Shown here: positions 1 through 64,000 of the stretch, one piece after another
Layout: each line of letters starts with the position of its first letter
Numbering within the stretch: position 1 is the first letter of the stretch
NCBI GenBank assembly: GCA_902801475.1
Contig: CADCIO010000002.1
Span: forward strand, 1 to 64,000
Direction of reading: 5' to 3'
Source of the DNA: an uncultured Bacteroidales bacterium
Lineage (GTDB): Bacteria > Bacteroidota > Bacteroidia > Bacteroidales > Bacteroidaceae
Length of the DNA: 64,000 nucleotides
The notes under the pieces: generated by a model
The model's input: the letters and a program-made list of their open reading frames with translations, nothing else
The model's database searches: none
What the model was told of the DNA's origin: nothing
Translations under genes and position numbers: made by a program

Positions 1-47
1 TCTAAATACTCTAGCAATTGGGCGAATACGTATTTGTCTTTGTTCAT
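1..47 (-). CDS. IS4-like transposase, N-terminal fragment (cut by window edge)
   Basis: Reading leftward from an ATG at 47, the frame gives M-N-K-D-K-Y-V-F-A-Q-L-L-E-Y-L before the window ends. This opening resembles the N-terminal (DUF4372-type) segment of IS4-family transposases common in Bacteroidales. Only 15 residues are visible, so whether the element is intact, and its catalytic residues, cannot be judged. A TACCTTTG promoter lies about 25 bases upstream. The family call rests on recall of the N-terminal motif alone. Confidence 0.6.
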   Translation of the reverse strand, partial: MNKDKYVFAQLLEYL

Positions 48-70
48 CTTGCAGCCATTCAATTTGGCTG

Positions 71-78
71 CAAAGGTA
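71..78 (-). promoter_or_regulatory. Bacteroidetes-type -7 element for the transposase
   Basis: TACCTTTG on the minus strand, 24 bases upstream of the transposase ATG, matches the TAnnTTTG consensus. Confidence 0.55.
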
Positions 79-213
79 CAAATTCAAATCCGTGCACCCT
101 TAAAACTACTTGTAAATGACTTAATTTCAGCGATTTCAAAGAACGATTAGTCCACTTTAACGGGACAGTAGTGTTATATATTATATATGTTGTATAGGAA
201 GGATAAGGACGTA

Positions 214-576
214 TTATGATCCCTTTAATCCTTTGAACACCCAATAGATGATGGCAATGCCAATAGCATAGGCCAGAAGATCTGTCCACAGGAATCCCTG
301 TCCAAGCATCATGTGGCCGATGAAGGTGTTTCGGAATGACACCAGCCAAGGCCAGCGAATCAGCTGCGAGAATTCCACAAGAAAAGAATGGGTCAGGCTG
401 ACAATTGCGATCAGTCGCAGTTCCTGCTTGACCAATATAATGCGCCAAATGCAAAAGACCATCATCGCCCAGAGCGCATCACCTGTCTCTTCTGGAATCC
501 AGCTAATCTGTCTGGAACAGAGCCCGATTGGTATCAGCACAATGATGCCAATCAACGAAAACAAAACCTTTCTCAT
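214..576 (-). CDS. DUF2809 family membrane protein
   Basis: This 120-residue, strongly hydrophobic protein has four probable membrane helices: an N-terminal one, W-A-M-M-V-F-C-I-W-R around residue 36, a middle helix and a C-terminal one ending in a basic tail. The central segment with S-Q-L-I-R-W-P-W-L and N-T-F-I-G-H-M-M-L-G-Q-G-F-L-W-T-D matches my memory of the DUF2809 family, small inner-membrane proteins of unknown function. It has its own promoter at 620-627 and appears monocistronic, reading toward the IS end. Confidence 0.75.
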   Translation of the reverse strand: MRKVLFSLIGIIVLIPIGLCSRQISWIPEETGDALWAMMVFCIWRIILVKQELRLIAIVSLTHSFLVEFSQLIRWPWLVSFRNTFIGHMMLGQGFLWTDLLAYAIGIAIIYWVFKGLKGS

Positions 577-619
577 TCGATATAATAGACTGTTTACGTA
601 GTTGTTGATAGTCGATTTG

Positions 620-627
620 CAAAGTTA
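620..627 (-). promoter_or_regulatory. -7 element for the DUF2809 gene
   Basis: TAACTTTG on the minus strand, 44 bases upstream of the ATG at 576. Bases 628-786 hold no other gene or clear signal. Confidence 0.55.
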
Positions 628-786
628 CACACTTTTTTGATACTCCAAAAAGTTTATTTGAGATTTTCTGCACGGCAAGGCGCTTAAAAGTTGTTGGAAA
701 GGGCTTTATGGGACGTGAAGCCGTACAATAAAAGTTAAAACTTAGTTTTAGTTCGGGGAAATGCTCGTGGATTGGGTAAAATGTCG

Positions 787-794
787 TACCTTTG
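787..794 (+). promoter_or_regulatory. -7 element for the parvulin/OstA operon
   Basis: TACCTTTG, 32 bases upstream of the ATG at 826. It is the only clear promoter before the run that continues to mutL. Confidence 0.55.
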
Positions 795-825
795 TACCCA
801 AATTTGTATAAATCGAAAAGAAATA

Positions 826-2259
826 ATGAAAAAAATAGCGATTTTGGGAGCTTCTCTGATGATGGGGTTGACGGCTGTGGCACAGACGACAGACCCCGTT
901 ATCATGAAAATCAATGGGAAGAATATCACGAAGAGTGAGTTTGAGTATTCGTTCAACAAGAACAATTCTGACGGCGTCATCGACAAGAAGACGGTGGAGG
1001 AGTATGTGCCGCTGTATGTGGATTTCAAGCTGAAGGTGGCTGAGGCGGAGAGCCAGCGACTGGACACGCTGAGTGCCATTCGCAAGGAGCTGGACGGATA
1101 TAAGGAGCAGATGGTGGTGCCGACGATTGTGGACAGCGCCTACATTGAGCGTGAGGCTCGTGCCACGTATGAGCAGACAGCTGCCCGTTTCGAGGGTCAG
1201 GACTTGTTGACGGCGAGCCACATTCTGGTGCTGATGCGTCAGGATGCGACTGCTGAGCAGCAGGCTGCGGCGAAGGTGAGGATTGACAGCATTTATGATG
1301 CGTTGAAAGCGGTGCCAAAGGATCAGCTGGTTGAGAAGTTTGCTGAGATGGCGAAGGAGAAGAGTGACGACAAGGGCTCGGCTCAGCGTGGCGGTGCCCT
1401 GGGTCAGTTCGGCAAGGGCATGATGATTCCTGACTTTGAGAATGCTGCCTATGCCTTGAAGGCTGGTGAGATGTCGGCTCCTGTGAAGAGCACGGTGGGC
1501 TGGCACATCATTTATATGACGGACAGACATCCGTTTGAGTCGTTCGAGTACCATCACGACAATATCATCAAGTTCCTGGAGCAGCGTGGTGTCAAAGAGG
1601 CTTCTGCGAATGCTTATCTGGATTCCGTGGCGAACGAAAGGAAGATCACGAGGGTTGAACTGGTGGATGAACTGCACAAGCAGATGATGGAGAAGGATGC
1701 GGACGTGAAGAACCTGTCGCAGGAGTATTACGACGGCACCTTGATGTATGAGGTGACGAAGAAAGACGTGTGGGACAAGGCTCAGCAGGACGCGCAAGGT
1801 CAGGAGGCTTACTTCAAGGCGCACAAGCAGGATTATGCCTGGGATGCTCCCCGATTTATTGGCATCGTGATTCACACGAAGGATGCTGCCACGATGGCGA
1901 AGGTGAAGAAGTTGCTGAAGGGTGTGGCTGAGGATGATCTGGCGAAGACGGCCGTGTCGCTGAACAATGACTCTGTGAAGGTGGTGCGTGTGGAACGCGG
2001 CATCTTCAAGCAGGGTGACAACGCGAATGTGGATAAGCTCGTGTTCGGACAGAAGACAGAGCTGAAGCCGATGTCTGGCTATCCAGAGACGGACGTGTGG
2101 GGCACGAAGGTGAAGGCTCCTCGTTCGGCGAAGGATGTGAAGGGTCATGTGGTGACTGACTATCAGAATGAGCAGGAGAAACTTTGGGTGGAAGGTCTGA
2201 GAAAGAAGTTCGCTGTGGAGGTCTATGACGATGTGGTCAAGACGGTGAAGAAGAATTAG
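826..2259 (+). CDS. Periplasmic parvulin-type peptidylprolyl isomerase
   Basis: This is a 477-residue exported protein with a signal peptide of about 20 residues ending T-A-V-A-Q. A parvulin (PpiC/rotamase) domain lies near residues 131-235, with S-H-I-L-V-L-M at its start, A-Q-R-G-G-A-L-G-Q-F-G-K-G in the middle and T-V-G-W-H-I-I at its end. The C-terminal half (240-477) probably holds a degenerate second copy. The family isomerises prolyl bonds and acts as a chaperone for outer-membrane proteins. The ATG at 826 is preferred over in-frame 772 because the promoter sits between them. It is followed by a second SurA-like gene 64 bases on, suggesting an outer-membrane assembly operon. Confidence 0.88.
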   Translation: MKKIAILGASLMMGLTAVAQTTDPVIMKINGKNITKSEFEYSFNKNNSDGVIDKKTVEEYVPLYVDFKLKVAEAESQRLDTLSAIRKELDGYKEQMVVPTIVDSAYIEREARATYEQTAARFEGQDLLTASHILVLMRQDATAEQQAAAKVRIDSIYDALKAVPKDQLVEKFAEMAKEKSDDKGSAQRGGALGQFGKGMMIPDFENAAYALKAGEMSAPVKSTVGWHIIYMTDRHPFESFEYHHDNIIKFLEQRGVKEASANAYLDSVANERKITRVELVDELHKQMMEKDADVKNLSQEYYDGTLMYEVTKKDVWDKAQQDAQGQEAYFKAHKQDYAWDAPRFIGIVIHTKDAATMAKVKKLLKGVAEDDLAKTAVSLNNDSVKVVRVERGIFKQGDNANVDKLVFGQKTELKPMSGYPETDVWGTKVKAPRSAKDVKGHVVTDYQNEQEKLWVEGLRKKFAVEVYDDVVKTVKKN

Positions 2260-2273
2260 AGGCGATAGATAAG

Positions 2274-2308
2274 AGGTTATAGGTTATGGGTTATAGGTTA
2301 TAGATAAT
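2274..2308 (+). repeat. Period-7 tandem array, unit AGGTTAT
   Basis: Five heptamers: AGGTTAT, AGGTTAT, GGGTTAT, AGGTTAT, AGATAAT. They fill the gap between the two parvulin genes. This belongs to the period-7 arrays discussed in the findings. Confidence 0.85.
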
Positions 2309-2323
2309 AGATTGACGCAGGAT

Positions 2324-3679
2324 ATGACGATTCGTAAGTTTTTGATAGGGCTGTGCGCCACATGCTCGTTGATGGCTTCGGCACAGGAGCAGAAGAACGT
2401 GATTGACGAGGTGATTTGGATTGTGGGTGATGAGGCTATTTTGAAGTCGGACGTGGAGAATGCCCGTGTGGAGGCATTGCGTCGCGGTCAGCGTGTGGAG
2501 GGCGACCCATACTGCATTGTTCCTGAGCAGTTGGCTGTGCAGAAGTTGTTTCTGCATCAGGCTGCCATCGACTCAGTGACGGTGTCGGATGGAGATGTGT
2601 TTCAGGAGGTGGACATGGATTTGAATGCTGCCATCCTGAATGAATTTGGTTCGAGGGAGAAGCTGGAGGAGTATATGGGCAAGAGCCTGTCGCAGATACG
2701 TGAACAGATGTTCAACTCGTACAGAGATCAGGAGCTGGTGAGGAAGGTGCAATTGAGCTTGGTGGAGAACATCAAGGTGACTCCTGCCCAAGTGCGCCGT
2801 TACTTCAAGGACTTGCCAGAGGACAGTATCCCGTTCATCCCTACGAAGGTGGAGTGCCAAATCATCACCCGTGAGCCTCGCATTCCGATAGAGGAGATCG
2901 AGAGGGTGAAGGATGAACTGCGTAGTTATACAGAGAGAATCAACAACGGCAGTGCGCAGTTCTCGACCTTGGCGCTGCTGTATTCGGAAGATAAGGCATC
3001 GGCACAGCAGGGTGGTGAGTTGGGCTTTGCAGGTAGAGGCTCGTATGTGCCAGAGTTTTCGAATGTTGCCTTCAGTCTGACAGACCCTAAGACGGTGTCG
3101 AAGATTGTGGAAACGGAATATGGTTTCCATATCATCCAGCTGATTGAGAAGCGTGGCGACATGATCAATTGCCGTCACATCTTGCGCAAGCCTCGTGTAT
3201 CGACAGAGGCGCTGCAGCAATGTGTGAATGACTTGGATTCCATCACAGCAGAAATCAATAAGGGTGCGTTCACGTTTGATGAGTGTGTGTCGGTGGTGTC
3301 GTATGACAAGGATACGCGCAACAACTACGGTCTGCTGTTCGACAAGGACACTGGCTCATCGAAGTTTGAGATGAAGGACCTGCCTACCGAAGTGGCTCGT
3401 GCTGTGGCTGGTATGAAGGTGGGTGAGATTTCCAAGCCTTTCATCATGGTGAACAGCAAGCTCAAGGATGTGGTGGCTGTCGTGAAGTTGAAGAGCCGCA
3501 TCAACGGACACCGTGCCACAATGGCAGAAGACTATCAGGACTTGCAGGACGTGGTGCTGGGGAAGTTGCGTGAGGAGAAGCTGGAGCAGTGGATTCGCGA
3601 CAAGCAGAAGACGACGTACATCCACATCAATGATGGATGGCAGAATTGCGAGTTCCAATACCCAGGGTGGGTGAAGTAA
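2324..3679 (+). CDS. SurA-like periplasmic chaperone/peptidylprolyl isomerase
   Basis: This 451-residue protein has a signal peptide of about 21 residues ending M-A-S-A-Q. An N-terminal SurA-like domain (about 25-165, with L-K-S-D-V-E and Y-R-D-Q-E-L-V-R-K-V) is followed by two parvulin domains near 175-278 (Q-Q-G-G-E-L-G-F-A-G-R-G, Y-G-F-H-I-I-Q) and 282-385 (C-R-H-I-L-R-K-P). The arrangement matches SurA, which escorts beta-barrel proteins through the periplasm. An ATG at 2324 is preferred to the in-frame TTG at 2312. An 84-bp heptamer array separates it from the OstA-like gene. Confidence 0.88.
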   Translation: MTIRKFLIGLCATCSLMASAQEQKNVIDEVIWIVGDEAILKSDVENARVEALRRGQRVEGDPYCIVPEQLAVQKLFLHQAAIDSVTVSDGDVFQEVDMDLNAAILNEFGSREKLEEYMGKSLSQIREQMFNSYRDQELVRKVQLSLVENIKVTPAQVRRYFKDLPEDSIPFIPTKVECQIITREPRIPIEEIERVKDELRSYTERINNGSAQFSTLALLYSEDKASAQQGGELGFAGRGSYVPEFSNVAFSLTDPKTVSKIVETEYGFHIIQLIEKRGDMINCRHILRKPRVSTEALQQCVNDLDSITAEINKGAFTFDECVSVVSYDKDTRNNYGLLFDKDTGSSKFEMKDLPTEVARAVAGMKVGEISKPFIMVNSKLKDVVAVVKLKSRINGHRATMAEDYQDLQDVVLGKLREEKLEQWIRDKQKTTYIHINDGWQNCEFQYPGWVK

Positions 3680-3680
3680 G

Positions 3681-3764
3681 AAGTGTGAGGTTATAGGTTA
3701 TGGGTTATTGGTTATAGATTAGAGGTAAGAGGTGAGAGATTAGAGGTAAGAAGTAAGAGGTTGG
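3681..3764 (+). repeat. Period-7 tandem array, 12 heptamers
   Basis: Twelve consecutive 7-mers with no slip in phase: AAGTGTG, AGGTTAT twice, GGGTTAT, TGGTTAT, then AGATTAG, AGGTAAG, AGGTGAG, AGATTAG, AGGTAAG, AAGTAAG and AGGTTGG. The unit changes mid-array from the AGGTTAT type to the AGGTAAG type. It ends one base before the likely TTG start of the next gene. Confidence 0.9.
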
Positions 3765-3765
3765 T

Positions 3766-5394
3766 TTGAGAAAGCATGGCAACATAGGAATACGACTGTT
3801 GATAGGCACGATGTGTCTATCTGTGTTTTGTGTGCTTTCTGCCTCGCGTCCAGACAATCGCCCTCGAAAGCAGTCGAGCGAGGAGGTGAAGCTGATTCAT
3901 AGCGATGTGCTTTACAAGAACTATATGGATGTGCGTGCAGATGTGCTGGTGGGCCATGTGAAGCTGTATCATGATGGCATGTATCTGGATTGTGACAGTG
4001 CGAGGTTCTATAAGGACGACAACACGTTCAATGCATACGGACATGTGAAGATGGTGCAGGGTGACACGCTGACATTGACGAGTGACACGTTGCTGTATAA
4101 TGGTCCGATGATGCAGGCTCATGCACAGGGACATGCGGTGCTGACCCATCGGAAGACGAAGTTGGTGACTGATATCATCGACTATGACCGTCTGGAAGGA
4201 GTGGGTTTCTATCCTCGACATGGAACTTTGTATGATGGGGACAATGTGCTGGATTCGGACTATGGTCAATATACGCCTGCTCTGAATGAGGCGATCTTCA
4301 AGGACAATGTGGTGCTGGTGAATCCGAAATTTGACCTGAAAACGAATGAGTTGTACTACTATGCCAACACGAAGATTGCCCGGATTGTGTCGGAGACCAA
4401 CATCATCTCGTCGGACAGTACGTTTGTGTATGCCTTGCGTGGCGATTACAACACACAGACAGGTGAAGCGAATTTGATGGACAGATCGCATGTGTATAAG
4501 GATATGCGTGATATCGTGGGTGACAGTTTGGCTTTCGATGACGAGACGGGTGTGAGTGAGGCGTTTGGCGATGTGGTGCTGATTGATGTAGAGAACAAGT
4601 GCATGCTGACGGGCAACTATTGCCGGTATGAGGATCAGACGGGCATTGCGTTGGCAACGGACAGCGCTGTGTGCTATGAGTTTTCGGAGCAAGACACGTT
4701 GTATGTGCATGGCGACACGCTGAGAATGGTGACGTATAACCAGAAGACGGACTCTGCCTATCGGGATCTGTTCGCATATCATAAGGTGAGGATGTTCCGA
4801 AAGGATTTTCAGGGTGTGTGTGACTCGCTGGTGTCGCATGAGAAGGATTCCTGCACTTACTTGTACGGACAACCCATTCTTTGGAATGAGGGTCAGCAGG
4901 TGTTTGGCGAGGAAATACGCGTGTATAACAATGACAGCACGGTGGAGTGGATTCACATCATCAATCAGGCGATGACGATAGAAAGGGTGGATTCTGTGTC
5001 GTATAATCAGGTGGCGTCGAAGGAGATGTTCTGCTACTTCGTGGATGGGGTGATTGATCGCAACAATGCCAAGGGAAATGTGTATGTGGTTTATTTCATG
5101 GAGGAGGATGACGGTGCCCGCATCGGCATGAACTATACGGAAACCCCCGAGCTGAACCTGTTCATGAAGAATAAGAAGGTGGACAAGATCTGGATGTCTA
5201 CGCCTTCGGGCGTGATGTACCCGCCATTTGCCATTCCTGAAGACAAGCGTTATCTGACGGGATTTGTGTGGTTTGACTATATCCGTCCGAAAGACAAGGA
5301 TGACATCTTCGGGTGGAGAAGCAAGAAGAAGGAACAGGAGCTGAAGAAGACGGAGAGAAGGGTGGTGCCGAAGCAGCATCTGGAAAATTTGTAG
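3766..5394 (+). CDS. OstA-like (LptA/LptD N-domain family) exported protein
   Basis: This 542-residue protein has a signal peptide of about 26 residues. Repeated short beta-strand motifs follow (V-K-L-I-H-S-D-V-L, V-L-V-G-H-V-K-L, F-N-A-Y-G-H-V-K-M, D-T-L-T-L-T-S-D-T-L), typical of the OstA/LptA jellyroll that handles lipopolysaccharide in the periplasm. The C-terminal third ends in a lysine-rich tail and is family-specific. The start is a TTG at 3766. The first in-frame ATG (3811) would cut off the basic end of the signal peptide, so the TTG is preferred. It sits downstream of two outer-membrane chaperones, consistent with envelope assembly. Confidence 0.82.
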   Translation: MRKHGNIGIRLLIGTMCLSVFCVLSASRPDNRPRKQSSEEVKLIHSDVLYKNYMDVRADVLVGHVKLYHDGMYLDCDSARFYKDDNTFNAYGHVKMVQGDTLTLTSDTLLYNGPMMQAHAQGHAVLTHRKTKLVTDIIDYDRLEGVGFYPRHGTLYDGDNVLDSDYGQYTPALNEAIFKDNVVLVNPKFDLKTNELYYYANTKIARIVSETNIISSDSTFVYALRGDYNTQTGEANLMDRSHVYKDMRDIVGDSLAFDDETGVSEAFGDVVLIDVENKCMLTGNYCRYEDQTGIALATDSAVCYEFSEQDTLYVHGDTLRMVTYNQKTDSAYRDLFAYHKVRMFRKDFQGVCDSLVSHEKDSCTYLYGQPILWNEGQQVFGEEIRVYNNDSTVEWIHIINQAMTIERVDSVSYNQVASKEMFCYFVDGVIDRNNAKGNVYVVYFMEEDDGARIGMNYTETPELNLFMKNKKVDKIWMSTPSGVMYPPFAIPEDKRYLTGFVWFDYIRPKDKDDIFGWRSKKKEQELKKTERRVVPKQHLENL

Positions 5395-5420
5395 TTTTAC
5401 ACATATTATATATATAATGT

Positions 5421-5717
5421 ATGGGATTGTTCACGACTCGGAAACCAAGAGGTTTTCATCATAACTACATCTACTACGACCCTCGGAAGGAAAAGCTGAA
5501 GGAGATAGATGAACGGGCAAAGCGAGAGCTGGGTCTGCTTCCTCCGAAGGAATTCTCTCCAGAGGACATACGTGGCAAGTTCGTGCAGGCTACGAAGCAC
5601 TTGAAGCGTAGGAAGGAAAGTGGTCGGAAGCCGTTGTCGTATGGTGTGCTGATTGCCGCCATCATTCTCTTGCTGCTCCTGATGCGTTATTTATATACGG
5701 GCAGCCTTACATTTTAA
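5421..5717 (+). CDS. Conserved hypothetical protein with one C-terminal membrane helix
   Basis: This 98-residue protein has a very basic, charged N-terminal 70 residues (D-P-R-K-E-K-L-K-E-I, F-S-P-E-D-I-R-G-K-F) and one membrane helix near 76-92. There is no signal peptide, so the N-terminus should face the cytoplasm. I do not recognise a named family, but small proteins of this kind lie before mutL in related genomes as far as I recall. It is 26 bases after the OstA-like gene and 23 before mutL, so it is probably cotranscribed. Confidence 0.7.
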   Translation: MGLFTTRKPRGFHHNYIYYDPRKEKLKEIDERAKRELGLLPPKEFSPEDIRGKFVQATKHLKRRKESGRKPLSYGVLIAAIILLLLLMRYLYTGSLTF

Positions 5718-5740
5718 TGATAGATTAAACAGACTTCATT

Positions 5741-7693
5741 GTGAACGATATTATTCATCTTCTACCAGATTCTGTCGCCAATCAGATTGCTGCTGGCGAG
5801 GTGGTGCAGCGTCCTTCTTCCATCATCAAGGAGATGGTTGAGAACTCGATTGATGCTGGAGCCAAGAATGTGAAGGTGCTGGTGACGGATGGTGGCAAGA
5901 CCAATGTGCAGGTGATAGATGACGGCAAGGGTATGTCGGAAACGGATGCGAGACTCTCTTTCGAACGCCATGCCACCTCGAAGATTCAGAAAGCATCGGA
6001 TCTCTTCAGCCTGACCACAATGGGATTCAGGGGAGAAGCATTGGCAAGTATCGCCGCTGTGGCTCAAGTGGAACTGAAGACGCGACGCAGGGAAGATGAG
6101 CTGGGCACCATGATTCAAATTGCTGGTTCAAGGGTGGAAAAGCAGGAGCCTGTGGCATGTCCTGCCGGCAGTAACTTCTCTGTGCAGAACTTGTTTTATA
6201 ATGTGCCTGCAAGAAGAAAATTCCTGAAGTCTAATCAGACGGAACTGACGAATGTTGTGGCAGACTTCCAGCGCATTGTTCTGGTACATCCTGAAATCTC
6301 TTTCACATTATATAATAATGGTGTGGAGATGTATAATCTTCCAGAGGCGTCTGTCAGACAAAGAATCATTGATGTGTTTGGGAAGAAAATTAATGCGGAT
6401 CTGTTGCCGATTGAGGTGGAAACTTCTTTGGTGAGTATTTCTGGCTATGTGGGGAAACCTGAGTCGTCGAAGAAGAAGGGTGCACATCAGTATTTCTTTG
6501 TGAACGGAAGATATATGCGCCATCCGTATTTCCATAGTGCTGTGATGAAGGCTTATGAGAACTTGATTCCAACGGGTGAACATGTGTCATACTTCATCTA
6601 CTTTGCGGTGGATGCATCGGCAATAGACGTGAATGTGCATCCAACGAAGACCGAAATAAAGTTCGACAACGAACAACCCATCTGGCAAGTGCTGTCGGCC
6701 GCAGTGAGGGAAACAATCGGGCAATTTTGCAATGTCCCCATGATTGACTTTGACGTAGAGGGAAAGCCCGACATCCCTGTGATGGGTGCGACAACATCTA
6801 TTCCGCACCAACCCAAGCTGTCTCCTTCTACTTATAATCCATTTAAGAATGGAAATACGCCGTCTTATTCTCGTTCGAATGGATGGGAGAAGTTATACAA
6901 CAAGTATTCTACGCTTGGCATGCAGGATGGTGCAGAAAATCACGATGGTGTAGGCTTGCAGGATGGCGAACAGGGAACCGAGGAAGGCATGCTGCCTGCA
7001 TCAGGAAGGTTTGGTGACGATCCGATGAGGGGAATATTGGACGGAAATGACATTCCTGAAGAGGTGAATCTGCAAGGATCCATCTGGAATGAAATCGCTG
7101 TGGAGAAGGGAACTGCACCCATGCCTTTCGATGTGTCTGTGCAGAAGTTTCAGTATAAAGGACGATATATCGTTCTTCCGGGTACCAATGGAATTATGGT
7201 GGTGAATCAGCATCGAGCCCATGTTCGGGTGTTGTTTGACCAAAACATGCAATGCATCAATTCTGGTAACCGTCCATCACAGAAGGAGCTTTTTCCCATC
7301 GTGGTGCAGTTTGAGAAGGACGATTGCATTGTCTTGGAAGATTTGATGGATGATATAAGTAGTTTGGGCTTTGACTTGTCTAACCTTGGGGGTGGCTCAT
7401 ATTCTGTCAATGGAATACCTGTCGGGTTGGAGGGAATAGATATCAGTGTGCTGCTTCATGACATGATTGTGTCTGCCAAGGAGAAAACCAATGATATCCG
7501 ACGAGATGCACAGGAGGCTTTAGCTCTTACGATGGCTGAAAACGCTGCCATTGTTTATGGCCAAGTGCTTTCGGCAGTAGAAATGGAGCACCTTCTGCAA
7601 GATTTGTTCGCCACAAAGACCCCAGCGAGGACTCCAGATGGCAAATTAATCTATACAATTATTGAGGATAAAACGCTGAACGACTTCTTTTAG
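5741..7693 (+). CDS. mutL: DNA mismatch repair protein MutL
   Basis: This 650-residue protein has a GHKL ATPase N-domain. Motifs are E-N-S-I-D-A-G (34-40), D-D-G-K-G-M (60-65) and G-F-R-G-E-A-L (95-101). A low-complexity linker covers about 340-460, and a C-terminal dimerisation domain begins near 470. MutL couples mismatch recognition to downstream repair. The start is a GTG at 5741. The C-domain reads N-Q-H-R-A-H-V-R where nicking MutL proteins carry D-Q-H-A-x-x-E, and no C-P-H-G-R-P motif is visible, so the endonuclease site seems absent or altered. It is the last gene of the run. Confidence 0.96.
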   Translation: MNDIIHLLPDSVANQIAAGEVVQRPSSIIKEMVENSIDAGAKNVKVLVTDGGKTNVQVIDDGKGMSETDARLSFERHATSKIQKASDLFSLTTMGFRGEALASIAAVAQVELKTRRREDELGTMIQIAGSRVEKQEPVACPAGSNFSVQNLFYNVPARRKFLKSNQTELTNVVADFQRIVLVHPEISFTLYNNGVEMYNLPEASVRQRIIDVFGKKINADLLPIEVETSLVSISGYVGKPESSKKKGAHQYFFVNGRYMRHPYFHSAVMKAYENLIPTGEHVSYFIYFAVDASAIDVNVHPTKTEIKFDNEQPIWQVLSAAVRETIGQFCNVPMIDFDVEGKPDIPVMGATTSIPHQPKLSPSTYNPFKNGNTPSYSRSNGWEKLYNKYSTLGMQDGAENHDGVGLQDGEQGTEEGMLPASGRFGDDPMRGILDGNDIPEEVNLQGSIWNEIAVEKGTAPMPFDVSVQKFQYKGRYIVLPGTNGIMVVNQHRAHVRVLFDQNMQCINSGNRPSQKELFPIVVQFEKDDCIVLEDLMDDISSLGFDLSNLGGGSYSVNGIPVGLEGIDISVLLHDMIVSAKEKTNDIRRDAQEALALTMAENAAIVYGQVLSAVEMEHLLQDLFATKTPARTPDGKLIYTIIEDKTLNDFF

Positions 7694-7811
7694 ACCGTAA
7701 AAATGAGGTTTTTGGAGGTCAAAAATGTTAAAAAAAGCAAAATATTTACAAAGAAAATCATTTTTTTTACATTTTTTTTGTTTTTGTTGCGCACGAATAA
7801 AGTAAAATACT

Positions 7812-7819
7812 TAACTTTG
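7812..7819 (+). promoter_or_regulatory. -7 element for the OmpA-family porin
   Basis: TAACTTTG after an AT-rich tract, with TTG triplets about 22 bases upstream. The leader to the ATG at 7940 is about 115 bases, long for this window, and suits a strongly expressed porin. The rest of 7694-7939 is AT-rich with no gene. Confidence 0.6.
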
Positions 7820-7939
7820 CATCCAGATTAGTGTGAAATAGTGCTTATACGGCAGATTATGCCAAGGTGCCTTCACCAGATAAAAGTGAAAATAGTTTTA
7901 AGAAAATATTAATTATTGTTTTATTAAAAATTTGTTTTT

Positions 7940-9115
7940 ATGAAAAAGTTAATGATGGCGTTGGCCTTTGTAGGTCTCTGTACTGCTGCTAATGCACAGT
8001 GCGATGAATTTGCAACTCCAACAACAAACAAGTACAGTGTTGCAACTAACTCTTTCTGGGCAAACTGGTATGTTCAGGCAGGTATTGACGCTAACATTGT
8101 TAGTTCTTATGGCTATGGTAGCCTTTTAAAGAAGGACTGGCACGAAGGTCGTACTTATGGTTTTGACCTCGCTTTCGGTAAATGGTTCACTCCAGGTATC
8201 GGTACTCGTCTGAAACTCAACTGGGAGAACGGTGCATTCTATCACGCATTCCGCAACCAGGATCACGTATGGGAAACTGCAGATCCTCACAAGGGTGGTT
8301 ATGCAGGTCTCTATTTTGATACTGAGTTTAACATGAGCAACATCTTCTGCGGTTACAATGAGTCACGTGTTTGGAACCTCATTCTTTTCCCACGTATGGG
8401 TCTCATTCGCAATTTTGGTGCTAATTCTTATTCTCCTGTTCTTGGTGCAGGTCTCGAGTCTTCTTGGAAGATTGCAAAGCGTGTGAGCATCTATGCTGAC
8501 GTTGCATATATGTTTGCAACAAACGACTTCATTCCATATTACAGCCAGAAAAAGAAGGCTTATCGTGCTAACAACATCGCCTCTATCGACCTCGGTATCA
8601 CTTACAACATTGGTAAGACTGGTTGGTCAAAGGCTGTTTCTCTCGAGGATTACGAGGCTCTCTCTGCTGAAGCATGCGCTAAGCTCGCTGCTCTCCGTGC
8701 ACAGCTCAAGGCTGAGCAGGATGAGAATGCACGTCTTCGTGCTGAACTCGCTAAGTGGGCTAACCACAAGTGCCCAGAGGTTCCTGCAGGCAACGTAACT
8801 ACAGGTTCTACTTCTGTATTCTTCGACCTCAACTCTGCTAAGATCAACTCTAAGAAGGATCTCATCAACCTCGAGGCTGTTGCTGCTGCTGCTAAGAACA
8901 CTAAGGCTACAGTTGTAGTAAGAGGTTCTGCTGATAGCAAGACTGGTTCTTCTGCTTACAACCAGAAGCTTTCTGAGGCTCGTGCACAGGCTGTTGCTGA
9001 CGAACTCGTTAGCCTCGGTGTAGACCGTGCTAAGATCCAGGTTTCAGGTGTTGGTGGTGTTGCTGAAGTTGAGCCATTCAACCTCAACCGTCGTGCAATC
9101 GTTACACTGAAGTAA
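7940..9115 (+). CDS. OmpA-family outer-membrane porin
   Basis: This 391-residue protein has a signal peptide of about 19 residues ending N-A-Q. An N-terminal beta-barrel (about 20-235) contains many aromatic beta strands. A short coiled coil (A-L-R-A-Q-L-K-A-E-Q-D-E-N-A-R-L) spans about 250-272. The C-terminal OmpA peptidoglycan-binding domain covers about 290-391, with F-F-D-L-N-S-A-K-I, G-S-A-D-S-K-T-G and N-Q-K-L-S-E-A-R-A-Q-A-V. It anchors the outer membrane to the cell wall. Its codons are more uniform than those of its neighbours, as in highly expressed genes, and a strong terminator follows. Confidence 0.93.
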   Translation: MKKLMMALAFVGLCTAANAQCDEFATPTTNKYSVATNSFWANWYVQAGIDANIVSSYGYGSLLKKDWHEGRTYGFDLAFGKWFTPGIGTRLKLNWENGAFYHAFRNQDHVWETADPHKGGYAGLYFDTEFNMSNIFCGYNESRVWNLILFPRMGLIRNFGANSYSPVLGAGLESSWKIAKRVSIYADVAYMFATNDFIPYYSQKKKAYRANNIASIDLGITYNIGKTGWSKAVSLEDYEALSAEACAKLAALRAQLKAEQDENARLRAELAKWANHKCPEVPAGNVTTGSTSVFFDLNSAKINSKKDLINLEAVAAAAKNTKATVVVRGSADSKTGSSAYNQKLSEARAQAVADELVSLGVDRAKIQVSGVGGVAEVEPFNLNRRAIVTLK

Positions 9116-9137
9116 TTAGTGAATTATAGATAATATA

Positions 9138-9172
9138 GGGTGACATACCGTGTGTATGTCACCCTTTTTTGT
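9138..9172 (+). terminator. Rho-independent terminator after the porin
   Basis: Perfect 10-bp stem GGGTGACATA (9138-9147) with TATGTCACCC (9155-9164), a 7-base loop and a following T run. Confidence 0.92.
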
Positions 9173-9234
9173 TGTTTTTTGTGTGTAGAGTGGAAAAAAA
9201 AGGTAATTTGTTTGGTCAGTTCAAATAAAAGTCG

Positions 9235-9242
9235 TACCTTTG
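9235..9242 (+). promoter_or_regulatory. Promoter for tRNA-Pro/tRNA-Val
   Basis: TACCTTTG, with TTTG 20 bases upstream (9211-9214), close to the Bacteroidetes -33/-7 layout. It lies about 40 bases before tRNA-Pro. Confidence 0.65.
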
Positions 9243-9283
9243 CAGTGCTTTTGAGAAAAGAACGCTTGAGAGCTGTTGAAAAT

Positions 9284-9359
9284 CGGGATGTAGTACAGTT
9301 GGTAGTATACTTGGTTTGGGACCAAGGGGTCGCACGTTCGAGTCGTGTCATCCCGACCA
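9284..9359 (+). tRNA. tRNA-Pro (anticodon TGG)
   Basis: Acceptor CGGGATG pairs with CATCCCG. The anticodon loop is TTTGGGA in stem CTTGG/CCAAG, and the T-arm contains GTTCGAGTC. The 3' CCA is encoded. It is followed 5 bases later by tRNA-Val. Confidence 0.95.
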
Positions 9360-9364
9360 ACAAA

Positions 9365-9439
9365 GGGCGCTTAGCTCAGTTGGTTCAGAGCGTCTGCCTT
9401 ACAAGCAGAGGGTCGGCGGTTCGAATCCGTCAGCGCCCA
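9365..9439 (+). tRNA. tRNA-Val (anticodon TAC), copy 1
   Basis: Acceptor GGGCGCT pairs with AGCGCCC. The anticodon loop is CTTACAA. CCA is not encoded exactly (CCCA follows the discriminator). It is identical over its length to the minus-strand copy at 59025-59099. Confidence 0.95.
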
Positions 9440-9448
9440 CCCAGTTGG

Positions 9449-9478
9449 TGACAAGGTTTTTTCCTTGTCATCTTTTTT
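9449..9478 (+). terminator. Terminator after the tRNA pair
   Basis: Stem TGACAAGG with CCTTGTCA (8 bp), a six-T loop, then TCTTTTTT. Confidence 0.85.
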
Positions 9479-9557
9479 GTGATAAGTGTTATGATAAAAA
9501 AAGTAAAAACATTTCATGTTCCACGCTTCTTATTGTGTTTGTTCCACATAAAATTCG

Positions 9558-9565
9558 TATCTTTG
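9558..9565 (+). promoter_or_regulatory. -7 element for parAB and the following operon
   Basis: TATCTTTG with TTG 22 bases upstream. The leader to parA is about 110 bases. No other promoter of this type is evident until after relA/spoT. Confidence 0.6.
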
Positions 9566-9682
9566 CACTGAGAATTGAATGAAGGATTGATCGGGTTCAT
9601 GAAGTGCCGATTTTATGTACTTGATTTGCTTGTTCATGAAGTTCTTTTGTATGTTTGAATTATTTGACAAGGAGAAATAGAT

Positions 9683-10450
9683 ATGAATAAGATTATAGCA
9701 CTCGCTAATCAGAAGGGTGGTGTGGGTAAGACGACTACAGCTATCAACTTGGCAGCAAGTTTAGCGGCTATGGACAAGAAAGTACTGGTTGTTGATGCCG
9801 ACCCACAGGCAAATGCTTCATCAGGATTAGGTGTTGATATACAAAAAGTTGATACGTCTATATATGATTGTATTGTAAGTTCTGTAGACCCGCATGAGGC
9901 CATCTACACTACGGATATCGATGGACTGGATGTGATTCCTAGTCACATAGATTTGGTCGGTGCGGAAATAGAGATGTTGAACTTGAACAAACGAGAGATG
10001 GTGTTGAAACGCATATTGGATCCATTGCGTTCGGAATACGATTATATATTGATTGATTGTTCCCCTTCTTTGGGTATTATCACGGTCAATTCGTTGACAG
10101 CAGCTGATTCTGTTGTCATCCCTGTACAATGTGAGTATTTTGCTTTGGAAGGAATCAGTAAGTTACTGAATACCATCAGAATCATCAAGTCAAAATTGAA
10201 TGCAGATTTAGAGATTGAGGGTTTCTTGCTTACCATGTATGATTCTCGTCTGAAATTGGCCAATCAGATATATGGAGATGTAAAGAGGCATTTCCAGGAA
10301 TTGGTGTTTAAGACAGTTATTCAACGCAATGTCAAGTTGTCCGAAGCCCCGAGTCATGGTATTCCTTGTATTTTGTATGATGCTACATCAAATGGCGCTA
10401 GGAATTATATATCTTTGGCCAAAGAGATTGTCGCACGTGAGAATAAATAA
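9683..10450 (+). CDS. parA: Chromosome-partitioning ATPase ParA
   Basis: This 255-residue protein has a deviant Walker A motif K-G-G-V-G-K-T-T (11-18), a V-V-D-A-D-P-Q-A-N switch near 37-45 and I-D-C-S-P-S-L-G near 120. It is a full-length chromosomal ParA/Soj. It binds DNA and ATP and, with ParB, moves or organises the replication-origin region. ParB follows 47 bases downstream. The gene order here (parA, parB, DUF5683, transglycosylase, relA/spoT) is one I recall as typical of Bacteroidales chromosomes, so it is chromosomal rather than plasmid-borne. Confidence 0.96.
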
Positions 10451-10497
10451 TGGAATTGAATATACATAATCTATAATAGTAGAGATATCAATAGAAG

Positions 10498-11385
10498 ATG
10501 GCAGTAAGAAAGAAATTTGGTCCAGCTTTAGGTCGTGGCCTTGATGCCCTCATTTCTACGGAGGATGTAAGGACTGAAGGCTCATCGACAATCAATGAGG
10601 TGGATATCAGTTTGATAGAGCGCAACCCTAATCAGCCACGTCGTGAGTTTGATGAAGAGGCTTTGCAGGAATTGGCAGATTCGATTGCGGAAATTGGTAT
10701 CATTCAGCCCATCACTTTACGTGAGTTGGAAAATGGTCGTTATCAGATTATTGCAGGTGAACGACGTTGGCGAGCTTCTCAAATAGCAGGTCTTTCGTCC
10801 ATTCCTGCCTATATTCGTACGGCCAGTGATGAGAATGTCATGGAGATGGCGCTGATTGAGAACATTCAGCGTCAAGACTTGAACTCCATTGAAATCGCAT
10901 TGGCTTATCAGCATTTGATTGATGCCTATGGATTGACGCAAGAGAAGTTGAGTGAACGCGTCGGAAAGAAACGTGCAACCATCGCTAACTATTTGCGTCT
11001 GCTGAAGTTACCTGCACCTGTACAGGTGGCGATTCAACACCATAACATAGATACAGGTCATGCTCGTGCGCTGTTAGCTCTTGATGACCCTAAGGCACAA
11101 CTGAAACTGTTTAAGGAGATTCAGGACAAAGGTTACTCTGTTCGTCAGGTTGAAGAGCTGATTAAGAATATCAATGAAGGAGATTTAGGGAAACCTGCTC
11201 GTACACAGTCTGTTGCAGTGTCGAAGCAGATGACCGAAGAGTTCGAGAACTTGCGTGAGGAACTTTCTCGTCAGATTGGTGCGGAGGCAAAAATTGCTTG
11301 TTCTCCAAGAGGTGGTGGCAAGATTACCATTCCATTCAAAGATGCAGATGACCTGCGCCGTTTGGTTTCCCTGTTCAAGAATTAG
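10498..11385 (+). CDS. parB: Chromosome-partitioning protein ParB
   Basis: This 295-residue protein has the ParB/Srx CTPase domain with N-P-N-Q-P-R-R-E-F near 42, I-G-I-I-Q-P-I near 66 and G-E-R-R-W-R-A-S near 85. A helix-turn-helix follows (about 135-175, with T-Q-E-K-L-S-E-R-V-G-K-K-R) and then a C-terminal dimerisation region. It binds parS sites and loads as a sliding clamp. I did not find a clear parS palindrome in this window. It is cotranscribed with parA. Confidence 0.95.
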   Translation: MAVRKKFGPALGRGLDALISTEDVRTEGSSTINEVDISLIERNPNQPRREFDEEALQELADSIAEIGIIQPITLRELENGRYQIIAGERRWRASQIAGLSSIPAYIRTASDENVMEMALIENIQRQDLNSIEIALAYQHLIDAYGLTQEKLSERVGKKRATIANYLRLLKLPAPVQVAIQHHNIDTGHARALLALDDPKAQLKLFKEIQDKGYSVRQVEELIKNINEGDLGKPARTQSVAVSKQMTEEFENLREELSRQIGAEAKIACSPRGGGKITIPFKDADDLRRLVSLFKN

Positions 11386-11400
11386 TATAAGAGATAGATT

Positions 11401-12237
11401 TTGAGATATATAGCTCATACATATCGTTTTTGTATCGCTTGTCTGCTGATGCTCCTTCCTTTGACGGTCTTCTCACAAGAAATCGAGGACGAAGGGAGTG
11501 TGCCATTGGCACGTTCTCGTCGTGAAGGTAAAATACGAGTCGCAACAGATTCTTTGGCCGTTGACACGCTTCGTATGGGCAATGCCATCCTGACGGGAAT
11601 CATTGATTCCGTACAAAGAGAAGACGGGTATGTCCGATTGATGGAACATCAAGACAGTTCTGCAGTCCGCTTTTCGCTTAATGCTGATTCTTTGCGGAAG
11701 TATATGAACCCCAAGAAGAACGACCGCTTTATTCCTGATCCAAAGAAAGCTTTATGGCTTGCCATTGTTATTCCTGGAGGTGGCCAGATTTATAATCGTA
11801 AATATTGGAAGCTTCCACTTGTTTATGGAGGTTTTTTGGGATGTGTGTATGCGATGACGTGGAATAATACTATGTATCGTGATTATTCTCAGGCATATAT
11901 AGACATCACAGATAGTGATGAAAATACGAAAAGTTATGAGAATTTTATTCCTGCTCATTACGATGTCGAAGCCAATAAGACGCGCTTGCAGGATGTTTTT
12001 AGACGAAAGAAGAATTACTATCGCAGATTCCGCGATTTGAGCATATTTTGTATGATGGGTGTGTATGCATTATCCATTATTGATGCTTATGTGGATGCAG
12101 AATTGTCGAGTTTTGACATCAGTCGTGATTTGACGATGAAAGTTCATCCGACAATCATTCAAGAGAAATATTCAGCCATGCGAGCCTCTGGTCTGAGTTC
12201 TACTTCTTATGGCTTGCAATGTAGTTTTAGTTTTTGA
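11401..12237 (+). CDS. DUF5683 domain protein
   Basis: This 278-residue protein has a signal-like N-terminus ending V-F-S-Q. A charged region (about 30-110) is followed by hydrophobic segments with A-L-W-L-A-I-V-I-P-G-G-G-Q-I-Y-N-R-K-Y-W, the hallmark of DUF5683, near 118-137, and further membrane helices near 140 and 215. Its function is unknown. The fixed place between parB and a lytic transglycosylase suggests an envelope role. It starts with TTG at 11401, 15 bases after parB; no in-frame ATG precedes the signal segment. Confidence 0.85.
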   Translation: MRYIAHTYRFCIACLLMLLPLTVFSQEIEDEGSVPLARSRREGKIRVATDSLAVDTLRMGNAILTGIIDSVQREDGYVRLMEHQDSSAVRFSLNADSLRKYMNPKKNDRFIPDPKKALWLAIVIPGGGQIYNRKYWKLPLVYGGFLGCVYAMTWNNTMYRDYSQAYIDITDSDENTKSYENFIPAHYDVEANKTRLQDVFRRKKNYYRRFRDLSIFCMMGVYALSIIDAYVDAELSSFDISRDLTMKVHPTIIQEKYSAMRASGLSSTSYGLQCSFSF

Positions 12238-12259
12238 AAACCAATTTATAAAGAGATAT

Positions 12260-13591
12260 ATGAATAAGAAAATTGTTGTTACATGTTTATCCGTATTGTT
12301 GGCTTCGTTGAGTTACGCTCAGGATGAAGTGTCTATTGTTGATGACAGCGTTCAGGCTGATGCTTTTGACATGCCGGAAGGAATGCTGATTAGCGAAGAG
12401 GAGTTGATGAATGAAGCTTCGAACATCAATACTCTGTCAGAAGGAACAGGGACGAGCCGCGTGTTATCCTATGACGATTCTGTGCTTGTGAGCCGTCTCT
12501 CTCGCATTCCTACCACGATAGAGATGCCTCTCAATGATGTCACTCGCAAGTTCATTGATACTTATAGCACACGCATGAAAGGCTCTGTTGCCATTATGCT
12601 GGGTTCAGCTAATTTCTATAATCCTATTTTTGAAGAGGCTTTGGAACGTTATGGATTGCCATTGGAGCTCAGATACTTGCCCGTAATAGAATCAGCCCTT
12701 CGTCCATCTGCCACATCAAGAGCGGGTGCTGCCGGTTTGTGGCAATTCATGATTGGTACAGGTAAGCGTTACGGACTTGAGGTGAACACGTTGGTGGATG
12801 AACGTCGTGATCCCATCAAATCCAGTGAGGCTGCAGCACATTATCTAAGTGACCTCTATGATATGTTTGGCGATTGGGGATTGGCTATTGCTGCCTACAA
12901 TTGTGGAGAAGGAAATGTTCAGAAAGCTATCACCCGCTCAGGAAGTCAGGAAGGTGCAGACTTCTGGTCTATCTACAATAGGCTTCCTCGTGAAACACGT
13001 GGTTATGTGCCGGCATTTATTGCTGCGACATACATCATGAATTATTATTGTGAACACGGTATTGTTCCTCATGAAGCTACACTTCCTCTGGAATCTGATA
13101 CAGTCGTGGTTAGCCGTGAAGTTAGTTTTGCACAAATCGCTTCCAAATGCCATGTGTCTGTGGATGAGCTTCGTGCCATTAATCCTCAGTACCGCAAAGA
13201 CATTGTTCCTGCCGATTACACGTTACGTTTGCCTGCAGGTTCCATCGAGGATTTCATTTTGTATGAAGATAGCATCTATGGTGGAAACGCTAAGGGTGGT
13301 GCGTTGGTATCAGGAACTCGTCGTTTGGTCACAGAAGATATAGAAAGCACTCCTTTGGAACAGACACCTGCAACTACGACGAGAAACACGTATGCTAGTA
13401 ATAAGAAGTCATCGCGTTCAACTCGTTCGACGCGAACCCGTAAGCAGCAAACACGGAATGTGTCTGTGAAGAGTGGTGACACCCTTTCTTCCATTGCGAA
13501 GAAAAATGGTACTACAGTTGCAAAACTTCGCCAGCTCAATGGCATCAAGGGCGATATGATACGTCCTGGTCAGAAGGTACGCGTGAAATAG
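12260..13591 (+). CDS. MltD-like lytic transglycosylase with LysM domains
   Basis: This 443-residue exported protein has a signal peptide of about 20 residues ending S-Y-A-Q. The SLT catalytic domain (about 100-250) carries the acid Glu in V-I-E-S-A-L-R-P-S and the motifs A-A-G-L-W-Q-F-M and A-Y-N-C-G-E-G-N. A degenerate LysM lies near 295-340. A clear C-terminal LysM runs about 398-443 (V-K-S-G-D-T-L-S-S-I-A-K-K-N). A Ser/Thr/Arg-rich linker precedes it. It cleaves peptidoglycan glycan strands. The start at ATG 12260 gives the best signal peptide. Confidence 0.92.
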   Translation: MNKKIVVTCLSVLLASLSYAQDEVSIVDDSVQADAFDMPEGMLISEEELMNEASNINTLSEGTGTSRVLSYDDSVLVSRLSRIPTTIEMPLNDVTRKFIDTYSTRMKGSVAIMLGSANFYNPIFEEALERYGLPLELRYLPVIESALRPSATSRAGAAGLWQFMIGTGKRYGLEVNTLVDERRDPIKSSEAAAHYLSDLYDMFGDWGLAIAAYNCGEGNVQKAITRSGSQEGADFWSIYNRLPRETRGYVPAFIAATYIMNYYCEHGIVPHEATLPLESDTVVVSREVSFAQIASKCHVSVDELRAINPQYRKDIVPADYTLRLPAGSIEDFILYEDSIYGGNAKGGALVSGTRRLVTEDIESTPLEQTPATTTRNTYASNKKSSRSTRSTRTRKQQTRNVSVKSGDTLSSIAKKNGTTVAKLRQLNGIKGDMIRPGQKVRVK

Positions 13592-13650
13592 TCTGCTGCT
13601 TGTATGAGTGTTTTTGTATGGAGTATTAATAAATAAGAAAAGGAAAGCTT

Positions 13651-15894
13651 ATGGATGACGTGATCATGTCCAATACGGAGCAAGAGGAACAACTGATAAA
13701 CGCTGAGTTTCAGAAGTTGATAGATGCCTATTTAGCAAGTCCGCATCGTAAGAAAGTTGACCTTATTACAAAGGCTTTCAATTTCGCCAAACATGCACAC
13801 AAAGGAGTGCGTCGTTTGTCTGGCGAACCATACATCATGCACCCCATTTCTGTAGCTCAGATTGTTTGTATCGAGATCGGATTGGGTTCAACGTCCATCT
13901 GTTCTGCCCTTCTTCATGATGTGGTGGAAGATACGGACTATACCGTCGAGGACATCGGGAACATGTTTGGTCCCAAGATTGCGCAGATAGTCGATGGACT
14001 GACCAAAATTTCTGGTGGTATCTTTGGTGATCATGCTTCTGCACAGGCAGAAAACTTCAAGAAACTGCTTCTGACGATGAGTGATGATATTCGTGTCATA
14101 CTCATCAAGATTGCCGACCGTCTGCACAATATGCGTACCTTGGGAAGTCAGGCTGTGAATAAGCAATACAAGATTGCTGGTGAAACCCTTTATATCTACG
14201 CACCGCTTGCTAACCGTTTGGGTCTGAACTCCATCAAGACGGAATTGGAGGATTTGAGTTTCCGATTTGAACATCCTGATGAGTACAAAGAGATTGAAAC
14301 GAAGTTGAAGGCCACACAGGCAGAGCGTGATACGGTCTTCGACCAATTCGCTGCTCCTATCCGTGCTCAACTGGATAGCATGGGGCTCTCCTACGAGATG
14401 AAGCAGCGTGTGAAGACGCCTTATTCGATATGGCGGAAGATGCAGACGAAGCATATCCCATTTGAGGAGATATATGACATCCTTGCCGCACGTATCATCT
14501 TTGAACCGCAGGATATTGATACGGAACTCAATGACTGCTTTAATATATACGTGCAACTATGCAAAATATACACCTCTCATCCCGATCGTACTCGTGATTG
14601 GGTCAGTCACCCGAAAGCCAATGGATATCAGGCCCTTCACGTCACGCTGATGTCCAAGCAAGGTGAGTGGATTGAGGTGCAGATACGCTCTCGTCGTATG
14701 GATGAGATTGCTGAGAAGGGTTTTGCGGCGCATTGGAAATACAAGGATGGAGACAAGACTGAGACCTCTTCTGAGAGGGAATTGGATAAATGGCTCGCTA
14801 CTATTAAGGAGATTCTGGATGACCCGCAGCCAGATGCGATGGATTTCTTGGACACCATCAAATTGAATTTGTTTGCTTCAGAAATCTTTGTCTTCACGCC
14901 GAAGGGTGATATTCGTACGATGCCAGCAGGTAGTACCACTCTTGACTTTGCCTTTAGCATTCACACGTTTGTGGGCAGCCATTGTATTGGTGCAAAGGTG
15001 AATCATAAGTTGGTGCCCATCAGTTATAAGCTGAATAGTGGTGATCAGGTGGAGATCCTTACTTCCAAATCTGTGCATCCCACCCGTGAATGGCTGAATA
15101 TCGCCACCACAGCCAAGGCTACAACCAAGATCCTTTCCATTCTTCGCAAGGAGGAACGTGAGTTGCGCAAGAAGGGAGAACTGGATTTGGATGAATTCCT
15201 TGGCAAGAATGACATCATCAGGGATTCTTTGATTGTCGATAAGTTGTGTAAGTTCCATGAACTCTCCAAACCTGATGCACTGTTTGTTGCGATTGGAGAA
15301 GGCAAAGTGAAACTGGGTCGTGCAGACCTTGACATGCTGAAAGGTAAGGAAGAGTCTGGTGGTTGGAAGAAACTGTTCTCTTTTGGCAAAAAGACCGCAA
15401 AGCAGATCGCCAAGAAAAAGAATGTCGTGGGACCAAACTTCGACAAAAAGCAAACGCTGGTGTTGACTGAGGAAACCATTCAGAGTGATTATACACTTTC
15501 AGATTGTTGCAAGCCTATCCCAGGTGATGTGGTGATGGGTTATATTGATGATGACAAGCACATCGTCATCCATAAGGTGCAATGTCCTCATGCCGAGAAA
15601 CTGAAAGCTAATCACGGCAATCGGATTTTGGCGGCAAAATGGGAAATGAGCCGCATGTCTTTGTTCCCAGTATCCATTCATGTGAAGGGCTTCGACAAAT
15701 TGGGACTCTTGCACGAGATGACGCAGGTGATTTCCCAACTTCATGGGGTCAATATCCGCAAACTTGAGGTGGAATGTGACGATGGCATCTTTGAATGTAC
15801 GGTACAGATGTTTGTACATGACACCAAAGAAGTGGATGAAATCATTGAGGGTCTTCGTGCCATTCAGGACGTGAAAGAAGCCTCTCGTATATAA
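13651..15894 (+). CDS. Bifunctional (p)ppGpp synthetase/hydrolase (RelA/SpoT)
   Basis: This 747-residue protein has the full long-RSH layout. The HD hydrolase domain (about 45-200) has intact H-D-V-V-E-D (89-94). The synthetase domain (about 240-370) contains Y-S-I-W-R-K-M and G-Y-Q-A-L-H. A TGS domain (about 410-470) and a C-terminal ACT domain (about 670-747) follow. Intact HD residues suggest it both makes and degrades the stringent-response alarmone. An AGGAAAG sequence precedes the ATG. The next gene begins 20-40 bases downstream. Confidence 0.95.
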   Translation: MDDVIMSNTEQEEQLINAEFQKLIDAYLASPHRKKVDLITKAFNFAKHAHKGVRRLSGEPYIMHPISVAQIVCIEIGLGSTSICSALLHDVVEDTDYTVEDIGNMFGPKIAQIVDGLTKISGGIFGDHASAQAENFKKLLLTMSDDIRVILIKIADRLHNMRTLGSQAVNKQYKIAGETLYIYAPLANRLGLNSIKTELEDLSFRFEHPDEYKEIETKLKATQAERDTVFDQFAAPIRAQLDSMGLSYEMKQRVKTPYSIWRKMQTKHIPFEEIYDILAARIIFEPQDIDTELNDCFNIYVQLCKIYTSHPDRTRDWVSHPKANGYQALHVTLMSKQGEWIEVQIRSRRMDEIAEKGFAAHWKYKDGDKTETSSERELDKWLATIKEILDDPQPDAMDFLDTIKLNLFASEIFVFTPKGDIRTMPAGSTTLDFAFSIHTFVGSHCIGAKVNHKLVPISYKLNSGDQVEILTSKSVHPTREWLNIATTAKATTKILSILRKEERELRKKGELDLDEFLGKNDIIRDSLIVDKLCKFHELSKPDALFVAIGEGKVKLGRADLDMLKGKEESGGWKKLFSFGKKTAKQIAKKKNVVGPNFDKKQTLVLTEETIQSDYTLSDCCKPIPGDVVMGYIDDDKHIVIHKVQCPHAEKLKANHGNRILAAKWEMSRMSLFPVSIHVKGFDKLGLLHEMTQVISQLHGVNIRKLEVECDDGIFECTVQMFVHDTKEVDEIIEGLRAIQDVKEASRI

Positions 15895-15913
15895 ATACAA
15901 AGATAAATATAGA

Positions 15914-16999
15914 ATGAGGAAAGACAATAATATGAATAGAAAATACGTTATAATGTGTGTGGTGGGCTTGGCGATGTCGCTGAACGGTCTTGCACAAAGA
16001 ATCTCGTTTGACAAGACGGTCGTGAATGCAGGCTCTACCATTTGGAAGAAACCCGTGACGGCTGTGTTTAAGTTTACGAACAGGGACAAGACGCCGCTGC
16101 TGATTCGAGATGTTGATGCGGGTTGTGGGTGTTTGACTCCGAAATGGACGAGAGACCCGCTGTTGAAAGGTGATGATGGCGAGATCAGTATCACGTATGA
16201 TGCGATGATGTTGGGACATTTCGATCGTTACATCGATGTCTATACCAATGCTGACGAAAAGCCTGTGCGCATCAGAATGAAAGCTTTGGTGAACAATGGC
16301 GAGAAGCGGACGCTTGAAGAACTCTATCCTTACAGCATCGATGAGATTCTGCTGAACACGAACAATGTGGAGTTCATGGACGTGAGTGCTGGCGATTCTG
16401 TCAAGGCGGAGATTGAGATTCTGAACAATGGTTCGACCGTCTATACTCCGATGCTGATGCACCTGCCATCCTACATCACAGCTGAATATGTGCCGGAGAT
16501 GATTGCGCGAGGTCGTCGTGGAAAGATTGAACTGACGCTTCATAGCGACAAGTTGCAGGATTTGGGTTTGAATCAGACCAGCATTTATTTAGCGCGATTC
16601 TCTGGCGACAAGGTGAGCTCTAACAATGAGATAGCGGTCTCGGCTGTACTGCTGCCCGATCTGCATTTCGCTGAAGAATTTGCCAAGAAGCCTAACTTCC
16701 AGATTTCCACCACGGAACTGGACATCGGCAAGTTAGGGAAGAAAACCAAGCTAACAGGGCAGGTGAAGTTGAGCAATAAGGGAAATGGCGTGCTGAAGCT
16801 GAACAAGATACAGGCGTTCAACCAAGCCATCACAGTGTCTCTGCCAAAGACGGAGTTGCAGCCAGGCGAGGAGGTGAAGATGCTGGTGACCGTAGATGCC
16901 CGCTTCCTGGGAATGTCGAAAGCGCAGCCCCGTGTGCTGATCATCACCAACGATCCACGTCACCCCAAAGAGGTGGTGAATGTGCACTTCGAGAAGTGA
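15914..16999 (+). CDS. DUF1573 domain exported protein
   Basis: This 361-residue protein has a signal peptide ending G-L-A-Q near residue 27. A DUF1573 immunoglobulin-like domain follows (about 28-115), marked by F-K-F-T-N-R-D-K-T-P-L-L-I and D-A-G-C-G-C-L-T-P-K-W. A second beta-sandwich lies near 255-361. The family is common in Bacteroidetes, and its function is not established. An alternative in-frame ATG at 15932 gives a shorter but still good signal peptide. A 23-bp tandem array follows the stop. Confidence 0.82.
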   Translation: MRKDNNMNRKYVIMCVVGLAMSLNGLAQRISFDKTVVNAGSTIWKKPVTAVFKFTNRDKTPLLIRDVDAGCGCLTPKWTRDPLLKGDDGEISITYDAMMLGHFDRYIDVYTNADEKPVRIRMKALVNNGEKRTLEELYPYSIDEILLNTNNVEFMDVSAGDSVKAEIEILNNGSTVYTPMLMHLPSYITAEYVPEMIARGRRGKIELTLHSDKLQDLGLNQTSIYLARFSGDKVSSNNEIAVSAVLLPDLHFAEEFAKKPNFQISTTELDIGKLGKKTKLTGQVKLSNKGNGVLKLNKIQAFNQAITVSLPKTELQPGEEVKMLVTVDARFLGMSKAQPRVLIITNDPRHPKEVVNVHFEK

Positions 17000-17017
17000 A
17001 TGAACATGACCGAATCC

Positions 17018-17107
17018 ATTCATGATACATGATTAGGTCGATTCATGATACATGATTAGGTCAATTCATGATACATGATTAGGTCAATTCATGATACATG
17101 ATTGAAT
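17018..17107 (+). repeat. 23-bp tandem repeat, about four copies
   Basis: Exact 23-base spacing at 17041, 17064 and 17087, with a copy before and degenerate copies after (to about 17140). The unit begins ATTCATGATACATGATTAGG. Each unit contains TCATG-ata-CATGA, a short inverted repeat. No spacers occur, so it is not a CRISPR array. It lies between the DUF1573 gene and meaB. Confidence 0.9.
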
Positions 17108-17183
17108 TCATTCATGAACATGACCAAATCCATTCATGATGATGACAGGTTAAAGTTAAGATTATAGTTAAGATTCATACAAT

Positions 17184-18284
17184 ATGGAACATCCAGAGAA
17201 CAGCGCTGAATATGCCGGCTTGCAGGTCAATGCAGGTGTGGAACAGCCATCCATCGTGAACCCTTATCTCAAGCAGATGAGGAAGAAGAGGCAGAAGTTA
17301 TTCACTCCTGCCGAATATGTTGATGGTATTCTGAAAGGGAACGTCAGCATGCTGAGTCAGGCTGTTACTCTGATTGAGAGCGTCTTGCCCGAACATCAGG
17401 CCATCGCTCAGGAAGTGATCGAGAAATGCCTTCCATATTCTGGAAACTCTGTCAGAATCGGCATCAGCGGTGTGCCTGGAGCAGGTAAGTCCACCAGCAT
17501 TGATGCGTTTGGCGTGCATCTGTTGGAGAACTACGGAGGCAAGTTGGCAGTGCTGGCGATTGACCCTTCTTCTGAAAAGACCAAGGGTAGCATCCTGGGC
17601 GATAAGACCCGTATGGAGAAGCTCGCAGTTCATCCCAAGTCCTTTATTCGTCCCAGTCCGACAGCTGGTAGTCTGGGTGGTGTGGCTCGCAAGACCCGTG
17701 AGACCATCATCCTATGCGAGGCGGCTGGCTACGACAACATCTTTGTCGAGACGGTGGGTGTGGGACAGAGCGAGACGGCCTGCCATTCGATGGTCGATTA
17801 TTTTCTGCTGATTCAGTTGGCTGGTACTGGTGATGAACTGCAGGGCATCAAACGTGGCATCATGGAGATTGCCGACGGTATCGTCATCAATAAGGCTGAT
17901 GGCAGCAATGTGGACAAGGCGGAATTGGCAGCGTCCCATTTCCGGAATGCGCTCCATCTCTTCCCTGTGCCCGACAGCGGTATCGTGCCTGAAGTGATGT
18001 GCTATTCAGGATTTTACGAATTGAATATCGACAAAGTGCTCGAGATGATTTTCCGCTATATCAATCAGGTGAAGGAGAACGGCTACTTCCAGTATCGCCG
18101 CAATGAGCAGTCGAAGTATTGGATGTATGAGAGCATCAACGAACATTTGAGGAACAGTTTCTACTATAATCCAGCTATCAAGCAGATGATTGGCGATATG
18201 GAGAAAGAGGTGTTGGGTGGACAAATCACCTCGTTTGTGGCAGCAAAGAAACTCTTAGACACTTATTATGAGACACTTAAATAA
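17184..18284 (+). CDS. meaB: MeaB, G-protein chaperone of methylmalonyl-CoA mutase
   Basis: This 366-residue protein has the P-loop G-V-P-G-A-G-K-S (96-103), D-P-S-S-E-K-T-K-G-S switch, V-E-T-V-G-V-G-Q-S-E and N-K-A-D-G. MeaB guards and reloads the B12-dependent methylmalonyl-CoA mutase, which interconverts succinyl-CoA and methylmalonyl-CoA. The mutase subunits are not in this window. Its presence shows the cell uses adenosylcobalamin, which fits the B12 genes from 25 kb on. The 3' end overlaps porQ by 17 bases. Confidence 0.93.
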   Translation: MEHPENSAEYAGLQVNAGVEQPSIVNPYLKQMRKKRQKLFTPAEYVDGILKGNVSMLSQAVTLIESVLPEHQAIAQEVIEKCLPYSGNSVRIGISGVPGAGKSTSIDAFGVHLLENYGGKLAVLAIDPSSEKTKGSILGDKTRMEKLAVHPKSFIRPSPTAGSLGGVARKTRETIILCEAAGYDNIFVETVGVGQSETACHSMVDYFLLIQLAGTGDELQGIKRGIMEIADGIVINKADGSNVDKAELAASHFRNALHLFPVPDSGIVPEVMCYSGFYELNIDKVLEMIFRYINQVKENGYFQYRRNEQSKYWMYESINEHLRNSFYYNPAIKQMIGDMEKEVLGGQITSFVAAKKLLDTYYETLK

Positions 18285-19218
18285 ATACATCATCAGCATG
18301 GCACTCCTGCTCTTGTCCATGTTTTCGTGGGCACAAGATGGGAAACTTGGGTATCAGTTTTTGCATATCCCTGTCAGCGCTCACTCTGCGGCATTGGGTG
18401 GTGCCAACATCAGCATTGTCGAGGATGATGCCAGTATGATGTGGACCAATGCGGCCATGTTGACAAATGTGTCCGATAATAGTATTATGCTGGGATACAA
18501 CTCCTACATCCGTTCCAGCAACCTGATGTCGGCTGGTTACACCAAGGCGATAGGGGAGAGAGGCACTTGGGCGTTGGGTGCTCAGATGCTGGACTATGGC
18601 AAGATGGATGAGACGGATGAGCAGGGTACTGTCATTGGAAGTTTCTCTGCCAAAGACCTGAATTTTCAGACTTCCTATTCTTATTTATTGAGTGATTACT
18701 GGAGTGGTGCCATTGTCGCCAAAGTTTTGTTGTGCAACTATGCCAACTATTCCAGCACTGCCCTTGGTGCTGATTTGGCATTGAATTACTTTGACGACGA
18801 GCATGGTTTCTCGTTTTCTGCTGTGGGTCGTAATTTGGGTGGAGAGATCAAGTCGCTCTACGACGATGGAAGCAAGCAGACGTTGCCGTTCGACTTGTCC
18901 TTTGGCTTGAGCAAGGATTTTGCCAATGCTCCCTTGCGTGTGTCGCTGACTGCCGATGATGTGACCCATTGGGACGATGTGAATTTCATCCAGCATTTCG
19001 TTTTGGGTGCGGACATCCTTCCATCCAAGAACACGTGGGTGGCACTGGGCTACAATTTTCGTCGCGCTCACGAGATGAAGGTGCAAGACAAGGCTCATTG
19101 GGCTGGTTTCAGCATTGGCGCAGGACTGAATGTAAAGAAATTTAAGGTGGGTGTCGCCTATGGCAAGTACCATATCGCCGCATCCTCCCTTGTAATAAAT
19201 GCAGCTTTTTCATTATGA
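18268..19218 (+). CDS. porQ: Type IX secretion system protein PorQ
   Basis: This 316-residue outer-membrane beta-barrel protein has a signal peptide ending S-W-A-Q. Conserved features near the start are [15 protein letters not shown] and W-T-N-A-A-M, characteristic of the PorP/PorQ-like barrel family, and it ends in an aromatic terminal strand (A-A-F-S-L). PorQ takes part in attaching T9SS cargo at the cell surface. Its place just before cmk and ispH matches other Bacteroidales as I recall. The stop overlaps the cmk start (ATGA). Confidence 0.88.
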
Positions 19219-19928
19219 AGAAAATCATTATTGCGATAGATGGCCATTCGAGTTGCGGAAAGAGCACGATGGCCAAACAGTTGGCGAAAGAAATAGGTTA
19301 TGTGTATGTTGATACGGGTGCGATGTATCGTGCTGTCACGCTCTATGCGATGCGCAACGGTATGTATCCCGATGCAGGCATTCAGGAAGAAGCGTTGAAA
19401 GCCGCTATAGATGCTGGCAAGATCCTGATCACCTTCAGGTTCAATGCCGAGACCGGCCGTCCTGACACTTATCTGAATGGGGAGAAAGTGGAAGATGAAA
19501 TTCGTCAGATGGAGGTGAGCAACCGTGTGAGCCCTATTGCCGCTCTGCCCTTTGTGCGTGCTCTTTTGACTGAACAGCAGCAGGCGATGGGCAAGGAGAA
19601 GGGCATTGTGATGGACGGTCGTGACATCGGTACAGCCGTCTTTCCGCAGGCCGAGATGAAGGTTTTTGTCACAGCTTCTGCAAAAGTGCGTGCAGAACGT
19701 CGCTACAAAGAACTGTTGGAAAAGGCCAAGACGCAGGAAGAATTGGCAGCCCTGAATTTTGACGAGGTGTTGAAGAATGTGGAGGAGCGTGACTATATTG
19801 ACTCCCATCGCGAAGTGGCACCTCTCCGTCAGGCTGAGGACGCTTTGGTGTTGGACAACTCTAACATGACGCGTGAAGAACAAAGCGCTTGGCTTCTGGA
19901 GAAATATAAAGAAATCGTGGCAGAATAA
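19215..19928 (+). CDS. cmk: Cytidylate kinase
   Basis: This 237-residue protein has the P-loop G-H-S-S-C-G-K-S (10-17), [10 protein letters not shown] near 32-41, M-D-G-R-D-I-G-T near 134-141 and R-A-E-R-R-Y-K near 157. It phosphorylates CMP and dCMP. Length and motifs are standard. It is translationally coupled to porQ and followed 10 bases later by ispH. Confidence 0.96.
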
Positions 19929-19938
19929 AAAGAGAACG

Positions 19939-20808
19939 ATGCTGATAGAGATTGACGAAGGGTCGGGCTTCTGCTTTGGTGTGACGACAGCCATCAAGAA
20001 GGCGGAGGAGGAACTGGCAAAGAGTGATTCGCTCTATTGCTTGGGTGACATTGTGCACAATGGTCGTGAGGTGGAGCGGTTGAAACGTATGGGCTTGATG
20101 ACGGTAGAGCACGCTGACCTCGAATCCCTGCACGACACCAAGATGCTCCTTCGGGCACATGGTGAGCCGCCACAGACTTACCAAACGGCCAAATCTCAAA
20201 ATATCAGTTTGATAGATGCCACATGTCCTGTGGTGCTCAATTTGCAGAAACGCATCCGTAAAGCATACGAGGCAGGAGGACAGATTGTCATCTACGGCAA
20301 GAATGGACACGCTGAGGTGGTGGGACTCGTGGGACAGACCGAAGGTACGGCTATCGTCATTGAGAGTTTGGAAGATGCCAAAAAACTGGACTTGAGTCGT
20401 GACATCCAACTGTTCTCTCAGACCACCAAATCCTTGGAGGGCTTCCGTGAAATCGTCAGTTACATTGAGGCACACATGCAAGAAGGTGCTCACTTCCAAT
20501 ATTTCGACACTATCTGTCGTCAGGTTGCTAATCGTATTCCCAACATCATGGAGTTTGCTTCGAAACACGATGTCATACTCTTTGTGTGTGGTAAGAAAAG
20601 TTCTAATGGAAAGGTGCTGTACAACCAGTGCTTGTCGGTCAATTCACGTACCTATATGATTGATGATCCTGCTGAGATTGATTACCAATGGTTTGAGGGC
20701 ATTGAATCTATTGGTATTTGTGGAGCGACCAGCACACCCAAGTGGCTGATGGAAGACTGTAAAAAGAGAATTGAAGAACAACTGATTGGTACAGGAGGAA
20801 AAGAATGA
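19939..20808 (+). CDS. ispH: 4-hydroxy-3-methylbut-2-enyl diphosphate reductase
   Basis: This 289-residue protein has the three iron-sulfur cysteines at 12 (G-F-C-F-G-V), 96 (D-A-T-C-P-V-V) and 193 (D-T-I-C-R-Q), together with A-H-G-E-P-P near 73 and G-A-T-S-T-P-K-W-L near the end. It catalyses the last step of the MEP isoprenoid pathway, making IPP and DMAPP. The ATG at 19939 gives the standard N-terminus. It overlaps the next gene by 4 bases. Confidence 0.96.
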   Translation: MLIEIDEGSGFCFGVTTAIKKAEEELAKSDSLYCLGDIVHNGREVERLKRMGLMTVEHADLESLHDTKMLLRAHGEPPQTYQTAKSQNISLIDATCPVVLNLQKRIRKAYEAGGQIVIYGKNGHAEVVGLVGQTEGTAIVIESLEDAKKLDLSRDIQLFSQTTKSLEGFREIVSYIEAHMQEGAHFQYFDTICRQVANRIPNIMEFASKHDVILFVCGKKSSNGKVLYNQCLSVNSRTYMIDDPAEIDYQWFEGIESIGICGATSTPKWLMEDCKKRIEEQLIGTGGKE

Positions 20809-21218
20809 GCAAGTTGGATTATGAAATCATTGAGTTGCCTAAGATTGTTGACCCACGGGGCAATCTGACGGTAGCTGAGCAGATGAAGAATGTGCCCTTC
20901 GACATCAAACGCGTCTATTGGACGTATGATGTGCCAGGTGGAGAGAGTCGTGGAGGACATGCCCACAAGGTGCTCTACCAGTTGGTGGTGGCGATGAGCG
21001 GCAGTTTCACAGTCACCCTCGACAATGGTGAAGAGCGTGAGACCATCCTGCTCAATCATCCTTGGCAAGGATTGCTCATCAAGCCTGGCATGTGGCGAAC
21101 CTTGGATGACTTTTCCAGTGGCGCGGTGTGTATGGTGCTCGCCTCTGAACTGTATGAAGAAGATGACTATATCTACGACTACGATGAGTTCTTAAACTAT
21201 AAAAGATGTTTGAAATAA
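20805..21218 (+). CDS. FdtA/QdtA-like sugar 3,4-ketoisomerase (cupin)
   Basis: This 137-residue RmlC-like cupin has V-D-P-R-G-N-L-T-V-A-E near 16-26 and G-G-H-A-H-K near 50, both typical of dTDP-4-oxo-6-deoxyglucose 3,4-isomerases, and P-W-Q-G-L-L-I-K-P-G-M-W near 86. With the aminotransferase two genes on, it would make a 3-amino-3,6-dideoxyhexose nucleotide used in surface glycans. Whether the product is the galacto or gluco isomer cannot be told from sequence. It overlaps ispH by 4 bases and the next gene by 13. Confidence 0.83.
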   Translation: MSKLDYEIIELPKIVDPRGNLTVAEQMKNVPFDIKRVYWTYDVPGGESRGGHAHKVLYQLVVAMSGSFTVTLDNGEERETILLNHPWQGLLIKPGMWRTLDDFSSGAVCMVLASELYEEDDYIYDYDEFLNYKRCLK

Positions 21219-22144
21219 GAAGATATACCCCAGCAGACAAACCGCTTTGGGACAAGTATGTGGCGAAAGCAAGGAACGCAACTTTCCTCTTCTATCGCGA
21301 CTATATGGACTACCATAGCGATCGCTTCGAAGACCATTCGTTGCTGTTCTTCGTGGGGCATCATCTTCACTCCATTCTGCCAGCCAACATCGTGGGCACG
21401 ATCCTCTATTCCCATCAGGGTTTAACCTATGGAGGTCTGCTGATGGACACAGAGGTTACTTCTGCTGATGTCATCCAGCTGTTCAAGGAACTCAATCCGT
21501 ATCTGCATCAATGCGGTATCCGTAAGGTGGTTTATAAACCCGTTCCGTGGGTCTATCACCAGTTGCCTTCTGAGGAAGATCTCTATCCGCTCTTCTGGAT
21601 TTGTAAGGCACGTTTGGTTACACGCGACATCGGCACGGTCATCTTCTTGCAGCAGCATCTGCGTTGGCGCAAAGACCGCCGACGTCGTTTGCGTCGGGCA
21701 CAAGAGGCTGGGGTAGAGGTGGTTCGTACTGACGATTTTACTCCCTTTTGGCAAGTGTTGGAGGAGAATCTGATGAATCGTCATCAGGTGCATCCTGTTC
21801 ATTCCTTGCAAGAGATGGAACTCCTCCACCAGCGTTTTCCCAAGAACATCATTCAGTACAATGCCTTTCTCAATGGGCAAATAGTAGCAGGTATGACCTT
21901 CTACGTGACACCTCAAGTGGTGCATGGTCAGTACTGCTCTTCTAATGATATTGGCAAAGAGTTTGGGGCTGTTGACGCTATCCACGATTACGTGATGCAT
22001 CACGATTTCCCAGACTACCCCTATATGGATTTCGGACGTTCGACCGAGGGCGACGGCTCCATCCTTAACGAAGGACTGGTGGCACAGAAAGAAGGCTTTG
22101 GTGGACGAACGATTTGTTATGACACTTACGAGTGGGACGTATGA
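21206..22144 (+). CDS. GNAT/FemAB-like acyltransferase
   Basis: This 312-residue soluble protein has a tandem GNAT fold of the FemAB/BioF2 type. Visible features are an N-terminal segment with F-L-F-Y-R-D-Y-M-D-Y, a basic R-W-R-K-D-R-R-R-R-L-R-R-A patch near 150-163, and a C-terminal G-A-V-D-A-I-H-D-Y and Y-M-D-F-G-R-S-T-E. The position between a ketoisomerase and a sugar aminotransferase suggests it acylates the amino group made there. It is not the hexapeptide-type acetyltransferase found in known fdt clusters. The substrate is inference. Confidence 0.72.
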   Translation: MFEIRRYTPADKPLWDKYVAKARNATFLFYRDYMDYHSDRFEDHSLLFFVGHHLHSILPANIVGTILYSHQGLTYGGLLMDTEVTSADVIQLFKELNPYLHQCGIRKVVYKPVPWVYHQLPSEEDLYPLFWICKARLVTRDIGTVIFLQQHLRWRKDRRRRLRRAQEAGVEVVRTDDFTPFWQVLEENLMNRHQVHPVHSLQEMELLHQRFPKNIIQYNAFLNGQIVAGMTFYVTPQVVHGQYCSSNDIGKEFGAVDAIHDYVMHHDFPDYPYMDFGRSTEGDGSILNEGLVAQKEGFGGRTICYDTYEWDV

Positions 22145-23283
22145 AGATACCCTATCTGGATTTGAAGGACGTGACGGCACTGCATCAAGCTGAGATCCAG
22201 CAGGCTGTGTCAGAGGTGGTAGGTAGCGGCTGGTACCTGCAAGGACGTGCTTTGCAGCAGTTCGAGCAGCACTATGCTGCCTATATTGGCACCCGTTTCT
22301 GTGTGGGTGTCGCAAACGGACTGGATGCCCTGACACTCACACTAAGAGCCTACAAGGAGATGGGACGTTTACATGAAGGTGATCAGGTTCTTGTGCCAGC
22401 CAACACATTCATTGCCACCGTCTTGGCCGTCACGGAAAATCAACTGATCCCCGTCTTTGTGGATGTGGATGCAGATACCCTTGATCTCAACCTCGAGTCA
22501 CTCGAATCATCCATCACGTCCAAGACCAAGGCGCTTATGCTTGTACACCTTTACGGACGCTGTACCTACAACGAACGCATCAAGACCTTGTGCGAGACCC
22601 ACAACCTCCTGCTCATCGAAGACAATGCCCAAGCTCACGGCTGTATCTACAAATCTGCCCAGCCAACACTCAACTGTCTACACTCAACTGTCAACTATAA
22701 AACCGGTTCCCTTGGTCATGCCGCCTGTCACAGTTTCTATCCAGGCAAGAACCTTGGCGCTTTAGGTGATGGAGGTGCTGTGACCACCAATGATGAGGCT
22801 TTGGCGCAGATGATATGTTCGATGGGCAACTACGGCTTTTCAGAGAAATATGTGGCCACCTACAAAGGGCGAAACAGCCGACTTGACGAGGTGCAGGCTG
22901 CTGTACTTGATGTGAAATTGAACTATCTTGACCAAGAGAATCAGAGGAGGATAGACATCGCGCGTACTTATTATAAATATATCAAGAACGAGAACGCGCG
23001 CCTGCCCAAGCTGATGGACAACGGCGACAACGTCTATCATATTTTCCCCGTCTTCACCTCCCACAGAGACCAACTGAAGCAACACTTGCAGGACAGAGGC
23101 ATCGGCACCCTCATCCATTACCCGATACCTCCTCACCTCCAAGGCTGCTATAAGGAATACAACAACCTTTCCCTGCCTGTCACAGAGCGACTTGCCAAAG
23201 AAGAACTGAGTTTGCCGCTTAATCCGACCATGACCGACGAAGAAGTGATGTACGTAGTGGAAACCCTAAACTCGCAATTCTAA
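22141..23283 (+). CDS. DegT/DnrJ/EryC1-family sugar aminotransferase
   Basis: This 380-residue PLP enzyme has G-S-G-W-Y-L-Q-G-R near 29, a D-N-A-Q-A-H-G motif near 161, and the PLP lysine in S-F-Y-P-G-K-N-L-G-A-L-G-D. It is FdtB/QdtB-like by context, aminating the 3-keto sugar made by the upstream cupin. An in-frame period-7 array at 22664-22698 encodes roughly P-T-L-N-C-L-H-S-T-V-N-Y inside the loop between the D-N-A-Q motif and the PLP lysine, an insertion absent from family members I know. It overlaps the upstream gene by 4 bases (ATGA). Confidence 0.88.
   Translation: MKIPYLDLKDVTALHQAEIQQAVSEVVGSGWYLQGRALQQFEQHYAAYIGTRFCVGVANGLDALTLTLRAYKEMGRLHEGDQVLVPANTFIATVLAVTENQLIPVFVDVDADTLDLNLESLESSITSKTKALMLVHLYGRCTYNERIKTLCETHNLLLIEDNAQAHGCIYKSAQPTLNCLHSTVNYKTGSLGHAACHSFYPGKNLGALGDGGAVTTNDEALAQMICSMGNYGFSEKYVATYKGRNSRLDEVQAAVLDVKLNYLDQENQRRIDIARTYYKYIKNENARLPKLMDNGDNVYHIFPVFTSHRDQLKQHLQDRGIGTLIHYPIPPHLQGCYKEYNNLSLPVTERLAKEELSLPLNPTMTDEEVMYVVETLNSQF
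22664..22698 (+). repeat. Period-7 array inside the aminotransferase gene
   Basis: Five heptamers: CAACACT, CAACTGT, CTACACT, CAACTGT, CAACTAT. On the coding strand it reads without a stop. Confidence 0.85.
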
Positions 23284-23302
23284 ACTCTCAACTATACAAC
23301 TA
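23268..23302 (+). repeat. Period-7 array between the aminotransferase gene and pfkA
   Basis: Heptamers TAAACTC, GCAATTC, TAAACTC, TCAACTA, TACAACT run over the aminotransferase stop and end at the pfkA ATG. Confidence 0.7.
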
Positions 23303-24282
23303 TGGCTGAAATCAAAACCATCGGAATCATCACCTCGGGCAATGATGCCCCAGGCATGAACAGCGCCATCCGTGCTGTCACTCGTGCTGCCATCTATAAC
23401 GGATTCAAAGTGAAAGCCATCTATTATGGCTACAAAGGACTCATCGAAGGAAACATCGTCGAGTTCCAGACTCAGAGCGTCAGCAACATCATCCAGTACG
23501 GAGGCACCATCCTCAAGTCCTCACCCTCCAAGGAGTTCAAGAATCCAGAGGGGCGTAAGAAGGCATACGAAAATCTTGTTAAGGAAGAGATTGACGCTCT
23601 CGTCGTTATTGGTGGTGACGGTACCATCCAAGGAGCACGCATCTTTGCACAGGAGTTCGACTTTCCTTGCATCGCTATTCCTGCTACTATCGACAATAAC
23701 CTCTGTGGTACAGATACTACCATCGGTTATGACACCGCACTCAACACCATCATGCAGACGGTCGATAAGATACGTGACACTGCCACTAGCCATTCACGCC
23801 TCTTCTTTGTCGAGGTGATGGGTGATGGTGCAGGTTTCCTGGCTCTCAACAGTGGTATAGCCTCTGGAGTTGAAGAAGCCATCGTGCCAACAGTGGAAGT
23901 TGAAGATGAACAACTTAAACATTTTATCCAAAAGGGATTTCGAAAGACAAAAGAATCATCCATTGTTCTTGTCGCAGCCAATGAAAAGACGGGTGGGGCC
24001 ATGCACTATGCCGAGCTGGCCAAGAATCAATATCCTGACCTTGATGTGCGCGTCTCTATCATCGGACATGCCCAGCGTGGAGGTCATCCAACGGCACACG
24101 ACCGCATCATCGCCAGTCGCATGGGAGCAGCTGCCATCCAGGCTATCCAGAAAGGATTGCGTAATGTGATGGTGGGTATCGACAATGACGAAATCGTCTA
24201 TGTGCCTTTCTCGCGAGCCATCAAGGAGAATCGAGCCATCGACCACAACCTGCTCGACATCCTCCACAATATCTCCATCTAA
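23302..24282 (+). CDS. pfkA: ATP-dependent 6-phosphofructokinase
   Basis: This 326-residue protein has G-N-D-A-P-G-M-N near 13, G-G-D-G-T-I-Q-G-A near 102, T-I-D-N-N-L near 129 and H-A-Q-R-G-G near 256. Gly-Asp-Gly in the second motif favours ATP over pyrophosphate as donor. It commits fructose-6-phosphate to glycolysis. The start directly abuts a period-7 array and a strong terminator follows. Confidence 0.94.
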
Positions 24283-24287
24283 ACACA

Positions 24288-24318
24288 AAAAGGGCAAGCG
24301 ACTGTCGCTTGTCCTTTT
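24288..24318. terminator. Bidirectional terminator between pfkA and the next gene
   Basis: The inverted repeat AAAGGGCAAGC/GCTTGTCCTTT, with one G-T pair, is flanked by A and T runs, so it can serve both converging genes. Confidence 0.85.
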
Positions 24319-24365
24319 GTTTTCCTTTTTTATAATTCCCCTTCAGCGGGCTTGCCGCAACCGAC

Positions 24366-24719
24366 TCACCACTCAAACTTGATTCCTGAGAACTTCCCAG
24401 GATAACGCGTCATAATCATATTAACCAGCTTGTAAACGAGATGCAGCTTCGTTTGTCTGCCAGGCGTGTAATTCTCGCGCCATGTCTGTTGGAAGCAGAC
24501 CTTTGACCCCTTCTCGTGCACATAGAACTTGATACGCTTATTGTCCTCATTCACATCCTGTTCCGTGTAGTGATAGATACAAGAGGCCTCAGCATTCCCA
24601 TGCACAGCCCTCAAACAATGATGCCACGTGTCGACCTTCTTTCCGCAGACATCGTCAAGAATCTCATTGGCAAGCTCAGCAGCAGCCTGCTCATTCTCTG
24701 TTTCTAACAAAATATTCAT
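24366..24719 (-). CDS. Hypothetical protein
   Basis: This 117-residue soluble protein has no signal peptide or membrane helix. An acidic first half (E-N-E-Q-A-A-A-E-L-A-N-E-I-L-D-D) with a W-H-H-C-L-R segment is followed by a basic, aromatic second half (V-C-F-Q-Q-T-W-R-E-N-Y-T-P-G-R). I recognise no family. A TAACTTTG promoter 43 bases upstream and a terminator at the 3' side argue that it is a real single gene. Confidence 0.65.
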   Translation of the reverse strand: MNILLETENEQAAAELANEILDDVCGKKVDTWHHCLRAVHGNAEASCIYHYTEQDVNEDNKRIKFYVHEKGSKVCFQQTWRENYTPGRQTKLHLVYKLVNMIMTRYPGKFSGIKFEW

Positions 24720-24762
24720 GTTTTGGTAACTTTAATACGTTGCAACGGTATTATATTCGATG

Positions 24763-24770
24763 CAAAGTTA
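24763..24770 (-). promoter_or_regulatory. -7 element for the hypothetical gene at 24366-24719
   Basis: TAACTTTG on the minus strand, 43 bases before the ATG. Confidence 0.55.
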
Positions 24771-24921
24771 CTATTTTCTTTCAGAACAAACGAAATATCT
24801 TACAAAAAAATCTCTTTTTACCCTCTTTTGTGCTCATTTCATCGTGCAGCTGTGCATAAAATATTTAAAAATAAACAACAGATTATGGCAAACAATCTCC
24901 CGCTTTTGTGTAACTATCAAC

Positions 24922-25332
24922 ATGAATTTGTGTAAGAAGTTGGGACTTGATGAGGACTTCTACTCGGTGAGCATTCCCCTTGGCGCCACCATTAACATGG
25001 ATGGTGCAGCCATCACCATCACGGTGATGACGTTGGCTGTGGCGCATACGGTGGGTGTGGATGTGTCGTTTACGTCTGCACTCTTCCTTTGTGTCATTGC
25101 CACCTTGGGGGCCTGTGGCGCGTCTGGTGTTGCTGGTGGCTCGTTGCTGCTGGTGCCTATGGCTTGTTCGTTCTTCAATATAGGTAACGACGTGGCAATG
25201 CAGGCTGTGGCTGTGGGGTTCATTATCGGTGTGATACAGGACAGTGTGGAAACAGCCCTCAATTCCAGCGGTGATGTCTTTCTTACCGCCACCGCAGATT
25301 ATTATGACAGGAAAAATAAAGAAAAAATGTGA
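24922..25332 (+). pseudogene. sstT: Truncated sstT (Na+/serine-threonine symporter), C-terminal part only
   Basis: From the ATG at 24922 the frame encodes 136 residues that match the last third of SstT, a dicarboxylate/amino acid:cation symporter. Motifs are [36 protein letters not shown] and [12 protein letters not shown]. Intact SstT has about 400 residues, so roughly the first 280 are missing. The open frame upstream of 24922 does not resemble the transporter. No promoter of the local type precedes it. It is best read as a deletion remnant. Confidence 0.85.
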
Positions 25333-25344
25333 TTATGAATAGTT

Positions 25345-25371
25345 TTTTCACTTTTCATTTTTCATTTTCAC
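25345..25371 (+). repeat. Period-7 array, unit TTTTCAT
   Basis: TTTTCAC, TTTTCAT, TTTTCAT, TTTCAC lie directly upstream of the riboswitch promoter. Confidence 0.55.
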
Positions 25372-25381
25372 ATAAAATTCG

Positions 25382-25389
25382 TACTTTTG
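25382..25389 (+). promoter_or_regulatory. -7 element for the cobalamin-riboswitch operon
   Basis: TACTTTTG immediately upstream of the riboswitch, placing the transcript start at the foot of helix P1. Confidence 0.6.
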
Positions 25390-25393
25390 CACC

Positions 25394-25608
25394 GCATTTG
25401 GTTCTCCCCCACATCAGAAATAGGGTGGTGTGGCGACGGAGCTAAGATGGGAATGGGGTGAAAATCTCCGACATTGCCCGATGCTGTGAGTCCTTATAAC
25501 AGGTTGCCAACAGTGTCACTGGAGTCAAAGCGGCGTCTGGCGGACAAGGCTTTGAAATCTTCGGGAAGGCCGCGCACTTGTAGGATGAGTCAGAAGACCT
25601 GCCAATGC
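25394..25608 (+). promoter_or_regulatory. Cobalamin riboswitch 1
   Basis: The core reads GGGAATGGGGTGAAAATC near 25450, the B12-box-like GTCACTGG near 25516, and AGTCAGAAGACCTGCC at the 3' end. GCATTTGG (25394-25401) pairs with CCAATGC (25602-25608) as helix P1. The class binds adenosyl- or methylcobalamin and usually turns expression off. The next gene in the same direction starts about 265 bases downstream with no terminator evident after P1, so the switch probably acts on translation or through the leader region at 25609-25873. Confidence 0.93.
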
Positions 25609-25637
25609 CATTAGCGACGTTTGTCTGCGGGATTACG

Positions 25638-25756
25638 GACGGCGTTTTACTGATACATTATTTAATAAAAAGATGAATTGCCGTGTGTCAGCCGTGCTGT
25701 ACCGAGAATGTCCTGTTTGAGGGTGTCCATGGGTGGTGTGTGCCTGCCAGACGGCG
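25638..25756 (+). promoter_or_regulatory. Candidate expression platform and 15-codon leader ORF
   Basis: GACGGCG occurs at 25638 and 25750, and GCCGT at 25680 lies between. Either copy could pair with it, giving two exclusive structures. A small ORF (25673-25720, M-N-C-R-V-S-A-V-L-Y-R-E-C-P-V) overlaps the central element. No homolog is known to me. This is structure reading by eye only. Confidence 0.3.
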
Positions 25757-25809
25757 GAGGAAGAAAATAAAAATCAAAAACATCATATCATTAAAGTGTT
25801 GTAAATGCC

Positions 25810-25839
25810 GAGTGCCCCAGCAGTGATGCTCGGGCACTC
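25810..25839 (+). promoter_or_regulatory. Hairpin just upstream of the DASS transporter start
   Basis: GAGTGCCC (25810-25817) pairs with GGGCACTC (25832-25839), and AGCA pairs with TGCT inside, around a GTGA loop. No T run follows, so it is more likely a translation-control or RNA-stability element than a terminator. It sits 34 bases before the likely ATG. Confidence 0.5.
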
Positions 25840-25873
25840 AAATATGAAATTTCTAATTAAAAACTATAGCTAT

Positions 25874-27379
25874 ATGTCCATTTTTAACAACAAACTGTTC
25901 CATCTTCACATGTTCCGCAAGCTGGAACCACAGAGAGGAGGTAAGTTCGTCAACAAGTTGTCGAACAGGTTTAACAACAAGGCGTTCATCGCTTCACTCA
26001 TCTCCATCATCGCGACGGTAATAGTGGCGTGTCTGCCTACGGAGAGCTTCGGCATCGATGGCCTGACGGTGGTGCAGCAGCGCATCATTGCCATCTTCGT
26101 GTTTGCTACGCTGATGTGGCTGACGGAGGCAATCCCTGCCTGGGCTACGTCGGTGTGCTTGATTTGCATGTTGCTGTTCGTCACGTCGGATAGTGCCTTG
26201 AGTTTCTATTCTTCAGGCTTGGAGAAGTCTGAACTGCTCAGCTACAAAGTGCTGATGGCAACATTTGCTGACCCTATCATCATTCTGTTCTTGGGTGGCT
26301 TCGTGTTGGCGATTGCTACGACGAAGAGTGGTCTGGACGTGGTGATGGCTCGTTATTTGCTGAAACCTTTCGGTAAAAAGAGTGAGGTGGTGCTTTTGGG
26401 CTTCATCCTCATTACGGGCTTGTTCTCTATGTTCATCAGTAATACGGCTACAGCAGCCATGATGCTTACGTTCCTGGCTCCTGTGTTCAAGGCACTTCCT
26501 GCTGACGGAAAGGGTCGTGTTGCCTTGACGTTGGCGATTCCATTGGGTGCCAATATTGGTGGTATCGGTACACCTATCGGTACACCTCCTAACATGATCG
26601 CGCTGAAGTATCTGAACGATCCAGAGGGTATGAACCTCAACATCGGCTTTGGCGAATGGATGATGTATATGGTGCCAATGACGCTCATTCTGCTGGTCTT
26701 CGGATGGTGGTTGCTGCTCAAACTCTTCCCCTTCAAGCAGAAGACGATTGAATTGAATATCGAAGGCAATATCCAGCACAACTGGCGTACGACGGTGGTC
26801 ATCATCACGTTCATCGTGACGATTCTCTTCTGGTTGCTCGACAAGGTGACGGGCGTGAATGCCAACACAGTAGCGATGCTTCCTATCGCTGTATTTGCTG
26901 CTACAGGTGTCATCACGGCAAAAGACCTTCAGGGAGTCAACTGGAGTGTGCTTTGGATGGTGGCAGGAGGTTTCGCTTTGGGTGTTGCGTTGAATGAGTC
27001 AGGTTTGGCTGAGAACGCAATCCAGAGCATTCCATTCGATAAATGGTCACCACTTGTGATTCTCATCATCGCCATGTTGGTGTGCTATGCGATGTCGAAC
27101 TTCATCAGCAACACAGCTACAACGGCATTGCTCGTACCTGTGCTCGCTGTGGTCTGCAAGGGTATGGGCGACCGTCTTGATAGCATTGGTGGTGTGACCA
27201 CGATGCTCATCGCCATTGCCATCACTGCGTCAGTGTCGATGTGTCTGCCTATCAGTACGCCTCCAAATGCCATTGCGCACTCAACTGGTTTGGTGAAGCA
27301 GAACGAGATGCTGAAGGTGGGTATCGTTATCGGCATCGTAGGTATGGTGCTGGGATACTTCACATTGCGTTTGATGTAA
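25874..27379 (+). CDS. DASS-family (SLC13) sodium/dicarboxylate transporter
   Basis: This protein has about 501 residues and many membrane helices. The two DASS signature repeats are present: S-N-T-A-T-A-A-M-M with P-I-G-T-P-P-N-M-I-A, and S-N-T-A-T-T-A-L-L with P-I-S-T-P-P-N-A-I-A-H-S-T-G. The SNT motifs bind sodium and the carboxylate, so succinate, fumarate or malate are likely substrates. The frame is open to 25805, but that start would place the leader hairpin inside the gene, so I choose ATG 25874 (25844 is also possible). It is the first gene behind cobalamin riboswitch 1 and 10 bases before the biotin carboxylase gene. Confidence 0.9.
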   Translation: MSIFNNKLFHLHMFRKLEPQRGGKFVNKLSNRFNNKAFIASLISIIATVIVACLPTESFGIDGLTVVQQRIIAIFVFATLMWLTEAIPAWATSVCLICMLLFVTSDSALSFYSSGLEKSELLSYKVLMATFADPIIILFLGGFVLAIATTKSGLDVVMARYLLKPFGKKSEVVLLGFILITGLFSMFISNTATAAMMLTFLAPVFKALPADGKGRVALTLAIPLGANIGGIGTPIGTPPNMIALKYLNDPEGMNLNIGFGEWMMYMVPMTLILLVFGWWLLLKLFPFKQKTIELNIEGNIQHNWRTTVVIITFIVTILFWLLDKVTGVNANTVAMLPIAVFAATGVITAKDLQGVNWSVLWMVAGGFALGVALNESGLAENAIQSIPFDKWSPLVILIIAMLVCYAMSNFISNTATTALLVPVLAVVCKGMGDRLDSIGGVTTMLIAIAITASVSMCLPISTPPNAIAHSTGLVKQNEMLKVGIVIGIVGMVLGYFTLRLM

Positions 27380-27389
27380 AATTGAATTT

Positions 27390-28904
27390 ATGATAAGAAA
27401 GATATTAGTAGCAAATCGTGGAGAGATAGCCATCCGTGTGATGCGCAGCTGCTACGAGATGGGCATCCGTTCTGTGGCTGTCTATAGCTCTGCTGACCGT
27501 CTGTCGCGCCATGTGCTCTTTGCCAATGAGGCGGAGTGCATTGGTGGGGCTGCCAGCAGCGACAGTTACCTGAACATTGACCACATCTTGGAGGCTGCCA
27601 AGAAGCACAAGGTGGATGCCATTCATCCTGGCTATGGTTTCCTCTCAGAAAATTCAGAGTTTGCGCATCGCTGTGAACAGGAGGGCTTCATATTTATCGG
27701 TCCCCGTCCAGAGACGATGGAAGAGATGGGCGACAAGATTAGTGCCCGTCGCAAGATGATAGAGGCAGGTGTACCTGTGGTGCCTGGTACGGAAGAACCG
27801 CTGAAATCGGCAGAAGAAGCCGTTGAGGTGGCAAAGAAGATTGGCTTCCCTGTGATGCTGAAAGCGTCGATGGGAGGTGGCGGTAAGGGTATGCGCCTCA
27901 TTGAGAAAGAAGAGGATGTGGTGGAGATGTACAATGCTGCCAAGAGCGAGGCCATGTCGGGCTTTGGTGACGATACCGTGTATATCGAGAAGTTCGTGGA
28001 AGAACCTCATCACATCGAGTTCCAGATTTTGGGTGACAAACATGGCAACGTCATTCACCTTTTCGACCGCGAGTGCTCTGTGCAGCGTCGTCATCAGAAG
28101 ATTGTGGAAGAAAGTCCAAGTCCGTTCATTGACTACAACCTGCGTATGGAGATGGGAGCCAAAGCGGTGGCTGCTGCCCGTGCTGTGGGTTATGAAGGAG
28201 CAGGAACCATTGAGTTCCTCGTGGACAAATACCACAAGTTCTACTTCTTGGAGATGAACACACGCCTTCAGGTGGAGCATCCTATCACAGAGGAAGTGGT
28301 GGGCATCGACTTGGTGAAGGAGCAAATCCTCATTGCCGACGGTCAAGAACTGCGTTACCGTCAGGAGGATATCCGTCAGCGGGGTCATGCCATCGAGTGC
28401 CGTATCTGTGCAGAAGACACAGAACACAACTTCATGCCTTCGCCTGGTGTAATTCAGCAACTGACTGAACCACATGGTATTGGCACACGCATCGACTCGT
28501 ATGTGTATGAGGGTTATGAGATTCCTGTGCATTACGACCCGATGATTGGTAAACTCATCGTGTGGGCAACTAGTCGTGAGTATGCCATTGAGCGTATGCG
28601 CCGTGTGCTTTATGAATATAAGATCACGGGACTGACGACCAATATCCGTTACTTGCGTCGCATCATTGATGTGCCTGACTTCAAGCAGGGCAACTACAAC
28701 ACCTACTTTATAGAGCGGAATCAAGACAGGCTGCGTCCACGTCCTGGTTTCAAGAATGATTCGGAGCCGATGGCGGTCATTGCGGCATACATCGACTATC
28801 TGATGAACCTTGAGGAGAATAAACCCACCACGCCGACTGCGGAGAATACGGCTATCAGCCGCTGGAGGGCATTCGGATTGCAGAAGGGAGTACTACGCGT
28901 ATAG
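27390..28904 (+). CDS. Biotin carboxylase subunit of an acyl-CoA carboxylase
   Basis: This 504-residue ATP-grasp enzyme has I-A-N-R-G-E-I-A-I-R-like V-A-N-R-G-E-I-A-I-R near 7-16, G-G-G-G-K-G-M-R near 163, and E-M-N-T-R-L-Q-V-E-H-P-I-T-E near 287-300. It carboxylates the biotin on the carrier encoded next. It is slightly longer than AccC (about 450), with an extended C-terminus as in propionyl-CoA carboxylase alpha chains. With the next two genes it forms a complete soluble carboxylase. It is in the riboswitch-led run. Confidence 0.92.
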   Translation: MIRKILVANRGEIAIRVMRSCYEMGIRSVAVYSSADRLSRHVLFANEAECIGGAASSDSYLNIDHILEAAKKHKVDAIHPGYGFLSENSEFAHRCEQEGFIFIGPRPETMEEMGDKISARRKMIEAGVPVVPGTEEPLKSAEEAVEVAKKIGFPVMLKASMGGGGKGMRLIEKEEDVVEMYNAAKSEAMSGFGDDTVYIEKFVEEPHHIEFQILGDKHGNVIHLFDRECSVQRRHQKIVEESPSPFIDYNLRMEMGAKAVAAARAVGYEGAGTIEFLVDKYHKFYFLEMNTRLQVEHPITEEVVGIDLVKEQILIADGQELRYRQEDIRQRGHAIECRICAEDTEHNFMPSPGVIQQLTEPHGIGTRIDSYVYEGYEIPVHYDPMIGKLIVWATSREYAIERMRRVLYEYKITGLTTNIRYLRRIIDVPDFKQGNYNTYFIERNQDRLRPRPGFKNDSEPMAVIAAYIDYLMNLEENKPTTPTAENTAISRWRAFGLQKGVLRV

Positions 28905-28910
28905 CTCCGA

Positions 28911-28938
28911 ATGTTAAATGTAAAATGTGATATGGAAA
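28911..28938 (+). repeat. Period-7 array over the carrier-protein start codon
   Basis: ATGTTAA, ATGTAAA, ATGTGAT, ATGGAAA give four ATGs spaced 7 bases apart (28911, 28918, 28925, 28932). The first and last are in the carrier frame. Confidence 0.7.
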
Positions 28939-29441
28939 TACAAGTAGGAAATAAGACCTTGGAAGTGACTCTGCTGAGTAAGGAGGGCAACCAAGTGAAG
29001 ATAGACATTGACGGGAAGGTGTATGACGTGGATGTGGCGATGCTGCAGAACGGCACTTGCTCCCTCATCTACGATGGCAACTCGTACAATGCCGAACTCA
29101 TCCGTGAGAGTGGGGAGAAGCACTATCGTGTGAACCTCAACTATTCTACCTATCAGATTGATATGCTCGACTCGCAGGCGAAGTATATGAAGATGCGTCG
29201 TGGTGGCTCTCAGGAGTCTGTACAGGCTGATGTGATCACCGCGCCGATGCCTTGCAAGATTGTGAACATCTACGTGAAGCCGGGCGACACGCTGAAGGCT
29301 GGTGACACGGTGCTCACGATGGAGGCGATGAAGATGCAGTCGAACTACAAAGTCAATGCCGACTGCACCGTGAAGGATGTGTTAGTGAATGTGGGCGACA
29401 GTGTCCGTGTGGAACAGGCGCTCATTCGATTGGAGTTATAA
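28932..29441 (+). CDS. Biotin carboxyl carrier protein of an acyl-CoA carboxylase
   Basis: This 169-residue protein has a C-terminal biotinyl domain (about 98-169) with the biotin-accepting lysine in E-A-M-K-M-Q (Lys134). The N-terminal 95 residues form a beta-rich domain that probably docks with the other subunits. It carries carboxyl-biotin from the biotin carboxylase to the carboxyltransferase. An ATG at 28911 is also in frame. It is followed by a repeat-filled 112-base gap before the carboxyltransferase gene. Confidence 0.9.
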   Translation: MEIQVGNKTLEVTLLSKEGNQVKIDIDGKVYDVDVAMLQNGTCSLIYDGNSYNAELIRESGEKHYRVNLNYSTYQIDMLDSQAKYMKMRRGGSQESVQADVITAPMPCKIVNIYVKPGDTLKAGDTVLTMEAMKMQSNYKVNADCTVKDVLVNVGDSVRVEQALIRLEL

Positions 29442-29444
29442 TTG

Positions 29445-29533
29445 GGAGCAAGGGGCAAGGAGCAAGGGGCGAGAGGATACCTTGCACGTTAGGAACTCAA
29501 TAGCCAACATTCCTCTTGCCCCTTGCCCCTAAA
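29445..29533. repeat. Period-7 arrays in inverted orientation
   Basis: GGAGCAA, GGGGCAA, GGAGCAA, GGGGCGA (29445-29472) face CTCTTGC, CCCTTGC, CCCTAAA (29513-29533). The two halves are near reverse complements and could form a long hairpin in the mRNA between two carboxylase subunits. Confidence 0.85.
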
Positions 29534-29553
29534 AACTATAAAAAAAGAAAACA

Positions 29554-30993
29554 ATGAATAAACTCACTGCAAGAGAAAGAATAGAGACGCTGCTTGATCG
29601 TGGCACCTTCGTGGAGATGGACAAGCACGTGGTGCACCGTTGCAATGACTTCGGTATGGAGAATAAGCGCATCGAAGGTGATGGCGTCATTTCGGGCTAT
29701 GGTAAGATAGACGGACGCATCGTGTTTGTCTATGCCTTTGACTTTGCTGTGCTGGGTGGCTCGCTTTCTGCTGCCAATGCCCAGAAGATTGCGAAGGTGC
29801 AGGACTTGGCACTGAAGAACGGCGCACCCATCATCGGTCTGAATGACTCGGGTGGTGCACGTATTCAGGAAGGAGTAGAGTCGTTGACAGGTTTCGCACA
29901 TATCTTCAGAAGGAATGTGATGGCATCGGGTGTCATCCCACAGATCAGCGCCATCCTCGGCCCCTGTGCCGGTGGTTCGTGCTACAGCCCTGCACTGACG
30001 GACTTCATCCTGATGGTGAAGGAGCAGAGCCAGATGTTTGTCACGGGTCCGAACGTGGTGAAGGCTGTGACGAATGAGGATGTGGACAAGGAAACCTTGG
30101 GTGGTGCGATGACCCATAATTCGGTGAGCGGTGTGAGCCACTTCATCTGCAACAGCGACGAAGAGACCCTCATGACCATCCGCGAACTCATTGGTTTCAT
30201 CCCTTCAAACAACATGGAAGATGCTCCTGTGCACCCTGTGACTGACGAGGTGACACGCATCTGTCATGAACTGGACAATGTGGTGCCTTCTGACCCCAAT
30301 GTCCCCTATGATATCCGCAACATCATCGAACCTGTCTGCGACCAGCAGTACTTCTTCGAGATTCAACCGGAGTTTGCCAAGAATATCGTCATCGGTTTCG
30401 GTCGTATGGCGGGACGTACCGTGGGATTTGTGGCCAATCAGCCTAACTTCCTCGCTGGAGCCCTCGACATTGATGCCAGTGACAAGGCAGCCCGTTTCAT
30501 CCGCTTCTGCGACTGCTTCAACATCCCCCTTATTGCGGTGGAGGATGTGCCAGGCTTCCTGCCTGGTGTGCAACAGGAGCATAACGGCATCATCCGTCAT
30601 GGTGCGAAGATTGTCTATGCCTTTGCCGAGGCGACGGTGCCAAAGATTACGCTCATCACCCGCAAGGCATATGGTGGTGCCTACATCGTGATGAACTCGA
30701 AATGCATCGGGGCAGACGTGAACCTTGCCTACCCAACAGCCGAAATCGCTGTGATGGGTGCAGAGGGTGCCTGCAACATCCTCTATCGTAAGGCAACACC
30801 AGAGGAGCGTGCTGAGAAGATTGAGGAATATCGACAGAAGTTCGCCAACCCCATGCCTGCCGCACAACTGGGCTACATCGACGAGATCATCTCGCCATGT
30901 GACACCCGCATCCGTCTCATTCAGGCTCTGGAGATGTCACGCAACAAGAATCAGAGCAATCCGCCGAAGAAACACGGAAATATGCCGCTGTAA
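29554..30993 (+). CDS. Acyl-CoA carboxyltransferase subunit (propionyl-CoA carboxylase beta / MmdA-like)
   Basis: This 479-residue crotonase-fold carboxyltransferase has G-G-A-R-I-Q-E-G-V-E-S near 93-103, G-P-C-A-G-G near 133 and G-A-K-I-V-Y-A-F-A-E-A-T-V-P near 350. It transfers CO2 between biotin and an acyl-CoA, probably propionyl-CoA. Family members usually run about 510-520 residues and have some 30-40 residues before T-A-R-E-R-I; here the frame begins M-N-K-L-T-A-R-E-R-I, so the N-terminus is short, directly after a repeat region. No membrane decarboxylase subunit (MmdB/OadB) is seen, favouring a soluble carboxylase. Confidence 0.9.
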   Translation: MNKLTARERIETLLDRGTFVEMDKHVVHRCNDFGMENKRIEGDGVISGYGKIDGRIVFVYAFDFAVLGGSLSAANAQKIAKVQDLALKNGAPIIGLNDSGGARIQEGVESLTGFAHIFRRNVMASGVIPQISAILGPCAGGSCYSPALTDFILMVKEQSQMFVTGPNVVKAVTNEDVDKETLGGAMTHNSVSGVSHFICNSDEETLMTIRELIGFIPSNNMEDAPVHPVTDEVTRICHELDNVVPSDPNVPYDIRNIIEPVCDQQYFFEIQPEFAKNIVIGFGRMAGRTVGFVANQPNFLAGALDIDASDKAARFIRFCDCFNIPLIAVEDVPGFLPGVQQEHNGIIRHGAKIVYAFAEATVPKITLITRKAYGGAYIVMNSKCIGADVNLAYPTAEIAVMGAEGACNILYRKATPEERAEKIEEYRQKFANPMPAAQLGYIDEIISPCDTRIRLIQALEMSRNKNQSNPPKKHGNMPL

Positions 30994-30994
30994 C

Positions 30995-32968
30995 ATGAGT
31001 CAAGGGAAGAGGATATTAGCCATTGCTGGTGTCGGAATGATGCTGTTGCCCTTGTGGGCACAAACTGACACGACTGCACTTCATCTCAACGAGGTGCAGG
31101 TGGTGGACAGTCACAAGCATCACACGCTAACCTCTACGGCTCCCTTGTACGTGATGGATCATGGCGAGATGTTGCGTCTGGGTGTGACCGATATGGCGGA
31201 TGCGTTGCATCGACTGCCAGGCATCACCTTGCGCGATTATGGTGGTGCTGGTGGCATGAAGACGGTGTCTGTGCGTGGTCTGGGTACCAAGCATACAGGT
31301 GTCAGTTATGATGGTGTCATGCTGAGCGAATGTCAGGGTGGAGAGATAGACCTCTCCCGCTATTCGCTCGACAATGTGGGAAGCCTTTCCTTGGTGATTG
31401 GCGATAACGACGACATCTTCATCCCTGCCCGACAAGTCACCACACCTGCCAGCGTTCATATCCAGACGATGCAATTGCCCGCTGATGATGTTCGTCCTCA
31501 TCTGAAGGCACAACTGAAGGTGGGTTCATTTGGGTATGTGTCACCTTTCCTCAAATATGAACAAAACATCAACAACCGCTTTGCTTTCTCTGTCCTCGGA
31601 GAATACACCTACGCCGAGAACGATTACCCATACACCATCAAGAATGTGACGGAAACCGTGAGTGACCATCGGAAAAACAGCCGTATGAACTCTGGTCATG
31701 CGGAGGTGAACTTCCTTTGGAACATCCGTCCTTCTGACCGGCTGACGGGAAAGGTCTATTACTACGACAATGACCGCCAGTTGCCAGGGCAGGTGCATTA
31801 TTATTCCAACATCAGTCGGGAGAGTTTGCGCGACCGCAATTTCTTCGGGCAGCTCATGTATCAGGCTCGTCTGGCAGAGAAATTGTCGCTCAAGCTCAAT
31901 GGCAAATTCAACTGGACAGCCTCTCTCTACGACGATGGGGTGGTGGCAAGTCAGATCATTGATGCCGACTACTGGCAACGTGAATACTACACATCTGCCT
32001 GCTTGTTGTATCTTCCCACTTCGGAATGGTCTTTCGACTACTCGGTCGATTACGCCCACAACAACCTGAATAGCACGCTTGCCACCGATGCACGTCCTTA
32101 TCGCAATACCTTGTTGCAGTCGGCTACGGCTAAATACCGCACTTCTCGTCTGACCGTGATGGGCAGGCTGCTCCATTCGCTCTACCTGAATGATGCCAAG
32201 CAGGGTGGGGCAGCTGACGATATGCATCGCCTTTCGCCTTCTGTCAGCATCTCCTATCTGTTGTTGCCTCATTGGCATGTGCGTGCCTCCTACAAGGAAA
32301 TCTTCCGTGCTCCCACGTTCAACGAGAACTATTTCTTCCACTATGGTTCCAAGGACTTGAAACCAGAGCGCACGGAACAATTCAATGTGGGTACCACGTG
32401 GGAAGGCACCTTCGGAAAGACCACGCTTCAGACCACTGTCGATGCTTATTACAATATGGTCAAAGACATGATTGTGGCAGTTCCTTTCAATATGTTTGTG
32501 TGGAATTGTGTCAATGTGGGCAAGGTGCGTGTGTATGGTGTGGATGTCACGTTGAATGCCTCCCATCAGTTGAATGAGCGTCAACTCCTGACGGCATCGG
32601 GATGCTACAGCTATCAACGGGCGCAGAATCGGGCGAATCCGGATTCTCCCTATTACAAGAATCAGATAGCTTATATGCCCGAGCATCAAGGTTCTGTGGC
32701 TTTGGCTTGGGAGAACCCTTGGGTGAGTTGTTCCACCCATCTGACGGCTGTGAGTGAGCGTTGGACGACGAATGCCCATCTGCAGGGTACACGTGTGGAT
32801 GGTTACTACGAACTGGGTGCCTCAGCCTATCATCGTTTTCATGTGGGATATGGGGTGATGGAGCTGCGTTTTGATGTGAAGAATCTGACTGACAAACAAT
32901 ACGAGATTGTGGGGGCTTACCCCATGCCTGGTAGGAGCTATCAATTGTCCATTAACTATAAATTATAA
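30995..32968 (+). CDS. TonB-dependent receptor, BtuB-like
   Basis: This 657-residue outer-membrane receptor has a signal peptide ending L-W-A-Q. A plug domain (about 45-150) contains D-A-L-H-R-L-P-G-I-T-L-R and K-T-V-S-V-R-G-L-G, and a barrel ends in an aromatic strand (Y-Q-L-S-I-N-Y-K-L). Its start lies one base after the carboxyltransferase stop, so it is cotranscribed. The BtuG-like, BtuF and BtuC genes that follow point to corrinoid as the substrate. The specificity is inferred from context. Confidence 0.85.
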   Translation: MSQGKRILAIAGVGMMLLPLWAQTDTTALHLNEVQVVDSHKHHTLTSTAPLYVMDHGEMLRLGVTDMADALHRLPGITLRDYGGAGGMKTVSVRGLGTKHTGVSYDGVMLSECQGGEIDLSRYSLDNVGSLSLVIGDNDDIFIPARQVTTPASVHIQTMQLPADDVRPHLKAQLKVGSFGYVSPFLKYEQNINNRFAFSVLGEYTYAENDYPYTIKNVTETVSDHRKNSRMNSGHAEVNFLWNIRPSDRLTGKVYYYDNDRQLPGQVHYYSNISRESLRDRNFFGQLMYQARLAEKLSLKLNGKFNWTASLYDDGVVASQIIDADYWQREYYTSACLLYLPTSEWSFDYSVDYAHNNLNSTLATDARPYRNTLLQSATAKYRTSRLTVMGRLLHSLYLNDAKQGGAADDMHRLSPSVSISYLLLPHWHVRASYKEIFRAPTFNENYFFHYGSKDLKPERTEQFNVGTTWEGTFGKTTLQTTVDAYYNMVKDMIVAVPFNMFVWNCVNVGKVRVYGVDVTLNASHQLNERQLLTASGCYSYQRAQNRANPDSPYYKNQIAYMPEHQGSVALAWENPWVSCSTHLTAVSERWTTNAHLQGTRVDGYYELGASAYHRFHVGYGVMELRFDVKNLTDKQYEIVGAYPMPGRSYQLSINYKL

Positions 32969-33001
32969 CTTTTATTTATTAATAATTAATCAATTAATAA
33001 G

Positions 33002-34141
33002 ATGAAAAAGAGTCTTTTGAGTTTTGCAGTACTGATGATGGGCGCAGCCCTCTTTACTGCTTGTAGTAATGATGATGACACACCTGAAATGAAAAAGGTG
33101 GATGTGTCTAATGGTATGTTTGTAGTGGGTTCTGGCAACAAGAGAGCCAACATTGATGGCAATGTCAGCTACATCGACTACACAGCGGGTACCGTAACTG
33201 CTAATGCTTTCCAGGCAGCTAATGGTAAGTCTCTCGGTAAGACAGCCAACTACATTGTGGATTATGGAAGCAAGCTTTACATCGTGGTGGATGCTGAGGC
33301 AACCATTTGGGTGTGCGAGAAGGCTAACTTGCAGGTGGTGAAGCAAATCAACACCATTGACCTGCTGGGCGAGAAGGATGGTGTAAGTCCTCGTGCCGCT
33401 GTGGGTGAGAATGGCAACCTCTATGTCACTTTCTATGGCGACAGCTACAATGGTGGCAATGGTGTCGTGGCTGCTATCGATACTTTGACTTTCAGCAAGC
33501 AGGCTACTTATACAGTGGGTTCTTATCCTGATGGATTGACCCTCGCCAATGGTTGCATCTACGTGGCTAATTCCGACTATGGTAATGGTGTGAACCCTTC
33601 TATCTCTAAGATTAACCTTGCTACAGCAAAGGTGGAGGAGATGAAGGATGCAGCCATCACCAATCCTATGCAGCTGCTGACCATCGGTAACGATGTGTAT
33701 TGCCTTGACTATGGTACCTACGACGAGAATTGGAACCAGGTGGGTGCTGGTGTTCGCAAGATCACTGCAGCAGGTGAAGTGTCTAAGGTGGTTGATGGTA
33801 CATTTATGTGCAACAACGGCAAGAAGATTTACACTGCCAATGCTCCTTATGGTGCTGCCGAGATCACTTATCTGATTTACGACACCACAACTGGCACAAC
33901 GACCAGCTGGAATCCAGAAGGTATCTTCAGCCCAGCCCTCATCGCTGCTGACCCTGTTTCTGGCGACATCTTCATCGTTTCTTATCAGCAGAATCCTGAA
34001 ACTGGTTATGCGGGCTATGCTTTGCCTTCATACACCAACCAGTATGATGCAGAGGGCAAGCTCGTGAAGAAGTATGAGAACACTGCTACAGGTCCTATCT
34101 CTGTTGTGTTCAACACGGGCGTCAAGTATGTCCAGAAGTAA
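33002..34141 (+). CDS. Surface lipoprotein with YncE-like beta-propeller, BtuG-like
   Basis: This 379-residue lipoprotein has the lipobox L-F-T-A-C at Cys21, followed by S-N-D-D-D, an acidic export signal that places Bacteroidetes lipoproteins on the cell surface. Repeated four-strand blades follow (L-Y-I-V-V-D-A-E-A-T-I-W-V, Y-P-D-G-L-T-L-A-N-G-C-I-Y-V-A-N), as in the YncE/DUF5074 propellers. BtuG of Bacteroides caps BtuB and binds B12 very tightly. The position between a TonB receptor and BtuF supports the same job, though sequence alone does not prove corrinoid binding. Confidence 0.78.
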   Translation: MKKSLLSFAVLMMGAALFTACSNDDDTPEMKKVDVSNGMFVVGSGNKRANIDGNVSYIDYTAGTVTANAFQAANGKSLGKTANYIVDYGSKLYIVVDAEATIWVCEKANLQVVKQINTIDLLGEKDGVSPRAAVGENGNLYVTFYGDSYNGGNGVVAAIDTLTFSKQATYTVGSYPDGLTLANGCIYVANSDYGNGVNPSISKINLATAKVEEMKDAAITNPMQLLTIGNDVYCLDYGTYDENWNQVGAGVRKITAAGEVSKVVDGTFMCNNGKKIYTANAPYGAAEITYLIYDTTTGTTTSWNPEGIFSPALIAADPVSGDIFIVSYQQNPETGYAGYALPSYTNQYDAEGKLVKKYENTATGPISVVFNTGVKYVQK

Positions 34142-34150
34142 TTTGTATCT

Positions 34151-35257
34151 ATGAACAGAACCCAAATTCTGTTACTTTCTGTTGTTGCCTCCGCACTTCT
34201 TTTCTCGTGCGGAGGCAACACCGCTTCTCCCCTGATGGGCGAGGGCGACACCATCCCCATGCGTTATGCCAAGAACATCACGATGGTGCGCTATGGCGAT
34301 TGTGTGGAGGTGACATTAAAGAATCCTTGGGGGGAAGGATTGTTGGGCTCTTACATCCTGACCAGCGATCCTGATGCCATTCCTCCATACGAGGGGGGCA
34401 CGCCAGTCATCACCACGCCGCTGAAGAATGCCCTGGTCTTTACGGCTGTGCATTGCGGACTCATCTGTGAGTTTGGCATGGAGGAGAGTATTGGTGGTGT
34501 GTGTGAGAAGGAGTACATTCACGGACTGACCAAGGAGGTGGTGGATTGTGGCAATGGTATGTCGCCCAATCAGGAACGCATCATCCAGCTCCGTCCTGAT
34601 GCTATGCTGGTGTCTCCTTTTGAAAGCAACACGGGGCATGATAAGTTGGGGCAGCTTGGTATGCCTATCATCGAGTGTGCTGAATACATGGAGTCAACGG
34701 CTTTGGGACGTGCGGAGTGGATGAAGTTCTATGGACTGCTCTTTGGCAAGGAGAAAGAGGCGAATGCGATGTTTGATGCGTTGGTGGCGAAGTATGACAG
34801 CTTGAGTGCTTTGGTGAAGAAGTCGGACAAGCGTCCTCGCATTCTGTCAGAAGAGCTCTATGGCAACGTGTGGTATCAGCCTGGGGTTCACAGCACCATC
34901 GGACAGCTCTATGCTGATGCTGGTGCGCAGACAGCCTTTCCCGAATACACACAGAGCGGTTCTGTGCCCCTCTCGGCCGAACAGGTCTATGCTGCGGCTC
35001 ACGATGCCGATGTGTGGCTGATGCGTTACGACTCCGACACCTCCCAGACCTTGGCGGAACTGGGTGCTCAATCCGACATCTATCGCCGATTCGATGCCTT
35101 CAAGCAGGGCAATGTGTGGGGCTGCAACACCCGTACTTCCCGATTCTACGAGCGTTCCCCCTTCCATCCCGACCGTATGCTCTCCGACATTATCCAGATC
35201 ACCCATCCTGAGGTGGGCATCAAAGAACCGATGTATTTTTATAAGAAGTTAAAATGA
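34151..35257 (+). CDS. BtuF-like corrinoid-binding lipoprotein, copy 1
   Basis: This 368-residue protein has the lipobox L-L-F-S-C near residue 20. The periplasmic-binding-protein fold of the FecB/BtuF class follows: L-R-P-D-A-M-L-V-S-P-F near 150, W-M-K-F-Y-G-L-L-F-G-K-E near 195, and L-G-A-Q-S-D-I-Y-R-R-F-D-A-F near 305. It delivers substrate to the permease encoded by the overlapping next gene (4-base overlap). A second BtuF-BtuC pair follows, making a tandem duplication of this unit. Confidence 0.85.
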   Translation: MNRTQILLLSVVASALLFSCGGNTASPLMGEGDTIPMRYAKNITMVRYGDCVEVTLKNPWGEGLLGSYILTSDPDAIPPYEGGTPVITTPLKNALVFTAVHCGLICEFGMEESIGGVCEKEYIHGLTKEVVDCGNGMSPNQERIIQLRPDAMLVSPFESNTGHDKLGQLGMPIIECAEYMESTALGRAEWMKFYGLLFGKEKEANAMFDALVAKYDSLSALVKKSDKRPRILSEELYGNVWYQPGVHSTIGQLYADAGAQTAFPEYTQSGSVPLSAEQVYAAAHDADVWLMRYDSDTSQTLAELGAQSDIYRRFDAFKQGNVWGCNTRTSRFYERSPFHPDRMLSDIIQITHPEVGIKEPMYFYKKLK

Positions 35258-36252
35258 AACTCCGTATCATCCTGCTCGTTGTGGGTGTTGTGACCCTCTT
35301 CGTCCTCAACATCTTCTTTGGGTCGGTACACATCGACGCTGCTGATGTGCTGCAAACCCTTCTGCATGGTGGCGCTTCCAACGAAGCCGTCGCCTACATC
35401 ATCCTTGGCTCCCGTCTGCCCACCGCCATGACCGCCATGCTGGCAGGTGCAGGATTGGCTACGGCAGGTCTTCTGTTGCAGACCTCCTTCCACAACCCCT
35501 TGGCAGGTCCTTCCATTCTGGGTATCTCGTCAGGTGCCAATCTGGGTGTGGCGATTGTGATGCTGTCGTTCGGAGGCACCATCACGGCAGGACTTTACTC
35601 ATGGAGCGGCTACCTTGCCATCGTGGGGGCAGCATTTTTGGGATCCTTGCTCATCATGGGCTTGCTGTTGCTGTTTTCGTCGTTGCTGAAGAACAATCTC
35701 ATGCTGTTGATTACCGGTATCATGATGGGGTATGTCACCTCGTCCGTTATTTCATTGCTCAACTTCTTGGCATCGGTGGAGAATATACAGAGTTTCCTCA
35801 TTTGGGGAATGGGAAACTTCAACAGCGTTTCCATGCAGCAGATGCCCATCTTCGCCTCCCTGTGCGTCATCGGACTCTTCATCGCCCTCCTGCTGATGAA
35901 GCCCCTGAATGCCATCCTGTTGGGCGAAGCGTATGCCACCAACTTGGGCATTGATATCCAGCGTACACGCCATCTCCTGCTCCTTGCCACAGGTGTCCTC
36001 ACAGCCGTCATTACGGCCTACTGCGGACCCGTCGCCTTTCTCGGACTGGCAACCCCTCATGTGGCCTTCCTCCTGCTGGGTACGTCCAACCATCGTGTGC
36101 TCCTGCCCGTCACCATGCTCACCGGCGCCGTGTTGGCACTCCTATGCAACCTCCTATGCACCTTGCCGCCCACGACCGTCATCCCCCTCAATGCCGTCAC
36201 CCCCATCCTCGGTGCACCCGTCATCCTCTACATCATTCTTCGACGCAAATAA
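35254..36252 (+). CDS. BtuC-like FecCD-family permease, copy 1
   Basis: This 332-residue protein has about ten membrane helices. FecCD hallmarks are R-L-P-T-A-M-T-A-M-L-A-G-A-G-L-A near 50, N-P-L-A-G-P-S-I-L-G-I-S-S-G-A near 80 and T-A-Y-C-G-P-V-A-F-L-G-L near 252. It forms the inner-membrane channel for corrinoid or iron chelates. The ATPase partner (BtuD) is not in this window. Confidence 0.9.
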   Translation: MKLRIILLVVGVVTLFVLNIFFGSVHIDAADVLQTLLHGGASNEAVAYIILGSRLPTAMTAMLAGAGLATAGLLLQTSFHNPLAGPSILGISSGANLGVAIVMLSFGGTITAGLYSWSGYLAIVGAAFLGSLLIMGLLLLFSSLLKNNLMLLITGIMMGYVTSSVISLLNFLASVENIQSFLIWGMGNFNSVSMQQMPIFASLCVIGLFIALLLMKPLNAILLGEAYATNLGIDIQRTRHLLLLATGVLTAVITAYCGPVAFLGLATPHVAFLLLGTSNHRVLLPVTMLTGAVLALLCNLLCTLPPTTVIPLNAVTPILGAPVILYIILRRK

Positions 36253-36264
36253 AAACAGATACTT

Positions 36265-37434
36265 ATGAAACATCTCTCTCTCTTGACGCTTATCATCACC
36301 GCCCTTTCTCTGGTGGCATGTAAGCAGCGGACAATAGAAAACAGACCACAAACAACCGATTCAGCGGAGGCGATGTCCTTGGACTACGCCCAAGGCTTTC
36401 AAGTGAGAACGCTGGAGAACGGGGTGAAACTTGTTGACGTGGCTGATCCTCAGACAGACGAGGACAAGATGCCAGTGAGCTATCATTTTGCCTTGGTGCC
36501 ACGTCAAACTGTCAACTCTCAACTGTCAACTGTCAATGATCAAATTCCCGAAGGTTACACGAAGGTGGAAGTGCCCGTGGAGCGCACCTTGGTGATGACC
36601 ATGTTGCAACTCTCCAACTTCACGGCATTGGGCGCGTTGGATGTGGTAAAAGGCATCACCGGCACCAAGAACCTCTTCAACGAAGACATCCACCAACGTG
36701 TGGCAGACGGGCGCATCGTGAAGATAGGCATGGAAGGCAATTTCGACACCGAGCTGATCTTGGCCGCCAATCCAGAGGTGATCTTCATCTCTCCCTTCAA
36801 ACGTGGCGGTTACGATGCCATCAAGGAAACGGGAGTGACCCTCATTCCGCATTTAGGATATAAGGAACCACACCCTCTGGGACAGGCTGAGTGGATTAAA
36901 TATGTGGGTTTGTTCATTGGCAAGGAGAAGGAGGCTGATGCCCTCTTCGATAGGATTAAAAAACGCTACCTTGCCTTGGCTGAGAAGGTGAAGAAAGAGA
37001 CCACCGACTGTCCCACGGTCTTCAGTGGTGAGATGCATGGCGGCAACTGGTTTGCCGTGGGTGGAAAGAACCACCTGGCACAGCTCTTCCGTGATGCTGG
37101 CGCAGAATATATTTTGAAGGATGACAATACGGGCGGTGTGCCCATTGAGTATGAGCAGATGTATGCTACGGCTGCCAATGCTGACTATTGGCGTATCTTG
37201 AATAGTTATCCTGGCGATTTCTCCTACGAGGCATTGAAGTCGTCGGAACCTCGCAACGAACTCTTCAAGGCGTTCAAGGAGAAGCACGTGATTTACTGCA
37301 ACATGAAGCAGACGCCTTACTATGAAAGTTCGCCTGTAGAGCCAGACGTGTTGCTGGCAGATTTGGTCGCCATCTTCCATCCCGAATTGATGGATGAAGG
37401 TTACCAACCACGCTATTATCAATTGCTGAAATAA
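36265..37434 (+). CDS. BtuF-like corrinoid-binding lipoprotein, copy 2
   Basis: This 389-residue protein has the lipobox S-L-V-A-C (Cys19). The binding-protein fold shows V-I-F-I-S-P-F-K-R-G-G-Y near 170, W-I-K-Y-V-G-L-F-I-G-K-E-K near 207 and F-S-G-E-M-H-G-G-N-W-F near 253. It is paralogous to the gene at 34151. An in-frame period-7 array at 36503-36545 encodes Q-T-V-N-S-Q-L-S-T-V-N-D in the N-terminal region, making an odd low-complexity insertion. It pairs with the second BtuC gene 25 bases on. Confidence 0.84.
   Translation: MKHLSLLTLIITALSLVACKQRTIENRPQTTDSAEAMSLDYAQGFQVRTLENGVKLVDVADPQTDEDKMPVSYHFALVPRQTVNSQLSTVNDQIPEGYTKVEVPVERTLVMTMLQLSNFTALGALDVVKGITGTKNLFNEDIHQRVADGRIVKIGMEGNFDTELILAANPEVIFISPFKRGGYDAIKETGVTLIPHLGYKEPHPLGQAEWIKYVGLFIGKEKEADALFDRIKKRYLALAEKVKKETTDCPTVFSGEMHGGNWFAVGGKNHLAQLFRDAGAEYILKDDNTGGVPIEYEQMYATAANADYWRILNSYPGDFSYEALKSSEPRNELFKAFKEKHVIYCNMKQTPYYESSPVEPDVLLADLVAIFHPELMDEGYQPRYYQLLK
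36503..36545 (+). repeat. Period-7 array inside the second btuF-like gene
   Basis: Units GTCAACT, CTCAACT, GTCAACT, GTCAATG, ATCAAAT after one 8-base unit. It is open in the coding frame. Confidence 0.85.
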
Positions 37435-37459
37435 GACAACGGAAAATAGACAACCGATT

Positions 37460-38485
37460 ATGAAGAGCCTTTATAAATTCATCTTGCTGTTTGTGGGTCT
37501 GCTTGCCTTCTTCGTGCTCAACCTGTTGTTGGGCACGGTGAAGATACCCGTCGATGCCATCCTGTGCATCTTATTTGGCGATGAGAGCCAGCCTGAAATT
37601 TGGCGTAACATCATCCTCAGTTCACGAGTGCCACAAGCCTTGACCGCTACGGTGGCAGGGGCTGGATTGGCTGTGAGTGGTTTGCAGATGCAGACGGTGT
37701 TTCGCAATCCGTTGGCAGGACCATCGGTGTTGGGCATTTCGAATGGCGCTTCTTTGGGTGTGGCGTTCGTGGTGCTGATGTCAGGTTCGTTGGGCAGTGT
37801 GGCATTGAGCCGATTGGGCTATCTGGGCGATGCCGCCATGTCGGTGGCTGCCATTGTGGGCGCATTGGCGGTGATGGCACTGATTCTCTATGTGTCGCAG
37901 AAGGTGAAGGGGAGTGTGACCCTGCTCATCATCGGCGTGATGATTGGTTATCTCGCCACAGCCATCATCGGCGTGCTGAAATTCTTCTCCGCCGAGGAAG
38001 ACGTGAAAGCATACGTGGTGTGGGGATTGGGTTCGTTTGCTCGTGTGTCGGGCGATCAGATGATGCTGTTTGTCCTGCTGATGACAGGTCTGTTACCGCT
38101 GAGCATGCTTTTGTCCAAGACCATGAACCTGCTCCTGCTCGGCGATTATTATGCCAGCAATCTCGGTCTGAATCTGCGTCGGGCTCGTTTGTTGGTCATC
38201 AGCAGTTCGGGCATTCTCGTGGCGATAGTCACCGCTTATTGTGGTCCCATCATGTTCATCGGTTTGGCAGTGCCGCATCTGTGCCGTGCCCTTTTCCAGA
38301 CGAGCGACCACCGCATCCTGATGCCTGCCTGTATGCTGACGGGCGCTTGCCTCGCCCTTGTCTGCAACCTTGTGGCACGAATGCCTGGATTTGAGGGAGC
38401 GCTGCCAGTCAACAGTGTCACGGCGCTGATTGGTGCCCCCGTCATCGCCAGCGTCATCTTCCGTCGCCATCAGTCCATCGAGTGA
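37460..38485 (+). CDS. BtuC-like FecCD-family permease, copy 2
   Basis: This 341-residue, ten-helix permease has R-V-P-Q-A-L-T-A-T-V-A-G-A-G near 56, N-P-L-A-G-P-S-V-L-G-I-S-N-G-A near 85 and T-A-Y-C-G-P-I-M-F-I-G-L near 258. It is the last gene of the riboswitch-1 run. The two permeases are clearly related but diverged, which suggests two corrinoid or chelate specificities or a heteromeric channel. Bases 38486-38620 downstream hold no clear terminator or gene. Confidence 0.9.
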   Translation: MKSLYKFILLFVGLLAFFVLNLLLGTVKIPVDAILCILFGDESQPEIWRNIILSSRVPQALTATVAGAGLAVSGLQMQTVFRNPLAGPSVLGISNGASLGVAFVVLMSGSLGSVALSRLGYLGDAAMSVAAIVGALAVMALILYVSQKVKGSVTLLIIGVMIGYLATAIIGVLKFFSAEEDVKAYVVWGLGSFARVSGDQMMLFVLLMTGLLPLSMLLSKTMNLLLLGDYYASNLGLNLRRARLLVISSSGILVAIVTAYCGPIMFIGLAVPHLCRALFQTSDHRILMPACMLTGACLALVCNLVARMPGFEGALPVNSVTALIGAPVIASVIFRRHQSIE

Positions 38486-38620
38486 CACCCTCCGCTTCGT
38501 GACGATGAGTCCCCGTATGTGTCGGAATCGAACTGGTATTTTCTGTTTGAGTTGATGAAGATGACGGGAAAGAAAAAAGAAAAGTCGGGAAATGTTTGGG
38601 AGGGGTCGTGGATTTTTCCT

Positions 38621-38628
38621 ATCTTTGC
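38621..38628 (+). promoter_or_regulatory. Promoter for the SGNH hydrolase
   Basis: TATCTTTG with TTTG 21 bases upstream (38596-38599). The leader then contains an 18-base unit, AAAACTTAATTTACAACC, twice in tandem (38638-38673). Confidence 0.65.
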
Positions 38629-38690
38629 AGCCGCAACTAAAACTTAATTTACAACCAAAACTTAATTTACAACCTAATTAAATGTACAAC

Positions 38691-39347
38691 ATGAAGAAAC
38701 TTTTTTTACTTACGCTGATGGTGGTCGTGACTGTGGCTGCGTCGGCTCAGAAGAAGGTGTCCGTATTGGGCGATTCCTATTCTACGTTTCAGGGCATCAT
38801 TCCTGCCAATTACTCAACATTCTACCCCAATAACCAAAACGACGTGAAGGAGGTGGAGCAGACATGGTGGAGCCTCTACATCAAGGCAAAGGGCTATGTG
38901 CTGGAGAAGAACGACTCATGGGGCGGCACGACCATCTGCGGCACGGGTTATGGACGCATGGACTCGTCGCACAGCAATTTCATCTCCCGCGTGGACAGTT
39001 TGGGGAATCCGGACATCATCTTTGTGTTTGGCGGCACGAACGACGCATGGGCCAATTCGCCCATCGGCGAGTATCAGTATGCAGACTGGACGAAAGAGGA
39101 CTGCAAGAATTTCCGTCCTGCGTTGGCTTGTCTGCTCGACATGTTACAGAAGCGCTATCCGAAAGCAAAACTCTGTTCCATTCTGAACTCGGAACTGAGG
39201 GAGCCTATCAACGAGTCGATGCGTGAGGTGTGCAAACACTACAATGTGCAACTCATCGAACTCCATGACATCGAGAAACAGAACGGCCATCCGTCCATCA
39301 ACGGCATGAAGAGCATCTGTGAGCAACTGCTGGCTGCGGGGCTGTGA
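38691..39347 (+). CDS. Exported SGNH/GDSL hydrolase
   Basis: This protein has about 218 residues, with a signal peptide ending A-S-A-Q. It has block I G-D-S-Y-S-T-F with the catalytic Ser, block III G-G-T-N-D-A-W, and block V H-P-S-I-N-G-M with the catalytic His. The family hydrolyses esters, often acetyl groups on carbohydrates. ATG 38682 is also in frame. It stands alone with its own promoter between two B12 gene groups and has no evident role in them. Confidence 0.85.
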   Translation: MKKLFLLTLMVVVTVAASAQKKVSVLGDSYSTFQGIIPANYSTFYPNNQNDVKEVEQTWWSLYIKAKGYVLEKNDSWGGTTICGTGYGRMDSSHSNFISRVDSLGNPDIIFVFGGTNDAWANSPIGEYQYADWTKEDCKNFRPALACLLDMLQKRYPKAKLCSILNSELREPINESMREVCKHYNVQLIELHDIEKQNGHPSINGMKSICEQLLAAGL

Positions 39348-39399
39348 TGATGTGTTTTGTTCCGATGAATAGAATAAGAAATACGGTTGGAAAGCCTTC

Positions 39400-39440
39400 A
39401 CCCTCGGCAACTATTTCATGGTTTCGCCGAGGGTATTTTG
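39400..39440 (+). terminator. Terminator after the SGNH hydrolase
   Basis: Stem ACCCTCGGC (39400-39408) with GCCGAGGGT (39426-39434), then ATTTTGTTG. A weaker GC-rich repeat with a T run at about 39521-39547 follows, near the 3' end of the converging gene. Confidence 0.7.
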
Positions 39441-39566
39441 TTGTGGCATGCAGACAATATGGAACAGATGTTGACATATATTCTCTAATGTTAGTAATAA
39501 GTAGTCTTCAAACATTGCTCTCACCCCCTACAATGGTGGGGGCTTTTTGGTGTAGGGTTTCTTGTG

Positions 39567-41351
39567 TTAATGGATGCCGCCAGCGTCGTCTATCAGAAGG
39601 ATGGTGAGGTCGCCGTGTGGCAGGAGGGGGGCGCAATGCGTCAGGCAATGGCGGATGACGGTGCGGCAAAAGGTTTCTATCTGTTCGGAGGGGATGATGC
39701 CCCAGAGTTCGCGTGCCAAGGTGATGCTTGCTACTTGTTCGATGACCTTGGTGTCACAGCCTGATTCTTCTAACATCTGGATGATGAACGCTTTGTTCAT
39801 CGTCTGTTTTTTGCTGTGGGTGTCGAGGTGTCCCTCTGCCAGTTTCACCGCCTTGCCGAGCATGATGCCGAGGGTGATGCGGGGGATGTCGAGTTCGTTG
39901 GCGATTTGCAAGGTGGCTCCGATGGCATTGCCGTATTCCACAAATGCCTGCTGGGGAAGGTTGGGGTAGTGGGTCTGTAGGAATCCCTCGCTCTTCATGC
40001 CGCTGTGCAGCACGACGCGGTCTGTGCCGCTTGCCTTCGCCACCTCCATGCACTTGCGGATGCTCTCGATGAAAGCCTCTTCGCTGAAAGGTTTCACGAT
40101 GCCTGACACGCCGATGATGCTGATGCCTCCCTCGATGCCGAGACGGGGATTGAAGGTGCGGCGGGCGATGTCTTCGCCTTGGGGGACGGAGATGGTAATT
40201 GACAGTTGACAGTTGACAGTTGACAGTTTCTCTAGATTATGGCGAATCATTTGGCGGGGCGCTTTATTGATGGCAGGCTCGCCAACAGGATAGTCGAAGC
40301 CGGGGAGCGTGAACTTGCCCACGCCTTCGCCACCACAGATTGCAAACTGGTCGGCTTGCCTCACATGAGCCCTCACTTCGATGCCATCCGTCACGTCGGG
40401 GTCATCGCCTGCTTGCTTGATGCAGTAGGCGTGGTCTTCTCCATATCCGACGGGGACGGGGATGGTCTCGCCATTGGGCAGGATGACGGGCACCTCGTCG
40501 GGTGTCTCCCCTGTCAACAAACGGGTGGCGGCTGCGATGGCTGCCGCTGTGGCACAGGTGCCGGTGGTCAGTCCGCTGTGGAGGGGATAGAATTCGGGGA
40601 GCAGTTTTTCCACCATTCTCCGGAGACCGTGCTCGCCGTTGACGCGGTGGAAGATGGCGGGTGTGACGGGACGTCTGATGGCATACATCTTCATGCCTAA
40701 TGCCCTTGCAGCCTCCACTTTCTCCGTGAAACCTCCTGAGTGTCCGCTTTCTTTCAGCAGGATGGCATCGGCACGGACGGGAATCTCTTTGGCGTCTTCA
40801 TAGAAGCACAGTTGCTCGTCGGTGGCTCCCTGCTGATGAGCCAGCTGAATGCTGCTCTCGCGGTTCAGGATGCGGTAATAGACCTTCACGCCTTGTTCTT
40901 CCAAAGGCTTGAGTTTGGCGATGCTCTGCACACCGGTGGTGGCAAGGAGGGTGGAAAGTTGACAGTTGACAGTTGACAGTTGACAGTTTTTGGGGGTGAG
41001 GTGTGAGATGAGGGAGGCATAGGAATCAATCCATGTGATGTCAGGGTCTCTCTCCGTAAAGATGCGTTCGAAGCGTATGGCAGGGATGCCAAGCTGTTCG
41101 GATACTTCAGCCACGGTCCGATGCAGCACCTCGGCAAAAGGATGGGCAGCATCGACCAAGAGTCTGATGTCATGTTCCTGGCAGAACGATGTCATCGTCT
41201 CCTTATCCATGGCGCCATCGATGCGGATGCCATGATGGAGCGTCACCTCCTGCTCGCCCGTCTTCGTGCTGTAGTAGAACGTGTTGCCAGCCTCCTCAAG
41301 CGCCTCTATCGCCTTGCGCCCCTCGGTCGTGCCACCAAAAACTAATACCAT
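39567..41351 (-). CDS. Fused cobalt-precorrin-6A reductase (CobK/CbiJ) and cobalt-precorrin-5B C1-methyltransferase (CbiD)
   Basis: This 594-residue fusion has an N-terminal CobK/CbiJ part (about 1-240; F-G-G-T-T-E-G-R-K near 5, D-A-A-H-P-F-A near 66). The C-terminal CbiD part runs about 255-594 (S-G-L-T-T-G-T-C-A-T-A-A-A, V-S-G-I-V-K-P-F-S-E-E). Both act in anaerobic corrin-ring synthesis. Two in-frame heptamer arrays encode N-C-Q-L-S-T-V-N-C-Q-L-S-T in the CobK part and L-S-T-V-N-C-Q-L-S in the CbiD part. The ATG at 41351 fits the CobK N-terminus. It has its own promoter divergent from the GH30 gene. Confidence 0.9.
   Translation of the reverse strand: MVLVFGGTTEGRKAIEALEEAGNTFYYSTKTGEQEVTLHHGIRIDGAMDKETMTSFCQEHDIRLLVDAAHPFAEVLHRTVAEVSEQLGIPAIRFERIFTERDPDITWIDSYASLISHLTPKNCQLSTVNCQLSTLLATTGVQSIAKLKPLEEQGVKVYYRILNRESSIQLAHQQGATDEQLCFYEDAKEIPVRADAILLKESGHSGGFTEKVEAARALGMKMYAIRRPVTPAIFHRVNGEHGLRRMVEKLLPEFYPLHSGLTTGTCATAAAIAAATRLLTGETPDEVPVILPNGETIPVPVGYGEDHAYCIKQAGDDPDVTDGIEVRAHVRQADQFAICGGEGVGKFTLPGFDYPVGEPAINKAPRQMIRHNLEKLSTVNCQLSITISVPQGEDIARRTFNPRLGIEGGISIIGVSGIVKPFSEEAFIESIRKCMEVAKASGTDRVVLHSGMKSEGFLQTHYPNLPQQAFVEYGNAIGATLQIANELDIPRITLGIMLGKAVKLAEGHLDTHSKKQTMNKAFIIQMLEESGCDTKVIEQVASITLARELWGIIPSEQIETFCRTVIRHCLTHCAPLLPHGDLTILLIDDAGGIH
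40197..40231 (-). repeat. Period-7 array inside the CbiD domain
   Basis: Plus strand AATTGAC, then AGTTGAC three times, then AGTTTCT. The coding strand carries GTCAACT units, the orientation free of stop codons. Confidence 0.88.
40957..40991 (-). repeat. Period-7 array inside the CobK domain
   Basis: Four exact AGTTGAC units (plus strand) then AGTTTTT. The coding strand carries GTCAACT. It lies in frame between the S-H-L-T-P-K and L-L-A-T-T-G-V segments. Confidence 0.9.
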
Positions 41352-41402
41352 ATTATATATATATATGAAGGAATGGGAATGGACGGATTGGTTGTCCGAA
41401 GG

Positions 41403-41410
41403 CAAAGGTA
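41403..41410 (-). promoter_or_regulatory. -7 element for the CobK-CbiD gene
   Basis: TACCTTTG on the minus strand, 51 bases before the ATG. It is divergent from the GH30 promoter at 41454. Confidence 0.55.
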
Positions 41411-41453
41411 CGGATTTTTTACCGAACATGCCCTCCGTTTGATAAAAAATGTG

Positions 41454-41461
41454 TACCTTTG
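41454..41461 (+). promoter_or_regulatory. -7 element for the GH30 gene
   Basis: TACCTTTG, 23 bases before the ATG at 41485. Confidence 0.55.
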
Positions 41462-41484
41462 TGCCGACAAATCTATCAGAGACT

Positions 41485-43926
41485 ATGAACAAAAGACTTC
41501 TATCATTGATTGTGGCCGTGGCTATCGTTATGACGGCTTCGGCTCAAACCAGTTTCAGCAAGGCCACCACGCTGTATGTGATGCATAGCAGTGGAAAGCA
41601 CCTTGAGATGGGCAGTGACAATGGCGGATGGATTGAGACCTCCACGAAGGCGAATCCTCAGCAGATGACCATCACGCCCGTGGGCAATGGCTACTACACC
41701 ATCCAGGTGGCAGGGAAAACACAATATCTGTCGAAAACGGGTTCGTGGAACTCCACCTTCGGGACCAGCGCATCGGCTGACGAGGCAAAATGGAGCATCG
41801 AGCCAGGTTCGGGCCAATACGTCAAACTGCGCTGCAAGGCGAACAACAGATATTTGGGCACCGACAGCAACGACCCTCATCAGAAGGTTTTCACCGACAA
41901 GGATGGTGCGGATATTAAGCACCTGTGGTACTTCAGCGAAGATGTGATGCAAGCACCGCCTGTGGCCACTTTCGACTATATGGTCAGTCCGCAGGTGGTC
42001 CGCCAACACTTTGACGGTTGGGGCGTGTCGCTCTGCTGGTGGGCAGGTCAGTGCGGCAAGTGGTCAGACCAGCATATTGATGAGATAGTGGATTGGATGG
42101 TCAGCCCGACAGGTCTGAACTACTCCCATTTCCGTTATAACATCGGTGGCGGCGACGATCCTGCAAATGCACATTGCGACCAGCATCACATGGGACGCGG
42201 CAAGGGATTGCGTGCCGAGATGGAGGGATTCAAGGACTTCAGCGGCGATGACTATCATTGGGACCGCGATGCAGCCCAGCGCAAGATTATGTTGAAGATT
42301 AAGGAGAAACGTCCTGATGCCGTCTTCGAGGCCTTCAGCAATTCATGTCCTTACTATATGACCTATAGTGGCTGCGTGAGCGGGAATACGGATGGGGGCA
42401 AGGACAATCTGAAGCCTGAGTATTACGAGGAGTTCGCCCACTATCTCGTCGATGTGTGCAAGCACTATAAGGAAGAATACGGTATAGAATTTAAGACACT
42501 CGAACCTTTCAACGAGTCGGTCACCAACTTCTGGTATGCCAATGGCCCGCAGGAGGGTTGCCACTTCGACTATCAGTCTCAGATTAAGTTTGTCCGTGTC
42601 TTGGAACCCATCCTGCGTGCATCGGGTCTCAACACGGTCATCTCAGCATCAGACGAAACCAACATCGGACTCAGCGTCGAGGGCTTTAAACAATTCAAGA
42701 ATGCTGGTGTGCTGTCGAAAGTGGGACAATGGAACACGCATACCTATTCAGGCAATAATGCCGACCGTGCCCGTCTGGCACTGTTGGCTCATCAGTCTAA
42801 GATGCCACTGTGGATGAGCGAGACAGGTTCGGGTGGCAACGGTATTGGCGGAAACCTCGCATTGGCTCAGCGCCTCTTCGACGATATGCGATACATCCAA
42901 CCCGAAGCCTGGATTGATTGGCAGTATATGGAGGAGGCCAACGACCAGTGGTGTACGATTCAGGGCAGTTTTGCCAACCAGACGTATAAGAAGGTGAAGA
43001 ACTACTATGTGCGTCAGCATTGTACACGCTTCATCCGTCGCGGTTACGACATCATTACTTCGCCCTGCTCCCAATCGCTCTGTGCCGTCAATGCCAACAG
43101 GGACACGTTAGTGGTGGTGCTGCTGAACGAAGGAGCCAAGGCCATGCACAACATCGACCTCTCGCTCTTTACCGAACTGCCTGTGCTCAGCAATATCAAA
43201 GCATATCGCACATCGGCCAGTGAGAATCTGCTCAGCACTAAAAACGGTATCAGTCTCAATGGCAACACACTCAGTGTAGCAATGCCTGCACAGTCCATTG
43301 TCACACTCGTCATCCCTGCCCGCAGTGCAGCCATCCAACCTGAAGAACTGCTGCGTGATGGAGGCGAGTACATCATCATCCCTCGTCATGAGACTACACG
43401 CGCCATCACGGCGACAGGCAGTAAAGTGACGATAGAGGATCTGGAATACAGCGATGCCCAGCGTTGGACATTGGCAGATAAGGGCAATGGGAAGTATGGG
43501 TTGCAGAATGCTCTCGGATTGCGACTTACGGCTCATCGCAACAGCAACAGTTCCTCGCTGACGGCTCAGAAGGGACAAGCCAGCGAACAAGATTTCTATA
43601 TTGACGCTGTTGACTATCCATTCTACAAGATTTTGGCAAGCAACGGCCGCAGTCATGGCTTTGACCTGAGCAACGAATCGACGGCAGCAGGCACCTCCGT
43701 CACTATCTGGCAGTATCAGGACAGCAATCCTACACCCATCCATCGGCAGTGGATGCTTGTTCCGCTCACTGCGTCTGCAGAGACCGACGCCATCGAAGAT
43801 GTTCAGCAGACTTCTGACATTACTAAAGACGAGTCCGTCTATGACCTCTCGGGCCGTCGCATCGACAAAGCAAACATGCAGAAGGGAGTCTATATCATCG
43901 GTGGACGCAAAGTTGTGATGCCATGA
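41485..43926 (+). CDS. Secreted GH30-family glycoside hydrolase with ricin-like and T9SS tail domains
   Basis: This 813-residue protein has a signal peptide ending A-S-A-Q. An N-terminal beta-trefoil-like domain (about 22-150) precedes a GH30 catalytic barrel (about 165-590). The proton donor is Glu344 in E-P-F-N-E-S and the nucleophile Glu446 in W-M-S-E-T-G-S. The G-W-G-V-S-L-C-W-W start resembles endo-beta-1,6-galactanases. A ricin-type domain runs about 620-770. The end (Y-D-L-S-G-R-R-I then G-V-Y-I-I-G-G-R-K-V) looks like a T9SS sorting tail, which fits porQ at 18 kb. It is unrelated to the B12 genes around it. Confidence 0.88.
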   Translation: MNKRLLSLIVAVAIVMTASAQTSFSKATTLYVMHSSGKHLEMGSDNGGWIETSTKANPQQMTITPVGNGYYTIQVAGKTQYLSKTGSWNSTFGTSASADEAKWSIEPGSGQYVKLRCKANNRYLGTDSNDPHQKVFTDKDGADIKHLWYFSEDVMQAPPVATFDYMVSPQVVRQHFDGWGVSLCWWAGQCGKWSDQHIDEIVDWMVSPTGLNYSHFRYNIGGGDDPANAHCDQHHMGRGKGLRAEMEGFKDFSGDDYHWDRDAAQRKIMLKIKEKRPDAVFEAFSNSCPYYMTYSGCVSGNTDGGKDNLKPEYYEEFAHYLVDVCKHYKEEYGIEFKTLEPFNESVTNFWYANGPQEGCHFDYQSQIKFVRVLEPILRASGLNTVISASDETNIGLSVEGFKQFKNAGVLSKVGQWNTHTYSGNNADRARLALLAHQSKMPLWMSETGSGGNGIGGNLALAQRLFDDMRYIQPEAWIDWQYMEEANDQWCTIQGSFANQTYKKVKNYYVRQHCTRFIRRGYDIITSPCSQSLCAVNANRDTLVVVLLNEGAKAMHNIDLSLFTELPVLSNIKAYRTSASENLLSTKNGISLNGNTLSVAMPAQSIVTLVIPARSAAIQPEELLRDGGEYIIIPRHETTRAITATGSKVTIEDLEYSDAQRWTLADKGNGKYGLQNALGLRLTAHRNSNSSSLTAQKGQASEQDFYIDAVDYPFYKILASNGRSHGFDLSNESTAAGTSVTIWQYQDSNPTPIHRQWMLVPLTASAETDAIEDVQQTSDITKDESVYDLSGRRIDKANMQKGVYIIGGRKVVMP

Positions 43927-43930
43927 TAGC

Positions 43931-43992
43931 GAATACTATCTTCACCCGATTTGAATAGTATCTTCACCCGTTTTGAATAGTATCTTCACCCG
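43931..43992. repeat. 22-bp tandem repeat, three copies
   Basis: GAATA(C/G)TATCTTCACCCG recurs at 43931, 43953 and 43975 with exact 22-base spacing. The stop of the minus-strand CbiG-CobM gene lies inside it, so the repeat encodes the last residues of that protein (T-G-E-D-T-I-Q-N-G). Confidence 0.88.
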
Positions 43993-45787
43993 TCCGGAAA
44001 AGATGGGTGAAGTTTTTGTTGTACAGTTCTGAGAAACCGTGGCGGTTGTCGATGGCTTCGCCTACGACGAGCATGGTGGTCAGGGTCAGGTGATTGTCAT
44101 GTACAATCTTTGCCAAATCCTTCAATTGCCCCCGATAAATCTTCTGGTCAGGCCATGTGAGGTGATAGCAAGCAGCGACAGGTGTGTCGGCCGGATATTC
44201 CTGCAACAGTTCCTTCTGGACATCATCCACGATGGCTGCACTCAAGAAGATGCACATCGTCGATTGGCTCTTGGCGAGCAGGTGCAGCTGTTCCTTTTCC
44301 GGCATAGGAGTGCGCCCCTCGCCTCGTGTAAGGATGATGGTCTGTGTACGTTCTGGAATGGTGAACTGACTTCTCAACTCAGCAGCAGCAGCCAAGAACG
44401 AAGAGATGCCAGGGGTGATGTGGTAGGACATCTGGTGCTGGTCGAAGAAAGCCATCTGCTCCTGAATGGCTCCAAAGATGCAGGGATCGCCCGTGTGCAG
44501 ACGCACGATGAAATGTCCTTGGTCGTAATGCTCCTTCATCAGGGCACATTGCTCTTCGAGGTTCATGTCGGCAGACGAGCGAACAACGGCACCCGGCTTG
44601 TGGCAGTCAGTCAGTTCCTTCGGCACCAGAGAGCCAGCATAGAGAATAAGGTCAGCCTTCTCCAGCATCTTCCGTCCACGCACAGACACGAGGTCAGGGT
44701 CGCCAGGACCAGCACCGACTATCTCGATGTGGCCGATGGAAGAGTTTAGAGTTGAGGGTTTAGAGTTTAGAGCGCGAAGATGCTGCTCGTCGATGGCAAG
44801 GGCTGCTGTCCAGTTCTTGCCCTTCACCTTGGGGATGATGAGCTTTCCATGATTGGAACCCAAGATGGCGGCTGCCTCGCAGACACTGGGAGTGCCCACA
44901 TGCTTCGCGACGGTCGTGCTGGGATTGGGCACATCGACTTCCGCTAGTTCTTCGGCCGTGAAGAATACCACTTCTTCCTCATACACATCTCTCAATTCTT
45001 CCACGAATGGCTCGTCCGCCTTTACGTCGATGGTACAGTATTTCTTGACACAGGGAAGAACGCCACGATCAGCAAACGCTTGGTCTATCTCATCGTATAT
45101 CTGTTCGTAATCGTCTGGATGATGTGCCAGTCCAAAGCCAATCGTCCCCACCATCGGCACAAAATGCAGCACCAGCATATTGTCAGGATAGGGTAGTTTG
45201 AACGGCGACACGATGATGAGGAGTTTGTACTGGCTGGCAGCGGCCTCCTTGATGTCGTTGATGAGGGTGACATGCTCGGGAAGCGTCTTCTCCAAATAGT
45301 CGGTGCCCTCATCTCTTACCTGTAAAAGCAGGGCGGTGGGTTGGCGATTGACAAAGGCGAAGATGCAGTCATTCATGTCCTCAATGTCGCTGGCAACAGG
45401 CCAATCGAAACGCTTCTCCAAGGTGTCGAGCGCCCACAAACCGGCGTTGTCGCTTTGGGTGGTGATGACGGGATTGGCTCCGAGAATGGCAGCCACTTCT
45501 TTTGTCAGGTCGTTGGCTCCTCCCACATGACCAGACAGCACGGAAACGACATGCTTCCCCATACTGTCGATGCAAACGACGGCAGGGTCGGTGTGCTTGT
45601 CTTTCATATATGGAGCGATCGTGCGTACACAGATGCCCATGGCACCGATGAAGATGAAGGCATCAAAGTCGTTCCACTGATCCCCTACATCTGTGCGCTG
45701 TATGCTTTTGGCACTCAACTGACGCTGGAGCATGAGTGCGATGTCCTTGCCAGCCTCGTTGATTTGTATGACTGCTATTTGCTGCAT
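43964..45787 (-). CDS. Fused CbiG and precorrin-4 C11-methyltransferase (CobM/CbiF)
   Basis: This 607-residue fusion has an N-terminal CbiG part (about 1-345; G-A-M-G-I-C-V-R near 48, S-G-H-V-G-G-A-N-D-L near 85). The C-terminal CobM/CbiF SAM methyltransferase runs about 358-607 (V-G-A-G-P-G-D-P-D-L, R-L-H-T-G-D-P, L-T-R-G-E-G). CbiG opens the lactone of cobalt-precorrin-5A; CbiF makes that intermediate, so the two steps are consecutive. The junction between the domains (L-N-S-K-P-S-T-L-N-S-S) is encoded by a period-7 array. It overlaps the upstream cbiET gene by 13 bases and is the last gene of the riboswitch-2 operon. Confidence 0.9.
   Translation of the reverse strand: MQQIAVIQINEAGKDIALMLQRQLSAKSIQRTDVGDQWNDFDAFIFIGAMGICVRTIAPYMKDKHTDPAVVCIDSMGKHVVSVLSGHVGGANDLTKEVAAILGANPVITTQSDNAGLWALDTLEKRFDWPVASDIEDMNDCIFAFVNRQPTALLLQVRDEGTDYLEKTLPEHVTLINDIKEAAASQYKLLIIVSPFKLPYPDNMLVLHFVPMVGTIGFGLAHHPDDYEQIYDEIDQAFADRGVLPCVKKYCTIDVKADEPFVEELRDVYEEEVVFFTAEELAEVDVPNPSTTVAKHVGTPSVCEAAAILGSNHGKLIIPKVKGKNWTAALAIDEQHLRALNSKPSTLNSSIGHIEIVGAGPGDPDLVSVRGRKMLEKADLILYAGSLVPKELTDCHKPGAVVRSSADMNLEEQCALMKEHYDQGHFIVRLHTGDPCIFGAIQEQMAFFDQHQMSYHITPGISSFLAAAAELRSQFTIPERTQTIILTRGEGRTPMPEKEQLHLLAKSQSTMCIFLSAAIVDDVQKELLQEYPADTPVAACYHLTWPDQKIYRGQLKDLAKIVHDNHLTLTTMLVVGEAIDNRHGFSELYNKNFTHLFRTGEDTIQNG
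44744..44771 (-). repeat. Period-7 array at the CbiG-CobM junction
   Basis: Plus strand GTTTAGA, GTTGAGG, GTTTAGA, GTTTAGA. A pure TCTAAAC array on the coding strand would contain TAA, but the one variant unit removes it. Confidence 0.85.
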
Positions 45788-46995
45788 GTTAGTATCTCAA
45801 TAGGATGATTGTCGTTCAATATGATTTTGGTCGGTGCATCTTGTTTCAGGCCAAGTTCTTCGCATGCTTCATCCCAAAGTTGGTGACTATCGGTCAAGAC
45901 CTTGGGAGCCTTCACACTATTCATCACGATACACCCATCATCGGTCAGGACGGTCAGCACCTTTTTAATGATCTCCTTCAGTTGACCGCCATGACCACCA
46001 ATGAAGACGGCATCGGGACGAGGTAAAGATGCAACATCTGCTTCCAGGAAGTCGCCGATGTGCACATTGATGACCGGGGCGCCAAACTTTCTAGCATTCT
46101 CTAGGATAATGGCTTCGCATTCGGGACGAATCTCGAAAGCTTCGATGTGGAGGTGTGGGAACTGCAAGCGTGCTTCGATGGAGATGCTTCCTGTACAAAA
46201 ACCGATGTCCCAAAGCACGTGTCGATGGGGCAAATTAAGGGCTTGCAGCGTGAGCAGGCGGATGGGCATCTTGGTGATCATCTTCTCCCTGCCATCGAGG
46301 AGGGAAAACGCTGAGTCGGGGATGCCGAAGGGTCGTATACGCTGACTTGTCTTTTGCAGAATGATGCAGTTGGGATGGCTGTAGATGGTTTGCTCATCAT
46401 AGCGGCTTACCCGTTCCAATTCTTCGTTTCCCAGATTCTCTCCTACCATCATGAGGTAGTTCGTATAACCGTATTCCACCATTCGCTGATGGATAGCGTG
46501 TGGTGTCTTGATTCGATCTGTCAGCACACCTATCATCGATTCGCCGTTGATCAGTGCTTCATCGAGTTTCTGCCAGGGACGACCTGTGAGCGAAACGACG
46601 TGCATGTCGTGGTAGGCTACAGACATCCGATGCGCCAGCATTTGCAGGGAGTTGAAGGTGGGGAAGACCTTGATCTCTGCATCGGGCATCTTGCGTTGGA
46701 TGGTGTTGGCAAAGCCGAAGAATAAGGGGTCGCCAGAAGCGAAGACAATAATCTCAGAGGTGAGAGGTGAGAGGTTAGAGGTGAGAGAAAGGTATTGCTC
46801 AAAGACGGCATCGAGGGGGACTGTGATGTCTATCCATTCGGCACCGTCGGGCAGGAATGGAACAACAATCTCGTGGTGGCGTTTGCCTCCAGAGAACACC
46901 TTTCCGTTTCTGATGACCTCCAAGACTTCTGGAGGAAAGAAAGGCTGCGGGTTGTCCGATATACCAATAACAACGAATCTAATCATAACTTTCAA
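45775..46995 (-). CDS. Precorrin-6Y C5,15-methyltransferase, CobL-type (CbiE-CbiT)
   Basis: This 406-residue protein has a CbiE part (about 1-210; V-V-I-G-I-S-D-N near 7, F-A-S-G-D-P-L-F-F-G near 87) and a CbiT part (about 225-406; W-D-I-G-F-C-T-G-S-I-S-I-E-A-R, a SAM-binding loop). Together they methylate C5 and C15 and remove the acetate side chain. A heptamer array (46755-46789) encodes L-T-S-N-L-S-P-L-T-S just before the S-G-D-P motif. An alternative ATG lies at 46986. It starts 4 bases after the CobJ-CbiC stop. Confidence 0.92.
   Translation of the reverse strand: MKVMIRFVVIGISDNPQPFFPPEVLEVIRNGKVFSGGKRHHEIVVPFLPDGAEWIDITVPLDAVFEQYLSLTSNLSPLTSEIIVFASGDPLFFGFANTIQRKMPDAEIKVFPTFNSLQMLAHRMSVAYHDMHVVSLTGRPWQKLDEALINGESMIGVLTDRIKTPHAIHQRMVEYGYTNYLMMVGENLGNEELERVSRYDEQTIYSHPNCIILQKTSQRIRPFGIPDSAFSLLDGREKMITKMPIRLLTLQALNLPHRHVLWDIGFCTGSISIEARLQFPHLHIEAFEIRPECEAIILENARKFGAPVINVHIGDFLEADVASLPRPDAVFIGGHGGQLKEIIKKVLTVLTDDGCIVMNSVKAPKVLTDSHQLWDEACEELGLKQDAPTKIILNDNHPIEILTCSK
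46755..46789 (-). repeat. Period-7 array inside the cbiE part
   Basis: Plus strand CAGAGGT, GAGAGGT, GAGAGGT, TAGAGGT, GAGAGAA. The coding strand reads ACCTCTC units, free of stops; the reverse would contain TGA and TAG. Confidence 0.88.
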
Positions 46996-46999
46996 CCAT

Positions 47000-48418
47000 C
47001 TACAAATCGCGTCCAGGTTTCAGTTGTTCTGCATCATCAAAGGTGAGGATAGCGTTGCACAAGGTGGCAGCCAGATTGCTACCTCCTTTGCGTCCCTCGA
47101 TGATGATTTTGGGAATGTCTTTGAAGGGTTTCACCATGTGTTTTGACTCCTTCACATGCACGAATCCCACAGGTGCGGCGATGATGCCAGCAGGATGTGC
47201 CTTGCCCTTGCGGATCAGGTCGCAGAGTTCCATGAGGGCTGTGGGTGCATTGCCGAAGGCGAAGAGAGCATCTGGATGTTCCTCCACAGCGAGACGGATG
47301 CCGGCTTGGGTGCGTGTGATGCCCTTTTCTGCAGCCATTTCAGCCACACGAACATCGGAAAGATAGCACTTGGCTTCCACTCCAAGACGTGTGAGTGCAC
47401 CTTTGCGGATGCCGCTGGTGACCATCGTGACATCGGTGATGATAGTGGTCAACTCGCCCTTCTTTACCTTATTATATAATGTGGCAACAGCTCCGTCGTC
47501 AGTATGGAGCAGATTCTCCATGTCGAAGTCGGCTGTGGTGTGAATGGCATGAAGTAGTGCCCACTTGTGGTCAAGCGGATAGTTCTTGCGCTTCAACTCA
47601 CCCTCGATGGTTCTGAACGACTCCATCATAATCAATTGTCCCTTCTTCTCACCATTTCCCTCACCTCTCACCTCTAACTTCTCACCTCTATAATACCCTC
47701 GTGGCGTGATCATCTTGTCGTTCCACTCGTAAGATTGGGAATTGCCGATCAGAATCACCGTGAACATATCGACCGCTTCGGGGTCAAACTCGCCCAGGGT
47801 GGTGATGGTCACTTCCTGTTCTGGCCGTCCTGCCTGTCTGACAAAACCAATGGGCGTGTCAGCAGCACGTTCTTGCAAGAAGATCTCCTGCAATCGGTAA
47901 AGCTGCCAATATCTGCCGTTTGACTTGGGATTATATACTGCCGTCACAAAGTCGCCCATAGCTGCCGCTTTGATTCTCCGCTCGATGACGTCCCAAGGAG
48001 TCATCAAGTCGCTTAAGGAGATGACGCAGAAGTCATGACCCACAGGCGCACCTAACAGGGATGCTGCCTTTTGGAATGCCGAAATGCCTGGCAGAGCCTC
48101 CACAACGATGTCACTATTCCGCTGCTTCTTCATCTCATATATCAGGGGGGTCATCCCATATATGCCAGCATCGCCAGAGGAGATGACCACGACGGTCTTG
48201 TCTTGTTCTGCCAGTTGAAAGGCTTGTTCTGCACGTTCGCGCTCATGCTTCATGCCCGTGTCGATGCATTCGCACCCTTCTTTCAGATAAGGTGTGATGA
48301 ATTGAAAATAGTATTTGTAGCCAACGACCACATCAGCCTCACCCACAGCCTTGATGACTGCCGGCGTGATGTCTTCTGGGCTACCTGGTCCGATGCCTGC
48401 AACGATAATCTTTTTCAT
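47000..48418 (-). CDS. Fused precorrin-3B C17-methyltransferase (CobJ/CbiH) and precorrin-8X methylmutase (CbiC/CobH)
   Basis: This 472-residue fusion has a CobJ/CbiH part (about 1-245; A-G-I-G-P-G-S-P-E-D near 7, S-S-G-D-A-G-I-Y-G near 81). The CbiC part runs about 262-472 (H-T-T-A-D-F, T-D-V-T-M-V-T-S-G, G-N-A-P-T-A-L). The first contracts the ring; the second moves a methyl group to form hydrogenobyrinate-type product. The linker E-K-L-E-V-R-G-E-G-N-G-E-K-K-G is encoded by a period-7 array. An internal promoter at 48426 places the ATG almost at the transcript start. Confidence 0.92.
   Translation of the reverse strand: MKKIIVAGIGPGSPEDITPAVIKAVGEADVVVGYKYYFQFITPYLKEGCECIDTGMKHERERAEQAFQLAEQDKTVVVISSGDAGIYGMTPLIYEMKKQRNSDIVVEALPGISAFQKAASLLGAPVGHDFCVISLSDLMTPWDVIERRIKAAAMGDFVTAVYNPKSNGRYWQLYRLQEIFLQERAADTPIGFVRQAGRPEQEVTITTLGEFDPEAVDMFTVILIGNSQSYEWNDKMITPRGYYRGEKLEVRGEGNGEKKGQLIMMESFRTIEGELKRKNYPLDHKWALLHAIHTTADFDMENLLHTDDGAVATLYNKVKKGELTTIITDVTMVTSGIRKGALTRLGVEAKCYLSDVRVAEMAAEKGITRTQAGIRLAVEEHPDALFAFGNAPTALMELCDLIRKGKAHPAGIIAAPVGFVHVKESKHMVKPFKDIPKIIIEGRKGGSNLAATLCNAILTFDDAEQLKPGRDL
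47661..47688 (-). repeat. Period-7 array at the CobJ-CbiC junction
   Basis: Plus strand TCACCTC, TCACCTC, TAACTTC, TCACCTC. In this orientation a longer pure array would reach a TGA in frame; the short length keeps it open. Confidence 0.85.
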
Positions 48419-48425
48419 ACGGCGG

Positions 48426-48433
48426 CAAAGATA
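48426..48433 (-). promoter_or_regulatory. -7 element giving a near-leaderless CobJ-CbiC transcript
   Basis: TATCTTTG, then exactly 7 bases, then the ATG at 48418. The expected start point is at or within two bases of the ATG. Confidence 0.6.
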
Positions 48434-48469
48434 GTGATTATTTCAATACGCTCCAAGCGATTGAAGGAG

Positions 48470-50539
48470 TTATTGCTTGAACTTCACTTTGAGTCCGACG
48501 GTGAGCATTCTGCCTGGATGATAGAGAGCATATTTGCGCGCTGACGAATCAATGCGATGATCTGTTTTGTCAAAGAGATTGTCGATGCCGATGCTGGGTT
48601 CGAGGAGTGCCCATGTCGTGCAGTCGAACGTATGCGTCGTGTTGAGATTCCACACGCCATAGCCTGGGGCGTCTTCATACGAGCCAGTGTAGTAGGTCTT
48701 CGATTGCAGTCGGCCGTTCAGATTGACATTGAGGGCATAGCGTCCCCATGCATGATGATAATTGGCTGCAAGGGTTGCCGAATTCCTAATGCTGCGTTCC
48801 AGCACACTCCATTCACTCCCGCTCTTGGTTCTTGCGTAGGTGTATGCCCAGTTGGCAGAGAGATTGAATCCTTGGAACAAATTGGCAGACACATTCACTT
48901 GCACTCCCTTCACATCGCCCTTGTCGCTGTTTTGATAGAGGGAATAGCGTTCCAACTTGGATGCTTCTTCTGCACTCATCTCTGGGAATTCTCCTTGCAG
49001 CATGGCGAGTGAGGCGTCATCCACATCAATGTTCTGCTTCACGACCATATCATTGATGAGGTTGATATAGCCTGTGACGCTCATCAGCAGTTTGTCGGTG
49101 TGGTATTCTGCATTGAGGGCAAAGTAGTTGCTCTTCTCAGGCTTCAAGCTCTGGTTGCCGAAACTGATCTGCGGCTTACCACGATTGACGGCATAGTAGT
49201 GGTAGTAAAGCTCATCCAAACCTGGTGCTCGGAAACCAGCCGAGTAGGTGGCGCGGAAATTAAACGCACCAGGAGAATACATCAGTGTTGCCTTGGGTGT
49301 GAAGCGGTCGCCAAAGGTCTCGTGATGGGTGTAGCGCGCACCGACAGTCGCCGTCATATATTGCAGGAACTTCTGCTCATGCTGTCCGTAAAAGGCGAGG
49401 GTATATACTCCTTTGTCAATGCTGCCGGAAGTGGCTTCGAGTTCATCTCTGCGCCAGTTTGCTCCCAAGATGGTCGTACCTTCCCTGACCAGTCCGAGAA
49501 TGGATTTGAGGTCAGCTTCGTAGGCATGTTGCTTCTTGGAAAGAATGAAATCACCCACCTTGTTGGTTTTGGTCTCCACATCGTATTCCTTGCCATAACG
49601 GAAACGATCGGCCGTAAACGTCGCTTGCAAGGAGTTCTTTTGTGTGAATTTGTAGATGCCACCAGCATTCCAACGGAAACCTTTGTACTGCATCTCATAG
49701 TCTGTTCCTCCTGTGATGTCAGGTCGTGTGTTGGGACGGTCTGTGATTTTGTAGGAATAGTCCAGTCCTGCGTTGAATGCCAGACGGTTGTTGGGCGCAA
49801 AGGTGAATTTCTGCCCTACAAGATTGGAACGATAGCCCGTGAAGAGCGGTGCAATCGTGGGTTGTGTGTCCGTATCTGAACCTTTCACGTACTCCAGACC
49901 GTTGTTCTGGTAACTGTCTGCACGGTCGTGTGTGAAGGAAGTGTAAGAGCCGAATCCATGTGTGAAGATGTCGAGTGTGACAGCTTCAGTCAATTGTCCC
50001 TTACCTGAAATGCGTGTATCGCTGGTCACGCAGACAAGGTTTTGTGTGGGTTGGTCGGTGATGATGTTGATGACACCAGCAATGGCATCGCTACCATAGA
50101 GTGAGGAAGCTGCCCCATCCAATACTTCAATGCGCTTCACGCGTGACATGTTGATGCGGTTGAGATCCACATTGTTGGAGATGTCGCCCGTCAACTTCTG
50201 CCCGTTGATGAGGATGAGGATGTATTTATTCCCAAGGCCGTTCATGCGGAGGAAGGTACCCATTGAGTTAGGCGCCATCGACACCTGCGGCATCATGCGT
50301 GTGAGGGCTGCGTCGAAGGTGCTGATGCCCTGTTCGTGAATTTCCTGAGCAGAGAGCACACGTACGGGTGTGGCTGTAGATTTGAGCCGCTGATGGTGAC
50401 CAGAACCCGTCACCACCACAGGGTTGAGGTTATAGGTGCGCTCCGTCACAGTGGAGTCACGATGCTCCATCTTGTGTACTTGGGCAAAAGCGACGCTCCC
50501 GCATGAGAGCGCCGCCACGAAAAACACTTTTTTAATCAT
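48470..50539 (-). CDS. TonB-dependent receptor in the cobalamin operon (second)
   Basis: This 689-residue receptor has a signal peptide ending A-F-A-Q. A plug domain (about 40-160) contains V-V-V-T-G-S-G, M-N-G-L-G-N-K-Y-I-L-I-L-I and S-L-Y-G-S-D-A-I-A-G-V-I-N-I-I. The barrel has a typical terminal strand (L-K-V-K-F-K-Q). The plug resembles HmuR/BtuB-type receptors for porphyrin-like rings. It stands between a surface chelatase and corrin genes, so a tetrapyrrole or corrinoid substrate is likely. Confidence 0.88.
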   Translation of the reverse strand: MIKKVFFVAALSCGSVAFAQVHKMEHRDSTVTERTYNLNPVVVTGSGHHQRLKSTATPVRVLSAQEIHEQGISTFDAALTRMMPQVSMAPNSMGTFLRMNGLGNKYILILINGQKLTGDISNNVDLNRINMSRVKRIEVLDGAASSLYGSDAIAGVINIITDQPTQNLVCVTSDTRISGKGQLTEAVTLDIFTHGFGSYTSFTHDRADSYQNNGLEYVKGSDTDTQPTIAPLFTGYRSNLVGQKFTFAPNNRLAFNAGLDYSYKITDRPNTRPDITGGTDYEMQYKGFRWNAGGIYKFTQKNSLQATFTADRFRYGKEYDVETKTNKVGDFILSKKQHAYEADLKSILGLVREGTTILGANWRRDELEATSGSIDKGVYTLAFYGQHEQKFLQYMTATVGARYTHHETFGDRFTPKATLMYSPGAFNFRATYSAGFRAPGLDELYYHYYAVNRGKPQISFGNQSLKPEKSNYFALNAEYHTDKLLMSVTGYINLINDMVVKQNIDVDDASLAMLQGEFPEMSAEEASKLERYSLYQNSDKGDVKGVQVNVSANLFQGFNLSANWAYTYARTKSGSEWSVLERSIRNSATLAANYHHAWGRYALNVNLNGRLQSKTYYTGSYEDAPGYGVWNLNTTHTFDCTTWALLEPSIGIDNLFDKTDHRIDSSARKYALYHPGRMLTVGLKVKFKQ

Positions 50540-50540
50540 T

Positions 50541-50614
50541 GATATTAAATGGAGATACTTTGCTTGTTGATGGAGATTCTCCTTTATGTTTGTTTGATGG
50601 AGATTCTCTCGCTT
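50541..50614 (-). repeat. Short repeats between cbiK and the receptor gene
   Basis: ATGGAGAT recurs at 50549, 50572 and 50600, the last two followed by TCTC; the spacing is irregular. No gene or promoter is seen here. Confidence 0.5.
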
Positions 50615-51772
50615 TTACTCCTCGTCAGGCGCCGTAGTTGGTGTAGAGAGTGCATCCTCTGTGCCCAACTTGTCAATGGCCTCACGAGTGTGGTTCATCC
50701 ACAGCTTGCGCACAGCAGAACGCTCAGCAAGTGCAGGGATGTAGTCGGTGCCAGTAGCGTAGCCCTTCAGACAAGCCTCCTTGAAAGTGGTCTCGTAAGC
50801 CATAGTCTTAATGTCTGCGTCGTTGAACATCGAGAACCAGCTTCCCTCATCATCTGGGTCAGCCATGTCGTTGTGAGCGTGGTCGCCGGCAATAGACATC
50901 AATGGGTAGAGTTGTGCCTTTTTTGCATTATTTGCAGCGTAAGTGACGTCCATGCTGATAGCACCCACCTCGTATGTGACGGTACGGCCAGCAATGTTAT
51001 CCAACACGTCGTCCACCAATGTCTGATCCATATCTACAGTGCCCACATAGTAGTTCTTGTTGATGGCACGAAGGTACTGCTCCAGCTGCACATAACGGAT
51101 ATTACCACCATAGTAGTCGTAGCCTTCTGGGTTACCATGACCCATGAATGCCACAATACCTTCAGCAACAGCTGCCTTGATGTCTGATTCTTTGTTCAGT
51201 ACTTCTGCCAATGCCTCAGCATCGCTCTCTTCAGCCATCAGTGGCGTACCGATTACGACGTTGCGGTCAAGACTCTTCAGGTAGGCAGTGGTGAAATTTC
51301 CATTCTTGTTGTTCATGAAATTCTTGACATAAGAGTCGCGCACGTTGCGGTACTCTTCACCAGGAATCACCTGCAAAGACTGCACCACAATCTTCTTGTA
51401 ACGAGCCTGACCGATGGCGTTGAGCCAGTGCTCTGGGTCGTAATAGTCCTTTGGAGCTACATTTTCACCTTCACGGGCATTGTTGATGCACTCGATGGAA
51501 GAGAAAGAGAGAAACACATCCCAACCCGGGAAGTTGGCCTTATAGTCGTCCACCACTTTTTCGAAGGTATCGTAAGCCTGCTGCCAAGTGGAACCGAATG
51601 CCACGATCAAGATCACCTTGTCATTCTTCTTCTGCTTGTTGACCATGTTGGTCACTTCCTGTTGATACTTCTGATAGTTTGATGAGTTGTCATCATCGTC
51701 GCTACAAGCGGTGAAGCTCATAGCCGTCATGAGGGCTACTGCAGCCGCCATGAGAAACTTAATTGTCTTCAT
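50615..51772 (-). CDS. cbiK: Surface-lipoprotein CbiK-type chelatase
   Basis: This 385-residue protein has the lipobox F-T-A-C (Cys23) followed by S-D-D-D-D, the signal for display on the outer face of the outer membrane. The rest is a CbiK-type class II chelatase: V-A-F-G-S-T-W near 58, M-G-H-G-N-P near 210 with His212, and A-G-D-H-A-H-N-D-M near 295 with His298 and His300. Cytoplasmic CbiK inserts cobalt into sirohydrochlorin. An exposed copy between two TonB receptors suggests loading or removing a metal from a tetrapyrrole outside the cell. Its true substrate is unknown. Confidence 0.87.
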   Translation of the reverse strand: MKTIKFLMAAAVALMTAMSFTACSDDDDNSSNYQKYQQEVTNMVNKQKKNDKVILIVAFGSTWQQAYDTFEKVVDDYKANFPGWDVFLSFSSIECINNAREGENVAPKDYYDPEHWLNAIGQARYKKIVVQSLQVIPGEEYRNVRDSYVKNFMNNKNGNFTTAYLKSLDRNVVIGTPLMAEESDAEALAEVLNKESDIKAAVAEGIVAFMGHGNPEGYDYYGGNIRYVQLEQYLRAINKNYYVGTVDMDQTLVDDVLDNIAGRTVTYEVGAISMDVTYAANNAKKAQLYPLMSIAGDHAHNDMADPDDEGSWFSMFNDADIKTMAYETTFKEACLKGYATGTDYIPALAERSAVRKLWMNHTREAIDKLGTEDALSTPTTAPDEE

Positions 51773-53897
51773 TGTCGTTTTGATTTAAAGAGTTAGACTT
51801 ATAGTTGTTAAAAAGTTTTTTGCCATGATTGAACCGGATGGTGAAGGCAGCATACACGGTAGTGCCAGGGTTGGTGGTGCCGAGATGCAACCCATGATCG
51901 GTCTTATCCACATAGTTGAAGATGTTATCGACTCCTGCTTCGAGGTTGAAGGTGAGGGGACGCTGCTTGCCGTGCTTGGTGGAGAAAGAATAGTTGCCCG
52001 TCAGTCTCCAAAGCTGGTAGCCCTTGCCGTTGCCGTTCAGTTGGTAGTAGCGTTTGGTGGAGGCACGTCCGTAAATGCCTGCTCCCCATGTGTTCTCGTT
52101 CTTCAAGGTGTGGTTCCACGTCACATAACAATTCCCCTTGTGGTGTGCCATACCGTCGATGATCACGCTCTTTAGCACGTCATCATCGCTATCGTACAAT
52201 TCTGCATCAGTGTCCAAATAGCTGTAGCCTAATCCTGCTGTCCACTCCTTGTTGAAGCGATAGCGCAGGGTCACATCCGCACCATAGGTCTTGGCTGACT
52301 CCAAGTTCTTGTATTTCCGTGTCTTGATGGGCAGATATTTGGTGTAGAGGTCGATGGGTGCCTCGCTGTTGGGGATGGTGACGAGGGCAATCATGTCGTT
52401 CACCTGATTGTAATAGCCTGTAGCTGTGAAGGAGAATCCTCCGTGATTGTACTCGAAACCCAACGAGAAGTAGTTGCTTGCCTGAGGTTTGAGATTTGTG
52501 TTGCCCAAGAAGAGATAGGCACCGTTCATGTTGCGCATGTACTGATAGTAAAGTTCCTTGGGAGTGGGGGTCTTGAAACCTTGACTCCATGTGGCACGGA
52601 TGCGCAGGTCGTTCCATTTGACCATCGTGGACACCTTGGGAGTGAGATGCCAACCAAACTGCTCGTTCCTGTTCAGACGCAAACCAGCTGTCACGTTGAA
52701 CCAATCCACAGGGTTGTATTCGTCCTGAACATAGAGGGCTTCCGTATTGTCTTTCGCCTTACCTCCCTCCACACGATTGGGCGCTTTCAACCAGTCGTAA
52801 CGCCACTCCAGACCTGTGCTGAGACGATTCTCATAAGGCAAGGAGAACACGCCTTTCAGATGTGCCATCGTACGTTGTTGGTCGCTCTGCAACTGGTGCT
52901 GCCCAGGGTAGTAGGGGAAGTAGGAAGTGTGCTGCCCGTTCACATAACCGTCGGTCAGCGTGACGGCTGTGAAGTCGTAGTAGTAGGCATGACGGTTCCA
53001 ATCGACATCTAAGGTGAGGAGGTCGGTGTCATTCAGTTTCCATTTGCCACCTACAGCAGCCGAGGCATTGTTGTAGCGGAGGTCGTAGGTCTTGATGTCC
53101 ACACCAGGGTGCTTGCCGCTGGGACGGTAGATGCGTTTGCGGTAAATACTACCATCTGCATAGAGTTCTATGTCCTTGTTGATGGAGTAGGTGAGACGTT
53201 CAGATACTTGCCAGTTGGTGTAGCGATTGACGGTCTTGTTTCGTGAGTCGGTGATGACAAACTCCGTCTGATGCGGATCCTCTTTTGCAGTGTTCTGCCA
53301 TCCATCGCTGTGTTGCAGTTGGAAGTTGGTGTAACTGCTCAGCTTGCCGAGATTCAGAGCGATGCCGTTGTGTTGGCGCAGTTCGCCATAGGAACCGCCT
53401 CGTGTGGTGTTCTCGAACAGGAAACCTTCCGTGTTGTGCTTCTTCGTGATGATGTTCACCACACCTGCGATGGCATCACTTCCGTAGAGTGCAGAGGAAG
53501 CTCCTTTCACAATCTCAATCTTCTCGATGTTGTGAGGGTCGATGAGTCCGAGGTCATTTTCCCCGCCATTGTCACCATGAATGCGCTTGCCGTCGATGAG
53601 AATGAGGATGTAGTTGTTGCCCAGACCGTTCATCTGCATCTGACTGCCCATATCGCCCTCGTTGAAGGCGAAGGAAGCCGTCAGTCCCGATAGGATGTCT
53701 GCCACCGAACTGCCGGAGAAGTTCTTCAACATCTGCTTGCTGATGACCTCCGTCTGTACGGGCGCATCCTTTAGCAGGTGCTGAGTGCCAGTACCTGTAA
53801 CGACCACCTCTTGCAGGGAATCACCCTGCACGGTGTCTTGAGCCAACAATGTCTGGGTAAGGCACATCAGCGCCCATCCCATGATCAATTTTCTCAT
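51759..53897 (-). CDS. TonB-dependent receptor, first gene behind cobalamin riboswitch 2
   Basis: This 712-residue receptor has a signal peptide ending L-L-A-Q. A plug domain (about 28-145) contains V-V-V-T-G-T-G, M-N-G-L-G-N-N-Y-I-L-I-L-I-D-G-K and S-A-L-Y-G-S-D-A-I-A-G-V-V-N. The barrel ends in A-A-F-T-I-R-F-N-H plus a polar tail. It is related to the receptor at 48470 but clearly distinct. It overlaps cbiK by 14 bases. Direct riboswitch control implies corrinoid uptake. Confidence 0.9.
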   Translation of the reverse strand: MRKLIMGWALMCLTQTLLAQDTVQGDSLQEVVVTGTGTQHLLKDAPVQTEVISKQMLKNFSGSSVADILSGLTASFAFNEGDMGSQMQMNGLGNNYILILIDGKRIHGDNGGENDLGLIDPHNIEKIEIVKGASSALYGSDAIAGVVNIITKKHNTEGFLFENTTRGGSYGELRQHNGIALNLGKLSSYTNFQLQHSDGWQNTAKEDPHQTEFVITDSRNKTVNRYTNWQVSERLTYSINKDIELYADGSIYRKRIYRPSGKHPGVDIKTYDLRYNNASAAVGGKWKLNDTDLLTLDVDWNRHAYYYDFTAVTLTDGYVNGQHTSYFPYYPGQHQLQSDQQRTMAHLKGVFSLPYENRLSTGLEWRYDWLKAPNRVEGGKAKDNTEALYVQDEYNPVDWFNVTAGLRLNRNEQFGWHLTPKVSTMVKWNDLRIRATWSQGFKTPTPKELYYQYMRNMNGAYLFLGNTNLKPQASNYFSLGFEYNHGGFSFTATGYYNQVNDMIALVTIPNSEAPIDLYTKYLPIKTRKYKNLESAKTYGADVTLRYRFNKEWTAGLGYSYLDTDAELYDSDDDVLKSVIIDGMAHHKGNCYVTWNHTLKNENTWGAGIYGRASTKRYYQLNGNGKGYQLWRLTGNYSFSTKHGKQRPLTFNLEAGVDNIFNYVDKTDHGLHLGTTNPGTTVYAAFTIRFNHGKKLFNNYKSNSLNQNDNEDN

Positions 53898-53943
53898 CAG
53901 TGTGTTGTGTTATCACGCATGCTCCTGTGCGTGTCACCATATT

Positions 53944-54017
53944 ACGTTAGTTTGTTAGTGTGATGGTTTGTTAGTTTGTTAGGGACTAATCCACTAATTC
54001 ACTAATCACTAATCCAC
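53944..54017 (-). repeat. Octamer repeats in the riboswitch-2 leader
   Basis: Plus strand TTAGTTTG, TTAGTGTG, ATGGTTTG, TTAGTTTG at period 8, followed by TAATCCAC-type units in the opposite sense. It lies between the riboswitch and the receptor ATG and could fold on itself. Confidence 0.65.
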
Positions 54018-54023
54018 TACTTT

Positions 54024-54175
54024 GGCAGGTCTTCTGACTTTCCCCCAGTCCGCTCGCCTTCCCGATTCCTCAGTGGCTTTTGATGAACAGACGTTGACAA
54101 AAGGGGATTACAGCTGCAGGTACAGCTCCGGATTTGCACCGGATTCCCTTGCATCGATTTGCTCGATTACCAATT
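54024..54175 (-). promoter_or_regulatory. Cobalamin riboswitch 2
   Basis: On the minus strand: AAGGGAATCCGGTGCAAATC, GCTGTACCTGCAGCTGTAA, the exact B12 box AAAGCCACTGAGG, GGGAAGGCGAGC, and AGTCAGAAGACCTGCC. All core elements of the class are in order. It precedes the receptor-cbiK-receptor-cobJ/cbiC-cbiET-cbiG/cobM run, which it should repress when cobalamin is plentiful. Confidence 0.96.
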
Positions 54176-54182
54176 TCGGTGG

Positions 54183-54190
54183 CAAAGATA
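54183..54190 (-). promoter_or_regulatory. -7 element for the riboswitch-2 operon
   Basis: TATCTTTG on the minus strand immediately upstream of the riboswitch. Confidence 0.65.
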
Positions 54191-54200
54191 ATAAGAATAA

Positions 54201-54235
54201 TTGAAAATTGATAATTGAAAATTGATAATTTTTAC
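54201..54235 (+). repeat. Period-7 array, units TTGAAAA/TTGATAA
   Basis: TTGAAAA, TTGATAA, TTGAAAA, TTGATAA, TTTTTAC between the divergent riboswitch operon and cobB. Confidence 0.75.
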
Positions 54236-54280
54236 TATCCAGCTCGTTTTCTGTGGAAAAAAACATCCCGAATGGCTAAT

Positions 54281-54308
54281 TATCAACTGTCAACTGTCAA
54301 CTGTCAAC
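54281..54308 (+). repeat. Period-7 array, unit TGTCAAC
   Basis: TATCAAC then TGTCAAC three times, ending ten bases before the cobB -7 element. Confidence 0.88.
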
Positions 54309-54317
54309 AAAAAATAC

Positions 54318-54325
54318 TACCTTTG
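54318..54325 (+). promoter_or_regulatory. -7 element giving a near-leaderless cobB transcript
   Basis: TACCTTTG, then exactly 7 bases, then ATG at 54333, the same spacing as the CobJ-CbiC gene. Confidence 0.6.
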
Positions 54326-54332
54326 CACTCCG

Positions 54333-54986
54333 ATGACACATTCTTTTCTCATATCAGCACCCACAAGTGGCTCTGGCAAGACGACAATTGCCCGAGGGCT
54401 GATGGCGTTGTATGTGAAGAAGGGGATGAAGGTGCAACCCTTCAAGTGCGGACCTGATTACATCGACACGAAATTTCATGCTGTCGTATGCGGTCGCCCC
54501 AGCATCAATCTCGATACCTTTATGGCAACCCAAGAGCACGTGAAGGAGCTTTTTGTCCATTATGGCACCGATGCCGACCTGTGCATTGTGGAGGGCATGA
54601 TGGGCTTGTTCGATGGCTATGACCGCGACAAGGGTTCGTCGGCAGAGATAGCAAGCGTGTTGGATGTGCCTGTGGTGCTGGTGGTCGATGCCAAGTCGGC
54701 AGCTTACTCCATCGCCGCTTTGCTGTCGGGTTTCCTCCATTTCCGTGAGGATGTGCGCATCGCAGGAGTCATCTTCAACAAAGTGGGTTCACAGCGTCAT
54801 CAAGAGATGCTTCAACAGGTGTGTGACGACCTGCAGGTGGAGTGCTTCGGCTTCCTTCCCAAGCATCCAGAACTGGAACAGGGTTCACGCTATTTGGGAC
54901 TCGATTTCTCAGAGGACACGAAGAACGATACATTGGTCAAACTATTGGAAGAGAACGTCAGATGGGAAAGGCTCTTAAAGTTGTGA
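54333..54986 (+). CDS. cobB: Cobyrinate a,c-diamide synthase, ATPase half (split CobB/CbiA)
   Basis: These 217 residues hold the N-terminal ATP-binding half. They include A-P-T-S-G-S-G-K-T-T near 9-18, F-K-C-G-P-D-Y-I-D near 37-45, E-G-M-M-G-L-F-D-G near 87-95 and V-V-D-A-K-S-A-A-Y-S near 117-126. CobB/CbiA amidates the a and c side chains of cobyrinate using glutamine. Family members are single chains of about 430-460 residues. Here the frame stops at 54986 and the glutaminase half continues in the -1 frame, with a 25-base overlap. It could be a frameshift mutation, a programmed shift, or two coupled subunits. Confidence 0.87.
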   Translation: MTHSFLISAPTSGSGKTTIARGLMALYVKKGMKVQPFKCGPDYIDTKFHAVVCGRPSINLDTFMATQEHVKELFVHYGTDADLCIVEGMMGLFDGYDRDKGSSAEIASVLDVPVVLVVDAKSAAYSIAALLSGFLHFREDVRIAGVIFNKVGSQRHQEMLQQVCDDLQVECFGFLPKHPELEQGSRYLGLDFSEDTKNDTLVKLLEENVRWERLLKL

Positions 54987-55549
54987 TGGCAAGGAATGCC
55001 GAGTCGTTCTCCTTCTATTATCAGGAGAACCTTGACCGATGGGAGCGAGAGGGTAGTGTGACCTTCTTCGACCCCGAGACTGATGTGCCCGACCTGAGCG
55101 ATTGTGACTTGCTCTACCTCCCTGGTGGCTATCCTGAGAAACATCTGGAGGCGCTGGTGGCGATGGAACCGACTCGTCAATGTATCCGTGACTATGCCGA
55201 GCGAGGTGGACACATCGTGGCAGAGTGTGGTGGCATGATGTACCTCTGCCAAAGCATCGTGACCGACAAAGGCGAATACCCCATGTGTGGTGTCCTGCCC
55301 TACAAGATTACAGCCCGACAGTCCGACCGCAAGCTCTCCCTCGGCTATCGCCGTTTCACCCTCGACGGAAAGGAATATCGGGGACATGAGTTCCACTACA
55401 CCCAGTTCCTCGGCGATGCCCCTTCCTCCATCGTGCAGGTCTATAATGCCAAGGGTGACCCCGTGCCTACCCCTGTGTTCAAATATCGGAATGTATTGGC
55501 AAGCTATACACATCTTTATATTATATACACTTATTCATTACTTAATTAA
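54962..55549 (+). CDS. Cobyrinate a,c-diamide synthase, glutaminase half (split CobB/CbiA)
   Basis: These 195 residues hold the class I glutamine amidotransferase half. They include A-R-N-A-E-S-F-S-F-Y-Y near 10-20, L-P-G-G-Y-P-E-K near 53-60, the nucleophile Cys89 in A-E-C-G-G-M-M-Y-L, and the catalytic His in A-S-Y-T-H-L-Y near the end. After that His the tail (I-I-Y-T-Y-S-L-L-N) is AT-rich and unlike the family. An ATG at 54962 could start it independently, and the frame is open upstream to 54842. Confidence 0.83.
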   Translation: MGKALKVVMARNAESFSFYYQENLDRWEREGSVTFFDPETDVPDLSDCDLLYLPGGYPEKHLEALVAMEPTRQCIRDYAERGGHIVAECGGMMYLCQSIVTDKGEYPMCGVLPYKITARQSDRKLSLGYRRFTLDGKEYRGHEFHYTQFLGDAPSSIVQVYNAKGDPVPTPVFKYRNVLASYTHLYIIYTYSLLN

Positions 55550-55560
55550 TCAAACAAATC

Positions 55561-56145
55561 ATGAAGAAAGTATTCTTTTCTTTCGCCATCGCAACGATGA
55601 TGGCATCGCTCATGGCTTGCGGTGGCAAGACCGAGCAGAATCAGAACGACCAGGACTCTACAGCAGTTGAGGCTGAGGCAGAAGAAGTGCAAGAGTTCAA
55701 ACTCAAGGAAATCATGAAGACTCCCAGCACGATGGACAACAACAAGTATTTCACTGTGACTTACGGCGTAGGCGAGGGCATCGGCAACATCGTGGAGTGG
55801 GATCTCGACAGTGGCGTTTATGGACACATCTTCCCCCTCAAGGAGGATGGTACGCGTGACACCACAGGTGATGCAACTCTCCGTGTGAACGTGAAGGACG
55901 CTACCCTCGACGACGTGAAGGCAGACCCCAAGAAGTGGACGCTTGAAGAGGTGATGGAAGATCGCGGCACCACTACCATCAATGGTGTGGACTACTGGAC
56001 CTTCGAAGGCGATGCACGCATGGTCTTCTATGTGGCACCCACCCTCTCCGACAACAAAGTTGTCATCGCCTCCATCCCTCAGTTCGCCATCGACAGAAAT
56101 CTGGAATATATCATGAATTCTCTCCAGACCTTGAAGCTGAAATAA
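55561..56145 (+). CDS. Hypothetical lipoprotein
   Basis: This 194-residue lipoprotein has the lipobox L-M-A-C-G-G (Cys20). A Glu/Asp-rich spacer (E-A-E-A-E-E-V-Q-E) is followed by a compact domain with Y-F-T-V-T-Y-G-V-G-E-G-I-G-N and V-D-Y-W-T-F-E-G-D-A-R-M-V-F. I recognise no family. The start is 11 bases after cobB, so it could be read from the same transcript. A good terminator follows. Confidence 0.8.
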   Translation: MKKVFFSFAIATMMASLMACGGKTEQNQNDQDSTAVEAEAEEVQEFKLKEIMKTPSTMDNNKYFTVTYGVGEGIGNIVEWDLDSGVYGHIFPLKEDGTRDTTGDATLRVNVKDATLDDVKADPKKWTLEEVMEDRGTTTINGVDYWTFEGDARMVFYVAPTLSDNKVVIASIPQFAIDRNLEYIMNSLQTLKLK

Positions 56146-56165
56146 TCAGACAGCTAAACAAAAGA

Positions 56166-56202
56166 ATAGCCCGTGCAAGTTGTACGGGCTATTTGCTTTT
56201 AT
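56166..56202 (+). terminator. Terminator after the lipoprotein gene
   Basis: ATAGCCCGT (56166-56174) pairs with ACGGGCTAT (56184-56192), with CAA/TTG extending the stem, then a T-rich tract. Confidence 0.85.
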
Positions 56203-56258
56203 TCAAACCTTTTCCCAATTTTTTATATCATTCTCTTGGAAGTGTCAAGAAAAGGATA

Positions 56259-56266
56259 TATCTTTG
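56259..56266 (+). promoter_or_regulatory. Promoter for the MATE transporter
   Basis: TATCTTTG with TTG 20 bases upstream (56236-56238). The leader is about 175 bases long. Confidence 0.65.
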
Positions 56267-56320
56267 CAAACGGAACTTAAGTCAATCACTAATTTAACAA
56301 CAATCTAAGACTAACGTAAA

Positions 56321-56377
56321 ATGAAAAAGATCCTGAAGAATTGCGACATGTCGCTGGTCATCACCGTCAAGGAATAG
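56321..56377 (+). CDS. Possible 18-codon leader peptide upstream of the MATE gene
   Basis: ATG at 56321 opens M-K-K-I-L-K-N-C-D-M-S-L-V-I-T-V-K-E then stops. It is the first ATG after the promoter and lies 70 bases before the transporter start in another frame. It may be a regulatory upstream ORF or a decayed gene start. There is no homology I can name. Confidence 0.35.
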   Translation: MKKILKNCDMSLVITVKE

Positions 56378-56447
56378 GCTCCACCGCCCAGCAGGGCGTC
56401 ATGTGGAAGAAGGTGCAGTAAAACAGTCTAACGAAACTATAGCAACT

Positions 56448-58169
56448 ATGTATATTAGCAAATATCGTAACAGCTACCTGATTGACAAGGCTTACCGGCT
56501 AACACTGGTGAGCGTGACGCTTACGGCATTGGCGCCGCTCATCGCTACGCTGGTAGATGGTCTCTTCTCGAGCAACCTGTTGGGCAACGACGCCTTCATC
56601 TCAGTGAGTGTGGCGCTGCCTTTGGTTAACGCCGTGAGCGTGCTCACAATGATATGCGAACGTGGCGGCTCTGTGCTTGCAGCAGCTCAGCTGGCCAAGG
56701 GCAACCGCGACAAGGCCAACCGCATCTACACAGCGGCATTCGCCTCGGCGGTGCTGGTGGCGGTAATAGTGGCTGTGGGCATCTGGATCAACCTCGACAG
56801 CGTCGCTTTGGGACTGACCGGTAGGCCTGAGAGCGCAGCCTACGCCCGCGAGTACCTGCAGGTCATCGTGATTTACCTGCTCATCCTGCCGCTCAACAAC
56901 ACGTTCAACGACTTTGCCACGCAGGAGGGTTTTCCGCAATTAGCCACCCGCGCCGTGGCTGCGGGTAGTGTGGCCAATGTGGTGCTCGACATCCTGTTCA
57001 TCGGTGTTTTCGGCATGGGCATCAGCGGTGCGGCATGGGGTACGGTCATTTCGGGTCTCATCAATCTGGCACTCATCTCGCCCTATTTCATCAGGGGCAA
57101 GAACCAGCCCAAATTGGTGCGGCCGCAGGGCGACCTGGGTGCCATCCTCGTCGATAACCTCAAGCATGGCTTCGGTTTCAACGTATTCTTTATCGTGGTA
57201 AACGCCTTTATGCTGTTGGGCAACGCGTTGGTACTGAAAGTGGCAGGGCACGACGGACTCACACTCTTCGATGTATGCCTGCAGATACAGTCGGCCACAT
57301 TCTCGGTCGTTGTCGGACTCTGTATAGCCGGCATCGCACACATCACCTACATGCGTGCAAGTGGCGACAGCGACGGACTGCAGCGCATCATGAATATTAC
57401 TGCCAGCATCGTGGTGGGATTCTACGGTGTGCTACTGCTGTTACTGGTGACTGTGCCGCAGCTTTTCCTGTGGTGCTTTGGTCTGGAAGGCAGCATCGAC
57501 CTCGCCCTGGCCCGCAGGGTATTCACCTGCTTTGGCATCTACTACTTCTGCTTCTGCGTGGTGTCGGTGTATGTCACTGTTGTGCTGCAACTGGCAGGTC
57601 ACGTATCAGCTAAGATCGCACTGGTATTCGCCATGGGCATCATCGCCTATCTGAGCATGCTTGGCCTTTCGAAGATTAGTGTCGATGCCATGTGGCTGGG
57701 AATGATTGTGGGTGGTGTGCCTATCCTTGTGGCCAGTCTGGCTTACGGCTACCGGGAGCACCTCAAGCACCCGTTCTATACCAAGTTCTCGATGGTTGAC
57801 AAGATGCTGACGTGTATTAAATTCGAATGCTCGTTAGATTATGAGCTACACCATCTTGAAGAGATGAAACGGATGATAAAGCTATTTGACGACACCTGCG
57901 AGATGAGCGAAGAGGTGAGTTCGAAGATGTACTCCACCATCCTGGCGCTCATCGACGATGCCGAGGAACGTAGAAGTGGTCATCTTAAATATTTCGACAT
58001 CTCGCTCTGCGAGTTAGACGACGGCTTCCAGATGACCATCAAAGACTGCGGCCGTCCCTACGACCCGGTACACAATGGCATGGATGCCGCATCAGTAGGT
58101 GCCCGCTCTGCAACCTACCGCTACATGTTCACCATGAATGTAACAACGATAGTATGGGATAAAAAATAA
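56448..58169 (+). CDS. MATE-family efflux transporter with C-terminal ATPase-like domain
   Basis: This 573-residue protein has twelve probable membrane helices over residues about 15-445, with MATE features (N-D-A-F-I-S-V-S-V-A-L-P near 45, F-A-T-Q-E-G-F-P-Q near 157). An unusual cytoplasmic domain of about 120 residues follows. It contains a helix with H-H-L-E-E-M-K-R-M and then D-D-G-F-Q-M-T-I-K-D-C-G-R-P-Y-D-P, resembling the D-x-G box of GHKL/RsbW-type ATPases. The frame opens at a GTG at 56403, but ATG 56448 is a better start. The substrate is unknown. Confidence 0.84.
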   Translation: MYISKYRNSYLIDKAYRLTLVSVTLTALAPLIATLVDGLFSSNLLGNDAFISVSVALPLVNAVSVLTMICERGGSVLAAAQLAKGNRDKANRIYTAAFASAVLVAVIVAVGIWINLDSVALGLTGRPESAAYAREYLQVIVIYLLILPLNNTFNDFATQEGFPQLATRAVAAGSVANVVLDILFIGVFGMGISGAAWGTVISGLINLALISPYFIRGKNQPKLVRPQGDLGAILVDNLKHGFGFNVFFIVVNAFMLLGNALVLKVAGHDGLTLFDVCLQIQSATFSVVVGLCIAGIAHITYMRASGDSDGLQRIMNITASIVVGFYGVLLLLLVTVPQLFLWCFGLEGSIDLALARRVFTCFGIYYFCFCVVSVYVTVVLQLAGHVSAKIALVFAMGIIAYLSMLGLSKISVDAMWLGMIVGGVPILVASLAYGYREHLKHPFYTKFSMVDKMLTCIKFECSLDYELHHLEEMKRMIKLFDDTCEMSEEVSSKMYSTILALIDDAEERRSGHLKYFDISLCELDDGFQMTIKDCGRPYDPVHNGMDAASVGARSATYRYMFTMNVTTIVWDKK

Positions 58170-58221
58170 TAGGCGCTACGCGATGACGAACCTGGGTTCT
58201 CATCCACTTCCCTGAATACAC

Positions 58222-58256
58222 AAAAAAAGAGCAGCCTTACTAAGGTTGCTCTTTTC
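58222..58256. terminator. Bidirectional terminator between MATE and the tRNA array
   Basis: AAAGAGCA and TGCTCTTT close a stem that continues CCTTA/TAAGG after one G-T pair. There is a T run on each strand. Confidence 0.85.
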
Positions 58257-58260
58257 TTTG

Positions 58261-58345
58261 CGGAGGGAGAGGGATTCGAACCCCCGGTGCCTCTCAGCAC
58301 GACGGTTTTCAAGACCGTTGTAATCGACCACTCTACCATCCCTCC
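58261..58345 (-). tRNA. tRNA-Ser (anticodon TGA)
   Basis: Acceptor GGAGGGA/TCCCTCC, anticodon loop CTTGAAA and a long variable arm. Last gene of the eight-tRNA array; CCA not encoded. Confidence 0.94.
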
Positions 58346-58388
58346 TAAAATGAAAGGGATTTTGATATTGTCTCAATCCCTTTCCTTG

Positions 58389-58461
58389 TACGCCCTCAGG
58401 GGCTCGAACCCTGGACCCATTGATTAAGAGTCAATTGCTCTACCAACTGAGCTAAGGACGC
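58389..58461 (-). tRNA. tRNA-Lys (anticodon CTT)
   Basis: Acceptor GCGTCCT/AGGGCGT with two G-T pairs; anticodon loop CTCTTAA. Confidence 0.93.
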
Positions 58462-58472
58462 ATCTTTATGTT

Positions 58473-58549
58473 TGGCGCTTCAGGATGGGCTTGAACCAAC
58501 GACCCCATGATTAACAGTCATGTGCTCTAACCAACTGAGCTACTGAAGC
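58473..58549 (-). tRNA. tRNA-Asn (anticodon GTT)
   Basis: Acceptor GCTTCAG/CTGAAGC; anticodon loop CTGTTAA. The 3' CCA is encoded, unlike most of the array. Confidence 0.94.
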
Positions 58550-58575
58550 ATTGTTTATGTCTGGCGTTCCTTGTG

Positions 58576-58657
58576 TGAAGAGGAGGAGACTCGAACTCCC
58601 ACGGGCTGAGCCCACTACCCCCTCAAAGTAGCGCGTCTACCATTCCGCCACCTCTCC
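58576..58657 (-). tRNA. tRNA-Leu (anticodon GAG)
   Basis: Acceptor GGAGAGG/CCTCTTC; anticodon loop TTGAGGG and a long variable arm. Confidence 0.93.
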
Positions 58658-58700
58658 ATGAAGGATTTTTTTTTGAGAACATCGGAAGTTCCGATTGTAG

Positions 58701-58773
58701 AGCGGAAGACGGGGCTCAAACCCGCGACCCCCAGCTTGGAAGGCTAGTGCTCTATCAACTGAGCTACTTCCGC
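58701..58773 (-). tRNA. tRNA-Gly (anticodon TCC)
   Basis: Acceptor GCGGAAG/CTTCCGC; anticodon loop CTTCCAA. Confidence 0.94.
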
Positions 58774-58791
58774 GACCTAATTCTCATTTTG

Positions 58792-58874
58792 TGGGCAGGG
58801 ACGGATTCGAACCGCCGAAGCCGTAAGGCAACAGATTTACAGTCTGCCCGTTTTAACCACTTACCTACCTACCC
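58792..58874 (-). tRNA. tRNA-Tyr (anticodon GTA)
   Basis: Acceptor GGGTAGG/CCTGCCC; anticodon loop CTGTAAA and a long variable arm. Confidence 0.94.
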
Positions 58875-58927
58875 GAAGCTTTCGCTTGTATGTTCCTTTT
58901 AATAAGGATTGGCTTTCGCCTATCGTG

Positions 58928-59001
58928 TGACTCGCACAGGATTCAAACCTGTAACCTTTTGATCCGTAGTCAAATGCTCTATTCAGTTGAGCTAGCGAGC
59001 C
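58928..59001 (-). tRNA. tRNA-Arg (anticodon ACG)
   Basis: Acceptor GGCTCGC/GCGAGTC; anticodon loop CTACGGA. Confidence 0.94.
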
Positions 59002-59024
59002 AAATGAGTCTATTTCTAAGGACG

Positions 59025-59099
59025 TGGGCGCTGACGGATTCGAACCGCCGACCCTCTGCTTGTAAGGCAGACGCTCTGAACCAACTGAGCTAAGCGCCC
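59025..59099 (-). tRNA. tRNA-Val (anticodon TAC), copy 2
   Basis: First gene of the array; same sequence as the tRNA at 9365-9439. Confidence 0.95.
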
Positions 59100-59187
59100 T
59101 CTTGCCGTAGTGAGAATCCCCTTCGGAATAACATCGCCGCACTCGACTTTGTTAGGTGTTTCCTGCGTTTCTTCTCAAAAGCGAGTG

Positions 59188-59195
59188 CAAAGGTA
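59188..59195 (-). promoter_or_regulatory. -7 element for the tRNA array
   Basis: TACCTTTG on the minus strand, 89 bases before tRNA-Val. Bases 59200-59325 are AT-rich with no gene. Confidence 0.6.
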
Positions 59196-59325
59196 GGGAC
59201 TTTTTAGCAAACAGCCAAATATTTGAGTAACTTTTTTCTAAAAATTTTTATCCCGTTTTCATAAACTGCTGATTATCAGCAATGCCTTTTTTTCTCGTTT
59301 TGGGGCAAGTTGCAAAAAATGGGGT

Positions 59326-60210
59326 TTATTTGACCATTTTCTTGACTTTCTTCAGCAATGCCTTGGAGGGGATGGCGGGGCCTGTATAGGGGGTCAAATA
59401 CCACTCGACTGTCCAGTTGAGTGACTCTCCTGCCTTGAGTTCCGTATAGGCACCTTGGCTCTCCAATTCGATGTAACTTTTGCCTCGATTGACGTACACC
59501 TGGATTTCTGCCTCGTCAGGAGCGGGTTCTGAGGCGTTGAGGTCTTGGAACTTTTTCACCATCAGCAGACCGTTGTTGATGTAGGCCAGCCAGCCTTTGC
59601 CGTCGGCATTGATTTTGCGGTTTTGGTTGGCTTCGTCTGTCTGATACCAGGAGATGCCGAGTTCTGACTTAAAGGGCATCAGGTCGGCTGGGGTGATCTG
59701 GTCGGTGGGGGCATCGAAGAAGATCATGCCATTGTTGGGCACGCGTGTGATTTCCCAAGGAGCCACCTTGCGTGTCTCGCCCGACTCGTTGATGATGGAG
59801 TAGGTGACCACAATGGCGTTCTTCTTGGCGTCCACGCTGAATTCCTTGCGGATGCGGTATTTCAGTCGTGCAGACACGTTGCTGGTCATCACGAGCGATG
59901 AACCTTTCTCTTCCACCGTGTAGGGCTGTTTGTCGAATTCCTGCACAGGGGGCCAGTTCCATTCCTTCTGAGGACTTGTCCAGAAGGTGCTGCCGAAACT
60001 CTCAGGGAAGGTCGATTGTGAGATCACTTCCGTGTACTTATATTTATAAGAGAGGATTTTGCCACCTCCTTCGCCATTGATGGTCATGGAGATGTCGCCT
60101 ACTTCAAGACTGTACTTTCCCTCACCCAGGTTCTTGATGACGGGGTTAGCGGCTGTGGCGGTTGCCATGCAGGCAATAGCCAGACAGAATGTTACGAACT
60201 TTTTCATCAT
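59326..60210 (-). CDS. Exported DUF4380-like protein (aldose-epimerase-like fold)
   Basis: This 294-residue protein has a signal peptide ending A-T-A-A-N-P near residue 21. The rest is beta-rich, with I-N-G-E-G-G-G-K-I-L-S-Y near 42, F-W-T-S-P-Q-K-E-W-N-W-P-P near 75 and T-V-E-W-Y-L-T-P-Y near 270. This matches my memory of DUF4380, a family with a galactose-mutarotase-like supersandwich fold. A carbohydrate-related role is likely but unproven. ATG 60207 is an equal alternative. It is divergent from two esterases. Confidence 0.78.
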   Translation of the reverse strand: MMKKFVTFCLAIACMATATAANPVIKNLGEGKYSLEVGDISMTINGEGGGKILSYKYKYTEVISQSTFPESFGSTFWTSPQKEWNWPPVQEFDKQPYTVEEKGSSLVMTSNVSARLKYRIRKEFSVDAKKNAIVVTYSIINESGETRKVAPWEITRVPNNGMIFFDAPTDQITPADLMPFKSELGISWYQTDEANQNRKINADGKGWLAYINNGLLMVKKFQDLNASEPAPDEAEIQVYVNRGKSYIELESQGAYTELKAGESLNWTVEWYLTPYTGPAIPSKALLKKVKKMVK

Positions 60211-60338
60211 TGTGTTAATTCTTTGTTTGGAAATAGTTGGATTGTTATTTTGGTTGCGAATTTCGCAAAAAAACGCGTCTTGAACAAATATTTTCATTTA
60301 TTTATGCCGAAAATGATGTTTGTTTGAGATATTCTTCC

Positions 60339-60346
60339 TAACTTTG
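60339..60346 (+). promoter_or_regulatory. -7 element for the carboxylesterase
   Basis: TAACTTTG, 70 bases upstream of the ATG at 60417. The rest of 60211-60416 is an AT-rich divergent region. Confidence 0.55.
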
Positions 60347-60416
60347 CCCCTTGGATGTTACTATCTGTCAATAATTATATCTATTCTTTATTTTACAACC
60401 TAAACATTATTTTAAC

Positions 60417-61949
60417 ATGAAAAAACTTCTTTTAGGCTTGTCGCTATTGCTTGCATGTACAGCTGGCAAGGCACAGAACAATCCAGTGTTGACCATCGAA
60501 GGTGGTCAGGTGCAGGGTGTGAAGGCTGACGATCATCCAGAGGTGTTCGTCTATCGTGGAATTCCTTATGCTGCTCCTCCAATCAGGGAGAACCGTTGGA
60601 AGGCACCACAGCCCGTTCAGCCTTGGAAGGGCGTGAAGATTTGTGACACCTTCGGTCGTCCAAGCTATCAGGCCATTCAGTACACGGGTGGTTACTACAC
60701 GGAGTGGGGTTATGGCAAGGAGGCTGCCTTCTCAGAGGACTGCCTGTACCTGAACGTATGGACAAAGGCTCCTGGCAATGCCAGCAAGAAACTGCCTGTT
60801 GCCCTTTGGATTCATGGTGGTGGTTATCGCGAGGGCTTTGGTTCTGAGCCAGAGTTCGACGGACAGGAGTGGGGCGCAAAGGACGTTGTGCTCGTTTCCA
60901 TCAACTACCGTCTGGGCATCTTCGGATTCCTCTGCCATCCAGATTTGGCTGCCGAGAGTCCTAACAAGGTGTCGGGCAACTACGGTATCCTCGACCAGAT
61001 TGAAGCCCTGAAGTGGATCAAGAAGAACATCGCACAGTTCGGTGGCGACCCCAACAACGTGACCATCTTCGGTCAGAGTGCAGGTGGCGGCAGCGTGCGT
61101 ACGCTTTGCGAATCTCCTTTGGCTCGTGGCCTGTTCCACAAGGCAGTCATCATGAGTGCCCAGGGTCTCAGCATTCCTAACCCTAACGGTGGTGGCATGA
61201 TGGGTGGCCGTTACAGCGGTGGTTCCATCGAAGATGCAGCTAATAACGCCAAGAAGATGTTCGACTGGGCAGGTATGACAGACCTCCAGAAGATGCGTCA
61301 GGCATCCACAGAGACCGTCTTCGCTCTTCCAACCATCTACTCACAGGTGAATAGTGCAGGTCAGCAGGCCGCTGGCGGCATGGGTGGCATGATGCGTATG
61401 GGCATGGGCTTCATGCCAATGCTCGACGGCTATGTGAGCGTGAAGAGCTTCGACGACGCTACTCGTGAAGGCACGTTGGCTGATGTTCCTTATATGATTG
61501 GTTATACCCTCAACGATATGGGCGACATGGCTCCAAACATTGCTGAGTTCTGCAAGGTTCGTGCGCAGAAGGGTGGCAAGGCTTGGGCTTACGAGTTTGC
61601 ACGTCCATTGCCAGACGATGGTTCTCACCCAGAAGTGACCCAGCGTTTGAAAGGCGCTTTCCACTCATCTGACCTTTGGTTCGTGTTTAAGTCGCTGAAG
61701 CACTGCTGGCGTCCTTGGACAAAGGGTGACTGGGATCTCTCTGAGAAGATGCTCACAGCGTGGACCAACTTCGCCAAATATAGCGATCCTAATGGTCCTA
61801 AGGGTGGTGCTTGGGCTCCTTGCACAGAGCAGAATCCTAAGTTCATGGTGTTCAAGCTCAACGATAAGGATGCTGAGGCTTCCTTCTTCGGTGAGCCAGA
61901 GAAAGCGCCTCAGGCACAAGGCTTTGGTTTTGGTGGCTTTGGTCGCTAA
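60417..61949 (+). CDS. Secreted type B carboxylesterase
   Basis: This 510-residue protein has a signal peptide ending G-K-A-Q near 21. The alpha/beta-hydrolase of the cholinesterase/pNB-esterase class shows R-G-I-P-Y-A-A-P-P near 47, E-D-C-L-Y-L-N-V near 107, W-I-H-G-G-G-Y near 129, the nucleophile Ser in F-G-Q-S-A-G-G-G near 216 and the catalytic His in F-H-S-S-D-L-W near 417. A Gly/Met-rich loop lies near 315-330, and the C-terminus is Gly/Phe-rich. It probably removes acyl groups from carbohydrate or small esters. Confidence 0.9.
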   Translation: MKKLLLGLSLLLACTAGKAQNNPVLTIEGGQVQGVKADDHPEVFVYRGIPYAAPPIRENRWKAPQPVQPWKGVKICDTFGRPSYQAIQYTGGYYTEWGYGKEAAFSEDCLYLNVWTKAPGNASKKLPVALWIHGGGYREGFGSEPEFDGQEWGAKDVVLVSINYRLGIFGFLCHPDLAAESPNKVSGNYGILDQIEALKWIKKNIAQFGGDPNNVTIFGQSAGGGSVRTLCESPLARGLFHKAVIMSAQGLSIPNPNGGGMMGGRYSGGSIEDAANNAKKMFDWAGMTDLQKMRQASTETVFALPTIYSQVNSAGQQAAGGMGGMMRMGMGFMPMLDGYVSVKSFDDATREGTLADVPYMIGYTLNDMGDMAPNIAEFCKVRAQKGGKAWAYEFARPLPDDGSHPEVTQRLKGAFHSSDLWFVFKSLKHCWRPWTKGDWDLSEKMLTAWTNFAKYSDPNGPKGGAWAPCTEQNPKFMVFKLNDKDAEASFFGEPEKAPQAQGFGFGGFGR

Positions 61950-61975
61950 ACCATAGGATAAAGGTTATAATGATA

Positions 61976-62020
61976 AAATTCAAGTTGTCTTATCCTTGTA
62001 AGGCAACTTGAATTTTTAAA
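61976..62020 (+). terminator. Terminator after the carboxylesterase
   Basis: AAATTCAAGTTG (61976-61987) pairs perfectly with CAACTTGAATTT (62004-62015), with an inner CTTA/TAAG stem, then T and A tracts. Confidence 0.88.
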
Positions 62021-62091
62021 CCTTTTGGGGCGTATTGCATCAAAATGATGTATCACTTTTATTATTTATCAATTATTTTTTTACTAATCAC

Positions 62092-63309
62092 ATGAAGAAA
62101 ATCATTTTATCATTGATGACGCTCGTTAGTTTGACAGCGTCAGCACAGTTCGGTGGTTTCGGCGGCTTCGGCGGCGGAGGCGGCAACCCTTGGGTGGACT
62201 CAGAAGCAGCTACCTCAGAGGATTTCAAACCAGCATTAAGCAATCAGGACAACAAGCAGTATCCTATGGTGAACTCAGCACGCCAGGTTCGTGCTCAGAT
62301 TTCTGCACCTAATGCTACAAAGGTGGGTCTTGACATTGCAGGTAAGATTTACACCATGACCAAAGACGAAAATGGTGTGTGGACAGGTACTTCCGCTCCT
62401 CAGGATCCTGGTTTCCACTACTATCAGCTGAACATCGATGGTGCAAGTGTTCCAGATCCAGGAAGCCTTTACTACTATGGTGCAAGCCGTTGGGGTAGCG
62501 GTATCGAGGTTCCTTCTGAGGACCAGGATTTCTGGCAGGTGAAGAATGTGCCACAAGGCTCTATGGGTGAGGTTTACTACTATTCTACTTACACAGAGAA
62601 GATGCGTCGTTGCTTCGTTTATCTGCCTAACGAGTATTTCACCAATCCTACCAAGAAGTTCCCAGTTCTGTATTTGCAGCACGGTATGGGTGAGAACGAG
62701 TACAGCTGGCCATATCAGGGTCATGTTGCTTCCATCATGGATAACCTCATCGCAGCCAAGAAGGCTCTTCCATTCATCGTTGTGATGGATAATGGTCTGA
62801 ATGCCAATCAGCCACGTCCAGCAGGTGAAAGGCCTCAAGGTGGTCAGCGTCCACAAGGTGGCTTCGGCGGCTTTGGTGGTTTCGGTGGCGGCGGCTTTGC
62901 TGAAGGGTTCAAGAATGTGCTCTTCAATGATATCATGCCAATGATTGAGAAGAACTACCGCGTTATTGCTGATCCTGCACATCGTGCATACGCAGGTCTG
63001 TCAATGGGTGGTATGCAGGCTCGTGAGGTCACTCTTGCTAATCCTGGCAAATTCGCTTATGTAGGCTCATTCAGTAGCGGTGCATGGAGCGTTGACCAGG
63101 TGAAGAATTCAGAAGGTTTTGCTCAGAAGACCAAGCTCCTCTTCATGAGCGGTGGTGGCAAGGAGAACATGGGTTGTGTTGAAGCTGCCAAGAAAATCAA
63201 GGAGCAGCTCGGCATGAACGCTGTTGGTTACGAGTCTGAAGGCACAGCACACGAGTTCCACACTTGGCGTCGCAGCCTCCACGAGTTCGCACAGCTGCTC
63301 TTCAAATAA
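62092..63309 (+). CDS. Secreted Fes-like carbohydrate esterase
   Basis: This 405-residue protein has a signal peptide ending A-S-A-Q. A glycine/phenylalanine-rich stretch (F-G-G-F-G-G-F-G-G-G-G) precedes a CBM48/E-set-like domain (about 45-145). The esterase domain (about 160-405) has the nucleophile Ser in G-L-S-M-G-G-M near 304 and a His in H-E-F-H-T-W-R near 388. This layout resembles feruloyl and acetyl-xylan esterases of gut Bacteroidales. A second Gly-rich insert lies near 255-280. The start at 62092 gives the signal peptide. Confidence 0.88.
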   Translation: MKKIILSLMTLVSLTASAQFGGFGGFGGGGGNPWVDSEAATSEDFKPALSNQDNKQYPMVNSARQVRAQISAPNATKVGLDIAGKIYTMTKDENGVWTGTSAPQDPGFHYYQLNIDGASVPDPGSLYYYGASRWGSGIEVPSEDQDFWQVKNVPQGSMGEVYYYSTYTEKMRRCFVYLPNEYFTNPTKKFPVLYLQHGMGENEYSWPYQGHVASIMDNLIAAKKALPFIVVMDNGLNANQPRPAGERPQGGQRPQGGFGGFGGFGGGGFAEGFKNVLFNDIMPMIEKNYRVIADPAHRAYAGLSMGGMQAREVTLANPGKFAYVGSFSSGAWSVDQVKNSEGFAQKTKLLFMSGGGKENMGCVEAAKKIKEQLGMNAVGYESEGTAHEFHTWRRSLHEFAQLLFK

Positions 63310-63337
63310 GAAGTTGTTTTTGAACCCAAGAACATAA

Positions 63338-63395
63338 AAAAGCAGATTGCAAACACCGTCACCCACGGACTTGCAATCTGCTTCTCTTTTTCTCT
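63338..63395 (+). terminator. Terminator after the Fes-like esterase
   Basis: AAGCAGATTGCAA (63340-63352) pairs perfectly with TTGCAATCTGCTT (63371-63383). CCGT/ACGG lies inside and a T-rich tract follows. Confidence 0.88.
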
Positions 63396-63403
63396 TTTTC
63401 TCT

Positions 63404-63487
63404 CTTACTTCTTACCTCTAACCTCTTACCTCTAACCTCTAACCTCTTACTTCTAACCTCTTACCTCTTACCTCTAACCTCTAACCT
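63404..63487. repeat. Period-7 tandem array, 12 heptamers
   Basis: CTTACTT, CTTACCT, CTAACCT, CTTACCT, CTAACCT twice, CTTACTT, CTAACCT, CTTACCT twice, CTAACCT twice: twelve units with no slip. It lies 4 bases past the DUF4250 stop. Confidence 0.92.
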
Positions 63488-63491
63488 CTTC

Positions 63492-63680
63492 TCACACCTG
63501 CTTCACTTGCCGCTGATCCTCATCATACACATAGCCACACACCTTGAGTTCCTCCTTCACTTCCTCCACCTCGCGCTCAAAATATGCGCACAGTTCCTCC
63601 AACGAATCAAATTCGTTGTCCCTCAACAGCATGTTGATGCTCGATACCAACATGAACGGGTCTTTTGGTAATCTATCCAT
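63492..63680 (-). CDS. DUF4250 domain protein
   Basis: This 62-residue soluble, acidic protein opens D-R-L-P-K-D-P-F-M-L-V-S-S-I-N, has a helix-turn-helix-like centre (S-L-E-E-L-C-A-Y-F) and ends near C-G-Y-V-Y-D-E-D-Q-R-Q. This is the whole DUF4250 pattern, which I recall as short proteins of unknown function in gut bacteria. It has its own promoter. Confidence 0.83.
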   Translation of the reverse strand: MDRLPKDPFMLVSSINMLLRDNEFDSLEELCAYFEREVEEVKEELKVCGYVYDEDQRQVKQV

Positions 63681-63711
63681 CGTTCTTTTCCCTTAATTGA
63701 TTATTCGGCTG

Positions 63712-63719
63712 CAAAGTTA
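63712..63719 (-). promoter_or_regulatory. -7 element for the DUF4250 gene
   Basis: TAACTTTG on the minus strand, 31 bases before the ATG. Confidence 0.6.
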
Positions 63720-63823
63720 CGTCTTTTTCATCTTATTACTGCTTTCTCACCTGTTTTTTGTGTTTTTGACATCATTTTCTGCAATTTATTGGTTGGGAGT
63801 GTGGAAAAGTCGGGCTTATTCTC

Positions 63824-63831
63824 TAACTTTG
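63824..63831 (+). promoter_or_regulatory. -7 element for the lipoprotein at the window end
   Basis: TAACTTTG, 50 bases before the ATG at 63882. Confidence 0.55.
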
Positions 63832-63881
63832 AAGCAGTTTTTGTAAACAAGGATAAATTTTAAGATCAAAGGGCAAAAAAT

Positions 63882-64000
63882 ATGAAAAAGATTTTATTGA
63901 CTTTATCCGCAGCCCTCGTGCTGGCTGCTTGTAACAAACTTTCTCAGGCAAAAGCCTATGTGGAGGCTGTTGATAGCCTGATGAACACGACTGACTCTGT
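63882..64000 (+). CDS. Lipoprotein, N-terminal part (cut by window edge)
   Basis: The frame opens M-K-K-I-L-L-T-L-S-A-A-L-V-L-A-A-C, a complete lipoprotein signal with Cys17, followed by N-K-L-S-Q-A-K-A-Y-V-E-A-V-D-S-L-M. It runs off the window after 39 codons. The family cannot be told. Confidence 0.75.
   Translation, partial: MKKILLTLSAALVLAACNKLSQAKAYVEAVDSLMNTTDS

What the first reader, a model, noticed from the sequence alone, without database searches (positions are those of the whole stretch)
44744..47688. Period-7 arrays form the linkers of fused corrin enzymes
The CbiG-CobM junction (44744-44771) and the CobJ-CbiC junction (47661-47688) are encoded by heptamer arrays. Similar arrays fill true intergenic gaps here (2274, 3681, 23268). 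A simple path is that an intergenic array between two adjacent genes lost its stop and became a linker, or that linkers tolerate array insertion. Either way the arrays may help build gene fusions.
Basis: partly seen in the sequence, partly recalled or inferred. Interest (0 to 1): 0.68.

Follow-up and report, generated by a model that had tools for sequence, protein, structure and literature searches.

The report
Heptamer repeats invade vitamin-B12 enzyme loops
Short 7-base repeat arrays that are scattered over Prevotella-type genomes have been inserted, without breaking the reading frame, into the same few loops and linkers of vitamin-B12-making enzymes again and again in different species; the enzyme fusions themselves are older than the repeats, so the repeats did not build them.

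Summary
The two arrays are real and sit at the CbiG|CobM and CobJ|CbiC junctions, in frame. All 81 CbiG-CobM orthologues found are one open frame. 53 of 81 have a short, uninterrupted linker, only the window passes the heptamer threshold, and sister L009 carries a decayed copy; close relatives L011/L012 are fused with no insert. The fusion also exists, array-free, in other Bacteroidales families. The arrays are therefore later insertions into existing linkers. They are not junction-specific: of 84 species-level arrays in four corrin ORFs, 67 lie inside domains. They occupy 14 sites (random placement gives 67); two loops (CobL ~70, CbiD ~363) are occupied in 24 and 18 species, mostly with different heptamers and almost randomly on the tree. 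In other species a G+C-rich inverted repeat occupies the same sites. The arrays are a genome-wide class: related TCA-containing units, lengths peaking at 31-32 nt, phased ends, one variable unit position. Length differs between close relatives by whole units (21 nt in coding copies); one MAG is frameshifted exactly at an array. This is a new variant of known bacterial heptamer repeats, behaving like in-frame selfish repeats. How new arrays arise is unresolved.

The parts
43964..45787 (-). CbiG-CobM fusion ORF, 607 aa
   Evidence: Pfam CbiG_N/mid/C and TP_methylase; NCBIfam TIGR01465 over cut-off; fused in all 81 orthologues
44741..44772 (-). heptamer array encoding the CbiG|CobM linker (ALNSKPSTLNS)
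   Evidence: TRF; 30 nt net longer than the L017 linker with 84.6% identical flanks; decayed orthologous copy in L009
47000..48418 (-). CobJ-CbiC fusion ORF, 472 aa
   Evidence: TIGR01466 (CobJ) and PF02570 (CbiC) over cut-off
47660..47689 (-). degenerate heptamer array encoding the CobJ|CbiC linker (RGEKLEVRGE)
   Evidence: TRF; L009/L010 have a short linker, L011/L012/L051 a palindromic insert at the same place
45775..46995 (-). CobL (CbiE-CbiT), 406 aa
   Evidence: TIGR02467 and TIGR02469 over cut-off
46756..46787 (-). heptamer array in a helix-strand loop inside the CbiE domain
   Evidence: TRF; same loop carries arrays in 24 of 77 species; AlphaFold places it between helix 60-73 and strand 80-85, local pLDDT about 64
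39567..41492 (-). CobK-CbiD fusion ORF, 641 aa
   Evidence: PF02571 at 49-283 and PF01888 at 305-554
40199..40228 (-). perfect heptamer array (AACTGTC) in a loop inside CbiD
   Evidence: TRF; same site has arrays in 18 of 70 species
40957..40988 (-). perfect heptamer array (AACTGTC), 32 nt, in a loop inside CobK
   Evidence: TRF; only the window passes threshold 12 here
36507..36536 (+). heptamer array inside a periplasmic-binding-protein-like ORF 36265-37434, upstream of its Pfam domain
2274..2312 (+). intergenic heptamer array (AGGTTAT)
3688..3758 (+). intergenic heptamer array
54283..54308 (+). heptamer array (TCAACTG) near the start of a small ORF
63403..63489 (.). long heptamer array (TCTTACC/TCTAACC), about 12.7 copies

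Best explanation
The arrays belong to a dispersed, genome-wide class of short heptamer repeats in Prevotella-type Bacteroidales. They were inserted into genes that were already fused. Shown: the fusions are older than the arrays; coding copies keep the frame; arrays recur at a few homologous sites in different species with different heptamers; the sites are interdomain linkers and intradomain loops alike; array length differs between close relatives by whole units. Inferred: new arrays arise all over the genome by repeat duplication (replication slippage), probably helped by copying from other arrays of the same genome. Selection then removes every coding insertion except those that are a multiple of 3 long, free of stops (TCA strand, not TGA strand, in the reading direction) and placed in a tolerant loop. 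The linkers of fused enzymes are simply some of these tolerant places. The peptide encoded there is probably a neutral flexible filler.
For: (1) Fusion older than array: 81/81 CbiG-CobM orthologues are one frame; at that junction 53 have a short linker without an insert, 16 an inverted-repeat insert, 11 other longer sequence (including the decayed copy in L009), 1 a heptamer array; at CobJ|CbiC 46/71 short, 8 heptamer, 12 inverted repeat. The window clade shows array, decayed array, palindrome and bare linker at CbiG|CobM in window, L009, L010, L011/L012. Fusion without array in other families. (2) Not junction-specific: 84 species-level arrays in four ORFs form 14 clusters against 67 (minimum 54) for random placement; 67 of 84 are inside domains. 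Outside the cluster 9 of 13 checked coding arrays lie within Pfam domains, among them NRPS condensation and adenylation domains, SpoIIE and PD-(D/E)XK. (3) Recurrent gain: presence on the tree is nearly random (for example CobL loop 24/77, 17 changes against 20.6 for shuffled labels) and units at one site differ between species. (4) Frame filter: TCA strand in 81 and TGA strand in 5 interior coding arrays. (5) In-place change by units: L011/L012 123 vs 102 nt (coding, 3 units) and 81 vs 53 nt (intergenic, 4 units); L018/L022 53 vs 32 nt (coding, 3 units). (6) Shared units: within-locus pairs identical in 9.9% against 2.5% between loci and 0.17% for random heptamers, 0/2000 permutations.
Against: Pure local slippage does not predict the shared unit grammar, the length mode at 31-32 nt, the phased ends, or the single variable unit position. 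The four corrin ORFs carry more arrays per base than other genes (17.0 vs 4.4 per 100 kb of CDS), which tolerance alone may or may not explain. Most relatives are MAGs; arrays also occur in the isolate Prevotella ruminicola KHT3 (L083).
Confidence: 0.85

Rival explanations
1. One reading: an intergenic array between adjacent genes lost its stop and became the linker, so arrays help to create fusions.
For: Arrays do occur in intergenic gaps of this genome, and 17 of 84 corrin arrays lie between domains.
Against: Fused genes without arrays in most relatives and in other families; the array is inserted into a continuous linker in the window relative to L017. The two loci with separate genes have no array there. 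67 of 84 arrays are inside domains.
Confidence: 0.03
2. Phase variation: the unit is not a multiple of 3, so gain or loss of one unit switches corrin enzymes off and on, and the arrays are contingency loci.
For: Array length differs by whole units between near relatives. In L074 the CobK-CbiD frame breaks exactly at an array that is 28 nt (4 units) shorter than in L054.
Against: Only 1 frameshifted case among about 84 array-bearing sites, and it is in a MAG, where assembly could collapse an array. Arrays are short (mode about 4.5 units), and the two coding length differences between near relatives are 21 nt, which keeps the frame.
Confidence: 0.07
3. A mobile-element or templated process (reverse transcriptase or REP-type transposase) writes a discrete element of about 32 nt made of five copies of a 4-mer separated by 3-nt spacers.
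For: Length mode 31-32 nt in coding and intergenic copies; start and end phases strongly non-uniform (family TCAAYTN: start p 4e-12, end p 9e-9); variation concentrated at one unit position (22% against 0.5%); unit sharing within loci; copy number from 0 to about 540 pattern hits among 15 congeneric genomes.
Against: No RVT_1 match in the 98.7% complete genome and no Y1 transposase match in it or in several other repeat-rich genomes. Different units coexist in one genome. The variable-base patterns are diverse, not one copied sequence.
Confidence: 0.12

Closest known systems
Heptameric simple sequence repeats (long SSRs) of prokaryotes, e.g. (GGGANTN)n in Xanthomonas and GGGGA(C/T)T in Nostoc (PMC4692102)
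   Same: 7-nt unit, dispersed over the genome, most arrays about four units, some unit positions fixed and others variable
   Different: Unit is TCA-containing, not G-tract based; repeats within ORFs are reported as under-represented there, whereas about half of the arrays here lie inside ORFs, in frame, and recur at homologous sites
TAACTGA direct repeats of marine Beggiatoaceae, Cyanobacteria and a few Bacteroidetes (MacGregor 2015, PMC4679880)
   Same: Heptamer direct repeats, also found in some Bacteroidetes; copies inside ORFs mostly in the stop-free orientation
   Different: There one unit, mainly just upstream of start codons, related heptamers rare; here a family of related units and many copies inside conserved enzymes
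Rickettsia palindromic elements (RPE), in-frame repeats in protein genes (from general knowledge; Rickettsia papers naming palindromic elements found, not read)
   Same: Selfish-type repeat inserted in frame into tolerant sites of housekeeping genes
   Different: RPEs are longer palindromic elements; these are short heptamer arrays. The G+C-rich inverted repeat at the same sites in other Prevotella species is closer to an RPE
DRT10, telomerase-like bacterial reverse transcriptase that makes tandem-repeat DNA (PMC12632851)
   Same: Short tandem repeats with an A-B-A' template logic in which a 4-nt stretch re-anneals
   Different: Product not known to enter the chromosome; no RVT_1 match in this genome

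Membership tests
Heptameric simple sequence repeat arrays | period 7, more than chance, many dispersed copies | tested here: met
   239 lag-7 segments in 1.60 Mb against 54 for lag 8 and 0-17 for other lags apart from the multiple 14; 65 in 464 kb of the own genome
Heptameric simple sequence repeat arrays | unit-number variation between near relatives | tested here: met
   21-, 28- and 14-nt differences with flanks 94-100% identical
TAACTGA repeats (MacGregor) | unit TAACTGA, mostly directly upstream of start codons | tested here: not met
   units are TCAAYTN, TCACTYN, TNACCTC and others; about half of the arrays inside CDS
RPE-like in-frame repeat insertions | insertion into conserved ORFs at tolerant sites with the frame kept, absent from the orthologue | tested here: met
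RPE-like in-frame repeat insertions | palindromic element forming a hairpin | tested here: not met
   direct heptamer repeats; the palindromic elements at the same sites are a separate class
Phase-variable contingency loci | on/off variants by unit change within a population | tested here: inconclusive
   one frameshifted MAG orthologue; no population data
DRT10-type templated repeats | resident reverse transcriptase with a template RNA | tested here: not met
   no RVT_1 match in G000; template RNA not searched

The most novel reading that the evidence does not exclude
The heptamer arrays are discrete elements of about 32 nt, W-(xSS-W)x4 with defined ends and one free position, generated and spread by an unknown enzymatic process that differs more than 100-fold in activity between congeneric Prevotella species and that, with a second palindromic class, repeatedly rewrites the same protein loops.
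Probability: 0.15. Interest if true: 0.8.

Novelty: new variant of a known kind. Interest (0 to 1): 0.5.

Why it matters
It corrects a tempting story (repeats building gene fusions) and shows something else: in one enzyme family two unrelated repeat classes colonise the same few protein positions again and again across species. That gives a natural insertion-tolerance map of corrin enzymes, a source of rapid linker change, and a possible route to reversible gene loss by unit slippage. The sharp length mode and the phased ends make the origin of bacterial heptamer repeats, noted since 2007 but unexplained, directly testable in a culturable genus.

Tried and rejected
Array-built fusion: rejected by fused relatives without arrays. 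Corrin-cluster speciality: rejected as exclusive, since arrays are genome-wide, although the cluster is enriched. Reverse transcriptase (RVT_1) and REP-associated transposase (Y1_Tnp) as resident agents: no match in this genome. AlphaFold of CbiG-CobM gave a poor model (mean pLDDT 46.8) and was not used. Literature searches found no report of coding heptamer arrays in Prevotella; the library holds open-access papers only.

Full report
What is there. The cluster 39567-48418 (minus strand) encodes CobK-CbiD, CbiG-CobM, CobL (CbiE-CbiT) and CobJ-CbiC. Five period-7 arrays lie inside these ORFs: two at the junctions named in the finding (44741-44772, 47660-47689) and three inside domains (40199-40228 CbiD, 40957-40988 CobK, 46756-46787 CbiE). 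Chance is excluded for the strong ones and is unlikely for the two junction arrays (0-3 of 1000 controls). In the window lag 7 gives 11 strong segments, against 0-1 for other lags except its multiple 14, and 0 in Markov controls.

Fusion versus array. 80 relatives, mostly rumen Prevotella-type MAGs plus a few isolates, were fetched. All 81 CbiG-CobM orthologues, window included, are one open frame. At the junction 53 of 81 have the short linker, 16 an inverted-repeat insert, 11 other longer sequence and one, the window, a heptamer array above threshold. In the window's own clade L009 has the same array in decayed form, L010 palindromic inserts, and L011 and L012 nothing; at CobJ|CbiC the window has the array, L009 and L010 a short linker, L011, L012 and L051 palindromic inserts. 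With flanks 84.6% identical to L017 the window carries 30 nt net insertion. Fused CbiG-CobM is also found in another genus of the family and in three other families of the order; no heptamer array is found in those loci, and the three linkers read are short. A genome with separate genes has them in the reverse order with no array (G057), and L050 has a separate cbiD with no array at its start. The fusions are therefore older than the arrays.

Where arrays go. Mapped on alignments, 84 species-level arrays in the four ORFs fall into 14 clusters; random placement gives 67, minimum 54. The main sites are a loop of CbiE (24 species), a loop of CbiD (18), the C-terminal part of CobK (14), the CbiE|CbiT linker (11) and the CobJ|CbiC linker (5). 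Seventeen are between domains and 67 inside domains. CbiG-CobM had none in the 80 relatives. The CbiE loop is predicted between a helix and a strand with lowered confidence. Presence is almost random on a tree of the same proteins, with 10 to 17 changes at each of the four richest sites (5 at CobJ|CbiC) and counts at or just below those of shuffled labels; at one site different species carry different units, although near neighbours sometimes share them. In other species the same sites hold a G+C-rich inverted repeat encoding peptides such as LPSLREGQGVG or TPLHTGRGRGWV. Outside the cluster arrays lie inside NRPS, SpoIIE, altronate dehydratase, PD-(D/E)XK and DUF4924 domains, and between the two domains of an RNase HI.

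The class. In 1.60 Mb from 81 species lag 7 gives 239 segments, lag 8 gives 54, and other lags 0-17 apart from the multiple 14; 167 of 239 units contain TCA/TGA. About half are in CDS interiors, 81 with TCA and 5 with TGA on the coding strand, as expected if in-frame stops are removed. Pairs within one locus of up to about 22 kb (64 kb for the window) share the unit in 9.9% against 2.5% between loci (0 of 2000 permutations; 0.17% for random heptamers). Lengths peak at 31-32 nt in coding and intergenic copies. In family TCAAYTN arrays start most often at unit position 3 and end at position 6 (p 4e-12 and 9e-9), and position 7 varies in 22% of cells against 0.5% at position 2; in family TNACCTC position 2 varies in 27% and 25 of 38 end at position 1. 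Thus the common form is five copies of a 4-mer separated by 3-nt spacers whose first base is free. End phases and the variable position are partly linked, because an array ending just before a variable base is slightly easier to call; this does not explain the start phases. Pattern counts range from 0 to 541 among 15 congeneric genomes and are low in most of the order; the pattern covers only part of the unit range.

Change in place. Near relatives differ by whole units: L011/L012 by 21 nt in a coding array and 28 nt in an intergenic one, L018/L022 by 21 nt in the CobJ|CbiC linker, L031/L073 by 14 nt between genes. In L074 the CobK-CbiD frame breaks exactly at an array 28 nt shorter than that of L054. 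It may be real or an assembly collapse.

Mechanism. Shown: insertion into existing genes, frame filter, recurrence at tolerant sites, unit-wise length change. Inferred: arrays arise by repeat duplication all over the genome, probably with copying between loci, and survive in genes only where tolerated. Not explained: the shared unit grammar, the length mode and the phased ends. No resident RVT_1 or Y1 transposase was found.

Known context. Heptamer repeats are the commonest long SSR class in many bacterial genomes and were linked to polymerase slippage, as cited in PMC4679880 and PMC4692102. In-frame repeats in genes are known from Rickettsia (general knowledge; papers located but not read). 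The present case is a new variant: heptamer arrays that repeatedly enter the same loops and linkers of conserved enzymes.

Noticed in passing
L010, L011, L012, L051, L054, L066 and others, at the CbiG|CobM, CobJ|CbiC, CbiE and CbiD sites: A G+C-rich inverted repeat (about 30-40 nt, CCCCTCC..GGAGGGG..GGGGGTGGG type), encoding peptides such as PSLREGQGVG or TPLHTGRGRGWV, is inserted in frame at the same protein sites as the heptamer arrays in other species.
   Followed up: partly
genus genomes G079-G092: Heptamer-array load differs more than 100-fold between congeneric species (0 to 541 pattern hits); the cause is unknown.
   Followed up: partly
L085:12560-12690: A third kind of insert at the CobK C-terminal site: tandem copies of a roughly 42-nt palindromic unit (SSPAVGCAAAVH) kept in frame.
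   Followed up: no
window 53946-54019 and 54007-54189 (-): Period-8 arrays (GTTAGTTT; ACTAATCC) lie beside and overlap the edge of a cobalamin riboswitch; period 8 is the second most frequent period in the relatives.
   Followed up: no
G000:C2:121400-127800: A cluster of TCATTTN arrays, several next to a GCGNAGCG motif, in both orientations; looks like a local repeat family.
   Followed up: no
window 17013-17140: 23-nt tandem repeat, 5.6 copies (AATCCATTCATGATACATGATTA).
   Followed up: no
four corrin ORFs in L009-L088: Coding arrays are about four times denser in these ORFs than in the other CDS of the same loci (17.0 vs 4.4 per 100 kb); the reason is unknown.
   Followed up: partly

Follow-up and report, generated by a model that had tools for sequence, protein, structure and literature searches.

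A CbiK-family lipoprotein with a predicted surface signal, paired with a TonB-dependent receptor under a cobalamin riboswitch, as candidate entry step of a truncated corrin pathway in Bacteroidales

The window analysed here is a stretch of 64,000 nucleotides from an uncultured Bacteroidales bacterium (assembly GCA_902801475.1, contig CADCIO010000002.1, positions 1 to 64,000 of the forward strand). It contains an operon in which the gene of a CbiK-family lipoprotein is the second gene after a cobalamin riboswitch (Table 1). The first gene codes for the TonB-dependent receptor TBDR1 and overlaps cbiK by 14 bases, and cbiK is followed by the gene of a second receptor, TBDR2, and by the fused genes cbiH-C, cbiE-T and cbiG-F. 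The first-pass annotation of this DNA had placed the gene between two TonB receptors and downstream of a B12 riboswitch, and both statements were confirmed. By sequence, the best match of both TBDR1 and TBDR2 is the colicin I receptor, BtuB being a weaker one. The gene cbiA, which is divergent from the operon, is split into an ATPase part and an amidotransferase part, which overlap. A frameshift due to a sequencing error was considered for this gene and rejected, since the split recurs in 29 loci (window included; fused in 39), in many of them with an overlap of 25 bases, and it looks like gene fission rather than such an error.

Table 1. Features of the cbiK operon and of other cobalamin-related loci in the window
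Feature	Position	Strand	Remarks
Cobalamin riboswitch RF00174	54007..54189	-	Infernal 89 bits, E 1.2e-20; TBDR1 start about 110 bases further downstream
TonB-dependent receptor 1 (TBDR1)	51759..53897	-	Plug PF07715 and TonB_dep_Rec PF00593; stop overlaps cbiK start
CbiK-family lipoprotein gene (cbiK)	50615..51772	-	385 aa, ATG start; PF06180
Cys23 and SDDDD (lipobox cysteine and lipoprotein export signal, LES)	51689..51706	-	Sequence, conservation, published consensus
Glu140 codon, active-site glutamate	51353..51355	-	Invariant column
His212 codon, metal-site His of MGHG	51137..51139	-	Invariant column
His298 codon, metal-site His of GDHAHND	50879..50881	-	Invariant column
TonB-dependent receptor 2 (TBDR2)	48470..50539	-	PF07715 and PF00593
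cbiH-cbiC fusion (C17 methyltransferase / methylmutase)	47000..48418	-	TIGR01466 324 bits, PF02570
cbiE-cbiT fusion	45775..46995	-	TIGR02467, TIGR02469 over cut-off
cbiG-cbiF fusion	43964..45787	-	PF11760/PF11761/PF01890, TIGR01465 344 bits
cbiJ-cbiD fusion	39567..41492	-	PF02571, PF01888
cbiA, split into two overlapping ORFs, divergent from operon	54222..55549	+	
Separate locus: receptor, DUF5074 lipoprotein (SNDDD after Cys), two binding proteins, two permeases	30758..38485	+	
Second cobalamin riboswitch	25382..25620	+	5' of carboxylate-transporter-like ORF and carboxylase-like ORFs (by eye only)

The assignment to the CbiK-type chelatases, also made in the first-pass annotation, agrees with the profile search and with the AlphaFold model of the protein. 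PF06180 (CbiK) matched residues 52-366 with E 5.3e-37 and 128 bits, compared to a cut-off of 26.2, and positions 1-261 of the 262 profile positions were covered. The model (mean pLDDT 84.6) has the predicted class II chelatase fold of the CbiK family. It could be aligned to apo-FetB of Porphyromonas gingivalis (9b86, which we take to be the same protein as IhtB) with Z 31.4 over 260 residues at 1.6 A and 30% identity, to CbiKP of Desulfovibrio vulgaris (2xvx) with Z 31.4 over 262 residues and 31% identity, and to CbiK of Salmonella enterica (1qgo) with Z 28.0; SirB and the ferrochelatases ranked well below (Z about 20 to 15). The metal-site histidines, said to be kept in the earlier reading, are indeed invariant together with Glu140 in a 29-row alignment of relatives, and the Glu-His-His set is kept in 79 of the 80 loci from the best 80 of 502 relatives, the exception (L190) being a broken frame. 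The equivalog model NF047852 of NCBIfam (sirohydrochlorin cobaltochelatase CbiK) was matched with 86.6 bits, under its cut-off of 400. Hence, the window protein is a clear member of the family but is not filed as a CbiK equivalog, and sirohydrochlorin is no more than a candidate substrate.

The N-terminus of the protein reads MKTIKFLMAAAVALMTAMSFTAC-SDDDD, i.e. Cys23 is directly followed by SDDDD, and such a lipobox cysteine with a subsequent LES is the mark of a surface-exposed Bacteroidota lipoprotein. SDDDD was proposed as LES consensus of Bacteroides fragilis surface lipoproteins, and a reporter lipoprotein provided with it reached the Capnocytophaga cell surface (PMC5080379). In our sample of 121 genomes of the family, 29 window-like CbiK loci besides the window were fetched, which encode 31 proteins. 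In 29 of these 31, the lipobox cysteine is accompanied by an acidic stretch or something close to it; one of them, the protein of L056, was missed by the search pattern and included on the grounds that its cysteine is obvious on inspection. The remaining two (first copies in G002 and G067) resemble signal peptidase I substrates. Further loci were taken from named records, namely those of the best 80 of 502 relatives, which partly overlap the family sample; here, all 80 CbiK proteins have the lipobox cysteine and 78 have at least three acidic residues at positions +2 to +7. BtuF-like lipoproteins from the same loci served as internal control for the export signal. In the pooled loci, the acidic signal occurs in 96 of 107 CbiK lipoproteins but in none of the 24 BtuF-like binding lipoproteins, and the three BtuG-like lipoproteins all carry it. 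Since CbiK conserves the LES and its BtuF-like neighbours lack it, we regard it as likely that the window CbiK is exposed on the cell surface, as predicted from its signal only. The surface-lipoprotein signal noticed earlier thus stands as a conserved motif; the accompanying statement on the normal location of CbiK, cytoplasm or periplasm, overlooked the P. gingivalis lipoprotein IhtB/FetB (PMC10913741).

The neighbourhood of the gene is conserved as well. All 29 family loci and all 79 further loci with a called cbiK have TBDR1 immediately 5' of the lipoprotein gene, and 61 of the latter show the usual 14-base overlap; the 80th locus (L128) was left out, because its cbiK is hidden by a longer opposite ORF. 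When 1.45-kb pieces from the operon starts were scanned with Infernal, all 29 (20 + 9) contained the cobalamin riboswitch, and riboswitch, receptor and CbiK co-occur in all 29 family loci besides the window. The fetched piece includes at least one corrin gene in 66 of the 79 loci, several pieces being short. As relatives show the same combination of motif, receptor and riboswitch, the arrangement in the window is not due to chance. At the level of the order we sampled 247 Bacteroidales genomes, 22 of them with a match, and read 20 further loci, three of which belong to the own family. A lipoprotein CbiK beside a TBDR1-like receptor was found in L231, L234, L238, L241 and L242-L244, and the last three (family f124) have the order riboswitch, receptor, cbiK, receptor, btuF, btuC, ATPase. 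CbiK proteins without evident leader occur in L235, L236 and 13 genomes of family f17. A branch with 99% SH-aLRT in the tree sets the lipoproteins, along with L245 and the two G002/G067 copies, apart from the other rows; the label lipoprotein requires three changes on this tree, in which several branches are long and the deep joins unsure. The rows nearest to FetB are the lipoproteins L231 and L242 of other families, a weakly resolved position based on the aligned FetB stretch only.

The genome of the window, which is 98.73% complete, gave no match for HemB, HemC or CbiX, and the search for CbiL yielded only cross-matches of cbiG-F and cbiH-C. The TP_methylase cut-off was exceeded by CbiF, CbiH and one single-domain RsmI-like methylase only, the latter presumably being RsmI; CbiE remained below. 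The window has a gene for each corrin step, CbiH through CbiA, and among the earlier genes that were sought only CbiK is present. A de novo cobalamin producer is recognized by HemB, HemC and CbiL, and the own genome is not of this kind. A CobN-type chelatase was rejected: the sole PF02514 match (window 10939-11277, E 3e-5) is under the cut-off, sits in an ORF that appears ParB-like by eye and is regarded as spurious.

Among the 121 family genomes, 39 have CbiK and 38 have CbiH over cut-off, with both proteins in 36 and neither in 80. CbiL was found in 17 of the 38 CbiH genomes, HemB in one of 38 and HemC in two of the 36 tested (G043 and G069 left out). The lipoprotein CbiK is present in 21 of 21 CbiH genomes without CbiL compared to 8 of 17 with CbiL (Fisher test, uncorrected for kinship), an association that represents about eight genera and not 21 independent cases. 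Fifteen of the 17 CbiL genomes have an exported non-lipoprotein CbiK, and eight have the lipoprotein as well. A methylase search in 24 genomes left one extra match each in G081 and G109 that could be assigned to no known methylase of the set. CbiK without CbiH occurs in three genomes: two exceptions to the pattern, namely G003, which has an exported non-lipoprotein CbiK, and G022 (91% complete), which has the full riboswitch-receptor-lipoprotein set on a contig that ends nearby, and G108, in which the match is a fragment. Conversely, two genomes (G043 and G069) have CbiH and CbiL but match neither CbiK nor HemB, and are exceptions to the pattern as well. Family f124 also runs against the pattern, the lipoprotein CbiK being found there alongside HemB (G487, G575) and HemC (G487). 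The HemC matches of G119 (C9) and G027 (C49) are in long frames (652 and 684 aa) that also match a methylase profile, and in G119 HemB is near HemC; either early tetrapyrrole genes were regained in rare cases, or these frames stem from contamination.

Additional CbiK copies exist in the own genus and beyond. A second CbiK-family protein of the own genome (C20:18269-18811; L074:8999-9862) has a signal peptidase I type leader, and its gene adjoins that of an ABC transporter ATPase, an arrangement conserved in the genus. This protein (contig C20, L002/L074) was rejected as a working chelatase, because both His motifs are lost. Such a second CbiK is carried by 10 of the 21 CbiL-less genomes (the genus of the window), and both histidines are lost in all seven copies examined (own genome, G111, G073, G084, G093, G119 and G102; the count omits G012, G048 and G062). 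G002 and G067 (L037, L038) have tandem cbiK genes behind two receptors and a riboswitch, of which one codes for a lipoprotein and the other for a protein whose leader is of the signal peptidase I type.

An extracellular chelatase, a cobalamin switch, an adjoining receptor and a corrin ring that can be finished but not started would together form an entry gate for a scavenged precursor. We therefore propose that the surface lipoprotein chelatase and TBDR1 act as entry step of a truncated, precursor-salvaging cobalamin pathway, a proposal which in our judgement has an even chance of being correct. At the sequence level, the present analysis establishes the protein family, the fold, the conserved site, the signals for lipidation and export, the operon, the riboswitch and the absence of the earlier genes; the route itself would run as follows. 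When cobalamin is short, the riboswitch would permit expression of the operon, and CbiK, anchored outside the outer membrane next to TBDR1, would capture a scavenged isobacteriochlorin-type tetrapyrrole, either sirohydrochlorin or its 20-methylated form factor III. The Glu-His-His site may then insert cobalt, the cobalt product would be passed to TBDR1 and brought into the cytoplasm by BtuFCD-type transport, and CbiH-C, E-T, G-F, J-D and A would complete the corrin ring there. The first-pass annotation had suggested that the protein strips, swaps or inserts metal. All three are plausible, and the genome context favours insertion, since the operon is under a B12 riboswitch, contains or adjoins corrin genes and occurs in a genome without the steps before CbiH.

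Since CbiL is missing as well, the simplest single precursor would already be methylated at C20, i.e. factor III. According to older literature, cobalt-starved corrinoid producers excrete factor III. In its most specific form, which we consider rather unlikely to hold as a whole, the proposal would be a B12 synthesis that starts outside the cell and has its steps reordered: CbiL-less species would take metal-free factor III (20-methylsirohydrochlorin) from their neighbours and insert cobalt on the surface, whereupon TBDR1 would import cobalt-factor III directly for CbiH, while CbiL-bearing relatives would use sirohydrochlorin with cobalt inserted in the periplasm. If this is true, the place of the chelatase and the retention of the first methylase would tell which intermediate a species salvages.

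Salvage through CbiK and TBDR1 could explain how such bacteria use an otherwise headless B12 pathway. Roper et al. reportedly spoke in 2000 of an 'enigma' with respect to P. gingivalis, which has a working corrin pathway without tetrapyrrole synthesis (title cited in PMC6461909 and PMC13227078). The sampled family repeats this gap on a large scale and adds a specific candidate for the entry gate, so that, if the proposal is true, the old question on P. gingivalis becomes a feeding experiment. It would also mean that rumen and gut Prevotella-like bacteria live on B12 intermediates of other species, and would affect our view of the rumen with respect to cobalt nutrition, the exchange of vitamins and the formation of propionate. 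Shelton et al. (2018) described tetrapyrrole precursor salvagers, mostly Firmicutes, which have the corrin pathway without the steps leading to the tetrapyrrole, the same gap as in the window genome; the accessible text names no entry system (PMC6461909). Our literature search, which covered few subscription papers, found no description of the CbiK of this operon as a surface chelatase. A receptor-linked CbiK lipoprotein is already known in kind from IhtB/FetB; the present analysis adds that the lipoprotein described here stands under a B12 riboswitch, keeps a receptor as fixed neighbour and is linked to a pathway beginning at CbiH.

Rumen Prevotella presumably depend on an external source of tetrapyrrole, and this need could also be served by a heme/iron system of the IhtB/FetB type. 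At the surface, the lipoprotein would remove heme iron or metallate porphyrin, and either the iron or the porphyrin would then be taken up by the receptors. FetB is the best PDB match of the window CbiK by sequence and ties with CbiKP by fold. Moreover, IhtB is a CbiK-family lipoprotein beside the TonB receptor IhtA, resembling the arrangement in the window, and was proposed to act as chelatase/dechelatase that takes heme iron for IhtA (PMC10913741), and FetB is reported to make Mn-protoporphyrin (review PMC13402209). That FetB, the close relative studied best, reportedly acts on protoporphyrin/heme and not on corrin precursors counts against salvage through CbiK and TBDR1, too. We nevertheless consider a heme/iron system unlikely, because a cobalamin switch, not an iron switch, precedes 29 of 29 checked operons, the neighbouring genes are corrin genes and FetB is only distant in the tree, in which the Prevotella-type proteins form their own supported set. 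As to differences from the P. gingivalis pair, the window CbiK is longer than FetB, the ligand proposed for that pair is heme/protoporphyrin, and the window operon shares with the Iht-type system the receptor adjoining the CbiK lipoprotein but not the ABC importer, for neither binding protein nor permease nor ATPase of that system was found in it.

The pair BtuB-BtuG of Bacteroides thetaiotaomicron likewise consists of a TonB receptor and a surface lipoprotein under cobalamin-riboswitch control, and forms stable lid complexes; however, BtuG is a beta-propeller that binds B12 and no chelatase (PMC10404256). A CbiK fold used in this manner, as a non-catalytic, tetrapyrrole- or corrinoid-binding cap for TBDR1, would be compatible with the invariant receptor pairing (29/29; 79/79), but appears improbable to us, as Glu140, His212 and His298 are invariant whereas the paralogue in the same genus lost both histidines, which indicates that they can be lost where catalysis is not needed. 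Beside such a pure lid, it is possible that CbiK combines binding with catalysis. Very improbable, in our opinion, is a lipoprotein that faces the periplasm and works like CbiKP of D. vulgaris, with the acidic stretch being incidental, since this CbiK lineage conserves the motif, which the BtuF-like lipoproteins encoded in the same loci lack; what speaks for a periplasmic orientation is the signal peptidase I type leader of other CbiK proteins in many genomes of the family and the closeness of CbiKP in fold. CbiKP (2xvx, 2xvz) is an exported CbiK like that of the window, but is periplasmatic according to its PDB title. To our knowledge, it is not a lipoprotein coupled to a TonB receptor. The CbiK of S. 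enterica shares the fold and the Glu-His-His site with the window protein; it is cytoplasmic and part of a de novo pathway.

With regard to physiology, the proposed salvage through CbiK and TBDR1 can be compared with data on Xylanibacter ruminicola. Strain KHP1 has a cobalamin-riboswitch operon of six genes, two for TonB transporters and four for cobalamin biosynthesis, which ranked in the top seven by differential expression when growth with cobalamin was compared to growth without it, the direction being unstated in the accessible text (PMC11575231). In X. ruminicola D31d, the homologous stretch reads TBDR1-cbiK-TBDR2-cbiHC-cbiP-cbiB, and by synteny with it we assign the same six genes to the KHP1 operon; the operon was found in the X. 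ruminicola strains of L141, L147, L148 and L153. The main text of the KHP1 study mentions neither 'chelatase' nor 'cbiK', and its authors suggest a partial cobalamin synthesis from precursors (PMC11575231). Propionate was formed only with added cobalamin in 13 of 14 strains of the X. ruminicola group (PMC11575231), as expected of a pathway without its precursor.

Two further B12-related loci were noticed in the window. The second cobalamin riboswitch is the only one between positions 25000 and 39000 and precedes ORFs that look like a carboxylate transporter and carboxylases; near the propionate genes of KHP1, no riboswitch is reported in the accessible text (PMC11575231). The separate locus at 30758..38485 has a receptor that is only remotely similar to TBDR1 and TBDR2, and its binding proteins and permeases are arranged in two pairs (34151..38485). 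Judged by these genes, this locus probably serves the uptake of whole cobamides.
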